NCBI GenBank assembly: GCA_951640195.1
Contig: OX621170.1
Coordinates: forward strand, 1,674,001 to 1,738,000
Direction: 5' to 3'
Source of the DNA: Porpolomopsis calyptriformis
Lineage: Eukaryota; Basidiomycota; Agaricomycetes; Agaricales; Hygrophoraceae
DNA: 64,000 nt
Shown here: positions 1 to 64,000 of the stretch, piece by piece
Layout: every line of letters starts with the position of its first letter
Numbering within the stretch: position 1 is the stretch's first letter
Notes under the pieces: model-generated
The model's input: only the letters and a program-made list of their open reading frames with translations
Told to the model about the DNA's origin: nothing
Database searches by the model: none
Made by a program: the position numbers and the translations under genes

Positions 1-719
1 GGGATCCCTACACCCACTCAGAGCCGCAAGCAACTTAGCAAGAGCGACGAGTATGGTCATCACCACGGGCATGGTCATCACCACAAGCATGGTCATCACC
101 ACCACGAGCATCATCATGACCACAACCACTGTGATCGCCACCACAAGCACCACCACAAGCACCACAAGCACCACGAGCATGACTGTGATCACCACCACAA
201 GCATCATCATGACCATCACCACTGTGATCGCCACCACAAGCACCACCACAAGCACCACCACAAGCATGACTGTGATCGCCACCACAAGCACCACCACAAG
301 CACCACCACAAGCATGACTGTGATCGCCACCACGGGCACGGTCATTACCACCACGGGCACGATCATCACAACCGCAAGAACTGTGGTCACCACCGCAAGC
401 ATCGTCATCATCACTACCACGGCAAGGGTGGCCGCAAGCCCCTCCGACCCGTCCAACCCCCTGTGCTTGCAGCGACTCCCTCGACACTTTCTCTTGGTGC
501 CACGAATCAACAGCAGTACCAGTCTGTTCCCATCTCGCTGTCCAACCCTAGTGTCTACGGTCCTCAACAGGCAGTCCCTGCTGCTCCCCCGTACCCTTAC
601 CAACCTGTGTATGCGAGAGAACTCGACGCTCGCGATGTCTGGTAAGGAATATAGAATCCCAATGATGGAAAGCTATACTTATTCTTTTTTTTAGGGAATC
701 GTTGGAAGAGCTTGATTAA
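1..719 (+). CDS. 3' end of a histidine-rich protein gene (5' end outside the window)
   Basis: Reading frame 1 is open from the first base of the window. It encodes about 110 residues made mostly of His, Lys and Asp/Cys blocks (HHKHHHK, HDCDR), then a Pro/Gln/Ser-rich tail with YPYQPVY. An in-frame TAA follows at 643-645. However, positions 642-694 form a good short intron (GTAAGG donor, T-rich tract, TTAG acceptor); splicing it keeps the Trp codon and adds ESLEELD before TAA at 717-719. I prefer the spliced end, exons 1-641 and 695-719. His/Cys-rich tracts often bind zinc, copper or nickel, but I recognise no family and infer no specific role. The Thr-rich (VITT) reading of the same DNA in another frame is a shadow. 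Start codon and upstream exons lie outside the window. Confidence 0.7.
57..430 (+). repeat. Coding minisatellite of His/Lys codons
   Basis: Tandem cac/cat/aag codons form irregular units. The clearest is a 48-bp unit (HDCDR followed by HHKHHHKHHHK) that is nearly perfect around 219-360. The bias toward CAC and AAG with few changes suggests recent expansion by slippage or unequal exchange. Confidence 0.75.
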
Positions 720-907
720 CTGTCACGATAGCCGTTTTTTGTTGAAGTAAATTAGTTCTGAGGTCTCGCACTCTGCGTGAAATGAAATGGAGCCATTCTC
801 AATAAATTCGGGGATCTGGTATTTCTGAGCTCTTGGTGTCTATAAGCAGTCCTGGTTAACGAGGAAAATGGCTTGTGGTCGTTCAACCGACCCCATCGTT
901 CACGTCC

Positions 908-3578
908 ATGGTCACTACGCTTCACAGGATCGGCCCAAGGACAATCCTGGGCAGATCATTGAACCTTCGGACGACGGCACAATACTCAACCTGCCGTCTG
1001 CACCCACTCTCTCAAATCCGCTTGCGCACACACCCGTGTCTCCCATTCACCCCTCTCTCATCTCGAGCCTACCGGGACTCTGCACCGAGAAATGCTGAAC
1101 ATTCAGAGATCCCCCCGAACGTTCCGCGACCACCACCCGATCTATCCAAGGAGGACTCTGGAGTGGTCACACAGGCTGAGCAACGGCGGAGCGATTGGAA
1201 TATCATAAGAAAGCTCATCACCCACGTTTGGCCACGGAATGATTGGCACACGCGAGGTCGTGTTCTCCTCGGGTTTGGGCTGTTGGTTTCTGGAAAGGTT
1301 TGTCGTAGTCGTTTTTTTTTTTCGTCTCTGTGGTCGATCCAATGTTCTTTTTTTGGTCCCCTTGAAAGGTGTTGAACGTGCAGGTACCACTCATATTCAA
1401 GAATGTTATCGATTCCTTGAATCTAGACATCACTTCCGGTTCAACCGTGTTCACGGTCGTAGGTTCCTTGGTCTTGGGATGTGAGTCGCTAGGCATTTCC
1501 CGCACAAAAGTCTGAATTCACTTTTACCTCCCAATAGATGGTGCCGCTCGGATTGGTGCAACCCTGTTCGGAGAGCTCTTGAACGCTGTCTTTGCCAACA
1601 TCGGACAGCGCGTGATCCGAAAGGTTGCGCGAGAAACATTCGAGCATCTGCTTAATTTGGACCTCAAGTTTCACCTTTCCCGTCAGACTGGAGGGTTGAC
1701 CCGAGCTATTGACCGAGGAACCAAGTGTGTTGTAGATGGCCCTATCTCTCCTTCCCCAGTGATTAACTAATGATACTCGAGAATTCAGAGGGATAACTTT
1801 CCTGTTACAAGCCATCCTCTTCCGAATCGCTCCTACAGCTTTGGAAATTTCAATGGTTTGCGGCATCTTGGTATGAGTTTCTCATACAAAAATGATGTTA
1901 TCTTAAAGTATGATTTCAAGACATATAAATTCGGGTGGGATTTTGCAGCTATCACTGTCACAACTCTAGCGGCATACACCTGGTTCACTGTTCGTACCAC
2001 TTCGTGGCGGTGAGCGTCACTTATTTTATAAATACGATGTCGTTCATATTGGTCCTCTACTCAGCACCCAGTTCCGACGAGATGCTAACCAGGCCGATAA
2101 CAAAGCTGCAACGGTTGCTGTAGATTCACTTATAAACTATGAGGCCGTAAAGGTACTGTATCAAAAGATGTTGTCTCCTGCCAAATTTGACACTAAGCAT
2201 TTCAGTAGCATTTCAACAATGAGAAACACGAAATCGCGCAGTACGACCGTCATCTTGCGTCATATGAGAAGTCGTCGGTCAAAATCACCACCTCTTTAGC
2301 ATTTCTCAACTCGGGGCAGAACATAATTTTCTCGAGCGCCTTAACAGGAGCCATGTTTTTAGCGGCCCAGGGTGTTTTCAACGGTTCGGTCCTTTTTTTT
2401 TTTTGAGAATGCTAACATATCAACGCAATGATCAAAAGGAACAATGACCATTGGAGATCTCGTCATGGTCAATCAATTAATTTTCCAATTATCACTTCCC
2501 CTCAACTTTCTCGGGACGATCTACCGCGAAATCCGTCAAAACTTGCTAGACATGGAAATTCTGTTAAAATTGCAAGAACAGAACCAGCCGCCCAAGGTGA
2601 CGATAGCTTCCTTTTTTCATTTCGTTGTATGAACATAGTCCCCTAGGATAAGCCAAACGCGCAACCTTTCCACTTCCGCGGTGGCTCCATCCGATTCGAG
2701 GATGTCCACTTTGGGTATCATCCTAACCGCCCCATCTTTCGTAATCTCTCCTTCTCCGTTCCTGCGGGCAAAAAGGTGGCCATCGTTGGACCGTCAGGCT
2801 GCGGCAAATCAACCGTCTTCCGACTTCTTTATCGTTTCTATGATCCGAGCGGTGGTCGAATATTGATTGATGATCAGGACATCCACGAACTTCAGATGGA
2901 AAGTCTCCGGAAAAGCATCGGTGTGGTACCGCAGGATACACCCCTCTTCCATGCGGATATCATGCATAATATACGATATGGCCGGCTTGATGCATCGGAT
3001 GATGAAGTGAAGGAGGCAGCGAAACGAGCGAACGTTCATGAAACTGTTGTGAAATTGCCTGATGGGTATGCTACCATTGTCGGCGAACGCGGATTGATGA
3101 TTTCGGGAGGAGAGAAGCAGAGATTAGCTGTGGCACGCGTGTTGCTGAAAGATCCGCCAATATTATTTTTTGATGAAGCGGTATGGTATTTCTTTTTCGT
3201 TCGGGCGCTTCACAAAATTTTCTTTTCTCTATCTTCCTTTCGGTCCCGCTTGAATATTGATCCGCCTCTTAGACTTCAGCGCTAGACGCGCACACTGAAT
3301 CGGAATTGATGCGGAATATTAATTCCACTCTGCTGGACAAAGCTCGAACAAGTATATTTATCGCTCATCGTCTGCGGATGGTCGTGGAAGCCGGTTGGTC
3401 GCACAGCTTCTTCCATCAGGCTGATTGAAATCTTTTTTTTTTTTTTTTTTTTTTTTCAGATTTGATTATAGTACTGAAGGACGGTGAGGTCGCGGAACAA
3501 GGCACTCATGAGGAATTGCTGAGCCAGGGAGGGCTGTATTATAGTTTGTGGATGAAGCAGGCGATGGCGGAAGACTGA
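908..3578 (+). CDS. ATM1: Mitochondrial ABC transporter, Atm1/ABCB7 type
   Basis: Half-size ABC exporter of the mitochondrial inner membrane. In yeast, Atm1 exports a glutathione-linked sulfur compound needed for cytosolic and nuclear Fe-S protein assembly. Eleven exons: 908-1297, 1369-1480, 1538-1724, 1789-1870, 1921-2009, 2065-2152, 2209-2383, 2439-2596, 2647-3180, 3273-3393 and 3460-3578. All phases agree and give 684 residues, normal for the family. The ATG at 908 is the first in-frame ATG and opens an Arg-rich, acid-poor presequence ([16 protein letters not shown]) typical of mitochondrial import. Membrane-domain landmarks include [17 protein letters not shown] and INYEAVK. The nucleotide-binding domain has Walker [10 protein letters not shown] (2788-2814), signature ISGGEKQR, Walker B ILFFDEA followed by TSALD across intron 9, and the IAHR switch. 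No defect is visible. The intron at 3394-3459 contains a long T run. Confidence 0.96.
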
Positions 3579-4059
3579 CTGGCAGATGCATTTCACCCGG
3601 CATCAACGACATGTTCCTGTAACGTCTTTTGATGCCTTTGCTGAACGCGGCAGATCCGAGACAAGTTTGGGATCCATGGAGCTGGGCGGCTTGGGGATTT
3701 TGTTGATGGTATTGACTAGAGAATGCATCAGCGCAGACATCACTGCACTTGCTCTGTGGCATGGTAATCTTATCCCAAGTGGGCATGTTGGCAAACACTT
3801 CGATATTGATGACTTGCATGCCTTCACTCTGCGAACCTGTAGCTCAACTGTGGCATCAGAAATGATGCTGAGAACGTACCGGCGAATAGTCTGGAGCGTC
3901 AAGAAGCATATCTTATTGCATTTTTGTTTAAGGGTATTTGAAGGATTGTGTTTCTGCTCCTTGTGCGCTTCATTATGAGGTGCCAGATCCCTAAACAGAT
4001 GCCTGATGTATTAACTATGGATGCGTAGTGGTACATACCCATTGGTAATTCTGTCCAAT
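3579..4059. other. Convergent intergenic region
   Basis: Spacer between the converging ATM1 and LRR genes; it should hold both 3' UTRs. Short open frames exist on both strands (for example minus 3603-3902), but they lack convincing ATG starts, introns or recognisable motifs. I see no gene here. Confidence 0.5.
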
Positions 4060-6833
4060 TCACTCTATCCTACCTCTCAACCAGCTCAGTAAACCCTTCG
4101 TTCCCTCTCGTTCCCAGACTCGTCTCTGTGGTACCCTGAAACTGTGCGGAATGTGAACTCCTTCCGCGTGTCCAGATGGTAATGAAAATAAACACTTACA
4201 GATTGCCATCCACCAAAAACACGTCCAAGGGCATCAGCCCCAGTTCTGGTGGCAGCTTACCGATCTCGTTGTCCCGTAAATCCAGCTCTTCAAGTTTCCA
4301 ATCGGGCACGTCCCTGTTTCCTTTGAAGAGCTGCGAAATCCCTTGCAGACCTTCCAGTTCCGTAATTTTGTTTCCGCGTAGTCGAAGGTGCCTGAGACCC
4401 TTCCGTGAAATGCCACTGGGGTCGTCTGAAGATAAAATAAGTGATGACAATATGGCCGTCTTGATCGATGCATTTGTAAGGGTATTGTAAGAAAGATCAA
4501 GCGTTCTTATGCTGGGGAATAGACTCGTCAGGAGGGGCAGGAGGAACTCATTTGAACGCGAAGGTGTAATAGCGCCTGAACTTGAACTTTCCTGTCGCGT
4601 CACGGGCACCATGTCCCCGAGTCCGCAACCCTCGAGACTGAGCTCTTCTAAATTCGGTAGCCAAGGTCCATCAACGGTAACTCCATCCGCGAGGGGGGGT
4701 AAGTCGAAAGAACGGTCCATCCGTCGATTCGCAAGGATTAATATCTTGAGTTTTTCCGCGAACGGTTGGGTTGCGATTAGAGCGAGCGGGAGAGAAGAAG
4801 TGGGGAGGGTGATGTCACCAACTGGGGCAGAAGCTGAAGACCAAAACGACTTCGGTGTCGCAATGGAGATGGCACGAGAATGTGCCTTAGAAGGTGTAGA
4901 AGAAGGAAGCGTGAGCGTCTGGGTGGCTGGCGTATAATACTGCGGGTTTGATAATGTTAAAGTCGGTGTACCAGAGTTATCCTTTTCTGGTGAGCTCGGC
5001 GGCTTCTTGTCTTCAACGGTAGATTTCGCCGCCGCCGCCATCCTTGCCTTCCGTCGGCCTCCTTCCGTCAACAACCCTTGTTCGGCTTCAATTTCCCAGG
5101 GTTCTTTCACTATAACACGCTCCTTAGGGACAGGTTGATTTCCTGTGTCCTGGTATTTGGGGGTATACGCAGCAGCAGCAGCCCTTGCTCTTCTTCGACC
5201 ACCCTCTGTCAAGAGTCCTTGCTCAGCCTCAATCTCCCAAGGTTCTTTAATCACTTCCTTGACACACTCTTTGGCACTCTGTCTCGTTGATCCTGACTCC
5301 AGATCTTGAGATTTGGGTTGACGAGCTTTTACCCTTCGTTCCGCTTCGAGCTCCCACGTCTCCTTGATGACCTTTTCGCCCACAATGATTCTGACCGTGC
5401 CTTCCGGTGGGTTTTCTGTTGTGACATAGAAGCTAAACGATCGCTTCATGTGCCTGAGAGCGGCTTCAGCAGCGTCGCGTGTTATTTTGGTCTTCCCGAG
5501 ATCGAGGAGTGTTAACGCTGGGAAAGGATCCGGCGTTGACGAAGAAGAAAACAGATCTGGGGTAAACTCGACATCCCCAATTTCGGCCCCTTCCAGTAAC
5601 AGTTCTTTCAATTTTGCCAATCTGCTTAGTGCCTGAATAAATGATCGACATTTTGGATCTCCGGTGCCAAGAGGGTTAAACGATAGATCGAACTTTGATA
5701 GTGAGAATGGCAAACCGCTCCTGTTATGATCAATCGCGCTTGCGAGGATCTTGTTATGTGAGACGTCGAGAGTTACAAGACAAGGAAGGGGCATGGAAGA
5801 GCGTACGATAACAGGCGCAAAGAAACTTCCCGAATCCTTTGATCGCGACTTTGAGTTCGGGTTTGAGAAGGGTGCATCAAACGGAAGGGAAGAAAGCTCG
5901 TTGTGCGAAAGGTTTAGAATTGTTAGACTTGGAAGGGCGAAAAGGTTTGAAGGGATTACTTTCAAACGATTGTGGGATAAGTCCAACGAGGTGAGCTGTG
6001 TCAGATCGGCAAACGTTTCTGGAAGCGATTCTATCTTATTTTGGTGGAGCTGCGAGGAGTCAAAAATGACAAGGCGTTCCTGGTGGGAGCATTTGAGACT
6101 TACATCTACAATTTTAAGGGAACCAAAAAGTGAGATTTCATGTTGGATCTCAACAATATCATTGCTCCACGCTTTAAGGACGTGGAGGTCTTGAGTTTCA
6201 AACCACGATGGCCGATCTCGCTGTGGCACACGTCGCGACGAACCAGTAGGATTTACAGATGCCGGATAAGTTGGCTCGTTAGGGACCGATTTGAGAGGGT
6301 CAGGTGTGATATCGAGATGGATCTCAAACAAGGCAGAGGGAAGACAGGGCAATGTCCGAGTAGAGATATTAAGAGAGCCTTTCGGACGTCGTAAGCAATA
6401 AGGAAACTGATATACACTGTGATCAGCAGTTACCTGTGGTTCTGGCACGTTCGATAGTTTCCCTCAACGACCATCTACCCAATTCAACAAGGTCGTCGTC
6501 CGCTTTTTTATTCGTGAAAACGGGTAAGGCATCGTCTAAACTTTCCAAGTTATCCAGTCCACTTCCCGCGCCTTTGGATGCCGTTTTCTTGGCCTCTGCT
6601 CGCCTAAGTGCAATAGCTTCTCGAATGCTGAGAGCTGCCTTGGGGACAGGTTCGTCCTCGTGCGATGCTTTGGAAGTGGAAGGACGAGAAGCGGAATTTG
6701 GCACGGATTTGGTTCGAGTACGAGGGGTATTGGGACAAGGCGTGCCCGTTCGCGACCGTGAGGTTGGAGTGGTCGGAGTGCGCAAGGGTTGTTTCAGTGG
6801 TGATCTTGTTGGCGTTTGAGGGACACGAGACAT
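4060..6833 (-). CDS. Leucine-rich-repeat protein (LRRC40-like)
   Basis: Three exons on the minus strand: 6378 to 4200 is exon 2, flanked by exon 1 (6833-6434) and exon 3 (4141-4060). Introns are 6379-6433 and 4142-4199, with canonical ends and consistent phase; the product is 886 residues. ATG 6833 (MSRVPQTPTRSP) is the only in-frame ATG of exon 1. The N-terminus is Ser/Thr/Pro-rich and probably disordered. A first LRR block has motifs such as LTSLDLSHNRLKVIP and LTILNLSHNELSSLP. A linker has three W-E-x-EAE modules, two reading EPWEIEAEQGLLTEGGRR. A second LRR block ends in LEELDLRDNEIGKLPPELG, and the last exon gives the capping FRVPQRRVW motif. LRR proteins act as binding scaffolds; no catalytic domain is visible, so the partner is unknown. 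The exon-3 ending is inferred from splice signals and the LRR-cap pattern. Confidence 0.88.
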
Positions 6834-8719
6834 GTTAATGGCCACGAAAAAGGATCTTTGTGTGGCAGGCCTGTTTGTGAACGAACGAAACCAATTTGAA
6901 CGAACGAAATTCGAAAGCCACCCGGTGATGGTCTTACTAAACACTCAATCAACTGAAACGAGATGGTCCTTACGGAATCCCTCTGCTCCGCTGGACACTG
7001 AGGGAAGTCGACACATTGAAAAATCATGTGAAAAATACCTTATTCCCGCTACCGTAGGTAGGGGGTTTTATGGTGCGACTTCTGCGAACACCGGTGACTT
7101 TTTTTTGCCAAAAATCACGTTTTTTGAATCACAGCTTTGATTCCGTAAGACAACGGCCTTATGCATGTAACCTTGTTGCAAACAAGGTCACTGGATAATG
7201 ACAATTATGCTGGACCACCCAATTTTTTGTGGGAGTCTTGGTCTCTTCACTTGCATTTCTTCTTTCATCAATCTCTCATTTCCATTTTGGTTCAGTCTAT
7301 TGTTATGCTCATGCTTGTCCTTATCAATTGTTCATCTTCAAGATGGAGAAACTCACTTGGATGCTGTGTGAACATACAATTATTGAATTATTGTAATAAA
7401 TGAACATTGGCTCTTGTAGATCAATCTCATTCTCTCATTTATATATACAATCAACATTTGTTTATGATTCCTTTTTTTCAACAACTTACACCAAGAAATT
7501 GTATTTAATGCAAGCAATAAAATATCAAACTCTTTCTTATATCACATTCACATTCATGGCAACAAGGTTGACTGCCATCAAAGAGCAGTGCTAGAGCTAG
7601 TAATGCATGTCTGATGAAAATTCAGGCTGCACAGTTTGTGAAACAGGCATGGATACATCCACTGTGGGAATGGAAAAATAGCTTGATCCAGAGATAGTCA
7701 GAGTAGTAAACATACCTGGATATAGTATGATTCTTAATATTACTATAATCAGAGTCAGGAAAGATAATGGAGTGATAAGCTACCCTGATAAAATCCTGAC
7801 CAAGCCAGAGCATATAGTCATAGTCCTGCTATAGCTTTAGTTATGTATCAGGCCTCTGGCTTGTTACACATTAGTATATCATGACTTCGAATATATTACA
7901 AATTCTTTTTATTTAGATCAGGATACTGCTATTACCTAGTTAGGATACACTATGAACCCATTAGTTAGTAATAATCACCTTATGATAGAGTGATATATAC
8001 AAATCACCTAACAACTGGGTGGTGACCAGGTGATCTGAAATCACCCCCAAAACTGAGTGATATTCAACAGGGTGAGGTCATGCCCAACATCTGGATGAAA
8101 ATACCCAGGATAGTAGTGTTTTGCTTCAAGATTTGAGTCAAGTTTCATAGAATTTAAAACAATGAAAAATACAATGCGACATGAAATGCATGAAATCACT
8201 AGGATTTTGCAGAATTGAAACTACACAGCTGGTTGACCTTTCTCTGGTCAACCAGCTCACTCCTCAGCTGAATCAGGAGGACAAGTGGATAAGCGCTAAA
8301 GAATAATTAGTCTAAATTGAGTAAAAAGAAAGAGAAATAAAAGCTTACCATGATAGATATCAACACCTCAGGTTGATTGTCACAGGGGGGAGGGCTGTTC
8401 TAAGAGTGGTTTAAGAAAAAGAATTTTTGAGAAAAGAATAAGATTGACATACCTTTGAGATATGGAATAGGGTGGGTGATGTCCTTCCATAAGGATGGAA
8501 GTGGAGTAGGTAAGATGAACAGTATAGGGGGAGATGGAGTGAGTAGTGAAAATGGGGGGTGTAAGGGGGGGGCAGAGGCATTTGTGTGTTCTTGTTCATG
8601 GAGAAAGGAGACAAGGTGTGAAAAAATTCCTGCCACCTCAGAGTTGGCCTGAGTGAGGGGGGTGTTACCGCCACATCACAGCCTTTAATGGCTGCATACA
8701 CGGGTGATGGGAAACCACC
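6834..8719. other. AT-rich region without recognisable genes
   Basis: Base composition drops sharply at about 7.1 kb, where the host island ends. Short open frames here carry no recognisable motif. Around 7960-8060 there are several ATCACC/GGTGAT motifs facing each other (one hairpin at 8029-8045). A G-rich stretch lies at 8380-8670. Probably relict transposon DNA beyond recognition. Confidence 0.5.
8227..8257. repeat. Perfect 12-bp inverted repeat with 7-nt loop
   Basis: agctggttgacc (8227-8238), loop tttctct, then ggtcaaccagct (8246-8257). No T run follows, so it is not a simple terminator. It may be the tip or an internal hairpin of an unrecognised transposon. Confidence 0.8.
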
Positions 8720-9350
8720 CAAGCCCTTCAAGTCCACTTGAATGTCATCTCAAGCTAGCAGCAGCTCTACAACGACATTGTGCCAATTCCCAGCTGCGTA
8801 TGAACAGGGCATCTGACCATCTGAGTCCTTCAAGTCTGCTTGAATGTCATCCCAAGCTAACAGCAGCTTTGGGATGGCATCATGCCCATTCCCAGCTGCG
8901 TATGAATGGGGCATCTGACCATCCAAGTCCTTCAAGTCTGCTTGAACATCATCCCAAGCTAGCGGCAGCTTTGGGATGGCATCATGCCCATTCCCAGCTG
9001 CATATGAATGGGGTGTCTGACCTTCAAGTCTACTTGAATGTCATCCTGAGCTAGCAGCAGCTTTGGGATGGCACCACACCCATTCCCAGCTGCATATGAA
9101 TAGGGTATCTGACCATCTGAGTCCTTCAAGTCTGCTTGAACATTATCCTGAGCCAGTAGCAGCTTTACAATAACATCATGCCCATTCCCAGCTGCATATG
9201 AAAGGGGCATTCGACCATCTGAGTCCTTCAAGTCTGCTTGAATGTCATCCCAAGCTAGCAGCAGCTTTGGATTGGCATTATGCCCATTCCCAGCTGCATA
9301 CAAATAGGTGTTTGACTATACGAGTCCTTCAAGTCTGCTTCAACATGATC
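8720..9350 (-). pseudogene. Tandem ankyrin-repeat remnant
   Basis: About seven degenerate units of roughly 96-102 bp read on the minus strand as ankyrin repeats (GQMPxSYAAGNGHDAIPKLLLA, then DDIQADLKDSD). Unit anchors recur near 8733, 8826, 8928, 9026, 9121, 9222 and 9322. The unit near 9026 is shortened, and the frame is lost between blocks 8750-8935 and 8959-9303. Repeats of this kind form the C-terminal arrays of fungal NACHT/NLR-like and other ankyrin proteins. No N-terminal effector or NTPase domain is present, so this is a 3' fragment. Units are much more alike than random ankyrin repeats, implying recent amplification before decay. Confidence 0.8.
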
Positions 9351-9399
9351 CCAGGCAAGTGATATTATACCCACTCTGAGCCCCCCACCAAACTAGCGT

Positions 9400-10724
9400 T
9401 TGACTGTACCAATCCTTCATTGGTTGGAGAAACATGAGTACTTCTATCAATGATAGCCTACAACTGACCAGCCCATAATCTTCCAACCACATATTGTATG
9501 CAAGATACATCTACAACTGTGGATGGTTCAAGGATCAAAAAATATTGCATGCTAAGTGAGTCAAAAGCCACAATGTTATAGGTGTCAATAGTGGCTAGGA
9601 AAATGGTCTGGGGTTCAAAGACTTTGAGTGGGATGATGACTGGTAATTGAATGATAAATATATGTTTCAGTTGTCCAAAATATACCTTTCTCTCATATTC
9701 AGGCTCCTATCACTGGTGAGCATATTTGTTAACAAAAGCTTCATACTTTGGGAAGTAATAAGCAAGTGGATGAGTAAGCGAAATAACATTAAAGACCTAC
9801 ACAAACAAATGTTGTATCACACTTGTCATTCTGTGGTCAGACAAGTCCCAACACCTCCATGGTATCGCCTCCAAGACGCCACAGCTTGCCAAATTGATCC
9901 ACTGAAACATGTTGTTAAATGATGGACACTATAGTGTTGAAACGAGTTGCTAAAGCTGCTAGAATCTTGTTAACTAATGATGTTCCAACAAGGTCTTTGC
10001 AACAGGGCAGCAGGAGTATACAGTGCTCATCTGAAGGGAAGTGATCAGCTGCAATAATTGCCAATAAAAAGAGACTGACAAGACTTGTGTTTGAACTGTC
10101 CTGCGACATCTGCATTAGAAGGATTGTGCAGTAAAAGTTCCTCTGCCATGTTATGCAAGAGTTGGACTTGGTTCAGGCATGTATCGTCAACCACATAGTG
10201 AGCAATGGAAGCATAGGGGAATTGTCAGCTCTTGATGGCTAGTTGTAACTGCCTACAAAAATGCTCCATAGGGAATGTCCAAGATGTCCAAACTAGCCCC
10301 ATAACCTCTATTGAGTTGGCAATATAGAGTAGAGCATGAATAGTAATAACACATGTACTCAAATGATTGGGGTTGTACTGATAATAATACCTATTGCAAG
10401 AAACAGTGAGCATCAACATCTTAGTATGAAGTAGATTATATATACTTTTCGAACTTCTCAACCCATACCTTGAACCCCACTCTGAGTGTGGTGATATCGT
10501 CCTTGGAGAGTTCAAACTGGAGACAAATGTGAAGAAGTTTCACTAGCTGAATAAAGTGGTTGTAGTATTTTCGCTTCGCAAATTTCTGGTGAAGCAGAAT
10601 GGGGGCAAGGTAGAGGGTCCAGAATGACCATGAATTGGCAGTGCAACTAGAATAATCACCTGTGATATTAGGTGGATGTGTGCCAAAGGCGGAAGGTACA
10701 GTTGCATCTGATACAGTACCTGCT
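9400..10724 (-). pseudogene. CACTA (Plavaka-like, Tnp2 type) transposase, C-terminal part
   Basis: Continues the transposase whose N-terminal part is at 27406-29580; a gypsy element separates the two. Minus-strand reading from 10724 gives SAFGTHPPNI, then SWSFWTLYLAPILLHQKFAK, YYNHFIQLVKL, LSTCVITIHALLYIA, VWTSWTFPMEHFC and QFPYASIAHYV. A C-terminal segment (VVDVSCIQYVVGRLWAG...AIIDRS) ends near 9420. This is the usual motif order in basidiomycete CACTA transposases. It contains several stops (for example IKS*QFPYAS, where the family usually has Arg) and frame changes, so it is inactive. Terminal inverted repeats were not found. Confidence 0.85.
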
Positions 10725-10919
10725 TGTAACAGATATGTTACATACAGCCACCGTGCTGTGTTTGTATGTATTTGTACCAGATACCTTAAGTACCAGTTAT
10801 GCTTAGGTAAACAATAAGTTTATATCCCACTCCTGCTTATACCAGATTGCCCCAATACATTGGTTCTGTGCATATCCTGGTATTGAGCAAAGTGTGATAA
10901 CTTATCCCCAACCCTTACA
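10725..10919 (+). repeat. 5' LTR of Gy-1
   Basis: 195 bp, begins TGTAAC and ends TTACA. The first 18 bases contain an inverted repeat (TGTAAC..GTTACA). Nearly identical to 27211-27405. Confidence 0.95.
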
Positions 10920-11052
10920 CTTTTTTGCACATCCACAAGAAATTGTGGAATATCTGTGTAAATCAAATTTGATTGAAAAAGCTTCCCTGTCGACGACACA
11001 GCCTCCATCAATGACGAAGACCCACATGAAGACTTGAATCACGTGGGCCTCA

Positions 11053-14000
11053 ATGGCGCGCAACTTGCAAGGCAAACCACCTGACGATGATGACCCGGGA
11101 ACGGCACAGACGAGCGCCGTTGCTGATTCCAGCGTGCCACGTCACAACCTCAGCGACACCCAAAGATGGCCAGCATTGGCCGTAAATTCACCCCAGAGTG
11201 AACGAAGACACTGTGCCAACTTAGACGATGGCAGTTCCCAACTTATGGAAAGAGAGGAGTCGTCGCCAATGACAAGTTGGCGTGTAAGCATGACAATTGA
11301 TCCTACACTTGATACTTTGATGCACACCCTCATTGAGGGTCAAACGAGGACAGGAAACCCTCCCTCGTCACGAAACCTGAATGAACGAGTATACATTCAT
11401 CAAATGTTAAATCTATTACAGCATAATAAAATAGACAATCAATATGAGCGATGAGACCCGTCACCCACACCCAGTCAGATGTCGACTGTCACCCGTAATA
11501 AGAGATGACAAGAAAAGCGCCCACAGAATTGCGAGGCATCGAGCGAGATGCTCTCCAACGTAGTTGACAGGGTCAATGTACTCATTCAGACAAGAACGGG
11601 CAGAATTAGTCGTGAGGAATTCATGAAGCTAGCCAACGACCTTAATAAGGTTATGGTGCGTAAGAATAGCGACAACACCTGTCGAGATAAGACGGATACA
11701 ACCATTCATCCAGATAGGGACGAAGAAGATGAACTTCTACAACAAGCCGAAGCTGAGCTTCACCGTCCTCGACAAGAAGATGAGACGAGCTCCATCTATC
11801 AGAGGCGGCGAGCTGCGGCTGATTGAGTCGATAAACATCGACATGGAAGTAAGAGGAGGAACGACCGGAACAGGTCATTCAAACAAGAAAACGAAGCGGC
11901 CTCGAGACTGGGCACATTCACACTCAAAGACAGAGTGGCCATCCAAAGGTTGAGAAATGGTGACATCTGTGAAACCGGAAGATCTGGCCTGGACGATCAA
12001 GGCATCGCCTTTGACACTTCTGGAGAAACCATAGATTTATGGGCAGAAGGACAAAATGAGTGGTCCAAAAGAGACCGCAGGCTGCCCTCAGATAGAAGGC
12101 GGTATCACTAGTCAGACGACGGTGATTCAGACAACCCAGATCAAGGATCGTCTTCTGATGATGAGTCCGATTGTAGCAAAATGACGGACACTGGAAGTGA
12201 CCAGTCGAGGAATCGACCATCTGACGCTACTGGACATGGTAGTAAGAGAACGTCTAAACAGATGTCAAAGACAACAATACGACACAGAAGTCGTAGCCAT
12301 AAACCTCATAAATATGAGGGGAAAGATCGACGCTCTGATTACCTCAGAGACATTCATTGTAAATATCATAAATTAATTGATGAACAAGTGGGCAAACCAC
12401 TGAAAGGAAACCTATCCGGTCTCCAAACCTCATCACCTAAACTGCCTACTCCAAAAGAGTATAGCGGTGAGGAGGACATCGAGAAATTCGATGGGTGGCT
12501 TCAATCATTCTTGAGATGGTTGAAATTGTCCAACTACGCTGGACCTAATGCTGAGCTAGAGTGTATTGCGTTAATGGCTATTTATCTTGCGGACAAAGCA
12601 AGACAATGGTTCAATGACAATGTTGACAGCGTGTCTAGGCAGAAACTCCAATGGACATTTACAGAGGTCATCACCGGATTGTACGACCGGTTCATTCATG
12701 AAGCATCTATACAGGATGCTACAACGAAATTCTATTTGAGAAAGTATACCATGGAAGGTGGTGTCTCAGGATTCTTCTATGACCTTGAGAGGTATGCAGG
12801 TCATATGATACATGAGCCTGACTCGTATACATTTAAAACCCAATTGCTATTGGGTCTACCTGCAAGGATAACTGACGCAGTTGTCCAGAAAGGCATTACC
12901 GCTGAAACCTCATCACTTGAGACAATCCTCAAAGTTGCTCGACGTGTCGAAGAGAGCATTCATATAAAGCATCACTACAATGAGCGACGCAAGGCGACAT
13001 CTGGAGTAACCAGTCAGCCAAAAGCAACCGCGAATATGCGGCCGCCAACAAATCAGATGACAAATAAAGAGACACTGTCGTACATGAAGCCAGTGTACAA
13101 TAAGTACACTAACAAATGAGGTCCATACCGACTGTATAGACTAACTGACAACCATCAGCCTTACAGACCACTGCCAAATTGACCAAGCGGTTCTGGAAGT
13201 AAACCGATGCAGCAGGCACTGGCACATAGTAGGAACCAGATGGGATCGTCTGGTGTGAAATGCTATGCATGTGGCAAATTTGGCCATTATGCGACTGATC
13301 CGAAATGTCCCAATTTTGGGAAGCCCCGAATGGCAGCAATCCAAGAAGGGGAGGATGCATTCAAAATGGTAGCAGAAGACGCTATTGATGAGAATGAGCA
13401 AGAGGCAGACGAGCCTCACAACAACTACAGAATCGTAGTTGAGGAAGAAGAGGACGATCCTTTACAAGGATCGCAGTATACATCACAAGGTGAAGAGTAT
13501 CACCTCCAAGAATATAATGAGTATGAGGAGTACTCACAAGAGGAAGATGACAATAACATCGTCAATGAACAGATACGTTCAATCCGAGAAATGAGTAACC
13601 ATACTCGTGAATTGATAGCGTCTATAAACGACGAACAAGTGTTCAAAGAAGACACTCAACCCAAACCATGGATTCATAAGTCCAGCAGACAGCAGGACTG
13701 CCCAGTGAAACTGAGCATGAAAGTAAGGCCTTTAGTGGCTCGCATGGAATTAAACGGCCTCGTAGCCATTGTAATGTTCGATACAGGTAGCACTTCTGAT
13801 GCCATTAGCCCAGAATTTGCGAGAGTTGCAAATTTGAAAATATATCAGTTGAAGGACCCTGTTCCAATCCAACTAGGATGCTGCGGTAGCAGATCGCGGA
13901 TTAACTACAGTACTTACTATCCCATGTGATACTTTCATATCGCAAAGAAATACTACTTCGATATTGTAAATATCAACAGATTCGATGCCATAATTGGCAT

Positions 14001-17000
14001 TGGGTTCATGCGTGAATTCAAAATTACGCTAGAACCTAGCGTGAACCAGATAATGGTCTGCAGGGTAGCCACTCCCACTCTAACTGAAGGGGAGGAAAAT
14101 GATGAAATTGTGCGCAGACAATTGCTGCGACAAACTGAACAAAGGTCTGCTGAATGACTAGCAGACACAGAACCAAAAGGTTCTGCAGGGAAGATGTCCA
14201 GACAGGATGTCATAGAAACCGACAAACCAAAAGAGTTTGTTAAGGAGTTCTCAAGAAAAAGGTGTTCAGACGCGAACACAAAGAAAATAAACGAGAGTAC
14301 CCCTACCAGGTCTAATGAAAAGATGCTACTGAGTGTAGCTCAAATTGTTCAACTGAACGAAAGGACTGAAATGTCACTAACACACAAGGACAGACCTCGC
14401 CTTCGAGCCAAATGGATCGAAGTGTGCCAAGATATTATGCACAGAGTACCTGAGGAATTACCTCTGGTACATGGTGTCAATCACCACATACCTCTTATCG
14501 ACGAAGATAAGAAGTACAACTACTACCTTCCAAGATGTCTGGACTCGCTAAAGCCTCAGCTTATGGCGAAGATCACGTGGTACATGCGTGCCGGATGGTG
14601 GGAATTGGTGCAAACTGATCAAGCAGCTCCGATGCTGTGCATTCCAAAGAAGAATGGCACTCTACGGACGCCAATTGATTGTCGTAAATGCAATGACAAT
14701 ACTCTGAAGGACGTTATGCCCTTTCCTGACCAAGACCAGATTAGATATGATGTGGCCGGTGGAACAATAAGGTCAAAAATCGACCTATCAGATGCTTATG
14801 AGCAGGTACGGACAGTACCTGAAGACGTGCATAAAAGCGCATTTGCAACAATATATGGCACCTACGTGAGCCATACAATGCAGATAGGAGACTGCAACGC
14901 ACCCACTACATTCCAGCAGGTAATGACAATGATTTTTTGAGATTTTATCAGCATATTCATGCATGCCTATCTTGATGATCTATTCGTCTATAGTGCTTCT
15001 GTCTCGGAGCACGAAAAACACTTGGGTCTCATGTTTGGTAAACTATGAGAATACAAGTTCTACCTCCAAGAGGAGAAGTGCGAACTGTACGCCGATGTAA
15101 TTGACTGTCTAGGTCATAAGATAGACGACAAAGGGCTACACGCAGATGCCGATAAAATGGTGAGAATACGCGATTGGCAACAACCGCGCAATTACAACGA
15201 TGTCCAGAAATTTATAGGACTTGTACAATATCTGGCACATTTCCTGCTGGATATCTCAAGTTATACAGGGCCGTTAGCAGCCATGACTGCGAACGGGCAA
15301 CTGTTCGCGTGGAGACCAATCCACGATAAATGCTTTGAAATGATAAAGCAGATATGCTGCTCGACACCTGTACTAGTGCCGATATGTCACAAGAAAGATG
15401 AACCCATATGGGTCATCTGCGATGCCTCAATACATGGCGTCGGCACAATGTACAGACAAGGTCCTACCTGGCAAACCTGCAGACCAGCAGGTTTTATGTC
15501 ACGAAAGTTTACAGATGCTCAATGAAATTATCGTATGTTCAAGCATGAAACGATCGCGATCCTCAAAGCTCTCCTTAAATGGGAGGACAAATTGATAGGA
15601 TATCGGGTTCATATTGTGACCAACCATCAAGCTCTTGAGTTCTTCAAGACACAAAGACGCCTGTCTAGCCGACAAGCTCGTTGGATGGAATACCTGTCAA
15701 GATTTGACTTTGACATAACATACATCAAAGGGCAACTGAATAAAGTTGCTGATGCATTATCACATTATTATGAAAGTGATACATGGTATGACGCTCATCC
15801 TATGAGCGAATATGTAGACGTAGATATATGCCTAGACCCAGAAAAGGATGATCTCCCTTGGGATCATCTAAATGAAATTAATACTGGAGCCATCGAAATG
15901 AAGGCTATCCAGGTCATCGAAGACATTCAACGACACCGAAGCAATCGTCTTCTCAAAAGAGAAGAAGATAGAGATGTGCAAGCGGCAGCACTTGCACTAG
16001 TTCCAATTCCAGAAATGGAACCAATGAAAAAATTGAGATCATCCCTGGACAATCCAACAATATTCTAATCCCATAAACGGGGAGAGAACTTGCGCGCTTG
16101 TATAGAGTGTGATGAATCACTGACAGTAGCGATTCGCAGAGGATACATATCCGACACATTATTCAGCAAGGTTCTCAAGAACCCTGATCACCATAAGGCG
16201 TTCACTGTCTGTGAAGGCCTGATTTGGTCCAAGAATTTGGGGGGAGAGGAAGTACTATGTATCCCATCTGCAAAGATGGGACAAGAATCAATTTTCGGCC
16301 TGATCATTGATCAAGCACACTCAATAGTGGGCCATTTTGGTCCGCAACGTACCGCCGACTATGTAAGATGATGGTACTGGTAGCCTAGATATTTAGCCAC
16401 ATTAAACAATTCTGCAAGTCATGTCAGACTTGTCAAACGTCGAAAGACAATATGCAGCGCCCGACAGGACTGCTGCATTCATTACCCATACCCACAAAAC
16501 CATGGCAATCAATAGGAATGGACTTTATTGGTCCGTTTCCCAAAATTGATGGGTACAATTACCTATGGGTAGTTATTTGTTGAATGATATCAATGATCCA
16601 CCTAATTCCGGTGAATACCAAAACGAAAGCATCAGAGCTTTCGTGGATCTACTTAAAAGAAGTAGTAAGGCTTCACGGTCTTCCCGAAAGTATAGTCTTG
16701 GACAGAGACTCAAAATTTACCTCCAAATGGTGGAGTGAACTTCATAGGCTCTTAGGAGCTAAACTATTGATGTCTACATCTTTCCATCCTCAGATGGATG
16801 GTGCAACTGAATGAGCAAATCGTTCAATAGGTCAAATCCTCCGAGCAACCGTAAGCTCAGATCAACGAGACTGGATCGCAAAGATCCCGATGACCAAATT
16901 CGCAATTAACGCGAGTATCAGTGAAGCTACAGGCTTCGCCCCGTTTGAGCTGAACAGAGCATATATGCCCACTATGATTAAGCAGGTAGAAAACACTGCT

Positions 17001-17612
17001 GAGACACCGCCAGGTGTCCAAGCATTTGCTCAACAAGCACTGCAGAATCTGGCAGCTGCTCACAACGCGATCATTGCGCATTGCGTATTTCAAAGACACT
17101 ACGCTAATCAGCGTAGAAGGGAAGAACCGTCGATAAAAGTAAACGACTTCATGTACCTATCGACTAAGAACCTTAAACTACCGCAAGGTAGAGCAGGGAA
17201 ACTACTGCCAAGGTTCGTTGGGCTGTACAAAGTCATACGGGCCTTTCCTAATGAATCCAACTATGAGTTGGAACTCCCCGACGAGCTCGCAAAGCGACAG
17301 ATTCATCTGCGCTTTCACATAAATTTGCTGCATCTGCACCATCCAAATGATGATGCGTTATTCCCTAACTGAGTGTCAGTAGATGCTTATGATTTTGGTG
17401 AACCATTTCAAACCGAATAGTTAGTTGACGAAATAGTCGGCCATAAGTGGGACAACCGAAAACTTGAGCTGGAGGTTCGTTGGAACCTCAGAGACATGAC
17501 ATGGGAGCCCATCTCGTCGTGTAAAGAGCTTAGTGCTCTAGATAAATATCTAACCCTAATGGGTGTAGATACCCCTCATCAACTGCCGAGATGGCTAGTT
17601 AAGAGGCACTGA
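11053..17612 (+). pseudogene. Gy-1 gag-pol polyprotein with chromodomain
   Basis: One frame runs from ATG 11053 (MARNLQGKPPDDDD) to about 16380, and a single frameshift then carries it to TGA 17610. Domains in order: a long acidic N-terminal gag; gag core (about 12400-13100); zinc knuckle CYACGKFGHYATDPKC (about 13261); aspartic protease MFDTGSTSDA; RT with YLDDLF; RNase H with TNHQALEFF and RQARWMEYLSRF; integrase HHCC (FCKSCQTC), MDFIGP and VLDRDSKFTSKWW; and a chromodomain-like segment (VDEIVGHKWDNRKLELEVRW...TWEP). About 17 in-frame stops occur, mostly TGA, for example at 11506, 13117, 14938, 15523 and 16812. At 15523 and 16812 context suggests CGA (Arg) originally. Also DALSHYY where the usual motif is DALSRYY. 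Not functional as it stands. Confidence 0.93.
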
Positions 17613-18028
17613 ATGCTGACTGCACTCAGAGCCTTGAGGCATGCCGACAAGCACACCTCGTATGCACGCTAAACCAAGTGTGACCAATAATTGCCTTAAT
17701 CGGCTATCAAGGGACTGGACATACCCAGTCCGGTGGCAGACTCACCCCAATTGGGGTAATTAGAGGCACTAAAAATGATGCCACAAGTCTAAGCATGACT
17801 TGTATAAAAGCATGACAAACAAAAAACAATGGTAGAAAAATTTCTACCCCGTACGACAATGTCGAATGAAAACAACACACCCATAAGCGTAAGTGCAAGC
17901 CCCCGCCCTGTAGACCCGAGACTACCGGAAACGGTGGAAGATGACGGGGATCAGCTAATGGCTGGTCCCAACGAAGTCATCAGACCCCCGCGCCAGACAC
18001 GGCGTGGGCCCTCTTCTGAAGGGGAGAG

Positions 18029-18387
18029 TGTTAGACAGCAGTCTAGGGTTGATCGCAAGGTTTTACTTTAGGCTCTGGGTGTAGGGTTTTAAAGGGTTGG
18101 AAGACTACTGATTGGGGTGTTAATGAAAGAAACAGACTTATCCTAAGTCTATCTACTGCTAGCTTTATATACTAGCTAAGTATGAGTCATACTGACTACG
18201 TGTGAGTCGTAATGACTATGGATGAGTCATGTAGATAAGGAGAGTGATGGTAGACTAAATATAGATATGGCTTGGTCACCTTCTATTACTAAGCAGAGCT
18301 TGGGTGGCTAAGCGGCTATTGATGTAAACTGTCTAATGTAAATAGGAATAGATGAGCAAAGGAAAAAGAAAAAATATATCTCTGACA
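18029..18387 (-). repeat. 3' LTR of copy A (element orientation)
   Basis: 359 bp, TG..CA. Contains three ~20-bp ATGACTCAT-type units (18178-18231), a TATA box, and the self-complementary primer sequence agaaacagactt at 18128-18139 (plus-strand reading). Confidence 0.95.
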
Positions 18388-18560
18388 TTCACCTCCACAA
18401 AAAGGAAATTTGTCCTGAATTTTGAGAAGACCCTTCGAAGTGAAGGAAGGGTGTCAAGGGGAGGTGTAAAGGGATGGTAGAGGTGGGTAGAGGGGTGATG
18501 AGATGGGTGAGCGATGAAGAGGAGGGATGAGTGGACAGATGTCGGATCAAAGACTATCCA

Positions 18561-19485
18561 CTAGGTATGCTTTTCCTCAACTCTCCAGTAGATATCACCT
18601 TCTCTAACCACACATCCAGAAGGGAGGCGTAAGGAATACTGTTCGTTCGGGAACAGCATCCGGTCCCTAGGTCGCGCCATTATAAACTGGGGGTTGAAGC
18701 AGGTGTCCATCTGGGTCAAACCAGTGGTAACGGCCATCCAACTCCTGGGCACATCGCAACCAAGTTTCAGCCAGCTCCCTACACATCACAGCATTCTCCT
18801 CCAGGTCAAGGATCCTTTCGTACTTGGCATCCATCATCAAGCGGTACCCGTTCCGGGCAGTATAGAGTCGGTCGACAATGCGATGGATATGGTGTGAGAT
18901 GGGGTCTTCGGGGATAGTGGGGGTGGTGACATCGGATTCGTCCTGGTCCGGTATAACCATCAAAAGTTGGCGCCCAACTTGGTATGCCTCCAGCCAATCT
19001 TCGAGTTGATTCTTCTTGTCGTCAAAGTCGCTGTCCTTGTCAAACGTGTACTAGTGACGGTCGTAGTTAAGTTCGCATCGACGTGCTCCAGAGATAAAAG
19101 GGATGTAGGTTTCGGGGCACCCAGATAGGTGCTCAACCTTGGCAAAGGGGAGCCCTCAGTAGTTACGGTTTCGTCCCGGCTTGTCGTTTCGGCTTCTTGA
19201 ACCGTCGGGTAACCAAGACACTGTCGGACGAGGAAGAGGAGGAAGAAGAATCGGGGGGGAGGTTGGAGGTAGAAGTGGTGGGGTTCCCTCGAGGTGGACG
19301 CCTCCCAGTCGACTTGCGAGCATAAAGAACTTGGCGGGGCATTTCATGCTTCTTTTGATGATTGTCGGGAAGGGGAAGTCCTTATAATCGTCGGAGATTG
19401 AAAAGGAGAAAAAGAGGCTCAACGATTGTGATGTCGGTAGTATTTGTGAAAGAGAGTTAAATCGCCGCTTGAATAGACTTTTCAT
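18561..19485 (-). pseudogene. Copy A accessory ORF downstream of chromodomain
   Basis: In element orientation, an open region follows and slightly overlaps the gag-pol end. It starts MKSLFKRRFNSLSQ (19485) and runs through a Pro-rich stretch, an acidic segment (FDKDSDFDDKKNQLEDWLEAYQ), a helical AKYERILDLEENAVMCRELA segment with WLRCAQELDGRYHWFDPDG, and REGDIYWRVEEKHT. Stops and frame changes break it into three pieces. Copy B has the same ORF at 38124-38970, so it belongs to the family. No known domain recognised; residue composition suggests a small acidic coiled-coil protein. Confidence 0.6.
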
Positions 19486-22400
19486 AATTCATTAAGACGT
19501 CTTTTGTGTGCTTGAGGTTCCATCATGGTTCCCAGGTGGCTGCCTCTATCGGGTAGCCTTTCCACTTGATTAGGTATTGTCGGTTCCGTTTTCCTGGGGT
19601 GTGATTGAGAATACATTCCACTTCATACTCGGGCTCTCCTTCGATCACATCCGGAGGTGGTCAGAGATTGTCATCTTCTCCGATTGGGGGGTGGAGATCG
19701 AGATTCTCTTCTAGAGCCTTGAGTAGTGAAACGTGAAACACGGGATGAATCCTCCATGACAGTGGTAGCTTTAGTTGGTAAGCCACAGGCAATACTTGTT
19801 TTAGGATTATAAAAGGTCCGAGCCAGCGGACATCCAGTTTCTTCGTGGGCCGGCCAGTTTTCAAATTCTTGGCATCAAGCCAGACCCTTTGTCCTTCATA
19901 AAATGTGGGTTCCTTTTGACGTTTTCGATCGGCATAGAGCTTCATTGAGTTAGCGGTCTTTTGGAGAGACTCTTCAGTGTTCTCTCTAGCCCTAGTGAGC
20001 TGCACATAAAACTCATTGGCATCGGGATTTGAGGTTTGGGTTGGAACTGATAAGGGGGTGTGAGGGTGTTAGCCATATTCAAGCCAGAAGGGGGATTGGT
20101 GAGTGGAGGAATGTTCTCGGTTGTTATAAGCAAACTCCGCCGGAGCTAACCAATCTTTCCAATCGTCTTGCATGAAGTTAGTGTAGAGCTGTACATACTG
20201 CTCTAACTCTTGATTGGTTCGTTTGGTTTATCCGTCTGTTTGGGGGTGATAGGAGGTAGAAAGCCCAGAAGTGGTTCCTAGGAGTTTGTTCAATGACATA
20301 GCGAATTTTGATGAGAACTGGGTTCCTCGATCAGTAATGATCTTCTCTGGCCATCCATGGTGCTTCCAGACATGTTCTTGAAACAGCGCAGCAGTTCCTT
20401 TAGCAGATAGGTTTCCAGTTGTTGGGATGAAGTGAGCCCGTTTGGTGAATCTGTCCACCACAACTAGAATAGCATCAAATCCTTTTGAATTAGGGAGTTC
20501 CATGATTAGATCAGCAGTGATCTGTTGCCACGGTTTAGTAGGAGGGGGTAACGGTTGGAGAAGTCCAGTGGGTTTCTGTGGATAAACCTTGGTCTGTTGA
20601 CAAGCTTCATGTAATTGGTGATATCTTGTGGGGCACCTTCCCATGTATAATTATGGAGGAGCAGTTCCTTCGTCTTCTCAATGCCGGGATGGCCACCAGT
20701 GGGTGTGTCGTGGGTCAATCGAATAATTTCTGTGTGCAAAGATACGTCCTTTGGCACAACTATACGATCTCTAGCATCGCGCACAATGCCATCTACGTGG
20801 GTGTATCCGGAAGAGGGATCTTCAATTTTAGCCATGATCTCGAGAGGTAGGGGGGAATGAAAACAAAGCTTGGATAAAAAGTTGGGGGACGATAAACTGA
20901 TAATCGCATTGATGAAAAGTGTATTGACAAAAAGTTCTTTTGGCAGAAGGACCTTGTCCTCCACCTCCTCATAAGACTCCGGGTAATGATCTGGACGTTT
21001 GGAGAGACCATCAGCCTTATTCTTGATTCTAGGCTGGTAGCTGATTCTGAACCAAAAGCAAGCTAAAAACTCAGACCATCTAGCCTGGCATCTGGAGAGC
21101 TGATGACTGGTCATGAAGTATTGGAGGGACTGGTTGTCAGTCTTGATCATAATGGGTTGCCGTGTCCCTTGCAGAAGGTATCTCCATTCATTCAAGGCAG
21201 ATATGATGGCTAAAAGCTCTTGGTCATGGGTGGGGTAATTTCGTTCAGCTGGGAGGAGGGTCTTGGAGTAGAAGCCAATGGGATGCCAATCTTCTTCGTT
21301 ATTCTCTTTCTGGGTCAAGACTGCACCCAGTGCAACACCAGAAGCATCCATCTCCAGAAGGTAAGGAAGGTCTGGCTTTGGGGTCCTCAAAACAGGAGCA
21401 GAGGTAAGTGCATTCTTGAGGGTATCAAAAGCACATTGTTGCCTAGGAGTCCAAATCCATTCTTGATCCTTTCATAGGAGCTCATTAAGAGGACAAGCAA
21501 TCAGGGAGTAATCCTTGATAAACCTCCGCCAAAAGTTGGCAGTGCCAAGGAAGGATTGGAGATCTCGTTTCTTCTGAGGGATAGGCCAGGTTCTGATCGC
21601 CTCAACCTTCTTGGGGTTAATAGCGATGTGGCCTTTAGAGATCATCATCCCCAGATAAATCACTTCCTTTTTCTCGAACTGGCACTTGACAGGTTTGCAG
21701 GACAGTTGATTCTTCTCCATGATCTCTAGAGTTCATTCCAGCCAATAGGTGAGTTCAGTGAGGTCCTTTCCCATGATCAGGATATCATCAATATAGATAT
21801 GGACCTGCTTGGAATCGATAACCTCTTTGAAGAGAACGTCGATCATTCATTGGAAGGAGGCAGGTGAGTTTCGCATTCCAAAGAACATAACGGTGGGCTC
21901 GAACAGCCCTCGTCAAGTGTTGAAGGCTCCTTTCCATTCGTCTCCTTCTTTGATACGAATATTGTTAAAGCCCCATCAGATATCCATGACTGTGAACAGT
22001 TCCGCTTCTGATAACTTGGTCTGTTGAATAATCTCAGAGATGAGAGGTAAGGGATAGGCGTCTGGGATTGTGTGAGCATTCAGATAGCGATAGTCTTGGA
22101 TTGGACGTAGTCCAGCATCTTGTCCTTGGGCATTAACTTCTTCACCTTTGGCAGCAAAGAAGAAGGAGGCAGCTTGTTTGGAGTTTGATTGTTGTATTTG
22201 TCCACTTGCAAGTTGTTCCTCCAGGAATTCATTCAGCTTTCCCTGTTCGTACTCAGTGAGTTTGTACACCTTTCTGATCTTGGGTCTAAAGGTAGGTTCG
22301 AGATCGATCACATGGTCAAATTCTGGTCGTCGTGGGGGAAGTTCATCGAAGGTAGTCTTCATAAACACCTTCTAGTGCCTCCAGTATTTCTTTGGCACAT

Positions 22401-24488
22401 ACTTTTTCATATCTTCCTCCACAGTAGTGGGTCTTGCATGATCTCCCAGTGAGACCAGTCTGATAATCTTGGCGTAGGAGTCGCCATTCAACATAGAGCC
22501 TACTCATGACACTATTACTCCAGCCTGAGAAGTCTTGGTTAGGGCCACAGTCTGACATGAAGTCAGTGTTCCAGCCTTCCACTCAACCAGGGGATCGTTA
22601 CGTTTGAGCCACGGGTAGCTGAGGATAACCTGTATCATATCTCCTAAATTTGTCACTTCCAAATGGGTTCATTCCCTAGGAAAATCCGGCATCTCCATCC
22701 ACAGGTCTACAGCATATTTGATGGGACCTCCTCGGTTGTCTGTCCCATCTGCGTTCCGCACGGGGATTGGTCCTTCCAATCGATAAAAAGGGATATCGCG
22801 CTCCTGCATGAAGTTCCAGTTTATAAAGCATCCAGAGGCGCCAGAGTCTATCAATGCACTGGCGGCAATTCGTCTACCAGTGTCTGTGGTTTCCAACCAA
22901 AGGGGTATGGTTAAAGCTTCTTCGCTCGAATCAAGTGCACCAAGAATTTGGGAAATAGATTGCATAGGGGTAGTGGTACACATAGAAAAGGAGTCCGCAA
23001 TGCACGAGCTATTGTCCGGACTGTTCAAAAACCCTGTTTCTCCAAAGCTCTCTTCAGCTCTTCTTTCCTCTTAGGCTCCCAGTTGACGATACCACATTTC
23101 TCGAAGTCTTGACGAGAATCTTCATTGGAGTTAACCTCCTCAATCGAGGCTGAGGTCTCCAGAACTCGAACATTTCTCCCTCAACTAGGTTTCTTTCCTC
23201 CACGACCTCTAGCTGCTAGGGTGAAGGAGCGGCTTCCAGAACTAGAAGTACTCGTCCTAGGAGCATTGGGACAAGAACTGGCAAAGTGGCCAAATCGTCC
23301 ACAGTTGAAACATGCTCCTTTGGGAATTCCTCCTAGTGAAGCAGGCTTTTCTTCTTGTTTGATTCTGGGGGCAGCAGGGTTGGAATAGGTGGAGGGACCA
23401 GCAGGTGGTCCTTGTCGGTAGGGGGTGTTGGTGATACGAGTGTTATGAGTCTGGGGCTTAGAAGATGTTCTAGCCAGGAATTCTCGATGTCGTCTGTCAA
23501 GTTCTGCAGCACGAGACTGCCATTCAAAGAGGGTGGTGGGTTGACAATCTGAGAAGTAGATCTGTCGCAAAAGGGAGGGGTTGAGTCCGGCTTTATATAA
23601 AGTCACTGAAGCTTCTTGTCCGTATCCAGTATCATGGGCCTATCAATTGAAATTGATGTTGTACTCCTCTGTGCTCTTGTTGAACTGCTTGACATCCTTG
23701 ATCTTCAGTTGAGCAGTTGACTTGGGGTCCAAGTCTCCAAAGTCTCGGGTGAGGGCTTGTTCAAAGACAGCCCAATCGGCACCAACCCAGTTCAACGTTG
23801 TGTAAGCGTCTACTTGACGCTTAGCCTATGGTTCTGCATTTCCTCCAATCATAAACGACAAGGCATAGATAATCTTGTCGGCCTCTGAGATTCCTGGTCA
23901 TCCCAAATGATTCAACTTCACTTGACGCAGGAAGTTGCGGAGTTTGGTGGGATCACCAGAGAATTCGTCAGGAGGGTTCATCTTGATCTTGGCGGGGGCA
24001 GGGGCAGGGGCAGGGACAGGGGCAGGGGCAGGGACAGGTTGGGGGAATACTGGGGGTGCTTGGAGAGGTTGGGGGAATAGCCCAAGAGGGGCAGGGACAG
24101 GTTGGGGGCCTATGAGGTTGGCCATCAATATTTGAAGTTGTTGTTCAATTCTATGACTCGCTTGCGCTTGGTCTTGTTGGACCTGCAGCAATTGTTGATA
24201 ATCCTGCTTCATGATCTCGAAGGCTACATGTGGATCTTCTTCTTCATCCTCATCATTGTCCTCAGCTTGACCTTTCCCTTTTGAGTGAGAGGGACCCGCT
24301 TGTTCTTCTTCTTGTTCTTCTTCTTGGGCAGGGTCAACCGTCTCGTTGTGGAAGGGAGCTGGGGCAGGAGGGAGAGAGCCTTCCTGGGAGAGAGGGATAG
24401 CAGGGTGAGGGATAGTGGATGATGAACGAGTCAAAACCATTAGTGGAACAGTGGCAGTTGGATATTGGGGGGCTTGACGGGAATACAA
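19457..24488 (-). pseudogene. Copy A gag-pol polyprotein with chromodomain
   Basis: Reads leftward from about 24488. Gag: Glu-rich and Pro/Ala/Val-rich parts, then KMNPPDEFSGDPTKLRNFL. Zinc knuckle CFNCGRFGHFASSC, protease LIDSGASGCFIN, RT (RPIQDYRYLNAHTIPDAYPL; YIDDIL), RNase H (EMDASGVALGAVL; KTDNQSLQYF), integrase (HPGIEKTKELL; ITDRGTQFSSKF), and a chromodomain (YLIKWKGYPIEAATWEP) ending at TAA 19457. Several in-frame stops and a frameshift near the integrase zinc finger (about 20600). Comparison with copy B shows reciprocal CGA/TGA differences: NFN*WAHD here versus NFNRWAHD in B, and LLRQIY here versus LL*QIY in B. Confidence 0.93.
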
Positions 24489-24608
24489 GGGGAGAGAGCA
24501 AGCCTAATCGATGTTAATGTCTGGGTGGTGAAATTGATCTCGTGGGCGAAGACCTTCAGCACTGGCCAGACAGAGTAGGGGTTGTATAGCGTGGAGTGAG
24601 CAAGAAGG

Positions 24609-24620
24609 AAGTCTGTTTCT
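24609..24620 (-). promoter_or_regulatory. Copy A primer binding site (self-priming type)
   Basis: Directly abuts the 5' LTR at 24621. Read on the minus strand it is AGAAACAGACTT, the exact reverse complement of a 12-mer in the LTR R region, 29-34 nt downstream of the TATA box. Confidence 0.8.
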
Positions 24621-24979
24621 TGTTAGACGGCAGTCTAGGGTTGATCGCAAGGTTTTACTTCAGGCTCTGGGTGTAGGGTTTTAAAGGGTTGGAAGACTAC
24701 TGATTGGGGTGTTAACGAAAGAAACAGACTTATCCTAAGTCTATCTACTGCTAGCTTTATATACTAGCCAAGTATGAGTCATGCTGACTACGTGTGAGTC
24801 GTAATGACTATGGATGAGTCATGTAGATAAGGAGAGTGATGGTAGACTAAATATAGATATGGCTTGGTCACCTTCTATTACTAAGCGGAGCTTGGGTGGC
24901 TAAGTGGTTATTGATGTAAACTGTCTGATGTAAATAGAGATAGATGAGCAAAGGAAAAAGAAAAAATATATCTCTGACA
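24621..24979 (-). repeat. 5' LTR of copy A (element orientation)
   Basis: 359 bp, about 97% identical to 18029-18387 by eye, differences all transitions. Confidence 0.95.
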
Positions 24980-27198
24980 GAGAGAGAGCACTGCTCTCGA
25001 CAAAACACAAGTAACTTGTCAGAGTTACCCCCGAAAACATGGGTGTGTAACAGCACCATCAACGTCGAGATACACTCCAGTCACTGGAGGTGTAAAGTCT
25101 GCAAAGACTATGTAATGCATGTCATTGAAGACAGCGTATACCAAGACGCCTTGTTGAAAGAGGCATTTGATGACTGTCACAAGGCACACCAAGAGGAACT
25201 TGTCACAGAGATCCGAAACCTAACTGTCTCACTTGAGAAGGCTCAAGACAATGGTGATTACTATTGCGCTCATTATGAACAAACTCAAGATGAGCTTTAT
25301 CAAGCCAATCAGCTTATAGCCAGGCTGAACAAGTCTAACAACACTAGCGAGGCTGAATCACTAGGAAAGCGCAAGTGCTCCCATACTGAGGGATCGCATT
25401 CACGATCATCAGAATACACAAGGGCGGCCAGCCCTGTGACCAAGAACCCCTCTGCCCAAGACAAGGGCAAGGAAAAAGAAACAGATGAGGAGGCTCAACG
25501 AAGAGCCGATATGGAACATTTCGACCCATACTTGGATGACGAGTTAGCAGGCTGTGGCCCAATGTTCGAAGACCTCGACAAGGAGGATAATGCGTACACC
25601 AAGAGATGCTTCCCTCAAATAATTTGAGAGAATGAGGAACTGAAGGCTCACCTTCAACCCACCTCGTATGTTGAGTTCCCAAACCTCCCAGATCTGGGAG
25701 TGAATAATCAATCTGGCCCTAGTGGCGAGATGATCAAGAAGCGCAAGAAGCGCTCGACCATTACTGCTTGGCCCAGCATCCCTGCTGGGGCCCACTACTC
25801 ACCCATTGGCCAGACCGTCCAGGTTGGCGCAAGCGCTGAAGCAGTGCGATGAAACGAAGTGATGGGATTGCCCCCACTGTGTGGAACTCAATCTGCGGAT
25901 GACCGCAGATACCCAGTCAACGCACGCCAATGGCACGCTCTGTTCATTCAAGCCCAAGAATCAGGCAATAACGAGGCTCTCAAACTCGCGCGATCGTTCG
26001 TCACGACAGCACAGGTGACTCCTCGAGAGAGCAGAACGGATGCTCAACGCGTCTCATTAATCAATTGGAGAGTTCCCACCTGGGCTTCAGGTGATTCCAC
26101 TGATGCACCTGTACAGGTGCCGACTTCTTCTGTGCCTGGACGGATTAACCCGTCTCAGCCAACTGCCACGAGCTCCCCAGAAGAGTGGGCTCATTGGTTC
26201 TACATAAACCGCCATGCCGTGCACCCTGGAGTGCACTTAGAATGAGATGGCAGCATTTCACTGTGAAGCCTCTGCGGGATGCTTTTGGTTAGTTGACACA
26301 AACCAAAGTCACCTAAGACCCGTGCTCCCACCAGATCATCGACAGACGCTGACCAAATACGGTTGCAATACATCAGAGCAGTGGCCCTCCTGTTTGGAAT
26401 GCCTGTCCGCTATCGCTCACTTGTGACAGGATTGAACCTGTCCATTGTGGAACCAACCAGAGAACCAGCTAGGTACTCTGGATCATCCAATGTCACGGAA
26501 CAATCCCTTGTTCCATTCTTCACTGGACAAGGCGTTACGTTTGAACAGGCGGATGATGCCTTTGTCTATGCCTTCCAATGGCTCAAGGACACCCTCCAGG
26601 GTAATGTCTTGCACTTATCCTCCCTCGAGACATACAGAGAGTCTGTACGTACTACACTGGCAAGGAATGGCATTCCTTTGTCACTTTGTGACGGAAATAA
26701 CACATGGTTCCCAGACGGACATCCTTGCTGACATCCCCAGTCTCATATCTCATCTAATGATGAGTCTGTCACCCCATCCGCGGGCCTGATCACCCAAGAC
26801 ACGTTTGATGCATCTAACTCATTCACTCAGCGTGGACAAATCACATACACACTCGCCGAGTGTGGACCACCCCAGGGCTGAGACTTGTCCCGCACTTCGT
26901 GACACCGTTCACGGCATGATTCACAAGACAGCGCTGCGCCGCTAGGCAGTGATAGCAAGCAAGTTTCACTTGGCTCACTGTTACCTGAACCTGAGCCAGC
27001 CTCGCTTCAGGAATGTATTGATAGTACGTCAGAGATACCTGACGTCCCGATGGACTACGGACAAATGTAGTCGCCGCTGCAGTTGTATTACTTCGGCGTT
27101 TATTTTCTATTTCTCTTAGTTCTTTCTATGTAGCTTATAGATTGTTTTATGTGTATTCTGCCTGGCTATCAGGCTTAACTTACCCCGGCAGTTAAGCT

Positions 27199-27210
27199 GA
27201 AGGGGGAGGA
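27199..27210 (+). promoter_or_regulatory. Polypurine tract of Gy-1
   Basis: gaagggggagga immediately precedes the 3' LTR, the expected place for plus-strand DNA priming. Confidence 0.85.
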
Positions 27211-27405
27211 TGTAACAGATATGTTACATACAGCCACCGTGCTGTGTTTGTACATATTTGTACCAGATACCTTAAGTACCAGTTATGCTTAGGTAAACAA
27301 TAAGTTTACATCCCACTCCCGCTTATACCAGATTGCCCCAATACATTGGTTCTGTGCATATCCTGGTATTGAGCAAAGTGTGATAACTTATCCCCAACCC
27401 TTACA
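27211..27405 (+). repeat. 3' LTR of Gy-1
   Basis: 195 bp, TG..CA, about 4 differences from the 5' copy. Followed by TSD ctgct. Confidence 0.95.
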
Positions 27406-29580
27406 CTGCTTTTCTGATTGCTTTCCAGACAGTCTTCTCAAGTTAGTATGACTCGTGACCTTGATCTAATCCTTTGAAGTCTCCTATCCAAAGTGACACT
27501 AGGTTTGGGATGAGGTTCTCCTAAATCAAATGTATAAAGTCATAGGGAAAGGAGGAAGGAAATGAAAGTGATGAGAGATAGCTGAGAATGGGTACACCTT
27601 TTATTCCATACAGTTTGGAAAGACATTCCGAAATGGCTTGCAATGGTGTGAGCTGCACCTCTCATCCCTAGGCAAGCATTGCTAGGTGAGTTCATAAGGG
27701 AAGACTGTTGGCATCATACTTTTTGATGGCCAATGTGGAATTCTGAACTTCAGGATGCTTGCTATGGTCAAGCAGTACATAGTAAGTCTTTGCTCTCAAA
27801 CCTGGTATGACGATGCCTGTGATTTCACATGCCTGGCAAGGTGAGAACCCATTGTGTCCCTTGATTTTTAGAATCATAGACATGGCCGGAATGTCACCAG
27901 ATCCAATGATCAGATAAGCATGCAGGGTGAAAAGGGAGGAAAGTAGAACATCATAAGCATAAACTCCTAGTGCTAACTTGAGAAACTCTTCCACAGCTGG
28001 CCAGAGAAATGAATCTATGTCTTTTGGTTTTTTTGGGCCAGGGACAACACCTAGACAGAGTATATATTCTTTCAGGAACCGAAGTTCAGGAGGGAGGTTG
28101 TAGATAAAGATAATAAGTAGCCATGCCATTGATTTGTAATGGCGAAAAGGTACAAAGCCATCCATTGAGAGTCCAAGGGCCAGATCCTGAGGGTTGGAGA
28201 AATACTTGTGTAGTAACTGCTTTCCATTGACGACAACTTGTTTTCCCAGTAAATCACCATAGACTGAACTGTCAAGTATATCCCCACTGAGTTTTGGGTC
28301 ATGTTGGTACTCACTATGGTACTTCATTTTTGAAACAAGTAGAGAGTTTCTGAAAAGAGCAACAAGATGGGGGATTAATGGAATGTAAACAAAAACCTTC
28401 CATGGACTGTTATAAACTGGTTGTTTAGAACACATTTTACTTCAGGTGTTCTGTCCCAAGAGATAAGGTATGGTTCTAAGTCCTTCTTATGAGTAGCTAA
28501 TGAGGAATCAGACTTAAGGTCTGATACATACAAGAGGTACTCTTTATATACTGACTACTTATCTGTGTGAGTTAGTGTGACATAACATGTGTTAGAGATA
28601 TGGGTGAGTCATCATGATCAATGACAAATCATAAGGGGGTGAAACAGAGACAGAAATGAAGTCAGTCCACATATGGATAAAGTAATGGGGAATCCTGGAG
28701 AAAGGTAATGGGGAATCCTGAAGAGAAGTTGTGGGGAATCCCAAGATACAATAAGGGTTTACATAGAAGTAGTGAAAGAGAAAATGAAAAATTATGTCTG
28801 TAACATGGATGACCATCAGAATGGTATCATGGTGTGTTGCAATATGGGCACTTATCCAGTTCAGCATGTGGGCCCACATAATAATAGCAAGAATTCTGAC
28901 AGCAATGATACAGAACAGAGTTGAGTCCAGAGAGGAAAGCGATATGAGATTTTGTCTCCTTCCAACTTGGCAAATGAGACTTGAAGATGAAAGGAAGTTG
29001 TCCAAAGGCATCATCTGACAGATGATTTCTAATTTTGAAAGTGAACACCCAAAGTATAAGTTTGTCCCTTTCACTCAAATCATTGGCTACATAGCACTGA
29101 TCAGTAGGATAAAGCTACTTGTAATGCAATCAGTCTCACCAATAGTTGCAAGGTCGCATTCAAGGCCTTCGCCTAGCGCATCCAGGATATCTAATCCAGA
29201 TGGCTCCAACAGCTCACCAATCTCCTGGATATCTCCACCAGTATCTATAGCATCTCCACAATCATCTGATTCTTCCTTGCCTAGCTCAGAATTGTCAACA
29301 CCTACGGCAGGAGTCCAATAATCGGCAGCATTCAACATGGCAGTAGGTACGACATTCAAAGCTTGTTCCTCTCAATCATCATCCATATTATTGACATCAC
29401 CATAGGGCTCGCTACTCTCCTTTGAATGGGCATGTGTTCCCAGCAGATGAAAACTTCCAGCTCCCTCCTGCTCTGGGGCATTGCGATAACCTCTCTGCTG
29501 CTATTTTGAAAGAGCAAGGGGTAGGTATGGAGAAGAAGCCTTGATCCTTGGCAGAGCCAGCAACATGCAGTGCTAGTACT
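27406..29580 (-). pseudogene. CACTA (Plavaka-like, Tnp2 type) transposase, N-terminal and central part
   Basis: Minus-strand reading from about 29.6 kb has an acidic N-terminus, then HCCQNSCYYYVGPHAELDKC with PYCNTP (zinc-binding CxxC), VFVYIPLIPHL, YFSNPQDLALGLSMDGFVPF, LPPELRFLKEYILCLGVVPG, PKKPKDIDSFLWP, GDIPAMSMILKIKGHNGFSP with CQAC, YGIKGVPILS and FPSSFPYDFIHLI. It ends at TVWKAIRKA exactly where Gy-1 inserted. The order is typical of cut-and-paste CACTA transposases in basidiomycetes. The longest uninterrupted piece is 27692-28435. Stops, frame changes and a probable LTR-like insert at 28447-28805 show it is dead. The open frame resumes at 10724 without loss. Confidence 0.88.
28447..28805 (+). 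mobile_element. Possible solo LTR inside the CACTA transposase
   Basis: Between the CxxC region and the VFVYIPL motif, about 360 bp does not fit the transposase. It begins tgttctgt, ends ctgtaaca, has a TATA-like tttatata near 28546, and includes three short repeats of tggggaatcc (about 28687-28742). No target duplication is visible (tcagg versus tggat), so the call is tentative. Confidence 0.35.
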
Positions 29581-29956
29581 CTGTGTAGACGCTAACTAGC
29601 TATTGACAACAGATGCAAATTTTTTTTGCTGTTAGTTTAATACCTTTCCTAGGCATCTCTACATAGGAACAATGTCTGTAAGTACCTCATACAATCATCA
29701 GGGTTCACATACCAACAACAAGCTACAGCTGATGATGACTAGTTAGTAATTGCAGGTTCATACTTGAGGTATGTTTAAAGTCTGCATCAGGCATCAACTC
29801 TAATGAAGAAATTACTAAGTTCCAAAGTAGAGAGACACTTCATAAACAGAAGGCAGCTGAAGCAATTGAAAGTATTCTTACATTTTACACAAGCCGCATA
29901 GCAAAAATTCACCCATAGGTAATGATAACCAAGGAAGAGGGAAAAAAAAGAGCACC

Positions 29957-30811
29957 ATGGCTGAACCAATGAAAACTCTGGCCCAAGCATGGCTGAAGCC
30001 AAGGCTAGTAACAAAGCAGGTTCTGGCAGAGAACAATCACAAACTAGAGGATGAGATTAATCAATTGAAAGGTGTGTTTGAAAATCACCCACATCCATTC
30101 TTGAGTGAACTAGTAATTCCCCAGATAATCTATTAGCATAGCTTACAGAGGTGACTAATGCAAGAAAAAAGGCTGAGGTGGGCAAAGACGAAGCTGAGAG
30201 GGCTAGAAAAGAAGCTGAAGCTGAGGCCACTAAAAAGGAAGCCGAGTAGAAGGCTAGGGTGAAGGGAAAGGATATGCCTATGGTTCCAAAGCCCAAGGCT
30301 GCTGAGATGTCTGAAGGAACTGATAGGCTGTGTACAGCCATAGGATTGATGGATGATAAAGCAACATATCTGGAAATCCAGGTGAGGGGGATTTTTTGAT
30401 GTATATTCCTTGGCTCTCACTTGTTGGAGGACAGTCCACTGTTTGTGACCTTGTTCATCAGGTCTGTCTTGACCTGCATTTGGAGTATTGTTGCCAGCCA
30501 ATGAAAGACCTTGGGGACCTATTCAAAATGGTGAGCAAAAACTACTTCCTAGTTTGAAGTGAGGTAGGCATACTACATCAACCATAGGTACATCAGCTTC
30601 AACCTCACCTTGCAAGGTTTCAAAATGACTGGGCTACCACTGAGCTTGTCAAGCAGTATCTCAGTAATCGCTGCAAAAGCGAATCGCGCAAGAGAAAAGC
30701 AGTACAGGCAACTAGTGGGCCTGCTAAGAAATGGCATATTGATGAGTTGAACTAGGAAGGAGAATATGGGGATGAAGAGGGACAAGCCAGTAGCAGGGAT
30801 ATGCATACTTA
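29957..30811 (+). pseudogene. Spliced coiled-coil pseudogene of unknown family
   Basis: ATG at 29957 (MAEPMKTLAQAW) opens a helical segment. A probable intron ends in ATTAGCATAG (about 30137). Then come a Lys/Glu/Ala-rich coiled coil (ARKKAEVGKDEAERARKEAE), KGKDMPMVPKPKAAEM, RLCTAIGLMDDKATYLEIQ, another intron, LEYCCQPMKDLGDLFKM, another intron, and HLARFQNDWATTELVKQYL with a basic tail. A TAG interrupts the coiled coil (KKEAE*KARV) and another lies near the end. The exon/intron layout and 'NDWAT' type motif resemble repeat-associated hypothetical proteins of Agaricomycetes, but I cannot name the family. Confidence 0.55.
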
Positions 30812-32609
30812 GAATGTTTATCTCTGTTTCATGTCAACAGGTTGCACGCAAGGACAGAAATCTTATCAATGGGTTGAGTGGAGACTTAGATACAGGAATG
30901 TTGTCTGGGTCACGTGAAGCTACTCGAATGCAAATTCCGCTGCTCTTTCCACACTGTCAAACATCTGAACCATAGCTTTGAGCCCTACATGATGCTCAGC
31001 CAAGAATGCTGTGATGGCTTCAATTCTGAGAGATAACATTTTAGATGTAAGCAAATAAACACAAAACATATCTTGCCTGGTGGAATAAATCACTACCATA
31101 GCTGCAGACTCTACAGCAAAATATTGTCAGCAAGTGACTTTAGTAGTTGTGTGGGTGACACTAGATTCTGGCTCATTATAGGAAAGGACAGTGGTGGAAG
31201 CAATGCTTTCTGACCCAATAGAAGATGGAGGTATGGAGGACACTCCTTGCGCACTGTAGGAGATGATTGCAGTGTCTATTTCAGCTGTATCAGTGTTCAA
31301 ATATGTCTCTGTGGAATCTTCATCAGATGTGCAGGGTTAGTCAGGGTTTCTGGTGTAAACACCATCATCAAGGCTCATTTCAGTGATGAGCACACTGAGG
31401 TCATTCTTCTCCAAGATTGAGGTGTATCTACCTTGATGATTCAGGAGGCAGAATTTCTCCCAGTCTTGTTTGGCATCTGCATATGTGTTGTGGGATTGTA
31501 GCAAGGTATCTCTGTCCCTGGTGAGAGAATATACTTTGACCCTTGCATTAAAATAAGTTGGCCAGTTAGTGGGAGTAGAGGTGGTTTATAAGGACACACC
31601 AATCAGTGAATATGCCTTGGACCTTTCCAATGAGCACTGTGTAGTACTTTTTGACAGGCTTTGTAGGGTCACTGGGAAAGAAAGGTGGGACACAAGGGGT
31701 CCGCATTTGAGGAGATGGTTGGGAAGCAGCTGGCTAGTGAAAAGTTGCTGTTTTCTGAGTGGGTTTCATTGATATAAGGGATCACATTGTGTCAAGCTGC
31801 AAGGAGGCCTGATTAGTCTGCCAATTTCACTTTATGAGTATTGAACTTGGTACTTTGTGCTTGGAGCTTTGGATTCACCCCTTTCGGCATTATCATCATT
31901 TGTGAATGAAGGAGAAGTAACAGTCACTCATGACAGTTACTGTTATTTGGGTGGGGGAACTATGTCTGTGCCTTCACAACACCTCAATTATAATACATCA
32001 AATAGAAAAAAAAGTTTGAAAGCTATAGAGGATGATAACAATTTCCATCCACCCCATAGGCAAATTACTTGATAAAACAGCAAACGCTAGAATGAATAGC
32101 GCCTGAAGCAACCCTGTTCATAGCGCTTGACACCTGAAGGAAATCTGGCTAAGCCGGCTAATCCCTCACTCGAAACTGGCAATCCCTAGTTGATGCTGTG
32201 AGTTGAGAACTCAAACTTGTGGGAGGGTCTCCAACTAGTGACATTTGAAGATGGGTACCTAAATGCAAAGAATGTAGTGCCAGATTTACACTTAAGTTAT
32301 TATAATGAACATATGTGGAGAAATTTTGAAACAATTCAGAGCATTGCATCTCTAGCTCTGGGTTTCTTTCACATTCTGTCTACACAATGCTAAAAGCAGT
32401 CTGATAACATTCACCATAGTTTTCTACACTAAGTTGGGGTTAGGTGCCCTTGATGCCAGTTTTGTACAGGTTGAAAGCATTACACAGCTATGTGAGAGTT
32501 AAGATGATATGGAAAATGTAATGGAATGGTAGCTTACCAAAACTAAGACATAAGCATAGATTTGCAGCAGTACGCAGTTGGCCTCAACCCACTTAGGAAG
32601 TGTGGTAAC
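30812..32609. other. AT-rich relict DNA, no recognised gene
   Basis: Short open frames (for example 31569-31772 and 31857-32072 plus) have no recognisable motif. Probably old transposon sequence flanking copy B. The base before copy B's LTR is 32609. Confidence 0.4.
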
Positions 32610-32769
32610 TGTCAGAGATTTATTTTTTCCTTTTCTTTTGCTTGTCTATTCCTATTTACATCAGACAGTTTACATTAATAACCGCTTAGCCACCCAAGCT
32701 CCACTTAGTAATAGAAGGTGACTAAGCCATACCTATATTTAGCCCACCATCATTTTCTTTCACATTCCA

Positions 32770-32862
32770 TGTGACTCATCCATAGTCACTATGACTCATT
32801 TGTATTCAGACTCATATGTAGTCGCTATGACTGACACATAGTCAGTATGACTCATACGTAGC
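32770..32862 (+). promoter_or_regulatory. U3 array of five bZIP-type sites
   Basis: Tandem ~20-bp units, each with a full or degenerate ATGACTCAT followed by a gtag/atag spacer, immediately upstream of the TATA box. ATGACTCAT is the Gcn4/AP-1-type bZIP consensus. The corresponding arrays hold three units in copy A (18178-18231) and six in the copy B 3' LTR (39281-39394). Confidence 0.7.
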
Positions 32863-32865
32863 TAG

Positions 32866-32909
32866 TATATAAAGCTAGCAGTAGATAGACTTAGGATAAG
32901 TCTGTTTCT
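32866..32909 (+). promoter_or_regulatory. LTR core promoter and self-primer sequence of copy B
   Basis: TATATAAA at 32866-32873. The sequence AAGTCTGTTTCT at 32898-32909 begins 32 nt downstream, about where a transcript should start. It is the exact reverse complement of the PBS at 33010-33021. Just upstream, AGACTTA-GGA-TAAGTCT can form a competing 7-bp hairpin. Confidence 0.75.
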
Positions 32910-33009
32910 TTTGTTAAACACCCCAATCAGTAGTCTGCCAACCCTTTAAAACCCTACACCCAGAGCCTGAAGTAAAACTTTGTGATCAACCCTAGACTGC
33001 TATCTAACA

Positions 33010-33021
33010 AGAAACAGACTT
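33010..33021 (+). promoter_or_regulatory. Primer binding site of copy B
   Basis: AGAAACAGACTT directly after the 5' LTR, complementary over 12/12 nt to 32898-32909; does not start with TGG. Confidence 0.8.
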
Positions 33022-33149
33022 CCTTCTTGCTCACTCCATGCTATACAACCTTTACTCTGTCTAGCCAGCACTGAAGGTCTTCACCCACCAGATCACTTTC
33101 ACCCCCCAGATATTAACATCGATTAGGCTTGCTCTCTCCCCTTGTATTC

Positions 33150-36100
33150 CCATCAAGCCCCCCAATATGCAACTGCCACCATTCCACCAATGGTTTTGAC
33201 TTATTCATCATCTACTATCCCTCCCTCCTAGGAAGGCTCTCTCCCTCCTGTCCCAGCTCCCTTCCATGATGAGACAGTTGACCCTACTCAAGAAGAAGAA
33301 GAAGAAGAAGAACAAGTGGGTCCCTCTCACTCAAAAGGGAAAGGTTGAGCTGAGGACAACTATGAGGATGAAGAAGAAGACCCACATGTAGCCTTCGAGG
33401 TTATGAAGCAGGATTATCAGCAATTGCTGCAGGTCTAACAAGACCAAGTGCAAGCAAGTCACAGAATCAAACAACAACTCCAAGTATTGATGGCCAACAT
33501 CATAGGCCCCCAACCCCCTGCCCCTCTTGGGCAATTTCCCCTACCCTTCCAAGCACCCCCAGTGTTCCCCCAACCTGTCCCTGCCCCTGCTCCTGTCCCC
33601 ACCAAGATCAAGATGAACCCTTCTGATGAATTCTCTGGTAACCCCACCAAGTTTCACAACTTCCTGCATCAAGTGAAGTTGAACCATTTGGGATGACAAG
33701 GAATCTCAGAGGCCAACAAGATTATCTATGCCTTGTCGTATATGATTGAAGGAAATACAGAACCATGGGCTGAGCATCAAGTAGATGCTTATACAATGTT
33801 GAACTGGGTTGGTGCTGATTGGGCTGTCTTTGAACAAGCCCTTGCCTGAGAGTTTGGAGACTTGGACCCCAAGTCAACTGCTCAACTGAAGATCAAGGAT
33901 GTCAAGCAGTTCAACAAGAGTGCAGAGGAGTATAACATTAACTTCAATCGATGGGCCCATGATACTGGATACAGACAAGAAGCTTTAACAACTTTATATA
34001 AAGATGGACTCAACCCCTCCCTTTTGTGACAGATCTACCTTTCAGATCATCAACCCACCACCCTCTTTGAATGGCAGTCTTGTGCTGCTGAACTTGACAG
34101 GTGACATTGAGAATTCCTGGCTAGAATGTCTTCTAAGCCCTAGACTTGCAACACTTGCATCACCAATACCCCCTACTGACAAGGACCACCTGCTGGTCCC
34201 TCCACCTATTCCAACCCTGCTGCCCCCAGAATCAAACAAGAAGAGAAGCCTGCTTCACTAGGAGGAATTCCCAAAGGAGCATGTTTCAACTGTGGATGAT
34301 TTGGCTACTTTGCCAGTTCTTGTCCCAATGCTCCTAGGATGAGTACTTCGGGTTCTGGAAGCTGCTCCTTCACCCTAGCAGCTAGAGGTCATGGAGGAAA
34401 GAAACCTGGTTGAGGAAGAAATGTTCAAGTTCTGGAGACCTCAGCCTTGATTGAGGAGGTCAACTCCAATGAAGATCCTCGTCAAGACTTCGAGAAGTGT
34501 GGTATTGTCAACTGGGAGCCTAAGAGGAAAGAAGAGCTGAAGAGAGCTTTGGAGAAACAGGGTTTTTGAACAGTCCAGACAATAGCTTGTGCATTGCGGA
34601 CTCCTTTTCTATGTGTACCACTACCCCTATGCAATCTATTTCTCAAATTCTTGGTGCACTTGATTTGAGTGAAGAAGCCTTAACCATACCCCTTTGGTTG
34701 GAAACCACAGACACTGGTAGATGAATTGCCACCAGTGTATTGATAGACTCTGGCACCTCTGGATGCTTTATAAACTGGAACTTTGTGCAGGAGTGCGATA
34801 TCCCTTTTTATTGATTGGAAGGACCAATCCCCATGCGGAACGCAGATGGGACAGACAACTGAGGAGGTCCCATTGAATATGCTGTAGACCTGTGGATAGA
34901 GACGCCAGATTTTCCTAGGGAATGATCCCATTTGGAAGTGACAAATTTAGGAGATATGATACAGGTTATCCTCAGCTACCTGTGGCTCAAACATAATGAT
35001 CCCCTGGTTGACTGGAAGGCTGGAACACTGACTTCATGTCAGACTGTGGCCCTAACCAAGACTTCTCAGGCTGGAGTGATAGTGTTATAAGTAGGCTCTA
35101 CATTGAATGGCAACTCCTACGCCAAGATTATCAGATTGGTCTTACTGGGAGACCATGCAAGACCTACTACTGTGGAGGAAGATATGAAGAAGTATGTGCC
35201 GAAGAAATACTGGAGGCACTGGAAGGTGTTTATGAAGACTACCTTCAATGAACTTCCTCCATGGCAACCAGAATTTGACCACACAATCGATCTCGAACCT
35301 ACCTTTAGACCCAAGATTGGAAAGGTGTACAAACTCACTAAGTATGAACAGGGAAAGCTGAATGAATTCCTGGAGGAACAACTTGCAAGTGGACGAATAT
35401 GATAATTGAATTCCAAACAAGCTGCCTCATTCTTCTTTGCTCCTAAAGGTGAAGAAGTTAATGCCCAAGGACAAGATGCTGGACTATGTCCAATCCAAGA
35501 CTACCACTATCTGAATGCTCACACAATCCCAGATGCCTATCCCTTACCTCTCATCTCTGAGATCATTCAACAGACCAAGTTGTTAGAAGTGGAACTGTTC
35601 ATAGTCATGGATATCTGATGGGGCTTTAACAATATCTGTATTAAAGAAGGAGATGAATGGAAAGGAGCCTTCAACACTCAATGAGGGCTGTTCAAGCCCA
35701 CTATCATGTTCTTTGGAATGTGAAACTCACCTGCCTCCTTTCAACAAATGATCAATGTTCTCTTCAAAGAGGTTATCAATTCCAAACAGGTCCATATCTA
35801 TATTGATGACATCTTGATCATGGGAAAGGACCTTACTGAACTTACCTATTGGATGGAACAGACTCTCGAGATCATGGAGAAGAATCAACTGTCCTGCAAA
35901 CCTGTCAAGTGCTAGTTTGAGAAAAAGGAAGTGATTTATCTGGGGATGATGATCTCTAAAGGCCACATTGCTATTAACCCCAAGAAGGTTGAGGTGATCA
36001 GAACCTGGCCTATCCCCCAGAAGAAACGAGACCTTCAATCCTTCCTTGGCACTGCCAACTTTTGGTGGAGGTTGATCAAGGATTACTCCCTGATTGCTTG

Positions 36101-38034
36101 TCCTCTCAATGAGCTCCTATGAAAGGATCAAGAATGGATTCGGACCCCTAGGCAACAATGTGCTTTTGATACCCTCAAGAATGTGCTTACCTCTGCTCCT
36201 ATTTTGAGAACCCCAAAGCCAGACCTTCCTTACCTTCTAGAGACAGATGCCTCTGGTGTTGCCCTGGGTGCAGTGTTATCCCAGAAAGAGAATGATGAAG
36301 AAGATTGGCACCCCATTGGCTTCTACTCCAAGACCCTCCTCCCAGCTGAACAGAATTATCCTACCCATAACTAAGAGCTTTTGGCCATTATATCTGCCTT
36401 GGTTGAATGGAGATACCTCCTGCAAGGGACATGACAGCCCATTATGATCAAGACTGATAACCAGTCCCTCCAATACTTCATGACCTCCAGATCATTACCT
36501 GGAGTCTTATGAGGAGGTGGAGGACAAGGTCCTTCTGCCAAAAGAACTTTTTGTCAATGCACTTTTCATTAATGCAATCATCAGTTTATCATCCCCCAAC
36601 TTTTTATCCAAGCTTTGCTTTCATTCCCCCCTACCCCTTCAGATCATGGCCAAAATTGAAGATCCCTCTTCCAGATACACCCATATAGATGGCATTGTGT
36701 GCAATGCTGGAGATCATATAGTTGTGCTAAAGGATGTATCTTTGCGCATGGAAATTATTCGATTGACCCATGATACACCCACTAGTGGCCATCCCGGTAT
36801 TGAGAAGACAAAGGAACTGCTCCTCTGTAATTACACATGGGAAGGTGCCCCACAAGATATCACCAATTACATGAAGTCCTGCCTTGCTTGTCAACAGACC
36901 AAGGTTTACCCATAGAAACCCACTGGACTTCTCCAACCATTACCCCCTCCTAATAAACTGTGGCAACAGATCACTGCTGATCTAATTGTGGAACTCCCTA
37001 ATTCAAAAGGATTTGATGCTATTCTAGTTGTGGTGGACAGATTCACCAAATGGGCTCACTTCATCCCAACAACTGGAAACCTATCTGCTAAAGGAACTGC
37101 TGTGCTGTTTCAAGAACATGTCTGGAAGCACCATAGATGGCCAGAGAAGATCATTACCAATTGAGGAACCCAATTCTCATCAAAATTTGCTACATCATTG
37201 AATGAACTCTTAGGAACCACTTCTGGGCTTTCTACCACCTATCACCCCCAAACGGATGGACAAACTGAATGAACCAATCAAGAGTTAGAGCAATATGTAT
37301 GGCTCTACACTAACTTCATGCAAGACAATTGGAAAGATTGGTTAGCTCTGGCAGAGTTTGCTTATAACAACTGAGAACATTCCTCCACTCACCAATCCCC
37401 CTTCTGGCTTGAATATAGTCAACACCCTTACACCCCCTTATCAGTTCCAACCCAAACCTCAAATCCTAATGCCAACGAGTTTTACGTGCAGCTCACTAGA
37501 GCTAGAGAGAACACTGAAGAATCTCTTCAAAAGACTGCTAACTCAATGAAGCTCTATGCTGATTGAAAACGTCAAAAGGAACCCACATTTTACAAAGGAC
37601 AAAGGGTCTGGCTTGATGCCAAGAATTTGAAAACTAGCCGGCCAACAAAGAAACTGGATGTCCACTGGCTCGGACCTTTTATAATTCTAAAACAAGTATC
37701 ACCTGTAGCTTACTGACTAAAGCTACCACTGTCATGGAGGATCCACCCTGTGTTTCACATTTCACTACTTAAAGCTCTAGAGGAGAATCTTGATCTCCAT
37801 CCCCCCATTGAGGAAGATGATAACCTCTGACCACCTCCAGATGTGATTGAAGGGGAACCCGAGTACAAAGTGGAACATATTCTAAATCATACCCCAGGAA
37901 AATGAAGTCAGCAATACTTAATCAAGTAGAAAGGCTACCCAATAGAGGCAGCTACCTGGGAACCATGATGGAACCTCAAGCACGCAAAAGAGATCTTGAT
38001 GAATTATGAAAAGTCTATTCAAGCAGTGATTTAA
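33150..38034 (+). pseudogene. Copy B gag-pol with chromodomain
   Basis: Same domain order as copy A. Gag has KMNPSDEFSGNPTKF; the zinc knuckle reads CG*FGYFASSC, where copy A has CGRFGHFASSC. The protease reads LIDSGTSGCF, and RT has YIDDIL near 35803. RNase H is cut by a ~110-bp deletion near 36480 that joins the FMTS motif to the sequence before ESYEEVEDK. Integrase (SGHPGIEKTKELL) and a damaged chromodomain end at TAA 38032-38034. Many TGA/TAG stops, for example at the Arg in TGRRIA (TGR*IA) and the Gln in KCQFEKK (KC*FEKK). Inactive. Confidence 0.9.
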
Positions 38035-38123
38035 CTCTCTTTCACAGATACTACTGACATCATGATCATTGAATCTCTTTTTCCCTTTCAATCTCTGACA
38101 ATTATAAGGACATCCCCTTCCCA

Positions 38124-38970
38124 ATGATTATCAAAAGAAGCATGAAATGCCCCACCAAGTTCTTTACACCCACAAGTCAACTGGGAGGCATCCACCTTGA
38201 GAGAACCCCCCCGCTTCTACCTCCAACCTCCTCCCTGATTCCTCTTCCTCCTCTTCCTCGTCCAACAGTGTCTTGGTTACCTGATGGTTCAAGAAGCCAA
38301 GACGACACACTGATACTATTAACAAGCCAGGATAAAATTGAAACTACTGAGGGCTCCCCTTTGCCAAGGTTGAGCACCTACCTGGGTGCCCTGAGACCTA
38401 TGTCCCTTTTATTTCTGGAGCATGTCGATATGAACTCAACTATGACCATCACTGGTACATGTTCGACAAGGACAGCGACTTTGACGACAAGAAGAATCAA
38501 CTCAAAGATTGGCTGGAGGCATACCAAGTTGGGTGCCAACTTTTGATGGTTATACCGGACTAGGACAAATCCAATGTCACCACCCCCACTATCCCTGAAG
38601 ACCCCATCTCGCACTGCATCCATCATGTTGCCAAGCAACACCATACTGCCCAGAATGGCTACCACTCGATGATGGATGCTAAGTATGAAAGGATCCTTGA
38701 CCTGGAGGAGAATACAGTGATGTGTAGAAAGATGGCTGAAACTTGGTTGCGATGTGCCCAGGAGCTGGACAACTGTTACTACTAGTTTGACCCAGATAGA
38801 CACCTGCTTCAACCCCCAGTTTATGACAGCGCGACCTAGGGTTCAGATGCTGTTTCCAAATGAATGGGTATTCCTTATGACCCATTCTAGAGGTGTGGTT
38901 AGAGAAGGTGATATCTACTGGAGAGTTGAGGAAAAGTATACCCAGTGGATAGTCTTTGATCTGACATCTG
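38124..38970 (+). pseudogene. Copy B accessory ORF
   Basis: Collinear with the copy A accessory ORF: MIIKRSMKCPTKFF, then a Pro-rich part, NSKIGWRHTKL, a helical LDLEEN segment in another frame, and REGDIYWRVEEKYTQW. Broken by stops and frame changes. Its presence in both copies shows it is part of the element, not a local capture. Confidence 0.55.
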
Positions 38971-39119
38971 TCCACTCATCCCTCCTCTTCATTGCTCACC
39001 CCTCTCATCACCCCTCTGCCCACCTCTACCATCCCTTTACACCTCCCCTTGACACCTCTCCTTTCTCTCTGAAGAGTCTTCTTAAAATTCAGGATGAATT
39101 TCCTTTTTGTGGAGGTGAA

Positions 39120-39540
39120 TGTCAGAGATATATTTTTTTCCTTTTCTTTTACTTGTCTATTCCTATTTACATCAGACAGTTTACATCAATAACCACTTAG
39201 CCACCCAAGCTCCACTTAGTAATAGAAGGTGACCAAGCCATACCTATATTTAGCCCACCATCATTTTCCTTCACATTCCATGTGACTCATCCATAGTCAC
39301 TATGACTCATTTGTATTTAGACTCATACGTAGTCATCATGACTCATATGTAGTCACTATGACTCACATGTAGCCAGTATGACTCATATGTAGCTAGTATA
39401 TAAAGCCAGCAGTAGATAGACTTAGGATAAGTCTGTTTCTTTTGTTAAACACCCTAATCAGTAGTCTGCCAACCCTTTAAAACCCTACACCCAGAGCCTG
39501 AAGTAAAACCTTGAAATCAACCCTAGACTGCCATCTAACA
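39120..39540 (+). repeat. 3' LTR of copy B
   Basis: 421 bp, TGTCAG..TAACA. Carries six ATGACTCAT-type units (39281-39394) before its TATA box (39397). Confidence 0.93.
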
Positions 39541-40106
39541 CTTGTTCACTACAGAAGGCATTTTGGATGGACTGTTCACACCCTATGCAGTGTCAAATGC
39601 CTGTTGGCAAATAGTGTGCTACATATCCATAATCGTGAGGATGTGGATGAACATATGCCCATCTCAGCTAAGTCAGTCAGTTTTTTCCCCTTCCATACTT
39701 CACCACATTGGATTGGGCCAGGGAAGAACAGGAACACCATGTGTTCGATGCACTCCTTCAGATGATTCCAGGTCTCAAGCAACACTGTAGGAGTGTTGAA
39801 CACTCTACATGCTGAAACAAAGTATTTCCTTATCTGGTACACAAAGGTATTTACAGTATATATACTTCGACACTGTAGCCACTGACAATAATATACCAGA
39901 GAATGAGAGATTACACCCCCAGAATCATATCATAGACCCTCACTGTTGATACCCAGGACCATGACCTTGCTGTGCAGTCCCACCCCCCTTGACTGCCTTA
40001 CAATGCCTATTAAAGGGCTCTGATAAGGAGATTGTATCAATAGCTAACTTGGTATTTGCTAAACAGTTCTCTGGGTGACCCTCTAATTTACTTCTTACCA
40101 AGCTTC
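39541..40106. other. No recognised gene
   Basis: Sequence between copy B and the DUF6698-like remnant. Only short unrecognised frames. Confidence 0.4.
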
Positions 40107-41046
40107 AGAAAGGTGCATCTAGCGCCAAATTGGATGACATGAAGACAATGAAACCCTCAGTTTTAATGTGGATCATACCCCAAGGTTAGCAGCTAAACCT
40201 ACTACTTGCTGGAAATGTTAAGTCAAATTGCAGGTTTTACAACGACCTTACTAGTGCTTTATTATGTCCTGCTGGTCTTGATTGGTCTAATCAAGGGTGA
40301 GTTGTGTAAACAGACACTTATGAGAATTTCTTATGGTATCAACTCAGGATCTGGGAAAAGTTGAGAAAAGGGGAACTTGTGGTCACCAGTGACCAGTGGC
40401 AAATTTTCATTTATCGAGACTATCTGTATGACATTGAGGATCCATGGAAGGGTGCCTTCCAAAGCTCCCTCCTCATATCAGTAAGACTCATATATTCTCA
40501 ATCCATGCTTACTAGACATATGTAATTACAGGCGTATAAGCATATCTTTACCTTGCCAAGTTCTATCAACAAGGAGTTAAAGGTGACTCATTCCAGTAAT
40601 GCTCGTATTCATGGGATGACACAAGTTACTGCAGCTTCTATCGCTTATGTCACTACACAGGTATGTTAAACAGTATTACTATCCCCTTCCTACATATGCT
40701 GAATCCCATTCCATAGGTCAGATTCGTGCTGACATTGGCAGCCATTTTTTCCAAAGGTAATAAGGCAACAGACTCTGAGAGGTTCTATAATTCTATCCTC
40801 AAGTTATTAAATGATCTGGATGAGGCAGAAGAAGTGGATGCATTATTGACCTGGTGGGACCAGTAAGATCATACTTGCGCTGCGATACCCAAACTAGCTA
40901 ACAGGCCTACTGTGAACAGAGAAATATTTCCTGGGTATTGCTCTGTGCAATCTATTCCCACCAAGAATAATGCATTCACTTGGATCAAGGAGAGATGCAC
41001 AGCCATGAAAGCCATGCTGAACAATTTGGACAGTGATGCCTTGTAA
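40107..41046 (+). pseudogene. DUF6698-like pseudogene
   Basis: Spliced remnant of a protein type abundant in Agaricomycetes. Exon pieces read LDDMKTMKPSVLMWIIPQG, NCRFYNDLTSALLCPAGLDW, WEKLRKGELVVTSDQWQIFI, YDIEDPWKGAFQSSLL, intron, AYKHIFTLPSSI, TQVTAASIAYVTTQ, intron (40662-40717), VRFVLTLAAIFSK, TDSERFYNSILKLLNDLDEA, VDALLTWWDQ, then REIFPGYCSVQSIPTKNNAF and stop at 41044. In-frame stops (PQG*QL, SNQG*, WWDQ*) show it is broken. Function unknown for the family; such genes are often dispersed with transposons. Family named from memory of its motif pattern. Confidence 0.7.
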
Positions 41047-42666
41047 TCATTTTGTATCCATTTCCATTCAATGAAATCCTTTGTGTAGTTGGCAAATTCC
41101 CCAAGATTTGCCACATTCTCTCAGACATCAATAGGTACCATGTGTTTGTATTGGACTGATACTGATGGTAACCTGTACTGCTATTGTCCTCTTAAGTATT
41201 AATCTGATTGTCTTTGCTCTCATCTCCCATTCAAATGCTGCCAGGTAAGAGATGACATTGTGTGAAGCCAGCTATATTCTCTATTATACTGGCAAACATT
41301 GATAATTACAGCTTACGCTGCTCTGGATGGCATATCCTGGCTACTGTCCCCATGTTTATCAGATGGAATGAATTCATAATCATTGTTATGAGTCCCATAG
41401 ATTGCTGAGATTATAATCATTATATTATCTTTGCATCTTCTCAATCCTTAAAATCCTTATAAATAACCTGTCAAAATGACCCAATTATTTGGCTAAAATG
41501 AGCTGCAACACCTTATAAATAACTTGTCAAAATGACCCAACTATTTGGTTAGAATGAGCCAAAAAGCAGTACATTATTCACTCAATATACTAGTGTCCAA
41601 TAAGCTGGCAAACAGGTGATATCCATCCTCACACCATTCTCAAGAACCAGGTGAATTCAGACATAAAAGTAGTCATAATCATCTTCATTAAGCACCACAT
41701 AAACCAGTGATTATTAGCATATATGGGGGATTTTTACCAACTTACCAGCTGTCATTCACCATCTTTCTGGGTGTTTCATTTGGTGATTTATACCTGGTCA
41801 AGACCCTACAGTGATATAGTATAGGTAGAACACTTATCCCGCCCATATCTACTCCTACATGCATCTACCCCCACCCCCACTCCTGCCCATATCTGCTCCC
41901 ACCTGGATCTACCACTCCCCCCACTCCTGCCTACATCTGTCCCCTGCCCCCACTGCCACAGCTCCTAATATTCTACACACCAGGAAGCTATCATGCTGGG
42001 GGCCATCATGCTGGATCTCCACCCTTGTATCAATTATCATCTGGGTTTGGAAATGATCCATTCATGAGTACAATTCCTCACTTGAAAAATAAAAGAGGCT
42101 TACCTGAAAACCCTCAATCCATGTGGGGAGGAAACTATAACCCTCTAGTCCAAAGCAAAAAATGAATGTTTTGTGTTAAGTACAATATGTTACAGAAACA
42201 AATATGTACTAGGTAATGAATGCTTAATGGTATGTTCTAGTGGCCTCCCCAAAAAGAGTATATACTACTCCCCTTGCAGTGAAGCTAAGAACAGGCATGT
42301 CTTGATCAACCTGTTCCAGCCCTGCACTAACAAGGTGAGAATCAGGGTAGCAGCAGACTAACAACTTACAGATCTGAAGCTAGACTAGTTGGCTGTAGCT
42401 GCAAGGTATGGTGCAGAGGAGGCTATGTCACTGGCATACTGAGGTGAGGGGCTAGAGTAAGTATGTTTGAATCACATGCTTGTGGACTTAGCATTTTTCT
42501 TTTTTTAAATTTCAACTTTGGCTTATCCAGCCCTACTCCAGGTTAGGATATGAACAGCACCAGCTATCCTGAAGACAGCAAGGCCAAAATGTGTATCAGT
42601 TTTTGTATAGAGCTTTTGTGCATAGCCTCAGTCTAGAGATACTTGCAGTATGGTTTACTGCTGTTA
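41047..42666. other. AT-rich relict DNA left of element D
   Basis: No gene recognised. A C-rich patch lies at 41860-41960. Repeated 'accttataaataac..tgtcaaaatgaccca' style duplication near 41455-41545. ggtga-rich motifs near 41620-41800 recall those at 7.96-8.06 kb. Confidence 0.4.
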
Positions 42667-43017
42667 TGTTATGGCTACTTCATTTTGTCATCCTAACCAC
42701 TTTCCTTATCTTTGGTTTTATCTTATCTTATCTTCCCTTATCTAATCTTTCTGTTTATATATCCTCCTAGATTAGAGGTGATAATGCTATTGGCCAATGA
42801 AGACATGCTCTGCAGTAGCTGAACATTGGTCAGCTGTTCCATGGATCATAGCCATGGTTATCACAATCACAGTCCAGACCCGGGTAGAGTATAAGTAGAG
42901 TACAGAACACTGTTACCTTCCCTAGTTCTGTTATTCAACATTGTCACTGCTAGTTTATGCGCTAGCTTCTTTGTGACTTACGCCCAAGCGACCTGAGTAC
43001 CAACTGCTGACATAACA
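42667..43017 (+). repeat. 5' LTR of D
   Basis: 351 bp, TGTTATGG..GACATAACA; matches 60836-61186. Confidence 0.92.
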
Positions 43018-43199
43018 GAAGAATAGAACTCACTCTCACCTCGCTTATCTTTGCAAGAGTTGCTGGTCAATCTTCACCTCACACCAACCATTTTTGCTTT
43101 GAGTTATCAAGTAAAAACTGTTGCTGTTGCCTCCCTGGAATTCTGATAGGCTCCCCTCAACTGACCCATCCTCTTTCACTCTGGAAACCATGAGAGATG

Positions 43200-43713
43200 C
43201 TTTGGCACATCCTTGCACAGTACTAGGTGTGACCACCACCCTGGATTGATCTTCCTCCACCCTGCCTCCATCCTACTCTCCCCCACATCAGCCCCCTCAG
43301 GCTTCAACAAGTCAGCTCATCAGCTACTCAGAACAGCAAGACATTGATGCTTTAGAAGTCAACCAGGACCAACTCAAAGCTATTGCACTCGAGTTTTCCC
43401 ACCTCGCATTCGACATCACCCCTCCTATTTCTGCCAACCTTTCCCCTGCTTCATCTCATTCTTCACTTTCTCTTAACTCATTCTACACTGCTCCTTTGCC
43501 TCTGGATTCCTCAGATGGTCTCAATCCCTTTCTCAAAATCGAACTTCAAATGTTTAACTACATCCATGTCAGAATCTTTTTTTCCCTAGTCCTTGTTGCA
43601 AACTTCCCTGCCTCCTTCATCCATGTCTTCTATTGTCATGGATCCTCTGGTCACATCAGAGAGATTCACATCTAGGATAATCTCACACCATGCCTCCCCA
43701 TCCAGGCCACCGA
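43200..43713 (+). pseudogene. D gag, N-terminal part (interrupted by C)
   Basis: Open but frame-shifted fragments such as SYSEQQDIDALEVNQDQLK and LNSFYTAPLPLDSSDGL. The sequence is cut at the C insertion and continues at 54004 with FRLTDDKLEFQDAIDNSEIY. No catalytic motifs expected here. Confidence 0.55.
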
Positions 43714-44255
43714 TGTAGGAGATCCACTCTCCCTATGAATGGAAAACCTTTCCATCACACACGAGCTCAACCTCACCAAATCCGTATACACATATCCCAA
43801 AACCCAACCCTTCTGACTTTCCGATAAATGTTCTGATAACGTTCGCCTCTAACCAGAGGACTTCCGAAAACATGAACTCCTTCGGAAACACCTCAAACTG
43901 ATCGGAAAGTTTCTCTTCTTTGTTTTCCTTATCTTATCTACCTTTTCCTATCTTCCTTTCGCCTATCTACCTAATTTCCACTCACATATTCTTACAAAGG
44001 AACTATCCTTTGTACACATACCTACAAAGAAGTTCCTTTATTCACCTCCTCTATATATATCAAGTAGATAATTACTAAAGAAGACAGACACACCTTCCCC
44101 AATACATACTTTCCCTTCCTACCCAATATATTAAGCCTTCATAAGCTTGAAACCCCTGTTCATCATCATCTGATTACTGAATCAGTTCATACGTGTTCCA
44201 ATACCCCTTGGACGAATGAGAGGAATCTCCCCAAAGATCCCTCATGCCTTCTACA
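43714..44255 (+). repeat. 5' LTR of C
   Basis: 542 bp; TATA-like ctatatatat near 44050. Confidence 0.93.
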
Positions 44256-44259
44256 TAAT

Positions 44260-44275
44260 TGGAGCCCACCGCGAG
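44260..44275 (+). promoter_or_regulatory. Primer binding site of C (tRNA type)
   Basis: TGGAGCCCACCGCGAG, 4 nt after the LTR. Starting TGG fits pairing with a tRNA CCA end. No complementary copy was found in the LTR, in contrast to A/B, D and F. Confidence 0.65.
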
Positions 44276-44469
44276 GGGTTCTAACACATCCGCTTTTCAG
44301 TATTCTACCACTCCACCACTCCGCACACCTCAACTGCTCTTCACAATCCTTACCCATCCTCCCAACATCTACACCCACCTCCGACTCCTCGGACAAGCTT
44401 ATTATTGAAGCTCTTATCAACCCCTCAACCTCAGCTTCCCTTCTCAACACCCCTTTAGAAGGAAACATA

Positions 44470-46497
44470 GACCTTCCACCTGCAAGAAAAACACCCCTCA
44501 CTACACTCCCCAACATTGCACCTATTCCCACTCCCTCAACATCTTCCCCCACCAGGGCCAACCCGGCTCGAATACCTTTCCGACACTCCTCTGGTGCCCC
44601 CCTCTTCGACGGAAACCCCACACACCTCAACTGATACTTCTCTGACATCAACATGATGTACACGACCCTCGGAATGAACCCTACTGATGAGGAACGAATC
44701 ACTCACACTCTGTATTTCCTAGACAATGACGTTGCTCTCCTTTGGGAAACGCTCCACCCTGGAGCAACCAACCCCTGGACATGGAACTCCTTCAGAGATG
44801 ACATCTGAACACTCTACCCCGGTTCCAACACCAACGACACCCTGCACAATGTCGCGGACCTCAAATGATTTACTTAGGAAACCGCTTCCAAAGGGGTGTA
44901 TACCTGAGGCAATCTAGGAGAGTACTTCTGAGAGTTCACCCGGATCTCATCCCACCTCTTATGGACCAACTGGATCGATCAATGGACTGTCAACAGACTA
45001 TTTGCCCAAGGCTTCAGAATATCTACCCTGCGCCAGATTGAACACAGACTATCCATCACCATGCCGAATCATCACCCCGATGAACCATATCCCATGAAAG
45101 ACATCAACAATGCCGCCCAGTTCCTCCTTTGTTCCACTTCCCCAATCACTTCGCTGCCACCCATCACCCCCACCACATCCCGCACAACCCCCAAAATAGA
45201 ATCAAGTAATACCATCACCATGGCAAACCTCATGACCACCATGATGACAATGATGGAATCCATGATGAAAAACCAACCCGATTGACCCCGGAATTACCCA
45301 ACTCTGATGGACACCTGCCCCCAACAGCAGACTAACCCATGTATCTTTTGCGGATCTCTAAATTGTCGCATCCAGACATGTGTTATGGCTGAAGAGTTTA
45401 TAAGAGCTGGGAAGTGCATCCGGAATGATCAAAGACAAATGGTTCTTCCAAACGGCAACTACCTCCCTTGGGACATCACTGGCAACACCCTCTCAGAGAA
45501 ATTCAACAATTGGCATGGTGCCAATCCTGGAAACCTTGCCTCACTGGCCCCCGTCATCACTGCTGCTATCATTGAGATGATTCCCCCCTCGGATCCACAT
45601 TCTACATATGACACAACCACTTCCCCACTCCCCTTCTTCCTGGAAGATATCTCGTCTTCATCCGAAGACGACAACACACTCACAGTCCTCCATACTATGC
45701 TCGGAAACGAGATTGCCAAGAAGGCAGAATGAAACAAGAACCGGAAAACCCCTCCTCCCAAACCTGGACCAACATCAAAACCCATTGTTGAAATCCCGCC
45801 TTCTAACATACACAATCCAATCCAATCCGTTCCGACCCCACAACCTAAAGAACCCCAATTCCAGTTCCACTCCCCTGCCGAAGATCCAGTCCTAACGGAC
45901 TAACTATACAACAATGTCCTTGGAGCCACTGTCACTACCACGGTCGGACACCTCCTGGCATCACATTTGGACATCCGGAAAAGGATCAAAGATCACACCA
46001 CCAGCAAACATACCCCTGTCAACCTATCGGACAACTCAGACGACCCTGTTTCCAGCTTCTATACCACGCCAAACTCACCCGACAAAGATACTATTGTAGC
46101 CAACAATGCCTCCGCCATCCGGGTAATCGACGTCCTCCTGGATGGAAGACAGAAAGAGGAAGCACTCCTCAACACCGGAAACGCGATAACCGTCATTCGG
46201 AAAGACATCTGGGAATGACTTGGTATCCCGATCTGATCCGATCTTATCATGCACATGGAGTCATCACACTCTACTGTCGCCCCCACCCTAGGAGTTCTTA
46301 AAAACCTCCCGGTCATTATCGGACCCTGTACCTTCTACATGCAGGTGCAGGTAGCGGAGAAACTACCTTGCAACATGATCCTCAGACAGCCTTTCTATCT
46401 CCTCACGAACCTAGATAGCAGGATCAATCTGGACGGCTCACAACACATCAACATCACGGATCTGAACACCAGAAAAAGGATTAAAGTATCCACATGA
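44470..46497 (+). pseudogene. C gag and protease
   Basis: Reads SGAPLFDGNPTHLN*YFSD, LLWETLHPGATNPWTW, SKGVYT*GNLGEYF*EFTRI, then Met-rich TMANLMTTMMTMMESMM, a zinc motif CIFCGSLNCRIQTC, VLPNGNYLPWDITG and a Ser/Pro region. The protease-like VIDVLLDGRQKEEALLNTGN follows, and the frame ends near VSTEPRAQ-like sequence with TGA. Most stops are TGA where the family has Arg. The expected protease Asp (LLD..) is Asn (AAC at 46171-46173), one CpG transition from GAC. Confidence 0.85.
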
Positions 46498-46799
46498 CCA
46501 CGAGCCCAGAAGCCCAACAAGAAACTCATCCCCACGGGTTTTTAAATGTTGAGAGTATGGATTATACCCAAACCCCTGTTCCAGTTTCTACACCCTCACC
46601 ATCTGTACTCTCGGGTTCTATCTCCCACCAAGCTTTTGTCATGAAATTGGCGTTCACTCTCTTAAAATTCCTCTCTTTTCTTCATTCTTTTCCTTTCTTT
46701 TCTGTGCCTGTTCTCTTTGGAAGGGGGGCTGTCTTTATTGGCAGCAGAAACTACTTGTACAAAAGGAGGAGTCCAAGTCCGACTAATAAGAAACCTAAA

Positions 46800-47629
46800 C
46801 TAGTCCATCTTGGCAATCTCCTGCACCATACTATCTCTCAAGAACTCTACAAAACTAGAAACTACTTGACCATCTAAAGCGGCCAACTTATTACCCCAGT
46901 AGATTGCCCTATTAGTATCACCACTGGAGGCCTGCAACTCAGCAGCCTTCCCCTCAATGAAACTCACTGCTATCTTTCTCGCTTCCTCACCCAACCAATT
47001 GTTGGTGGGACTCCACAACAAACTGGGAGGAATTTCTTCCTCCTTGATCTTAATGTTGACATTAGTCAATGATGATGACAAATCTTCCACTAAGAATAAA
47101 GAGTCAACAATCACGAAGAGGGTGAGAGAATTGAGAGCTTACCACTAGATAAAGGACTCATTGGACCAGGGGTCCAAGGACGGAAGGGGAGACTGGCAGC
47201 CCAGTCGACTGCCTCCTTCTTGACAGAAGGGAGGGAATCAGCCCACTTGTCAGACCCCCAATTAACCTGCTCCTCCAAAGGGAGCTGGGAAGTAGGGGGA
47301 GGGGCATCATCATCCCAAGCTAAGAAAGGGAAAGCCTATTATCAATAAACACAGACTAATAAAGACAAAACAAAATACTCACCAAGCGGATCCTCCATCA
47401 AACCGCAAGCATGCTGGATTGGCCAGCGAACGAACGGACACTTCTTGACTTTGTGCTTGCCACCGCAAGCAAAGCAGGAGAAGGAAGACCAACAGAGGTC
47501 GGCGTCAGAGGGGATGCGCTGGAGGTAGTAATGAAACAAATCGCAATCGAGAAAGACAGGAGCAGTGCGGTGCACCACTCCAGACTGCTTGAAGAATCGG
47601 ACGTAGTAGCCTTGGTGGGAGGGAGTCAT
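46800..47629 (-). CDS. Intact spliced zinc-knuckle-like gene within the solo LTR
   Basis: Three exons on the minus strand: 47629-47383, 47319-47143 and 47089-46800. Introns are 47320-47382 and 47090-47142; all ends are GT..AG and phases agree. They encode 237 residues without a stop. The first ATG after the TATA box gives MTPSHQGYYVRFFKQSG. A compact CxxCGGKHKVKKC motif (CX2CX3HX4C) resembles a zinc knuckle. Then come an acidic Pro-rich DDDAPPPTSQLP, a Trp-rich KWADSLPSVKKEAVDWAASL part and a helical C-terminus (YWGNKLAALDGQVVSSFVEF). CpG is retained, unlike the surrounding C gag-pol. A decayed copy lies at 61413-62257. Zinc knuckles bind nucleic acid; the real role is unknown. A gag-like or regulatory protein is possible. 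Confidence 0.8.
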
Positions 47630-47652
47630 GATGATTGACAAGGATTGAACTG

Positions 47653-47686
47653 AAGCGTAGGGATACAACCCACACCTTTTATATGC
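47653..47686 (-). promoter_or_regulatory. TATA box and putative transcript start/self-primer of the solo LTR
   Basis: Minus-strand CATATAAAAGG (TATA from 47684). CAGTTCAATCCT begins at 47653, 31 nt downstream. Spacing matches copies B (32 nt), D (34 nt) and F (about 29 nt). Confidence 0.6.
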
Positions 47687-47774
47687 TCAGACACAAAGGG
47701 AAGACCAAAAAGAGGTTCCTCAGTCAAAGAAGAGAAACCCGATACGCCGGGCAAGAGATAGAAACAACGGCGAT

Positions 47775-47886
47775 CTCATGACTAGAAGAACAATAGGAAC
47801 CAGTCATGAGACAGCACAGCCTAATACTGCGGAAGGCTATGCCCAATAGAGTTGAGTCATCAAAACAACACAGCCTTCTGCAGTAT
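47775..47886. promoter_or_regulatory. Inverted repeats between divergent promoters
   Basis: CTCATGACT (47775-47783) faces AGTCATGAG (47802-47810), perfect over 9 bp. ATACTGCGGAAGGCT (47824-47838) faces AGCCTTCTGCAGTAT (47872-47886), 14/15. TGAGTCA at 47854 and TGACTCA near 47955 are bZIP-type sites. A second TATA (tactatataaaccc, 47983-47996) faces right. Confidence 0.6.
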
Positions 47887-48135
47887 GACTAAGAACAATG
47901 GCAAACCTTAAACCAGAGGCTGTGAACAATAGAAAATGGGGTGACTGCAGAGGTTGACTCATAATGACTCCTATTTTAGAAATACTATATAAACCCTGAG
48001 GGTGAAGCGGATCATCACTTCGTCCTCCTGTGAGATTACTTGTAGTAGCATGAACGCAATCAGAATCATCAGACTTCTTTTCCATCAGAACAAGAAAAGA
48101 GAAACACAAAACCATAACTACTGAGCCAACCGTTC

Positions 48136-48378
48136 ATGCCCATATTCCCTAAACTCTCAGCACAGGCACGCAACAGATTCAACCCGCAGAACAACTTCTT
48201 TGTAGAAGTAAAACTTAATTCAGAAGGAATCATTACTCTATATGAAGACGTCCCTGTCAGAACTTTCTTCTATATCCTACTAGACTTATTGAGCTCCAAG
48301 GCCTGCCTTGTGATTAACGAAAAGACTTGCAACTACAGTTGTGACAGCTTTGATTCCACCCACGCCGTCCACACCTAA
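48136..48378 (+). CDS. Small divergent ORF, 80 residues, unknown
   Basis: MPIFPKLSAQARNRFNPQNN.., then a hydrophobic VRTFFYILLDLLSS segment. It lies about 140 nt downstream of the plus-strand TATA at 47983 and diverges from the zinc-knuckle gene. The last ~10 residues run past the presumed LTR edge into C pol, so the original 3' end may be lost. No family recognised; could be a chance frame. Confidence 0.35.
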   Translation: MPIFPKLSAQARNRFNPQNNFFVEVKLNSEGIITLYEDVPVRTFFYILLDLLSSKACLVINEKTCNYSCDSFDSTHAVHT

Positions 48379-51300
48379 CAACGTATCTGTTTCCCCACAC
48401 CCAACCCCCACTTCTCCGACCCCCCTGAACAACATCATCCGCTCCCACATATCGGAACGATCCCAGAATGACCTAAATGATGATCACCCCTGCGGACAGG
48501 GAGCAACCTTCGACATCCCTCTCTCCGACATCCCAGACTCCCTTCTCACTTCCGTATCTGTACACGAATCCTCCTTAGCTGATTATGTCACAGATATCGA
48601 TGAATATGATTACACTCATGCCACCTATGCTGGAAAGAAATATAAGAAAGTGGCGGACCATGTCCTGCCTATCAAGGGAACGCTACCCGAAGAATTCTGC
48701 ATTATCTGATGTCAACACCCTGATCCATTGGCTGACCTTCCATCACTTCCCTTCCATCCACCGCCATTTACACCAGGCTCCATTTACACCCAAGAATGGA
48801 AAGACAAGCACAATGTCAATCCCGACGGATTCCTATGGCCTGAAGAAGAAACCCTTGCCCACCACATAATCAAAACCCAGGAACAAGCATTCGCCTGGGA
48901 GGAGACTGAGAAAGGTTGTTTTCTGGAAGAATTCTTTGACCTGATCCTCCTCCCCACTATAGAACACATCCCTTGGGTTCTTAAAAACATTCTGATCCCA
49001 CCCGGAATCTTTGACGCAGTCCTTAAAGTCATCCGCGAAAAGATCTCCACTGGCATGTACGAAGAGTCTAACTCATCCTATCGCTCCCAATGGTTCTGCA
49101 TGCTCAAGAAAGACGGGAAATCTCTCCGACTTGTCCACGATCTCAAACCCCTTAACAAAGTCTCAATCCGCGACTCCGCAGTTCCTCCGCTCACAGAACA
49201 ATTTGTGGAATCCTTCGCCGGAAGAGCCTGCTATAGGTCCCTCGACCTATTCGTATCCTTTGACCAACGCGACCTCAATCTCCAATCCTGAGACCTCACC
49301 ACCTTTCAAATGCCACTCGGAGCTAAACGTCTAACCTCTATTCCTATGGGATATACCAACTCAACACAAATTATGCACGGAGATGTCACCCACATCCTCC
49401 AAGCAGAAATCCCTCATGTTGCAAGCCCCTTCATAGATGACGTACCCGTTAAAGGCCCAGAAACCCATTACGAACTCCCAGGAGGACTCTTCAAGACTAT
49501 TCTGCAAAACCTGCACATCTGAAGGTTCATATGGGAACATCTCAACAACCTCAACCGAGTCCTTCACCAGATGAAAATCCTTGGTGGAACCTTCAACAGA
49601 AAGAAGACCACAGTATGTGCCCCCACTGTTGTAGTCATTGGACACATATGCTGTTATGAGGGACGAATTCTGGATGAATCCCAAGTACAGAAGATCCGAG
49701 ACTGGCCTATCTGCCAAGAGCTTACCCATGTCCAATCCTTCTTAGGGACCTGCGGAGTCCTCCAAATCTTCATCAAAGACTTCGCGCATCACACCCAACC
49801 CCTCGTAAATCTCACTAAAAAGGACGTCCCCTTCTGCTTTGAAGAAGAAGAAATCTGATCCATGGAAACCCTTAAAAACGCCATCATCAACTCCCCCACT
49901 CTCAAACCAATCGATTACCACTCTGGACGGCCCGTCATTTTAGCCATCGACTCATCCGTGTATGCCGCCGGATTCATATTGCAACAACAGGGAGAGGATG
50001 GCAAGCGCTACCCATCCTGATTCAGATCAATTACCTGGAATGAATGTGAGTCCCGATACTCACAAGCCAAGCTCAAACTATACGGACTATTCCATGCCCT
50101 CCGGGCATATCGAATATGGCTCATTGGTCTTCCGAAATTCACGGTAGAAGTCGATGCCAAATACATTAAAGGCATGCTCAACAATCTGGACATCCAGCCC
50201 AATGCAGCCGTCAACTGATGGATAGCCGGAATCCTCCTATTCGACTTTGACCTTGTCCACATTCCTGCCCATCTACACTCTGGTCCCAACGGACTATCCT
50301 GAAGACCTCCCACTCCTGAAGACGATCCCTCTGATGATGATCATGAGGAATGGATCAACCGATCCTACGCCTTCGCGGTAGAGCTCATCAACTGGAATCG
50401 ACTCGAAATCATCCTGAACCATTCACACATTGCATCACCTTACCTATCTTCACTAAACAACCTCTCGGAACCTCCCACCTTCTCTGTCCTCACTACTACA
50501 GACAGCCCACTACCCATTCCTCAATCGGAAAAAGCCCTTTTGCAAGACGCCTACCTTCGGACCATTCACAACTTTCTTATCACCCAAAGATGCCCACCCA
50601 ACACCTTGGATGAACAATATAAACGACTCCTACGCACCGCCTCTGACTTCTTTGTATTCGACAACTGTCTCTGGCACACAAAGCCCAATGGAAGACACTA
50701 GCTCATCGTCCTGGAACCTCATAGACTAGATATCATCCAACAGGCTCACGACAGACTAGGCCATAAAGGCCCCTTTATCACCCAAAACCGATTGCTTGAC
50801 TGCTTCTAGTGGCCCTACATTGATCATGACATCCGATGGTTCATCCGAACTTGTCATCAATGTCAGATCCGCCAAACCAAATGGATCTTCATCCCTCCAA
50901 CAGTTCCCACACCAGCTCACCTATTCCGACGTGCCCACATCAACACCATGTTCCTACCCAAGTCCAACGGCTACAAACTCCTTCTGCATGCCCACTGTTC
51001 CCTCTCTGGTTATCTGGAATGGTGCCCGCTGAGAATGGAATCAGCTAGGGCTATCGGATCCTTCATTTTCAAGGAACTTCTATGTCAATGGGGTGCTCTT
51101 GAAGAGATAATCATGGACAATGGAGCCCCATTCATCAAAGCACTTGAATACCTCGCTGCGCAATATGGAATCAATCACATCCGAATCTCCCCATACAACT
51201 CCCGAGCCAACGGACTCATCGAGAGACCTCATAGATCCGTCTGGGAAGCGCTCATGAAAGCTGCCAATGGTTTTGAATCCAAGTGGTACAACGTTCATCA

Positions 51301-51835
51301 TTCTGTCCTATGGGCGGAATGCGTATCTATTCAAAGATCCACTGGATTCTCTCCTTACCGAATAGTCCACGGAACTGATCCTCTCTTCCCCTTCAATCTC
51401 ACCCAAGCCACCTTCCTAGTTCCCCCAATGGATGCTCTGATGTCCCCAGCCGATCTACTGGCCACCCGAGCCTGTCAGCTTCAAAAATGAGAGGAAGACC
51501 TAGCCCAGATCAAGCAACGATTACTGGATTCATGATTCAAATCAATTCAGGACTTCAAGAAATGCCATGGAAAGCAAATCCGGGACTACAACTTCAAACC
51601 CAGAGCTCTCATCCTTATCTGCAACTCTTCAACAGAACTGGAACTCAATCGAAAATCGAAGCCGCGATATCTAGGACCCATGCTCATTGTCAGATAAACC
51701 TCCCATGGCACCTACATCATTTTGGAACTCGACGGAGCAGTTTCCAAACTTCTGATTGCTGCCTTCCGCATTCTCCCATACTTCCCCCGCTTGCATGCAT
51801 CACTCCCGATCACACAGATCATCTCACAGAATAAC
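48347..51835 (+). pseudogene. C RT, RNase H and integrase
   Basis: Starts in a Pro/Ser-rich linker, then CGQGATFDIPLSDIP, VLPIKGTLPEEFCI, and RT (SQWFCMLKKDGKSLRLVHDL, IPMGYTNS; active site FIDD at 49430-49441). RNase H (LAIDSSVYAAGFIL; YGLFHALRAYRIWL) and integrase zinc region (RLGHKGPF..FIRTCHQC) follow. In the integrase core the first acidic residue seems replaced (HINTMFLP, AAC at 50942, where the family has HIDTM), then DNGAPF and ANGLIERPH. About a dozen stops, mostly TGA at Arg sites (LQS*DL, AVN*WIA, GLS*RP). Inactive. Confidence 0.87.
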
Positions 51836-51963
51836 TCCTTGCCAGATGGACACGTCTCGGATGACTCCAATTCATCCTCGGAAACTGACTGACACATACC
51901 AGGACTTATCCTCACTTAGTTTCACTTAGCACTCACCCTCTCGCTCATTTTCATCTAACTCCT

Positions 51964-53325
51964 TCACAATTCTTCTATTCTAAACAGGACTATTACATAG
52001 CCCATTTCTTTCCCTTCCCCTTCTTTTCTGACCCCTTTTCCATCCAAGCCATTAATCTGTCCGTCTGCTTGTCTGTCTCGGCCCGCGCTCTCCTCCAACC
52101 CTCCAACGCTCTTGGCTTCCCTCATAATGGCCTTTCGGACTGTGTTCCACTTCTCCTCCAACCCCACCGCCCAATCCTCTATCGCCTTCTCCATCTTTCC
52201 CCCAATCTCCCGAAGCTCCGAGAGCCTCCGGTGCCCCTCCCGCACCGTCCCACTGTCCACACTCACCTGCCACGCCCTCTTCCGGACCTGGGTGTCCATC
52301 TCCTCCTCGCTCTCACCCTCGTCTCCACTCTGGTCCTCCTCACCCTCCGAATCCACCACCATCACCTCCCTCACGTTCCCCTTCATCTCCCTGGACCCTC
52401 AGACTTGCCTTACCAGCCTCGGAACTGGCCTCAGAACTGCCTTCGGAGGCTGCTTCTGCCTTGGCTTCACCTCCACACTTGCCTTCTGCTTTGACCCGCT
52501 GGACTTCGAACACGACACGTGGTCCTACGCACATGGACCACATGCCCCACCTCCCGGATATTTGATGCACGGGACCAGCTGCTTGGCGCAGCAGTTGCAT
52601 GCCGGCTCATGACACTAAAAAAAATGTATATTAGATCATACACGCTATAGAAATAAAAGACAATACTTACCTGCACGGCGGATTTGACCCGTCCACCCTT
52701 CTTCGACGTTTCCTCCCCCGCCCCGACCTCATCCTCACCATTCCTGATGCGCTCCGACGTCTCCATTGCTGTTCCCCCCCTCTCTGTCATTATGACCGAA
52801 GGTTCCTCTGATGCCTTCAATCCGGCCCCCAGCATCTTCTCCCGGTGGGCCCTCACTCGTTCAACCCACTCCCGCTTCTCCTTCTCCTCCTCCTCTCCTC
52901 CTCCATCTTTTCCATCGTCCTCTCTGCTACCTCTTCAGCCTCCCGCCTCTCCTCCGCGATTGCCTCGGCCCGCGCCTCTTCCTCTATCGCCCTCTCCTTC
53001 TCTTCCATCACCCTCCTTTCTGCCTTCCACTGCTCCCTGTGCTTCTCGTACACCTCACTTATCTCCTCTGCGAGATCTTCCACCACTCGGGGAATCTCCT
53101 CCCCACCCTCTATCATCTCCAGGAGTCTCACTAAAAAGTTTGTCTGCACAGACTGATTAGTCCTGCGTCAAGACATATCGAATAAAGACTTACCATGCGA
53201 TCCGCGTTCTCCAGCACCCAGGTGTCGTACCCGGAGCTTTCTGGTCCCTCAGGACGGAGGGCCGACATGTCTTGAAGCTTGATTACCAGACTCTTGAAGT
53301 CTGTCTGTTTGTTGTCATTGGACAT
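51964..53325 (-). pseudogene. Antisense spliced accessory gene of C (coiled coil plus Cys cluster)
   Basis: Between integrase and 3' LTR, opposite to gag-pol. Exons: 53325-53194, 53143-52671 and 52614-51964; introns 53144-53193 (50 nt) and 52615-52670 (56 nt) with canonical ends. The start MSNDNKQTDFKSLVIKLQDM is about 140 nt from the 3' LTR. Exon 2 is a long Glu/Arg coiled coil (EEISEVYEKHREQWKAERR). It contains a one-base length error in a GAG-rich run near 52905, after which the frame gives WVERVRAHREKM. Exon 3 opens with a Cys cluster (CHEPACNCCAKQLVPC..GGACGPC) like fungal Zn-cluster proteins. It has a TAG near 52527 and a TGA near 52405, then acidic and helical parts. About 419 residues if repaired. 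Role unknown; DNA binding is a guess from the Cys cluster. Confidence 0.65.
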
Positions 53326-53461
53326 CGTCGAGGTTGTTGTTCAAGAGAGAAAATGGTGACATGTCACATACAATCACACGTAAAAGCAGTCAACAAAATC
53401 ACATGACTCAACTCTATTCTCGCACCAACCAGGGACGGCTGGTATCTAACTACCCCGGATA

Positions 53462-54003
53462 TGTAGGAGATCCACTCTCCCTACAAATGGAAAACCTTTC
53501 CATCACACATGAGCTCAACCTCACCAAATCTGTATACACATATCCCAAAACCCGACCCTTCTGACTTTCCGATAAATGTTCTGATAATGTTCGCCTCTAA
53601 CCAGAGGACTTCCAAAAACACGAACTCCTTTAGAAACACCTCAAACCAATTGGAAAGTTTCTCTTCTTTGTTTTCCTTATCTTTTCTACCTTTTCCTATC
53701 TTCCTTTCACCTATCTACCTAATTTCCACTCACATATTCTTACAAAGGAACTATCCTTTGTACACATACCTACAAAGAAGTTCCTTTATTCACCTCCTCT
53801 ATATATATCAAGTAGATAATTACTAAAGAAGACAGACACACCTTCCCCAATACATACTTTCCCTTCCTACCCAATATATCAAGCCTTCATAAGCTTTAAA
53901 CCCCTGTTCATCATCATCTGATTACTGAATCAGTTCCTACATGTTCCGATACCCCTTGGACGAATGAGAGGAATCTCCCCAAAGATCCCTCACGCCTTCT
54001 ACA
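53462..54003 (+). repeat. 3' LTR of C
   Basis: 542 bp, followed by ccga. Upstream at 53355-53366 lies the perfect palindrome GTGACATGTCAC. Confidence 0.93.
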
Positions 54004-55728
54004 CCGACACCCAAGCTTCAGGCTCACAGATGACAAATTAGAGTTCCAGGATGCCATTGACAACTCTGAGATTTACTCACCCTTATCATCTCAGATTCTC
54101 GACCCCTTGACTCCTTCTGTCTTCTCCATCCTCAGATCTACCACTCTCCCTGCTCCCACTCTGCAACTGACAGATACACCTTCACCTTTCACATTTGGAT
54201 GTCCTTGTTTTCTCTGAACCCTGCAACCACTCTCTTACTCATCATCCACTCCCATGAAAATGAGTGCCTCAACCTCCCCACAATGACCACTCCTGGACCC
54301 CCCTAAGAAACCGAAAGACTCTCCTCCACCGAGAAGGTCTCCTTCCTCCTCTGAACCGAATTCCACCCCTCATTCCTCTCCAGTTCCTTCTCCTACTTTG
54401 TCTCTGCCTTTGAACCTGAATCCACTCTCTCCCTCGCAAATGACACCCATAGCCTCTGTCTCCAAAATGATTAAACTCACACAACCCGATGTCTTCAATG
54501 GCAACAAGAAACTTTACAAGAACTAGTTTTGCCAGGTTATTATCTTCCTTTGCAGCAGTGAAGTTACTGATCCCGAGAAGATGATACTGGTCACCTTGTC
54601 ATACATGAAAGAAGGTATCGCTGCTAAGTGGGCCTAGCAATATGTAGATGCATACTTTGGCCAGACAGACCCTATCACTGGCAACATTGTCCCCCTTGGT
54701 CCATGGAAGGATTTCACAGATGTTTTAGATGCAGTCTTTACCGACCATGCCATGGAGCAGCATGCTCATGAGGAAGTCAAGCATTTCTCACAAGGATGTT
54801 TAGGTATTATAGATTATTTCATCAAGTTGGAAGTCTTGTTCTGCCAAGCTGGCCTTGTTAGCTAGGATAAAGAATGCATCAGCATCATCAAGAAGAATGT
54901 CCACCAGGATATCATTCATCAAATTTACATGTTGCCCCTGCTCCCCACCACCTACCCCAGGTATCACAAGAAGGTTGTGGCCATCAGCCAACTGTTGGAA
55001 CATTTCTGTGAACAGGAATGATGCCAACACCTATTGGCCCCTCCCACTTATCCATCTTTCCATCCCTCTACTCCACATTTCCATCCCCCACCCCCTCAAG
55101 ATAAACAAGTGCCATCAGGCATCATCCATGGTGGCTAGGGGTTACCCATGGACTTGAGCAAGATGTGTCAGACCAATCAATGTTACAATTGTGGTCAGAT
55201 CGGACATTTCTGTTAGGACTGTTCCCAGGAGCTCAAGAAGGTCAATGTTCATGCTCTCCAGCATGAGCTGACTATCGATGAGATTTCAGAGCTAATGAAC
55301 TTCCTTTCTGCAGAGGAACACAGCTCAGACGAACCTGCCCTGACAACAACAATCAGGATTTTAGCAACGGTCGATAGAGGTGTGCTTGCTCTATTCGACA
55401 GAATCATGTTTGCTTTAGCATTGCAAACAGATAGTACTGGACATCCTTTTAGTTACCCCTTCCCCTCTTTCTCTTCTTTGTACCACCATGACGGCATGTA
55501 CATTATCTGATACCAACAAGTCCATCAATGAAATTTGTCCCACCCTGTCTATGCCAGATGTGAACACTAAGTGCTCTGAATCCCCCACTCCTCCCATCCC
55601 TGAATCATTGTCTCTCCCTTCTGTCAATTCAATCAACATTGACTCTCTTTCTTCCCCCTTGGATATTGTTAACGCAATTAAGGAACAGGCTAATCAAGCA
55701 ATCCCAATTCTTCAGAAATGGTCCCACC
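54004..55728 (+). pseudogene. D gag, main part
   Basis: Continues D gag after the C insert. Pro/Ser-rich region (TPGPPKKPKDSPPPRRSPSS), gag core KLTQPDVFNGNKKLYKN*FC, VTLSYMKEGIAAKWA*QYVDA and HEEVKHFSQGCLGIIDYFIK. Zinc knuckle CYNCGQIGHFC*DC (about 55182), with a stop where a basic residue is usual. Several stops and frame changes; cut at 55728 by TRIM F and resumes after 56764. Confidence 0.8.
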
Positions 55729-55931
55729 TGTTAGAAATTGTACTGGGAATGTACGCATTCAGATGACAGTCAAGACCACTTGACTAAAACATCATAGAAC
55801 TGGACTTACCCAGTTCGGTTGTTCCCAGTATATATACCAGATTACATGTGATCAGCTAGAATCTGCTCGACGTACATGAGAGACAGCCTCAGCGCACCCA
55901 ATCTCATGTCTCGAATTTCAGATTCGTGACA
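55729..55931 (-). repeat. LTR of F (left)
   Basis: 203 bp, TGTTAG..GTGACA in plus reading; partner at 56562-56764. Confidence 0.92.
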
Positions 55932-56561
55932 TTCACCTCCACTTTATGAATGTCTGTCCCGGACATTGCCAGGTACAGCCAACCCAATAGTGCACAGAGT
56001 CAAACTCTATGGTACACATAAGACACCTATCAGAGGCTGAGGGAACAGCAACACTGGTGGTCCAGCGGTCTACTGCCATCTCAGCATGATACTTTGGGTG
56101 TAACCCATCAGCCTTCACATAATCCTTGATTCGGGTGAGGTCCATCTCGGACAGCCTTGCTCTGTATAGAGACTAGCTATCTAGGGCCAAGCCCAGCTAC
56201 TGCATTCATAGCGGACTCCACCCCTCTAAAGTGGAGTGACTGATCCTTTTATGTCAGTGTCACTGACGGTCCACAACACCCTATCTTTAAACTCCGGGAT
56301 GATGGCGATCAAACACACCTTGGCTTATTTATACTCGAGGTCCTCGAGTTGGAGTTGCAGTAATCAGAGGGACCATGCTCAACAGAGTTAGGGAGACCTT
56401 CAATACTCAGACACATCTCGTTAGAGGTCAGGGTAGCCTTGACCAATCGCATATGTCCTTTTGTAATGCAACATGTGCGCATATCAGAATATATCTTATA
56501 GGGACTTTAATTCTGATGTGTGAAGGATTCAAACTCTCGACCGCATGTGAAGTCCAGTTCT

Positions 56562-56764
56562 TGTTAGAAATTGTACTGGGAACGTACTCATTCAGATGAC
56601 AGTCAAGACCACTTGACTAAAACGTCATAGAACTGGACTTACCCAGTTCGGTTGTTCCCAGTATATATACCAGATTACACGTGATCAGCTAGAATCTGCT
56701 CGACGTACATGAGAGATGGCCTCAGCGTGCTCGATCTCATGTCTCGAATTTCAGATTCGTGACA
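56562..56764 (-). repeat. LTR of F (right)
   Basis: 203 bp, followed by ccgcc. Differences from the left copy are nearly all transitions. Confidence 0.92.
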
Positions 56765-56864
56765 CCGCCCTACCCAATTACTGGAAATGACTTAGACCAC
56801 GATCAATCAAATCAATGCCCTCTCAACAGAGAATGCTATCCAAGCCCTCCATGAACTCAAGGAA

Positions 56865-59800
56865 CCTCATGTGTTCATTTGTGGCTCAGGCTCAAGGAAT
56901 CAGTTAACCCTCAAAACTGTCATTACTACCTTGGATAATCATGCTGAACACCTCGCGACTGCTCTCGTCGACAGCAGTTGTGAAGGTTTGTGTATTGATA
57001 TCAAGTATGTCCATAAAAACAGCCTCCACACAACCAAACTTGCTCGACCTATCCTGGTACACAATGCTGATAGATAACCCAATTCCAAGGGACCCATCTC
57101 CGAAATGGTCATGCTCAAGCTCAAGGTTGGTACTCATGTTGAATGGATCAACTTCGGCATCACAAACCTTGGCAAATCTCAGATCTTCTTTGGACACAAC
57201 TAGCTAAAGATTCACAACCCCTCTATTGACTGGAAAGCAAACTCTCTGATTCTCGATCGATGCCCCCTAGACTGTTATCCCACTCCCTTCCCAGACTCTG
57301 TCAATGTCAATGAATTAATTCTTGAGGATGGCGATCAACTACTCATAGTTGATTTCAACCCTGCCATCCAAATTCGCTTGATAGGAACAAAGTCTCAGAA
57401 TCTTGTAATCAAGGCCTGGGAAGCCCAGAAGAAAGACTGCACATGGAAAGAAATTGTACCTGAATACCTCCATGAATTCCAGGATGTCTTCACCAAGGAA
57501 GACTTTAATGAACTCCCCCCAAGTTATCCCTGGGACCAGGCGATTAAACTCCTCCCTGGAACTGAAGAGAAGCTCAACTGCAAGGTCTATCCCCTCTCTG
57601 TGGAAAAATGTGCCCAACTGGATGAGTTCTTGGAAGAGAACCTCTGTACTGGACGAATCTAGAAATCCATCTCTCCTATCACTTCCCCTTTCTTGTTCAT
57701 CAAGAAGAAATATGGTCAACTACACCCCATCCTGGACTACCGAAAGCTCAATGACATGACTGTCAAGAATCAATACCCCCTCCCTCTGATCAACAAATTG
57801 ATTGACACCCTACAGAACACTCGCTATTTCACCAAGCTAGATGTTTGTTAGGGATACAACAATGTTTGGATCAAGGAAGGAGATAAATACAAGGCTGCAT
57901 TCAGAACCAACTGCAGCCTGTTCAAACCCCTTGTTATGTTTTTCAGTCTCACCAACTCACCTGCCACATTCCAAAACATAATGAATAACATCTTCTATGT
58001 CCAAATCATCGAAGGATATGTCTTAGTCTACATAGATGACATCCTTATCTTCAACAAGGATCTTGAAATGCATCACCAACATATTTACAAAGTTATGACC
58101 ACACTTTGCAAACATAAACTCTACCTCAAACCAGAGAAATGCAATTTTGACTAATGCCAAGTGGAATATCTCAGAGTCATTGTGTCAGAAGGCCACATCA
58201 AGATGGAGGCTGTTAAGGTCCAAGGAATTACCAACTGGCCAACCCCCGAATGCAAGTGTGATATCCAAGCTTTCCTTGGATTCTGCAACTTTTATTGTCA
58301 ATTCATCTATCACTTTACTGGGATTGCTCAACCCCTTAACACATTAATAGGAAATGCTCCTTTCGACTGGACTACTGAATGTCAGAATACCTTTGATACC
58401 CTGAAAACAATCATTACCACTTCTCCCATTCTCTCCATTGCCAATGATAACAACTTACTCCATGTAGAAACTGATGCCTCCAACTACACATTGGGTACTA
58501 TATTATCACAAAAACAAGACAATGTTTGGAAGCCCATCACTTATGTCTCCAAGGCTTTTACCCCCATAGAACAAAATTACCAGATCTATAACCACAAGTT
58601 ACTCACAATAATGACTGCACTCCAGGAGTTTCACAAATGGCTGCTATCTACTAAGCAGATCTTTAAGGTTTGGACAGATCACACCAACCTCCAGTACTTT
58701 GAGCTGCCCCAGAAGCTAAACAGATGCCAGGCTAGATAGCTTACAGAGCTCCAGGACTATCACTTCACTCTCCACCATATTGCCGATAGGGCCAATTCCA
58801 AGGCCAATATCCTGTCGAGACAACCAGGTTTTGAGAGGGGGGTGAATGACAATAACGACATTATTTTACTCCCAGATAATCTTTTTCCCACCTCAGATCA
58901 CCCTACTGTAGATCTCCGACAAGTTCAGCATGGGGTTGAACCCACTAATTTCCACTCTCAGATTCGAAATTCATACTGAAATGAAGAAAAACAAGCTACA
59001 CTCCTTCAAGAAAAATGTAAAACCAATTGGAGAACCTGAGACAATGGCATCAAGACCTTCTTAGACCAGGCTTACATCTCAAAGGACACCCTACTCCACA
59101 GCAAAATCATTGCTCAATACCACAATAATCCCCTCTCTGGATACTATGGCTCCTTCAAAACTACTGAAGCCATATGTCATGACTATTGGTGGCCCACCAT
59201 TAGGAGAGATGTCAAGATCTATGTCCGTGGTTGCGAAACATGCCAATGAACCAAGGCATCCTGATTGCCTGTGAAAACCCCCCTCTACCCCTTTGATCCT
59301 CCTCCTCAACCCTGGGACACAATCATGGTTGATCTCATTGGCCCCATACCTGAATGTCAGGGCTACAATGTGATCCTCATGATCATTGATCACTTCTCAA
59401 AGGCTGTCAAAGTTTGAAGCCACCCACATTGAGTTGAACTCCAAAGGGTTTGTGAAAATCATTTAGGATTGTGTTTTCCAAGATTATGGTGTCCCCTAAT
59501 GCATCATTCACAATCGCGACCCACGATTCATTTCCAAGTTTATGACCAATCTCTTCCGCCTTCTGGGCACCTCCCAGAACATTTCCACAGCCTATCATCC
59601 CCAGACTGATGGCCAATCTGAACAAATGAACCAGATGCTCGAACAGTACCTTCATGTCTTTGTCAATCATGGATAGGATAATTGGAAGGAATGGCTTGCA
59701 TTAGCAGAGTTCTCATACAACAACTCAGTTCACACAGCCACATGACAAACTCCTTTCTATGTCAACTATGGCTAGAACCCCTAGAAAGGAAATGATACTG

Positions 59801-60330
59801 CAAGAGAAGTTCGAAATAAATCTGCAACTTAATTCGCCAATCGAATGAAAAACATCCATCAGGAAGCTGAAGCCATGCTCAAGTAAGCCAATGAAATGAT
59901 GAAGACTGCTCATGACAAGCATGTCTGAGCTGCTCAAGAATACTTGCCAGGAGACAAGGTATGGCTAGCTGCCACCAATATCAAAACCAAATGACCAATG
60001 AAGAAGCTTGACAACAAACACTTTGGCCCTTTCAAGGTCATTGAGAAGGTTGGCCATTCTGCCTACAGACTTGATCTCCCCCATGAGTGGCTAGAACTCT
60101 ATCTGGTTTTCAATGAATCCTATCTCTCTCCTTCATTTCCAAACCAGAAAAAACCTAACCCTCCTCCTCCAATCCAACTAGAAGGCAACTCTGAATATGT
60201 CATCAATGAAATTCTGGACTCTTATCTGCAACAAGGAAAACTCCAATACTTGGTACACTGGGAAGGCTACACCAGTGAGGAAAACACCTGGGAACCCAAG
60301 TCGAATGTTAAGAATGCCTGGAATTAGTGG
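56865..60330 (+). pseudogene. D protease, RT, RNase H, integrase and chromodomain
   Basis: Protease-like ALVDSSCEGLCID (about 56960). RT: PEYLHEFQDVFTKEDFNELP, HPILDYRKLNDMTVKNQYPL, VYIDDILIF (about 58030). RNase H: LLHVETDASNYTLGTILSQK, VWTDHTNLQYF, LNRCQAR*. Integrase: NPLSGYYGSFKT, YVRGCETCQ, TIMVDLIGPIPE; the core is frame-shifted after 59400. Chromodomain: EILDSYLQQGKLQYLVHWEG then TWEP, ending near 60327. RT to RNase H (57378-58740) is the best-kept block, with TAG/TAA/TGA stops such as VC*GYNN. Inactive. Confidence 0.9.
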
Positions 60331-60392
60331 ATGAGTTTCATGCTCTCCATCCCAAATGACTAGCTCCTCAACTCCAACTATGCATCATTTGA

Positions 60393-60641
60393 ATGGACGA
60401 CTTCTTTAGGATTGATGAATGCCTCTATGATCCAATTACAGACTCTACTAGCGAGGATTACAAACTGCCAAAGGTTAATAACAACATTGATGTTCTCATT
60501 CCACTTCAGCCCACAGAAGTCGACCAACTACTCAATCGTGATTTTAACAGCTCCATTTTCCTTCCCTGTCTACCTTCAGCTGCTCATCAAGCATGGATAT
60601 ATGAGACCAGCCCTATCAATACAGTTACAGCTGTTCTATAG
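60393..60641 (+). CDS. D small ORF between chromodomain and 3' LTR
   Basis: 82 residues, MDDFFRIDECLYDPITDSTS.., open from ATG to TAG and followed by related sequence (SGYYKTVQDISNTCSNVAWM) in another frame up to the PPT. May be the remains of a longer accessory ORF. No family recognised. Confidence 0.35.
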   Translation: MDDFFRIDECLYDPITDSTSEDYKLPKVNNNIDVLIPLQPTEVDQLLNRDFNSSIFLPCLPSAAHQAWIYETSPINTVTAVL

Positions 60642-60835
60642 GTGGATAATTGGGGTCAAATGCTCAAATGTACCAGCTTGTTTCCCCTCTGTCCACCCTA
60701 GAAATTTGTCAATGATATCAGTATCATCTCCCAACCTCCCCCTGTTATGCACCTCAGTGGTTATTACAAGACTGTTCAAGATATCTCCAATACCTGTTCT
60801 AATGTTGCATGGATGCAAATTTGAAGAGAGGGTGA

Positions 60836-61186
60836 TGTTACAGCCACTTCATTTTGTCATCCTAACCACTTTCCTTATCTTTGGTTTTATCTTATCTTAT
60901 CTTCCCTTATCTAATCTTTCTGTTTATATATCCTCCTAGATTAGAGGTAATAATGCTATTAGCTAATGAAGACATGCTCTGCAGTAGCTGCGCATTGGTC
61001 AGCCATTCCATGGATTGTCACCATGGTTATCACAATCACAGTCCAGACCCAGGTAGAGTATAAGTAGAGTACAGAATGCTTGTACCTTCCCTAGTTCTGT
61101 TCTTCCACTTTGTCACTGCTAGTTTATGTGCTAGCTTCTTTGTAACTTACACCCAAGCGACCTGAGTACCAACTGCTGACATAACA
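60836..61186 (+). repeat. 3' LTR of D
   Basis: 351 bp. TATAAG at 61059 and AGTTCTGTTCTTC at 61093-61105, complementary 12/13 to the PBS after the 5' LTR (43018-43031). Followed by tatta. Confidence 0.9.
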
Positions 61187-61412
61187 TATTATCTGTATTC
61201 AGTATTGTAAATATCTTTGGATGATACTCTGACAGTTGAGCTAGCTAATACATCCAGTATGGCTGAGTCTGAAGAGCTAACCTAGCTACCACATTCAATA
61301 ACTACTAAGCTGATCCTCATCTGGAGAGGGTCAGGCTATTTTTTCATTTCCATGGTAATCCCTATATGTGGGTGGGTGTATGAGTCTAAGGACTAACTAA
61401 GGAGTTTCATGT

Positions 61413-62257
61413 GTAGCTACTGATTGACTTCCCATAAGGAATTAAATATGTTTATTATTGAATCTCCAATTTTGACAGCTAGTTCGAACTGTGATATAAA
61501 ATATTATATTTGATTTGTTTCACTACTACCTTCAGCATATCCCCTCTGATGCTGACCTCTATTGGTTGTCTTTTTCCTGCTTTGCTTACAGTGGCAAGCA
61601 CAAGGTCAAGAAGTGTTCATATGTTCACTAACTGATCTAGCATGCTTGTAGTTTAATGGAGGATCTGCTTGGTGAGTATCTTGTTTTGTCTTTATTAGTC
61701 TTTGTTTGTTGATAATAGGCCTCCCCTTTTTTCTAGCTTGGGATGATGATGCCCCTCCCCCTACTTCCTAGCTCCCTTTGTAGGAGCAGGTCAATTAGGG
61801 GTCTAATGCTTGGGGGAACCCTCTCCCCTCTTCCAATCCCCAGTCCAACAATTGGGCTGCCAGTCCCCCTTTTCATCCTTGGACTCCTAGTCCTATAAGT
61901 CCTTTGTCTAGTAGTAAGCTCTCAACTCTCTTGCTCTCTTCATAAATGCTGACTCCTTATTTCTTAGTTGAAGACTTGTTGGGGTCATTAACCAATGTCA
62001 AGGTTAAGACTGAGGAAGATGACATTCCTCCTAGTCTGCCATGGAGTCTGACCAATAACTAGTTAGGGGAGGAGGTGAGGAAGATAGCAATGAGTTTCAT
62101 CAAGGGGAAGGCTGAGGAGTTGCAGGCCTCTGGTAGTGAAACCAATGGGGCAATTTATTGGGGGAACAAGTTGGCTGCCTTAGATAGTCAAGTAGTTTCT
62201 AGTTTTGTTGAGTTTCTAAGGGAGAGCTTAATACAGGAGGTAGCCAAGATGGAATAG
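61413..62257 (+). pseudogene. Decayed second copy of the LTR zinc-knuckle gene (element E)
   Basis: Same exon/intron order as 46800-47629. A degraded first exon (CSGKHKVKKCS-like, about 61585-61610) is followed by MEDLLG and its GTGAGT donor. AWDDDAPPPTS comes next (about 61738), with a stop where SQLP is expected. The last exon is well kept from 62075 (MRKIAMSFIKGKAEELQASG) to TAG 62257. Many C-to-T changes relative to the intact copy, for example CGTCCG versus TATGTT in exon 1. It lies directly upstream of the presumed LTR end of element E. Confidence 0.7.
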
Positions 62258-62436
62258 TTTCTTTGGATAGCTAATCAGACATGGACTCCCCCTTTTGTAC
62301 AAATAGTCTTTGCTGCCAATAAGGACAGCCCCCTCCAAAAAGAGAAGAAAAGAGCAGAATTTTAAGAGAGTAAATGGTAATTTTATGATACCCTCTAATA
62401 TGAGAAGTAAAACCATTCAACTACTAAATCATAACA
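62258..62436 (+). mobile_element. 3' portion of element E's 5' LTR
   Basis: About 130 bp matches the DNA after the stop of the intact gene (cagccccc, aattttaagagagt). It ends ATAACA at 62436, followed at once by AGAATTGAACTTCC, which resembles the A/B and F junctions (TAACA then AGAA..). The left limit of this LTR is unknown; D may interrupt it. Confidence 0.55.
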
Positions 62437-62448
62437 AGAATTGAACTT
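62437..62448 (+). promoter_or_regulatory. Primer binding site of element E
   Basis: AGAATTGAACTT; its reverse complement matches 10 of 12 positions of the sequence 31 nt after the TATA box of the solo LTR in C (47653-47642), the core differing by a transition. Confidence 0.5.
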
Positions 62449-62499
62449 CCTTCTTGCACATCAATTGGTCTTCACTCTGGATCCTGCTGAACACTTATC

Positions 62500-64000
62500 A
62501 CAGTCAATTTTCTCATCTGCAGATTTAGACACTCCTTTCCAACCTTTACACTTCCAAACCCCCACAGAATCTATTATCCCCCTTTCCCCCTCAATGTCAT
62601 CAATGTCCTAATAAGAATTTGAAGCTGATCAAACTATACCTGCACCCAGACCCAGTAACATTCCCCCCACCATTCCAGAAGTAGAAGATGTCATTGAATT
62701 TAACATGGCTTAAGAACTCAAAGATCTAAGAGGACAACTCGACCAATTCCAAGCCTAGTACTTCAATGAACTTGATACAAGTGAATAGCTCTGAGAAGAA
62801 CTAGAGACCCTCAAGAAGAAGCAACAAGAAGAATGTGAGCCAACTACCCCTCATGACAATCAGTACTTCGAGGACCTGAGCTTTCCCCTAGCAATCCTTT
62901 CATTTATACCCCAAGAAGAATGCCATCCATCCAACCCCCTTTCCAACCCCCTTTCCCCATTATGGCTCAACCTCCCACTCAGACAGCTGCTCCCCCCATG
63001 ACACCAGCCCCTTCTAAGATCAAAATCACTGATCTGACTAAGTACAATAGAACTCTAGAGAAGCTTGAAGACTTCATTCACCAATATCATCTCAACTTTG
63101 CAGTCAGAACCTTCACTGACCAACAGAAGGTTATCTATCTGCTCTCATATCTCAGTGATGGCAACCCACAGGCTTGGGGACAACTGTATACTGAAATGGT
63201 TGAAGGAATGAGGAATTATATGTGGAACTTTGCAACATTTTTGGATGAATTTCAAGAATCTTTTGGAAGGATCAATCCAGTGTCAAAGGTGAGGATCAAC
63301 CTAGAAAAGGTGAAGATAACAGGGATGGTTGAAGACTACAACCTTTGGTTCATGCAACATGCAACAAGCATTGGTTGCAATAAAGCTGCCTTATTCTAGT
63401 TGTACAAGGCTAGACTCCTCCAACTGATCTGGATATGAATTTATTCAATGGACAACATGCCAATGACTTTACTGGATTGGATAACGAAAGTGGCTCAATT
63501 TGAAGAGCAATACCAGGAACAGCAAGCTGAACAAGTGTTATATGCAAGTCGAGATCAAAAAGGAAAGAAGTCTAATGTCAAGTCAAATCCCTAAGGAAAC
63601 CCTTCCTGCTCCCCCACTACCACTACATCATCCCCAATTAAGCAAGAATCAAAAGAAGCCTCTCTCAAAACCATGAAATGAGACAACTCCTCTATTACCT
63701 GTTACAACTGTGGCAAAAAGGATATTACACTAATGAATGTCAAAGCCCATGCACTGATGACATTCCAGCATGTCAGGAAGCCACATCCTCAACTTGAGGA
63801 AGAGGAGGAAGTCATGGTTGAGGATGAGGACAAAACATCTGAACCATAATCAGATTGATACAGAAGAATCAGAAGTGTGGATTGAGGAAGTACCTGAGAA
63901 GGAAGAAAGGACAGTGAAGGACAACTTGAAAGATATGGGAATTGCAAATTAGGACAAGGAGAGATGGGCTATACTAGCTTGAGCATTAAAAGAGCAAAAG
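62500..64000 (+). pseudogene. Element E gag (runs off the window)
   Basis: N-terminal coiled-coil part with stops (ELKDLRGQLDQFQA*YFNEL), Pro-rich MPSIQPPFQPPFPIMAQPPT, then SKIKITDLTKYNRTLEKLED, VIYLLSYLSDGNPQAWGQLY, FLDEFQESFGRINPVSKVRI, and a zinc knuckle CYNCGKK.. broken by a one-base frameshift (about 63716). Its YYTNEC half is then out of frame. Several TAG/TGA stops. Pol lies beyond the window. Confidence 0.8.

Follow-up and report, generated by a model that had tools for sequence, protein, structure and literature searches.

An antisense three-exon gene within U3 of the LTR of a Ty3/Gypsy element, probably self-priming, in Porpolomopsis calyptriformis

Conserved extra genes antisense to gag-pol are carried by LTR retrotransposons of plants such as maize Grande (gene23), rice RIRE2, and Retand (TRP28); the antisense gene of Grande has its own promoter, and a nuclear or DNA-binding role is suspected for the products (excerpts of PMC7264820 and PMC11963269). 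Such genes lie mostly between pol and the 3' LTR (excerpt of PMC7264820). The plant gene is present there once per element, whereas in the element considered here the gene lies wholly in U3, is doubled, and is split by introns. From a solo LTR the plant gene would be lost.

Among retroviruses, HBZ of HTLV-1 is antisense and spliced, has a promoter in the LTR, and suppresses Tax transcription, and its promoters are TATA-less (excerpt of PMC9822710), whereas the antisense gene described here is preceded by a TATA box. It also differs from HBZ in that coding sequence, introns, and signals are all in U3 and that a bZIP match is absent. The antisense transcripts of HTLV begin in the 3' LTR, and only part of the HBZ coding sequence is inside the LTR. 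The sag gene of MMTV does encode an extra protein in U3, on the sense strand; the gene considered here is likewise in U3, but on the antisense strand, and both of its introns lie within the LTR. As for priming, the primer binding site (PBS) of Tf1 and Tj1 is complementary to the 5' end of the RNA (excerpt of PMC4600332). The present element has a PBS of the same kind as that described there, and its integrase carries an SH3 domain of the Tf2-1 type. The LTRs of Tf1 and Tj1 are short and are not known to hold a gene. A literature search, conducted mostly outside subscription journals, returned no spliced antisense gene wholly within an LTR.

The DNA analysed (the window) is a stretch of 64,000 nucleotides, C8:1674001-1738000, from an assembly of 33.5 Mb in 17 contigs. 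Within it, the initial annotation had picked out positions 46547-48346 as an LTR that encodes a spliced protein. We read the locus, with a probability of about 0.9, as a solo LTR of a self-priming Ty3/Gypsy element, an LTR that codes on both strands and has an antisense three-exon gene in U3. The limits of the repeat are as follows.

46632..46636, target duplication GCTTT, left copy (flank comparison)
46637..48346, plus strand, solo LTR of 1,710 bp with TG..CA ends, TGTCATG...GTGACA (copy boundaries, target site duplications, both ends of full elements)
46637..48015, plus strand, U3 (polypurine tract at the 46637 side; right limit at the putative transcript start)
48347..48351, target duplication GCTTT, right copy (flank comparison)

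When the genome was queried with the block 46547-48346, 46 matches were obtained from the best 40 of 310 candidates. Among those listed, 40 of 46 reach the right end of the block, and in 42 of 46 the left edge falls at block position 83-93 (about 46637 in the window), which sets the left boundary of the LTR at 46637. The limits first proposed were thus exact on the right and wrong on the left, where 46547-46636 is DNA of the host element, Gypsy element C, outside the LTR. The LTR-type ends that had been claimed are real: the repeat has TG..CA termini and the target site duplication (TSD) GCTTT. A related Gypsy copy in L011 provides the empty insertion site for this solo copy, and for a second copy the occupied site can be compared with an empty site in L030 and L029. 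Exact 5-bp TSDs flank 18 of 21 end-to-end LTR units, and one more has a TSD with one mismatch; the remaining two have no flanking TSD of their own because they are the LTRs of full elements.

The surroundings are layered. The LTRs of element C (43713-44255 and 53461-54003) enclose the solo LTR, and element D (LTR pieces 42663-43017 and 60832-61186, span 42663-61186) appears to enclose element C, giving three nesting levels. Elsewhere in the window, Gypsy copies at 18029-24920 and 32604-39542 are about 90% alike in opposite orientation; an array of 102-nt repeats occupies 8623-9410, and a different repeat, rich in CAT/CAC, lies at 53-433. In L024 (3229-6645), a copy of the LTR is inserted into another copy in opposite orientation.

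The family is numerous. A 14-mer from the LTR start occurs exactly 224 times in the genome (0 for the reversed-pattern control) and a 12-mer from the LTR end 241 times (4 for the control), counts that are above chance. Among the 100 starts and 97 ends listed, at least 63 pairs are 1,677-1,713 bp apart. If most copies are near full length, simple arithmetic puts the LTR family at roughly 1% of the genome. Interiors are fewer: with up to two mismatches allowed, there are 16 LTR/PBS and 18 PPT/LTR junctions genome-wide (PPT, polypurine tract). Nine of the 16 LTR/PBS junctions find a partner at 5.28-5.33 kb, and the other seven are interrupted or unpaired. A whole element in L036 consists of an LTR, a 5.3-kb interior, and a second LTR, with the TSD GACAG on both sides; a second whole element, in L038 and L023, has the TSD ACCGC. 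The initial annotation had expected a full element to have the block at either end, bordered by TSDs, and these two do, each carrying the gene twice. Five ORF pieces of the L036 interior match, in order, gag with a CCHC knuckle, aspartic protease, RT, RNase H, and integrase (Pfam), the last with its Tf2-1-type SH3 domain; the gag and pol frames contain in-frame stops, and the integrase piece, which ends at a stop, has no Pfam chromodomain match. From its direct LTRs with TG..CA ends, its TSDs and PPT, and the order gag-PR-RT-RNase H-IN, the family is a Ty3/Gypsy LTR retrotransposon. Among 94 RT matches listed, 16 rows from 15 places are 91-100% identical and the next is 51%. The two LTRs differ at 29 of 1,710 sites in L036 and at 40 of 1,708 in the L038/L023 element, nearly always by transitions (29/29 and 38/40, respectively). 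Such an excess between LTRs of one element resembles RIP-like or methylation-linked mutation.

The antisense gene occupies the middle of the LTR.

47677..47683, minus strand, TATAAAA upstream of the antisense gene (seen in all 33 copies)
47629->46800, minus strand, whole gene, three exons, 237 aa (ORF reading, 33-copy alignment)
47383..47629, minus strand, exon 1
47438..47476, minus strand, zinc-knuckle-like CX2CX3HX4C, residues 52-64 (sequence motif)
47320..47382, minus strand, intron 1, GT-AG, 63 nt
47143..47319, minus strand, exon 2
47090..47142, minus strand, intron 2, GT-AG, 53 nt
46800..47089, minus strand, exon 3 with stop codon (all exons and introns: splice reading, copy alignment)
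46734..46739, minus strand, AATAAA, possible poly(A) signal (read in the window copy)

The three-exon structure (46800-47629, 237 aa, CX2CX3HX4C) is exactly as first annotated, exon by exon and intron by intron, and the TATA box reported upstream of it is there. Copies of the family, solo LTRs included, carry this intron-containing protein gene, as the initial annotation had supposed. In a MAFFT alignment of 33 gene-spanning copies (mainly best-scoring matches, with two elements contributing both LTRs and four truncated or interrupted pieces excluded), all four splice dinucleotides (GT, AG) are kept in every copy. Exon lengths are 247, 177, and 290 nt; in 31 of 33 copies any change in them is by multiples of three (the exceptions are L028 and L030), and intron lengths vary (59-64 and 53-58 nt). 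The gene is intact in 16 of 33 copies, among them the one in the window and those in the two LTRs of L036 and the two of the C1:665603 element, and broken in 17; since the sample leans to copies most like the intact window copy, 16/33 should not be taken as a genome-wide rate. Over approximately codons 104-125, exon 2 has two divergent versions of equal length, one in L020b, L023b, L034, L037, and L038, the other in the window and L036; perhaps they arose by recombination between subfamilies.

Selection has evidently acted on the protein. For 14 intact copies, with a single copy taken from each element, NG86 gives an omega of 0.163 (0.14, 0.37, and 0.10 by exon), and the C-terminal third is strongly constrained. 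Other frames give 1.0-2.0, except for one reverse frame at 0.22, a value explained by the coincidence of third positions. Because most changes are transitions, a neutral spectrum was taken from non-coding LTR changes in 31 copies, by base and CpG/CpA context. Against a neutral expectation of 2.21, N/S in the antisense gene is 147/173 = 0.85 (p=2.1e-17), whereas the promoter read as codons, a control whose sites overlap those of the neutral spectrum, gives p 0.20-0.71. N/S is equal for singleton and shared changes in the gene (0.91 vs 0.84, p=0.80), so the relaxation expected after insertion is not seen. In our reading, the singletons of old subfamilies include changes that arose before insertion, and the point does not help the case. 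The antisense protein is under purifying selection.

What the protein does must be judged mostly by analogy. It matches no Pfam family up to E=10, zf-CCHC, bZIP, and TRP28 (PF04195) included, and no NCBIfam family; a PDB search gave three matches, all weak (E 0.26-0.89) and all to molecules unrelated to it. Scans with an exon 1 pattern gave 4 matches in IMG/VR and 27 in prokaryote genomes, none confirmed, and such scans are uninformative for a fungal gene. Exons 1 and 3, each given alone to AlphaFold as a single sequence, were modelled at low confidence (mean pLDDT 47.5 and 48.7). The knuckle motif is kept in 29 of 33 copies. Its spacing, CX2CX3HX4C, differs from the CX2CX4HX4C of the retroviral zf-CCHC, and it may work in the same way. 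By analogy with what plant elements and HTLV encode on their antisense strands, we favor, at somewhat under even odds, a zinc-knuckle nucleic-acid-binding accessory protein that might act in trans on the RNA, the promoter, or the integration of the element.

The protein might instead serve self-restraint, limiting the copy number of its own element, and the solo LTRs would provide a constant dose of repressor. The roughly 200 LTR ends, as against 16-18 interior junctions, would then mean a large supply in trans, and repressive antisense retroviral proteins do exist, HBZ among them (excerpt of PMC9822710). Selection at the level of the element, however, should favor the loss of a self-repressor, and about half of the sampled copies have decayed; we regard self-restraint as possible though rather unlikely. 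It is a good deal less probable that the gene is a captured host gene, a useless passenger whose constraint comes from exchange with a host paralogue. The introns and signals are indeed like those of a host gene, but exon lengths are conserved over LTR lineages, and the constraint is visible in the changes that separate LTR subfamilies, up to dS of about 0.78, hence was felt inside the LTR. Least probable of these three is that only the antisense RNA matters, e.g., as double-stranded RNA with U3 of the genomic RNA, the ORF being incidental. The genomic RNA has U3 at its 3' end, and the antisense RNA would be complementary to that part, but RNA alone would not explain selection at the level of codons, seen in the N/S deficit (0.85 vs 2.21) and in diversities of 0.062, 0.038, and 0.167 at codon positions 1-3.

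The strand of the LTR comes from the joints of the element. The PPT/LTR joint common to L023 and L034, which share the LTR unit and 2 kb beyond it, is AGGGAGGGGGTAA followed by TGTCATGAAATT, a polypurine tract and then the LTR start; the tract precedes the LTR unit in L035 as well and joins the LTR at its 46637 side. (A 12-nt word from the LTR start recurs 94 nt inside the PPT joint in L034, L035, and L023, in the last near 7745-7760, and among the occurrences listed at least six such pairs of words are 94 nt apart.) At the other joint, the sequence directly after the 5' LTR is TTAGGACGAAGTG in 4 of 4 elements. The positions of PPT and PBS in full elements therefore give an LTR that reads on the plus strand of the window, and the three-exon gene is consequently antisense and wholly in U3. 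The features of the sense strand are these.

47684..47985, stretch of about 300 bp between the two TATA boxes, possible divergent promoter
47986..47993, plus strand, sense TATA box TATATAAA (read in LTR copies)
48016..48026, plus strand, putative genomic RNA start CACTTCGTCCT, complement of AGGACGAAGTG just inside the 5' LTR/interior joint
48136..48346, plus strand, first 70 codons of a sense ORF with its start in R/U5 (LTR/interior joints, N/S test)

The word CACTTCGTCCT is the reverse complement of the last 11 nt of TTAGGACGAAGTG and begins 30 nt downstream of the first base of the sense TATA box; from this complement to the PBS at 48016-48026, U3 should end near 48015. The element thus seems to fit the self-priming group of the Tf1 type, with a PBS complementary over 11 nt to the presumed start of the genomic RNA. 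Of 32 readable LTRs, only 14 carry the self-priming word exactly, and 18 differ from it by one transition; the 3' LTRs of the L036 and L038 elements belong to the first group and their 5' LTRs to the second. The antisense gene and the sense promoter are arranged head to head.

The initial annotation had placed the LTR on the minus strand, with a sense gene in R/U5 between the RNA start and the PBS. This was suggested by the TATA box before the gene and by a likeness to element E, which was taken for a family member with the gene just before its PBS.

61512..62390, minus strand, truncated LTR relative within element E's own LTR, about 80% identical over the gene

Element E turns out not to belong to the family: its unit is a truncated LTR lying inside an unrelated Gypsy LTR, and the 47 bp to the right of it (62391-62437) belong to the terminal part of the short Gypsy LTR of E itself, which recurs around L029 5333-5714. 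Apart from one transition, the PBS of E, AAGAATTGAACTT, fits AAGTTCAATTCCT, the start region of that LTR; the complementarity formerly cited as support comes down to one short word in the 5' UTR of the gene that resembles the complement of that PBS. In the real family, the word at the start of the gene has no complement in the interior, LTRs apart; the PPT and PBS of its full elements are at the ends opposite to those that a minus-strand LTR would need, and a sense gene with introns would lose them through RNA, so a sense gene in R/U5 is scarcely credible. Equally so is a free-standing 1.7-kb unit like a DNA transposon, with TGTCA/TGACA ends and 5-bp TSDs, to which most copies, being single with inverted 5-bp ends, might be compared, because the unit is found on both sides of a 5.3-kb Gypsy interior that has a PPT and a PBS, and the TSDs lie outside the pair.

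On the plus-strand reading, the LTR has a second coding region. The first 70 codons of the sense ORF show N/S of 30/53 against 2.14 expected (p=2.2e-9), and in full elements the ORF runs across the PBS. Comparison of the LTR/interior joints of L017, L036, L037, and L038 gives a length of about 167 codons, overlapping the start of gag in another frame, in two of the four copies; in the other two it ends near codons 91 and 97. With a constrained sense ORF besides the antisense gene, the LTR codes on both strands.

These features suggest how the gene may be propagated. In retroviral logic, reverse transcription copies U3 to both LTRs, so each new element would receive two copies of the gene. The genomic RNA would carry the gene as an antisense, unspliced copy; given this orientation the introns persist, since the sense genomic RNA cannot splice them and the antisense mRNA can. 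After integration, a spliced antisense mRNA would be expressed from each LTR, both transcription and splicing being predicted, and recombination between LTRs would leave a solo LTR with one copy of the gene. Selection would act in the replicating lineages, while integrated copies decay, as have the 17 broken copies of 33. More tentatively, the LTR may be a self-contained locus of two strands, with a divergent promoter sending genomic RNA, in which the ORF that opens in R/U5 and runs across the PBS comes first, one way and the spliced mRNA of a trans-acting, nucleic-acid-binding regulator the other. The roughly 200 LTRs without interior might then form a genome-wide reservoir of regulator, a feedback dependent on copy number that would outlive the copies of gag-pol, though we hold this to be doubtful.

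An element that moves through RNA can naturally preserve the introns of a gene by carrying it on the reverse strand, and laboratory retrotransposition reporters use the same trick. Its position in the LTR means that the gene is doubled by every insertion and left behind after LTR-LTR recombination. The usual view is that LTRs are control DNA without coding function and that solo LTRs are dead remnants; in this family each can be a whole gene, introns included. Annotation that masks LTRs would hide such genes. The family offers a concrete system in which to test whether solo LTRs exert feedback on their own family.
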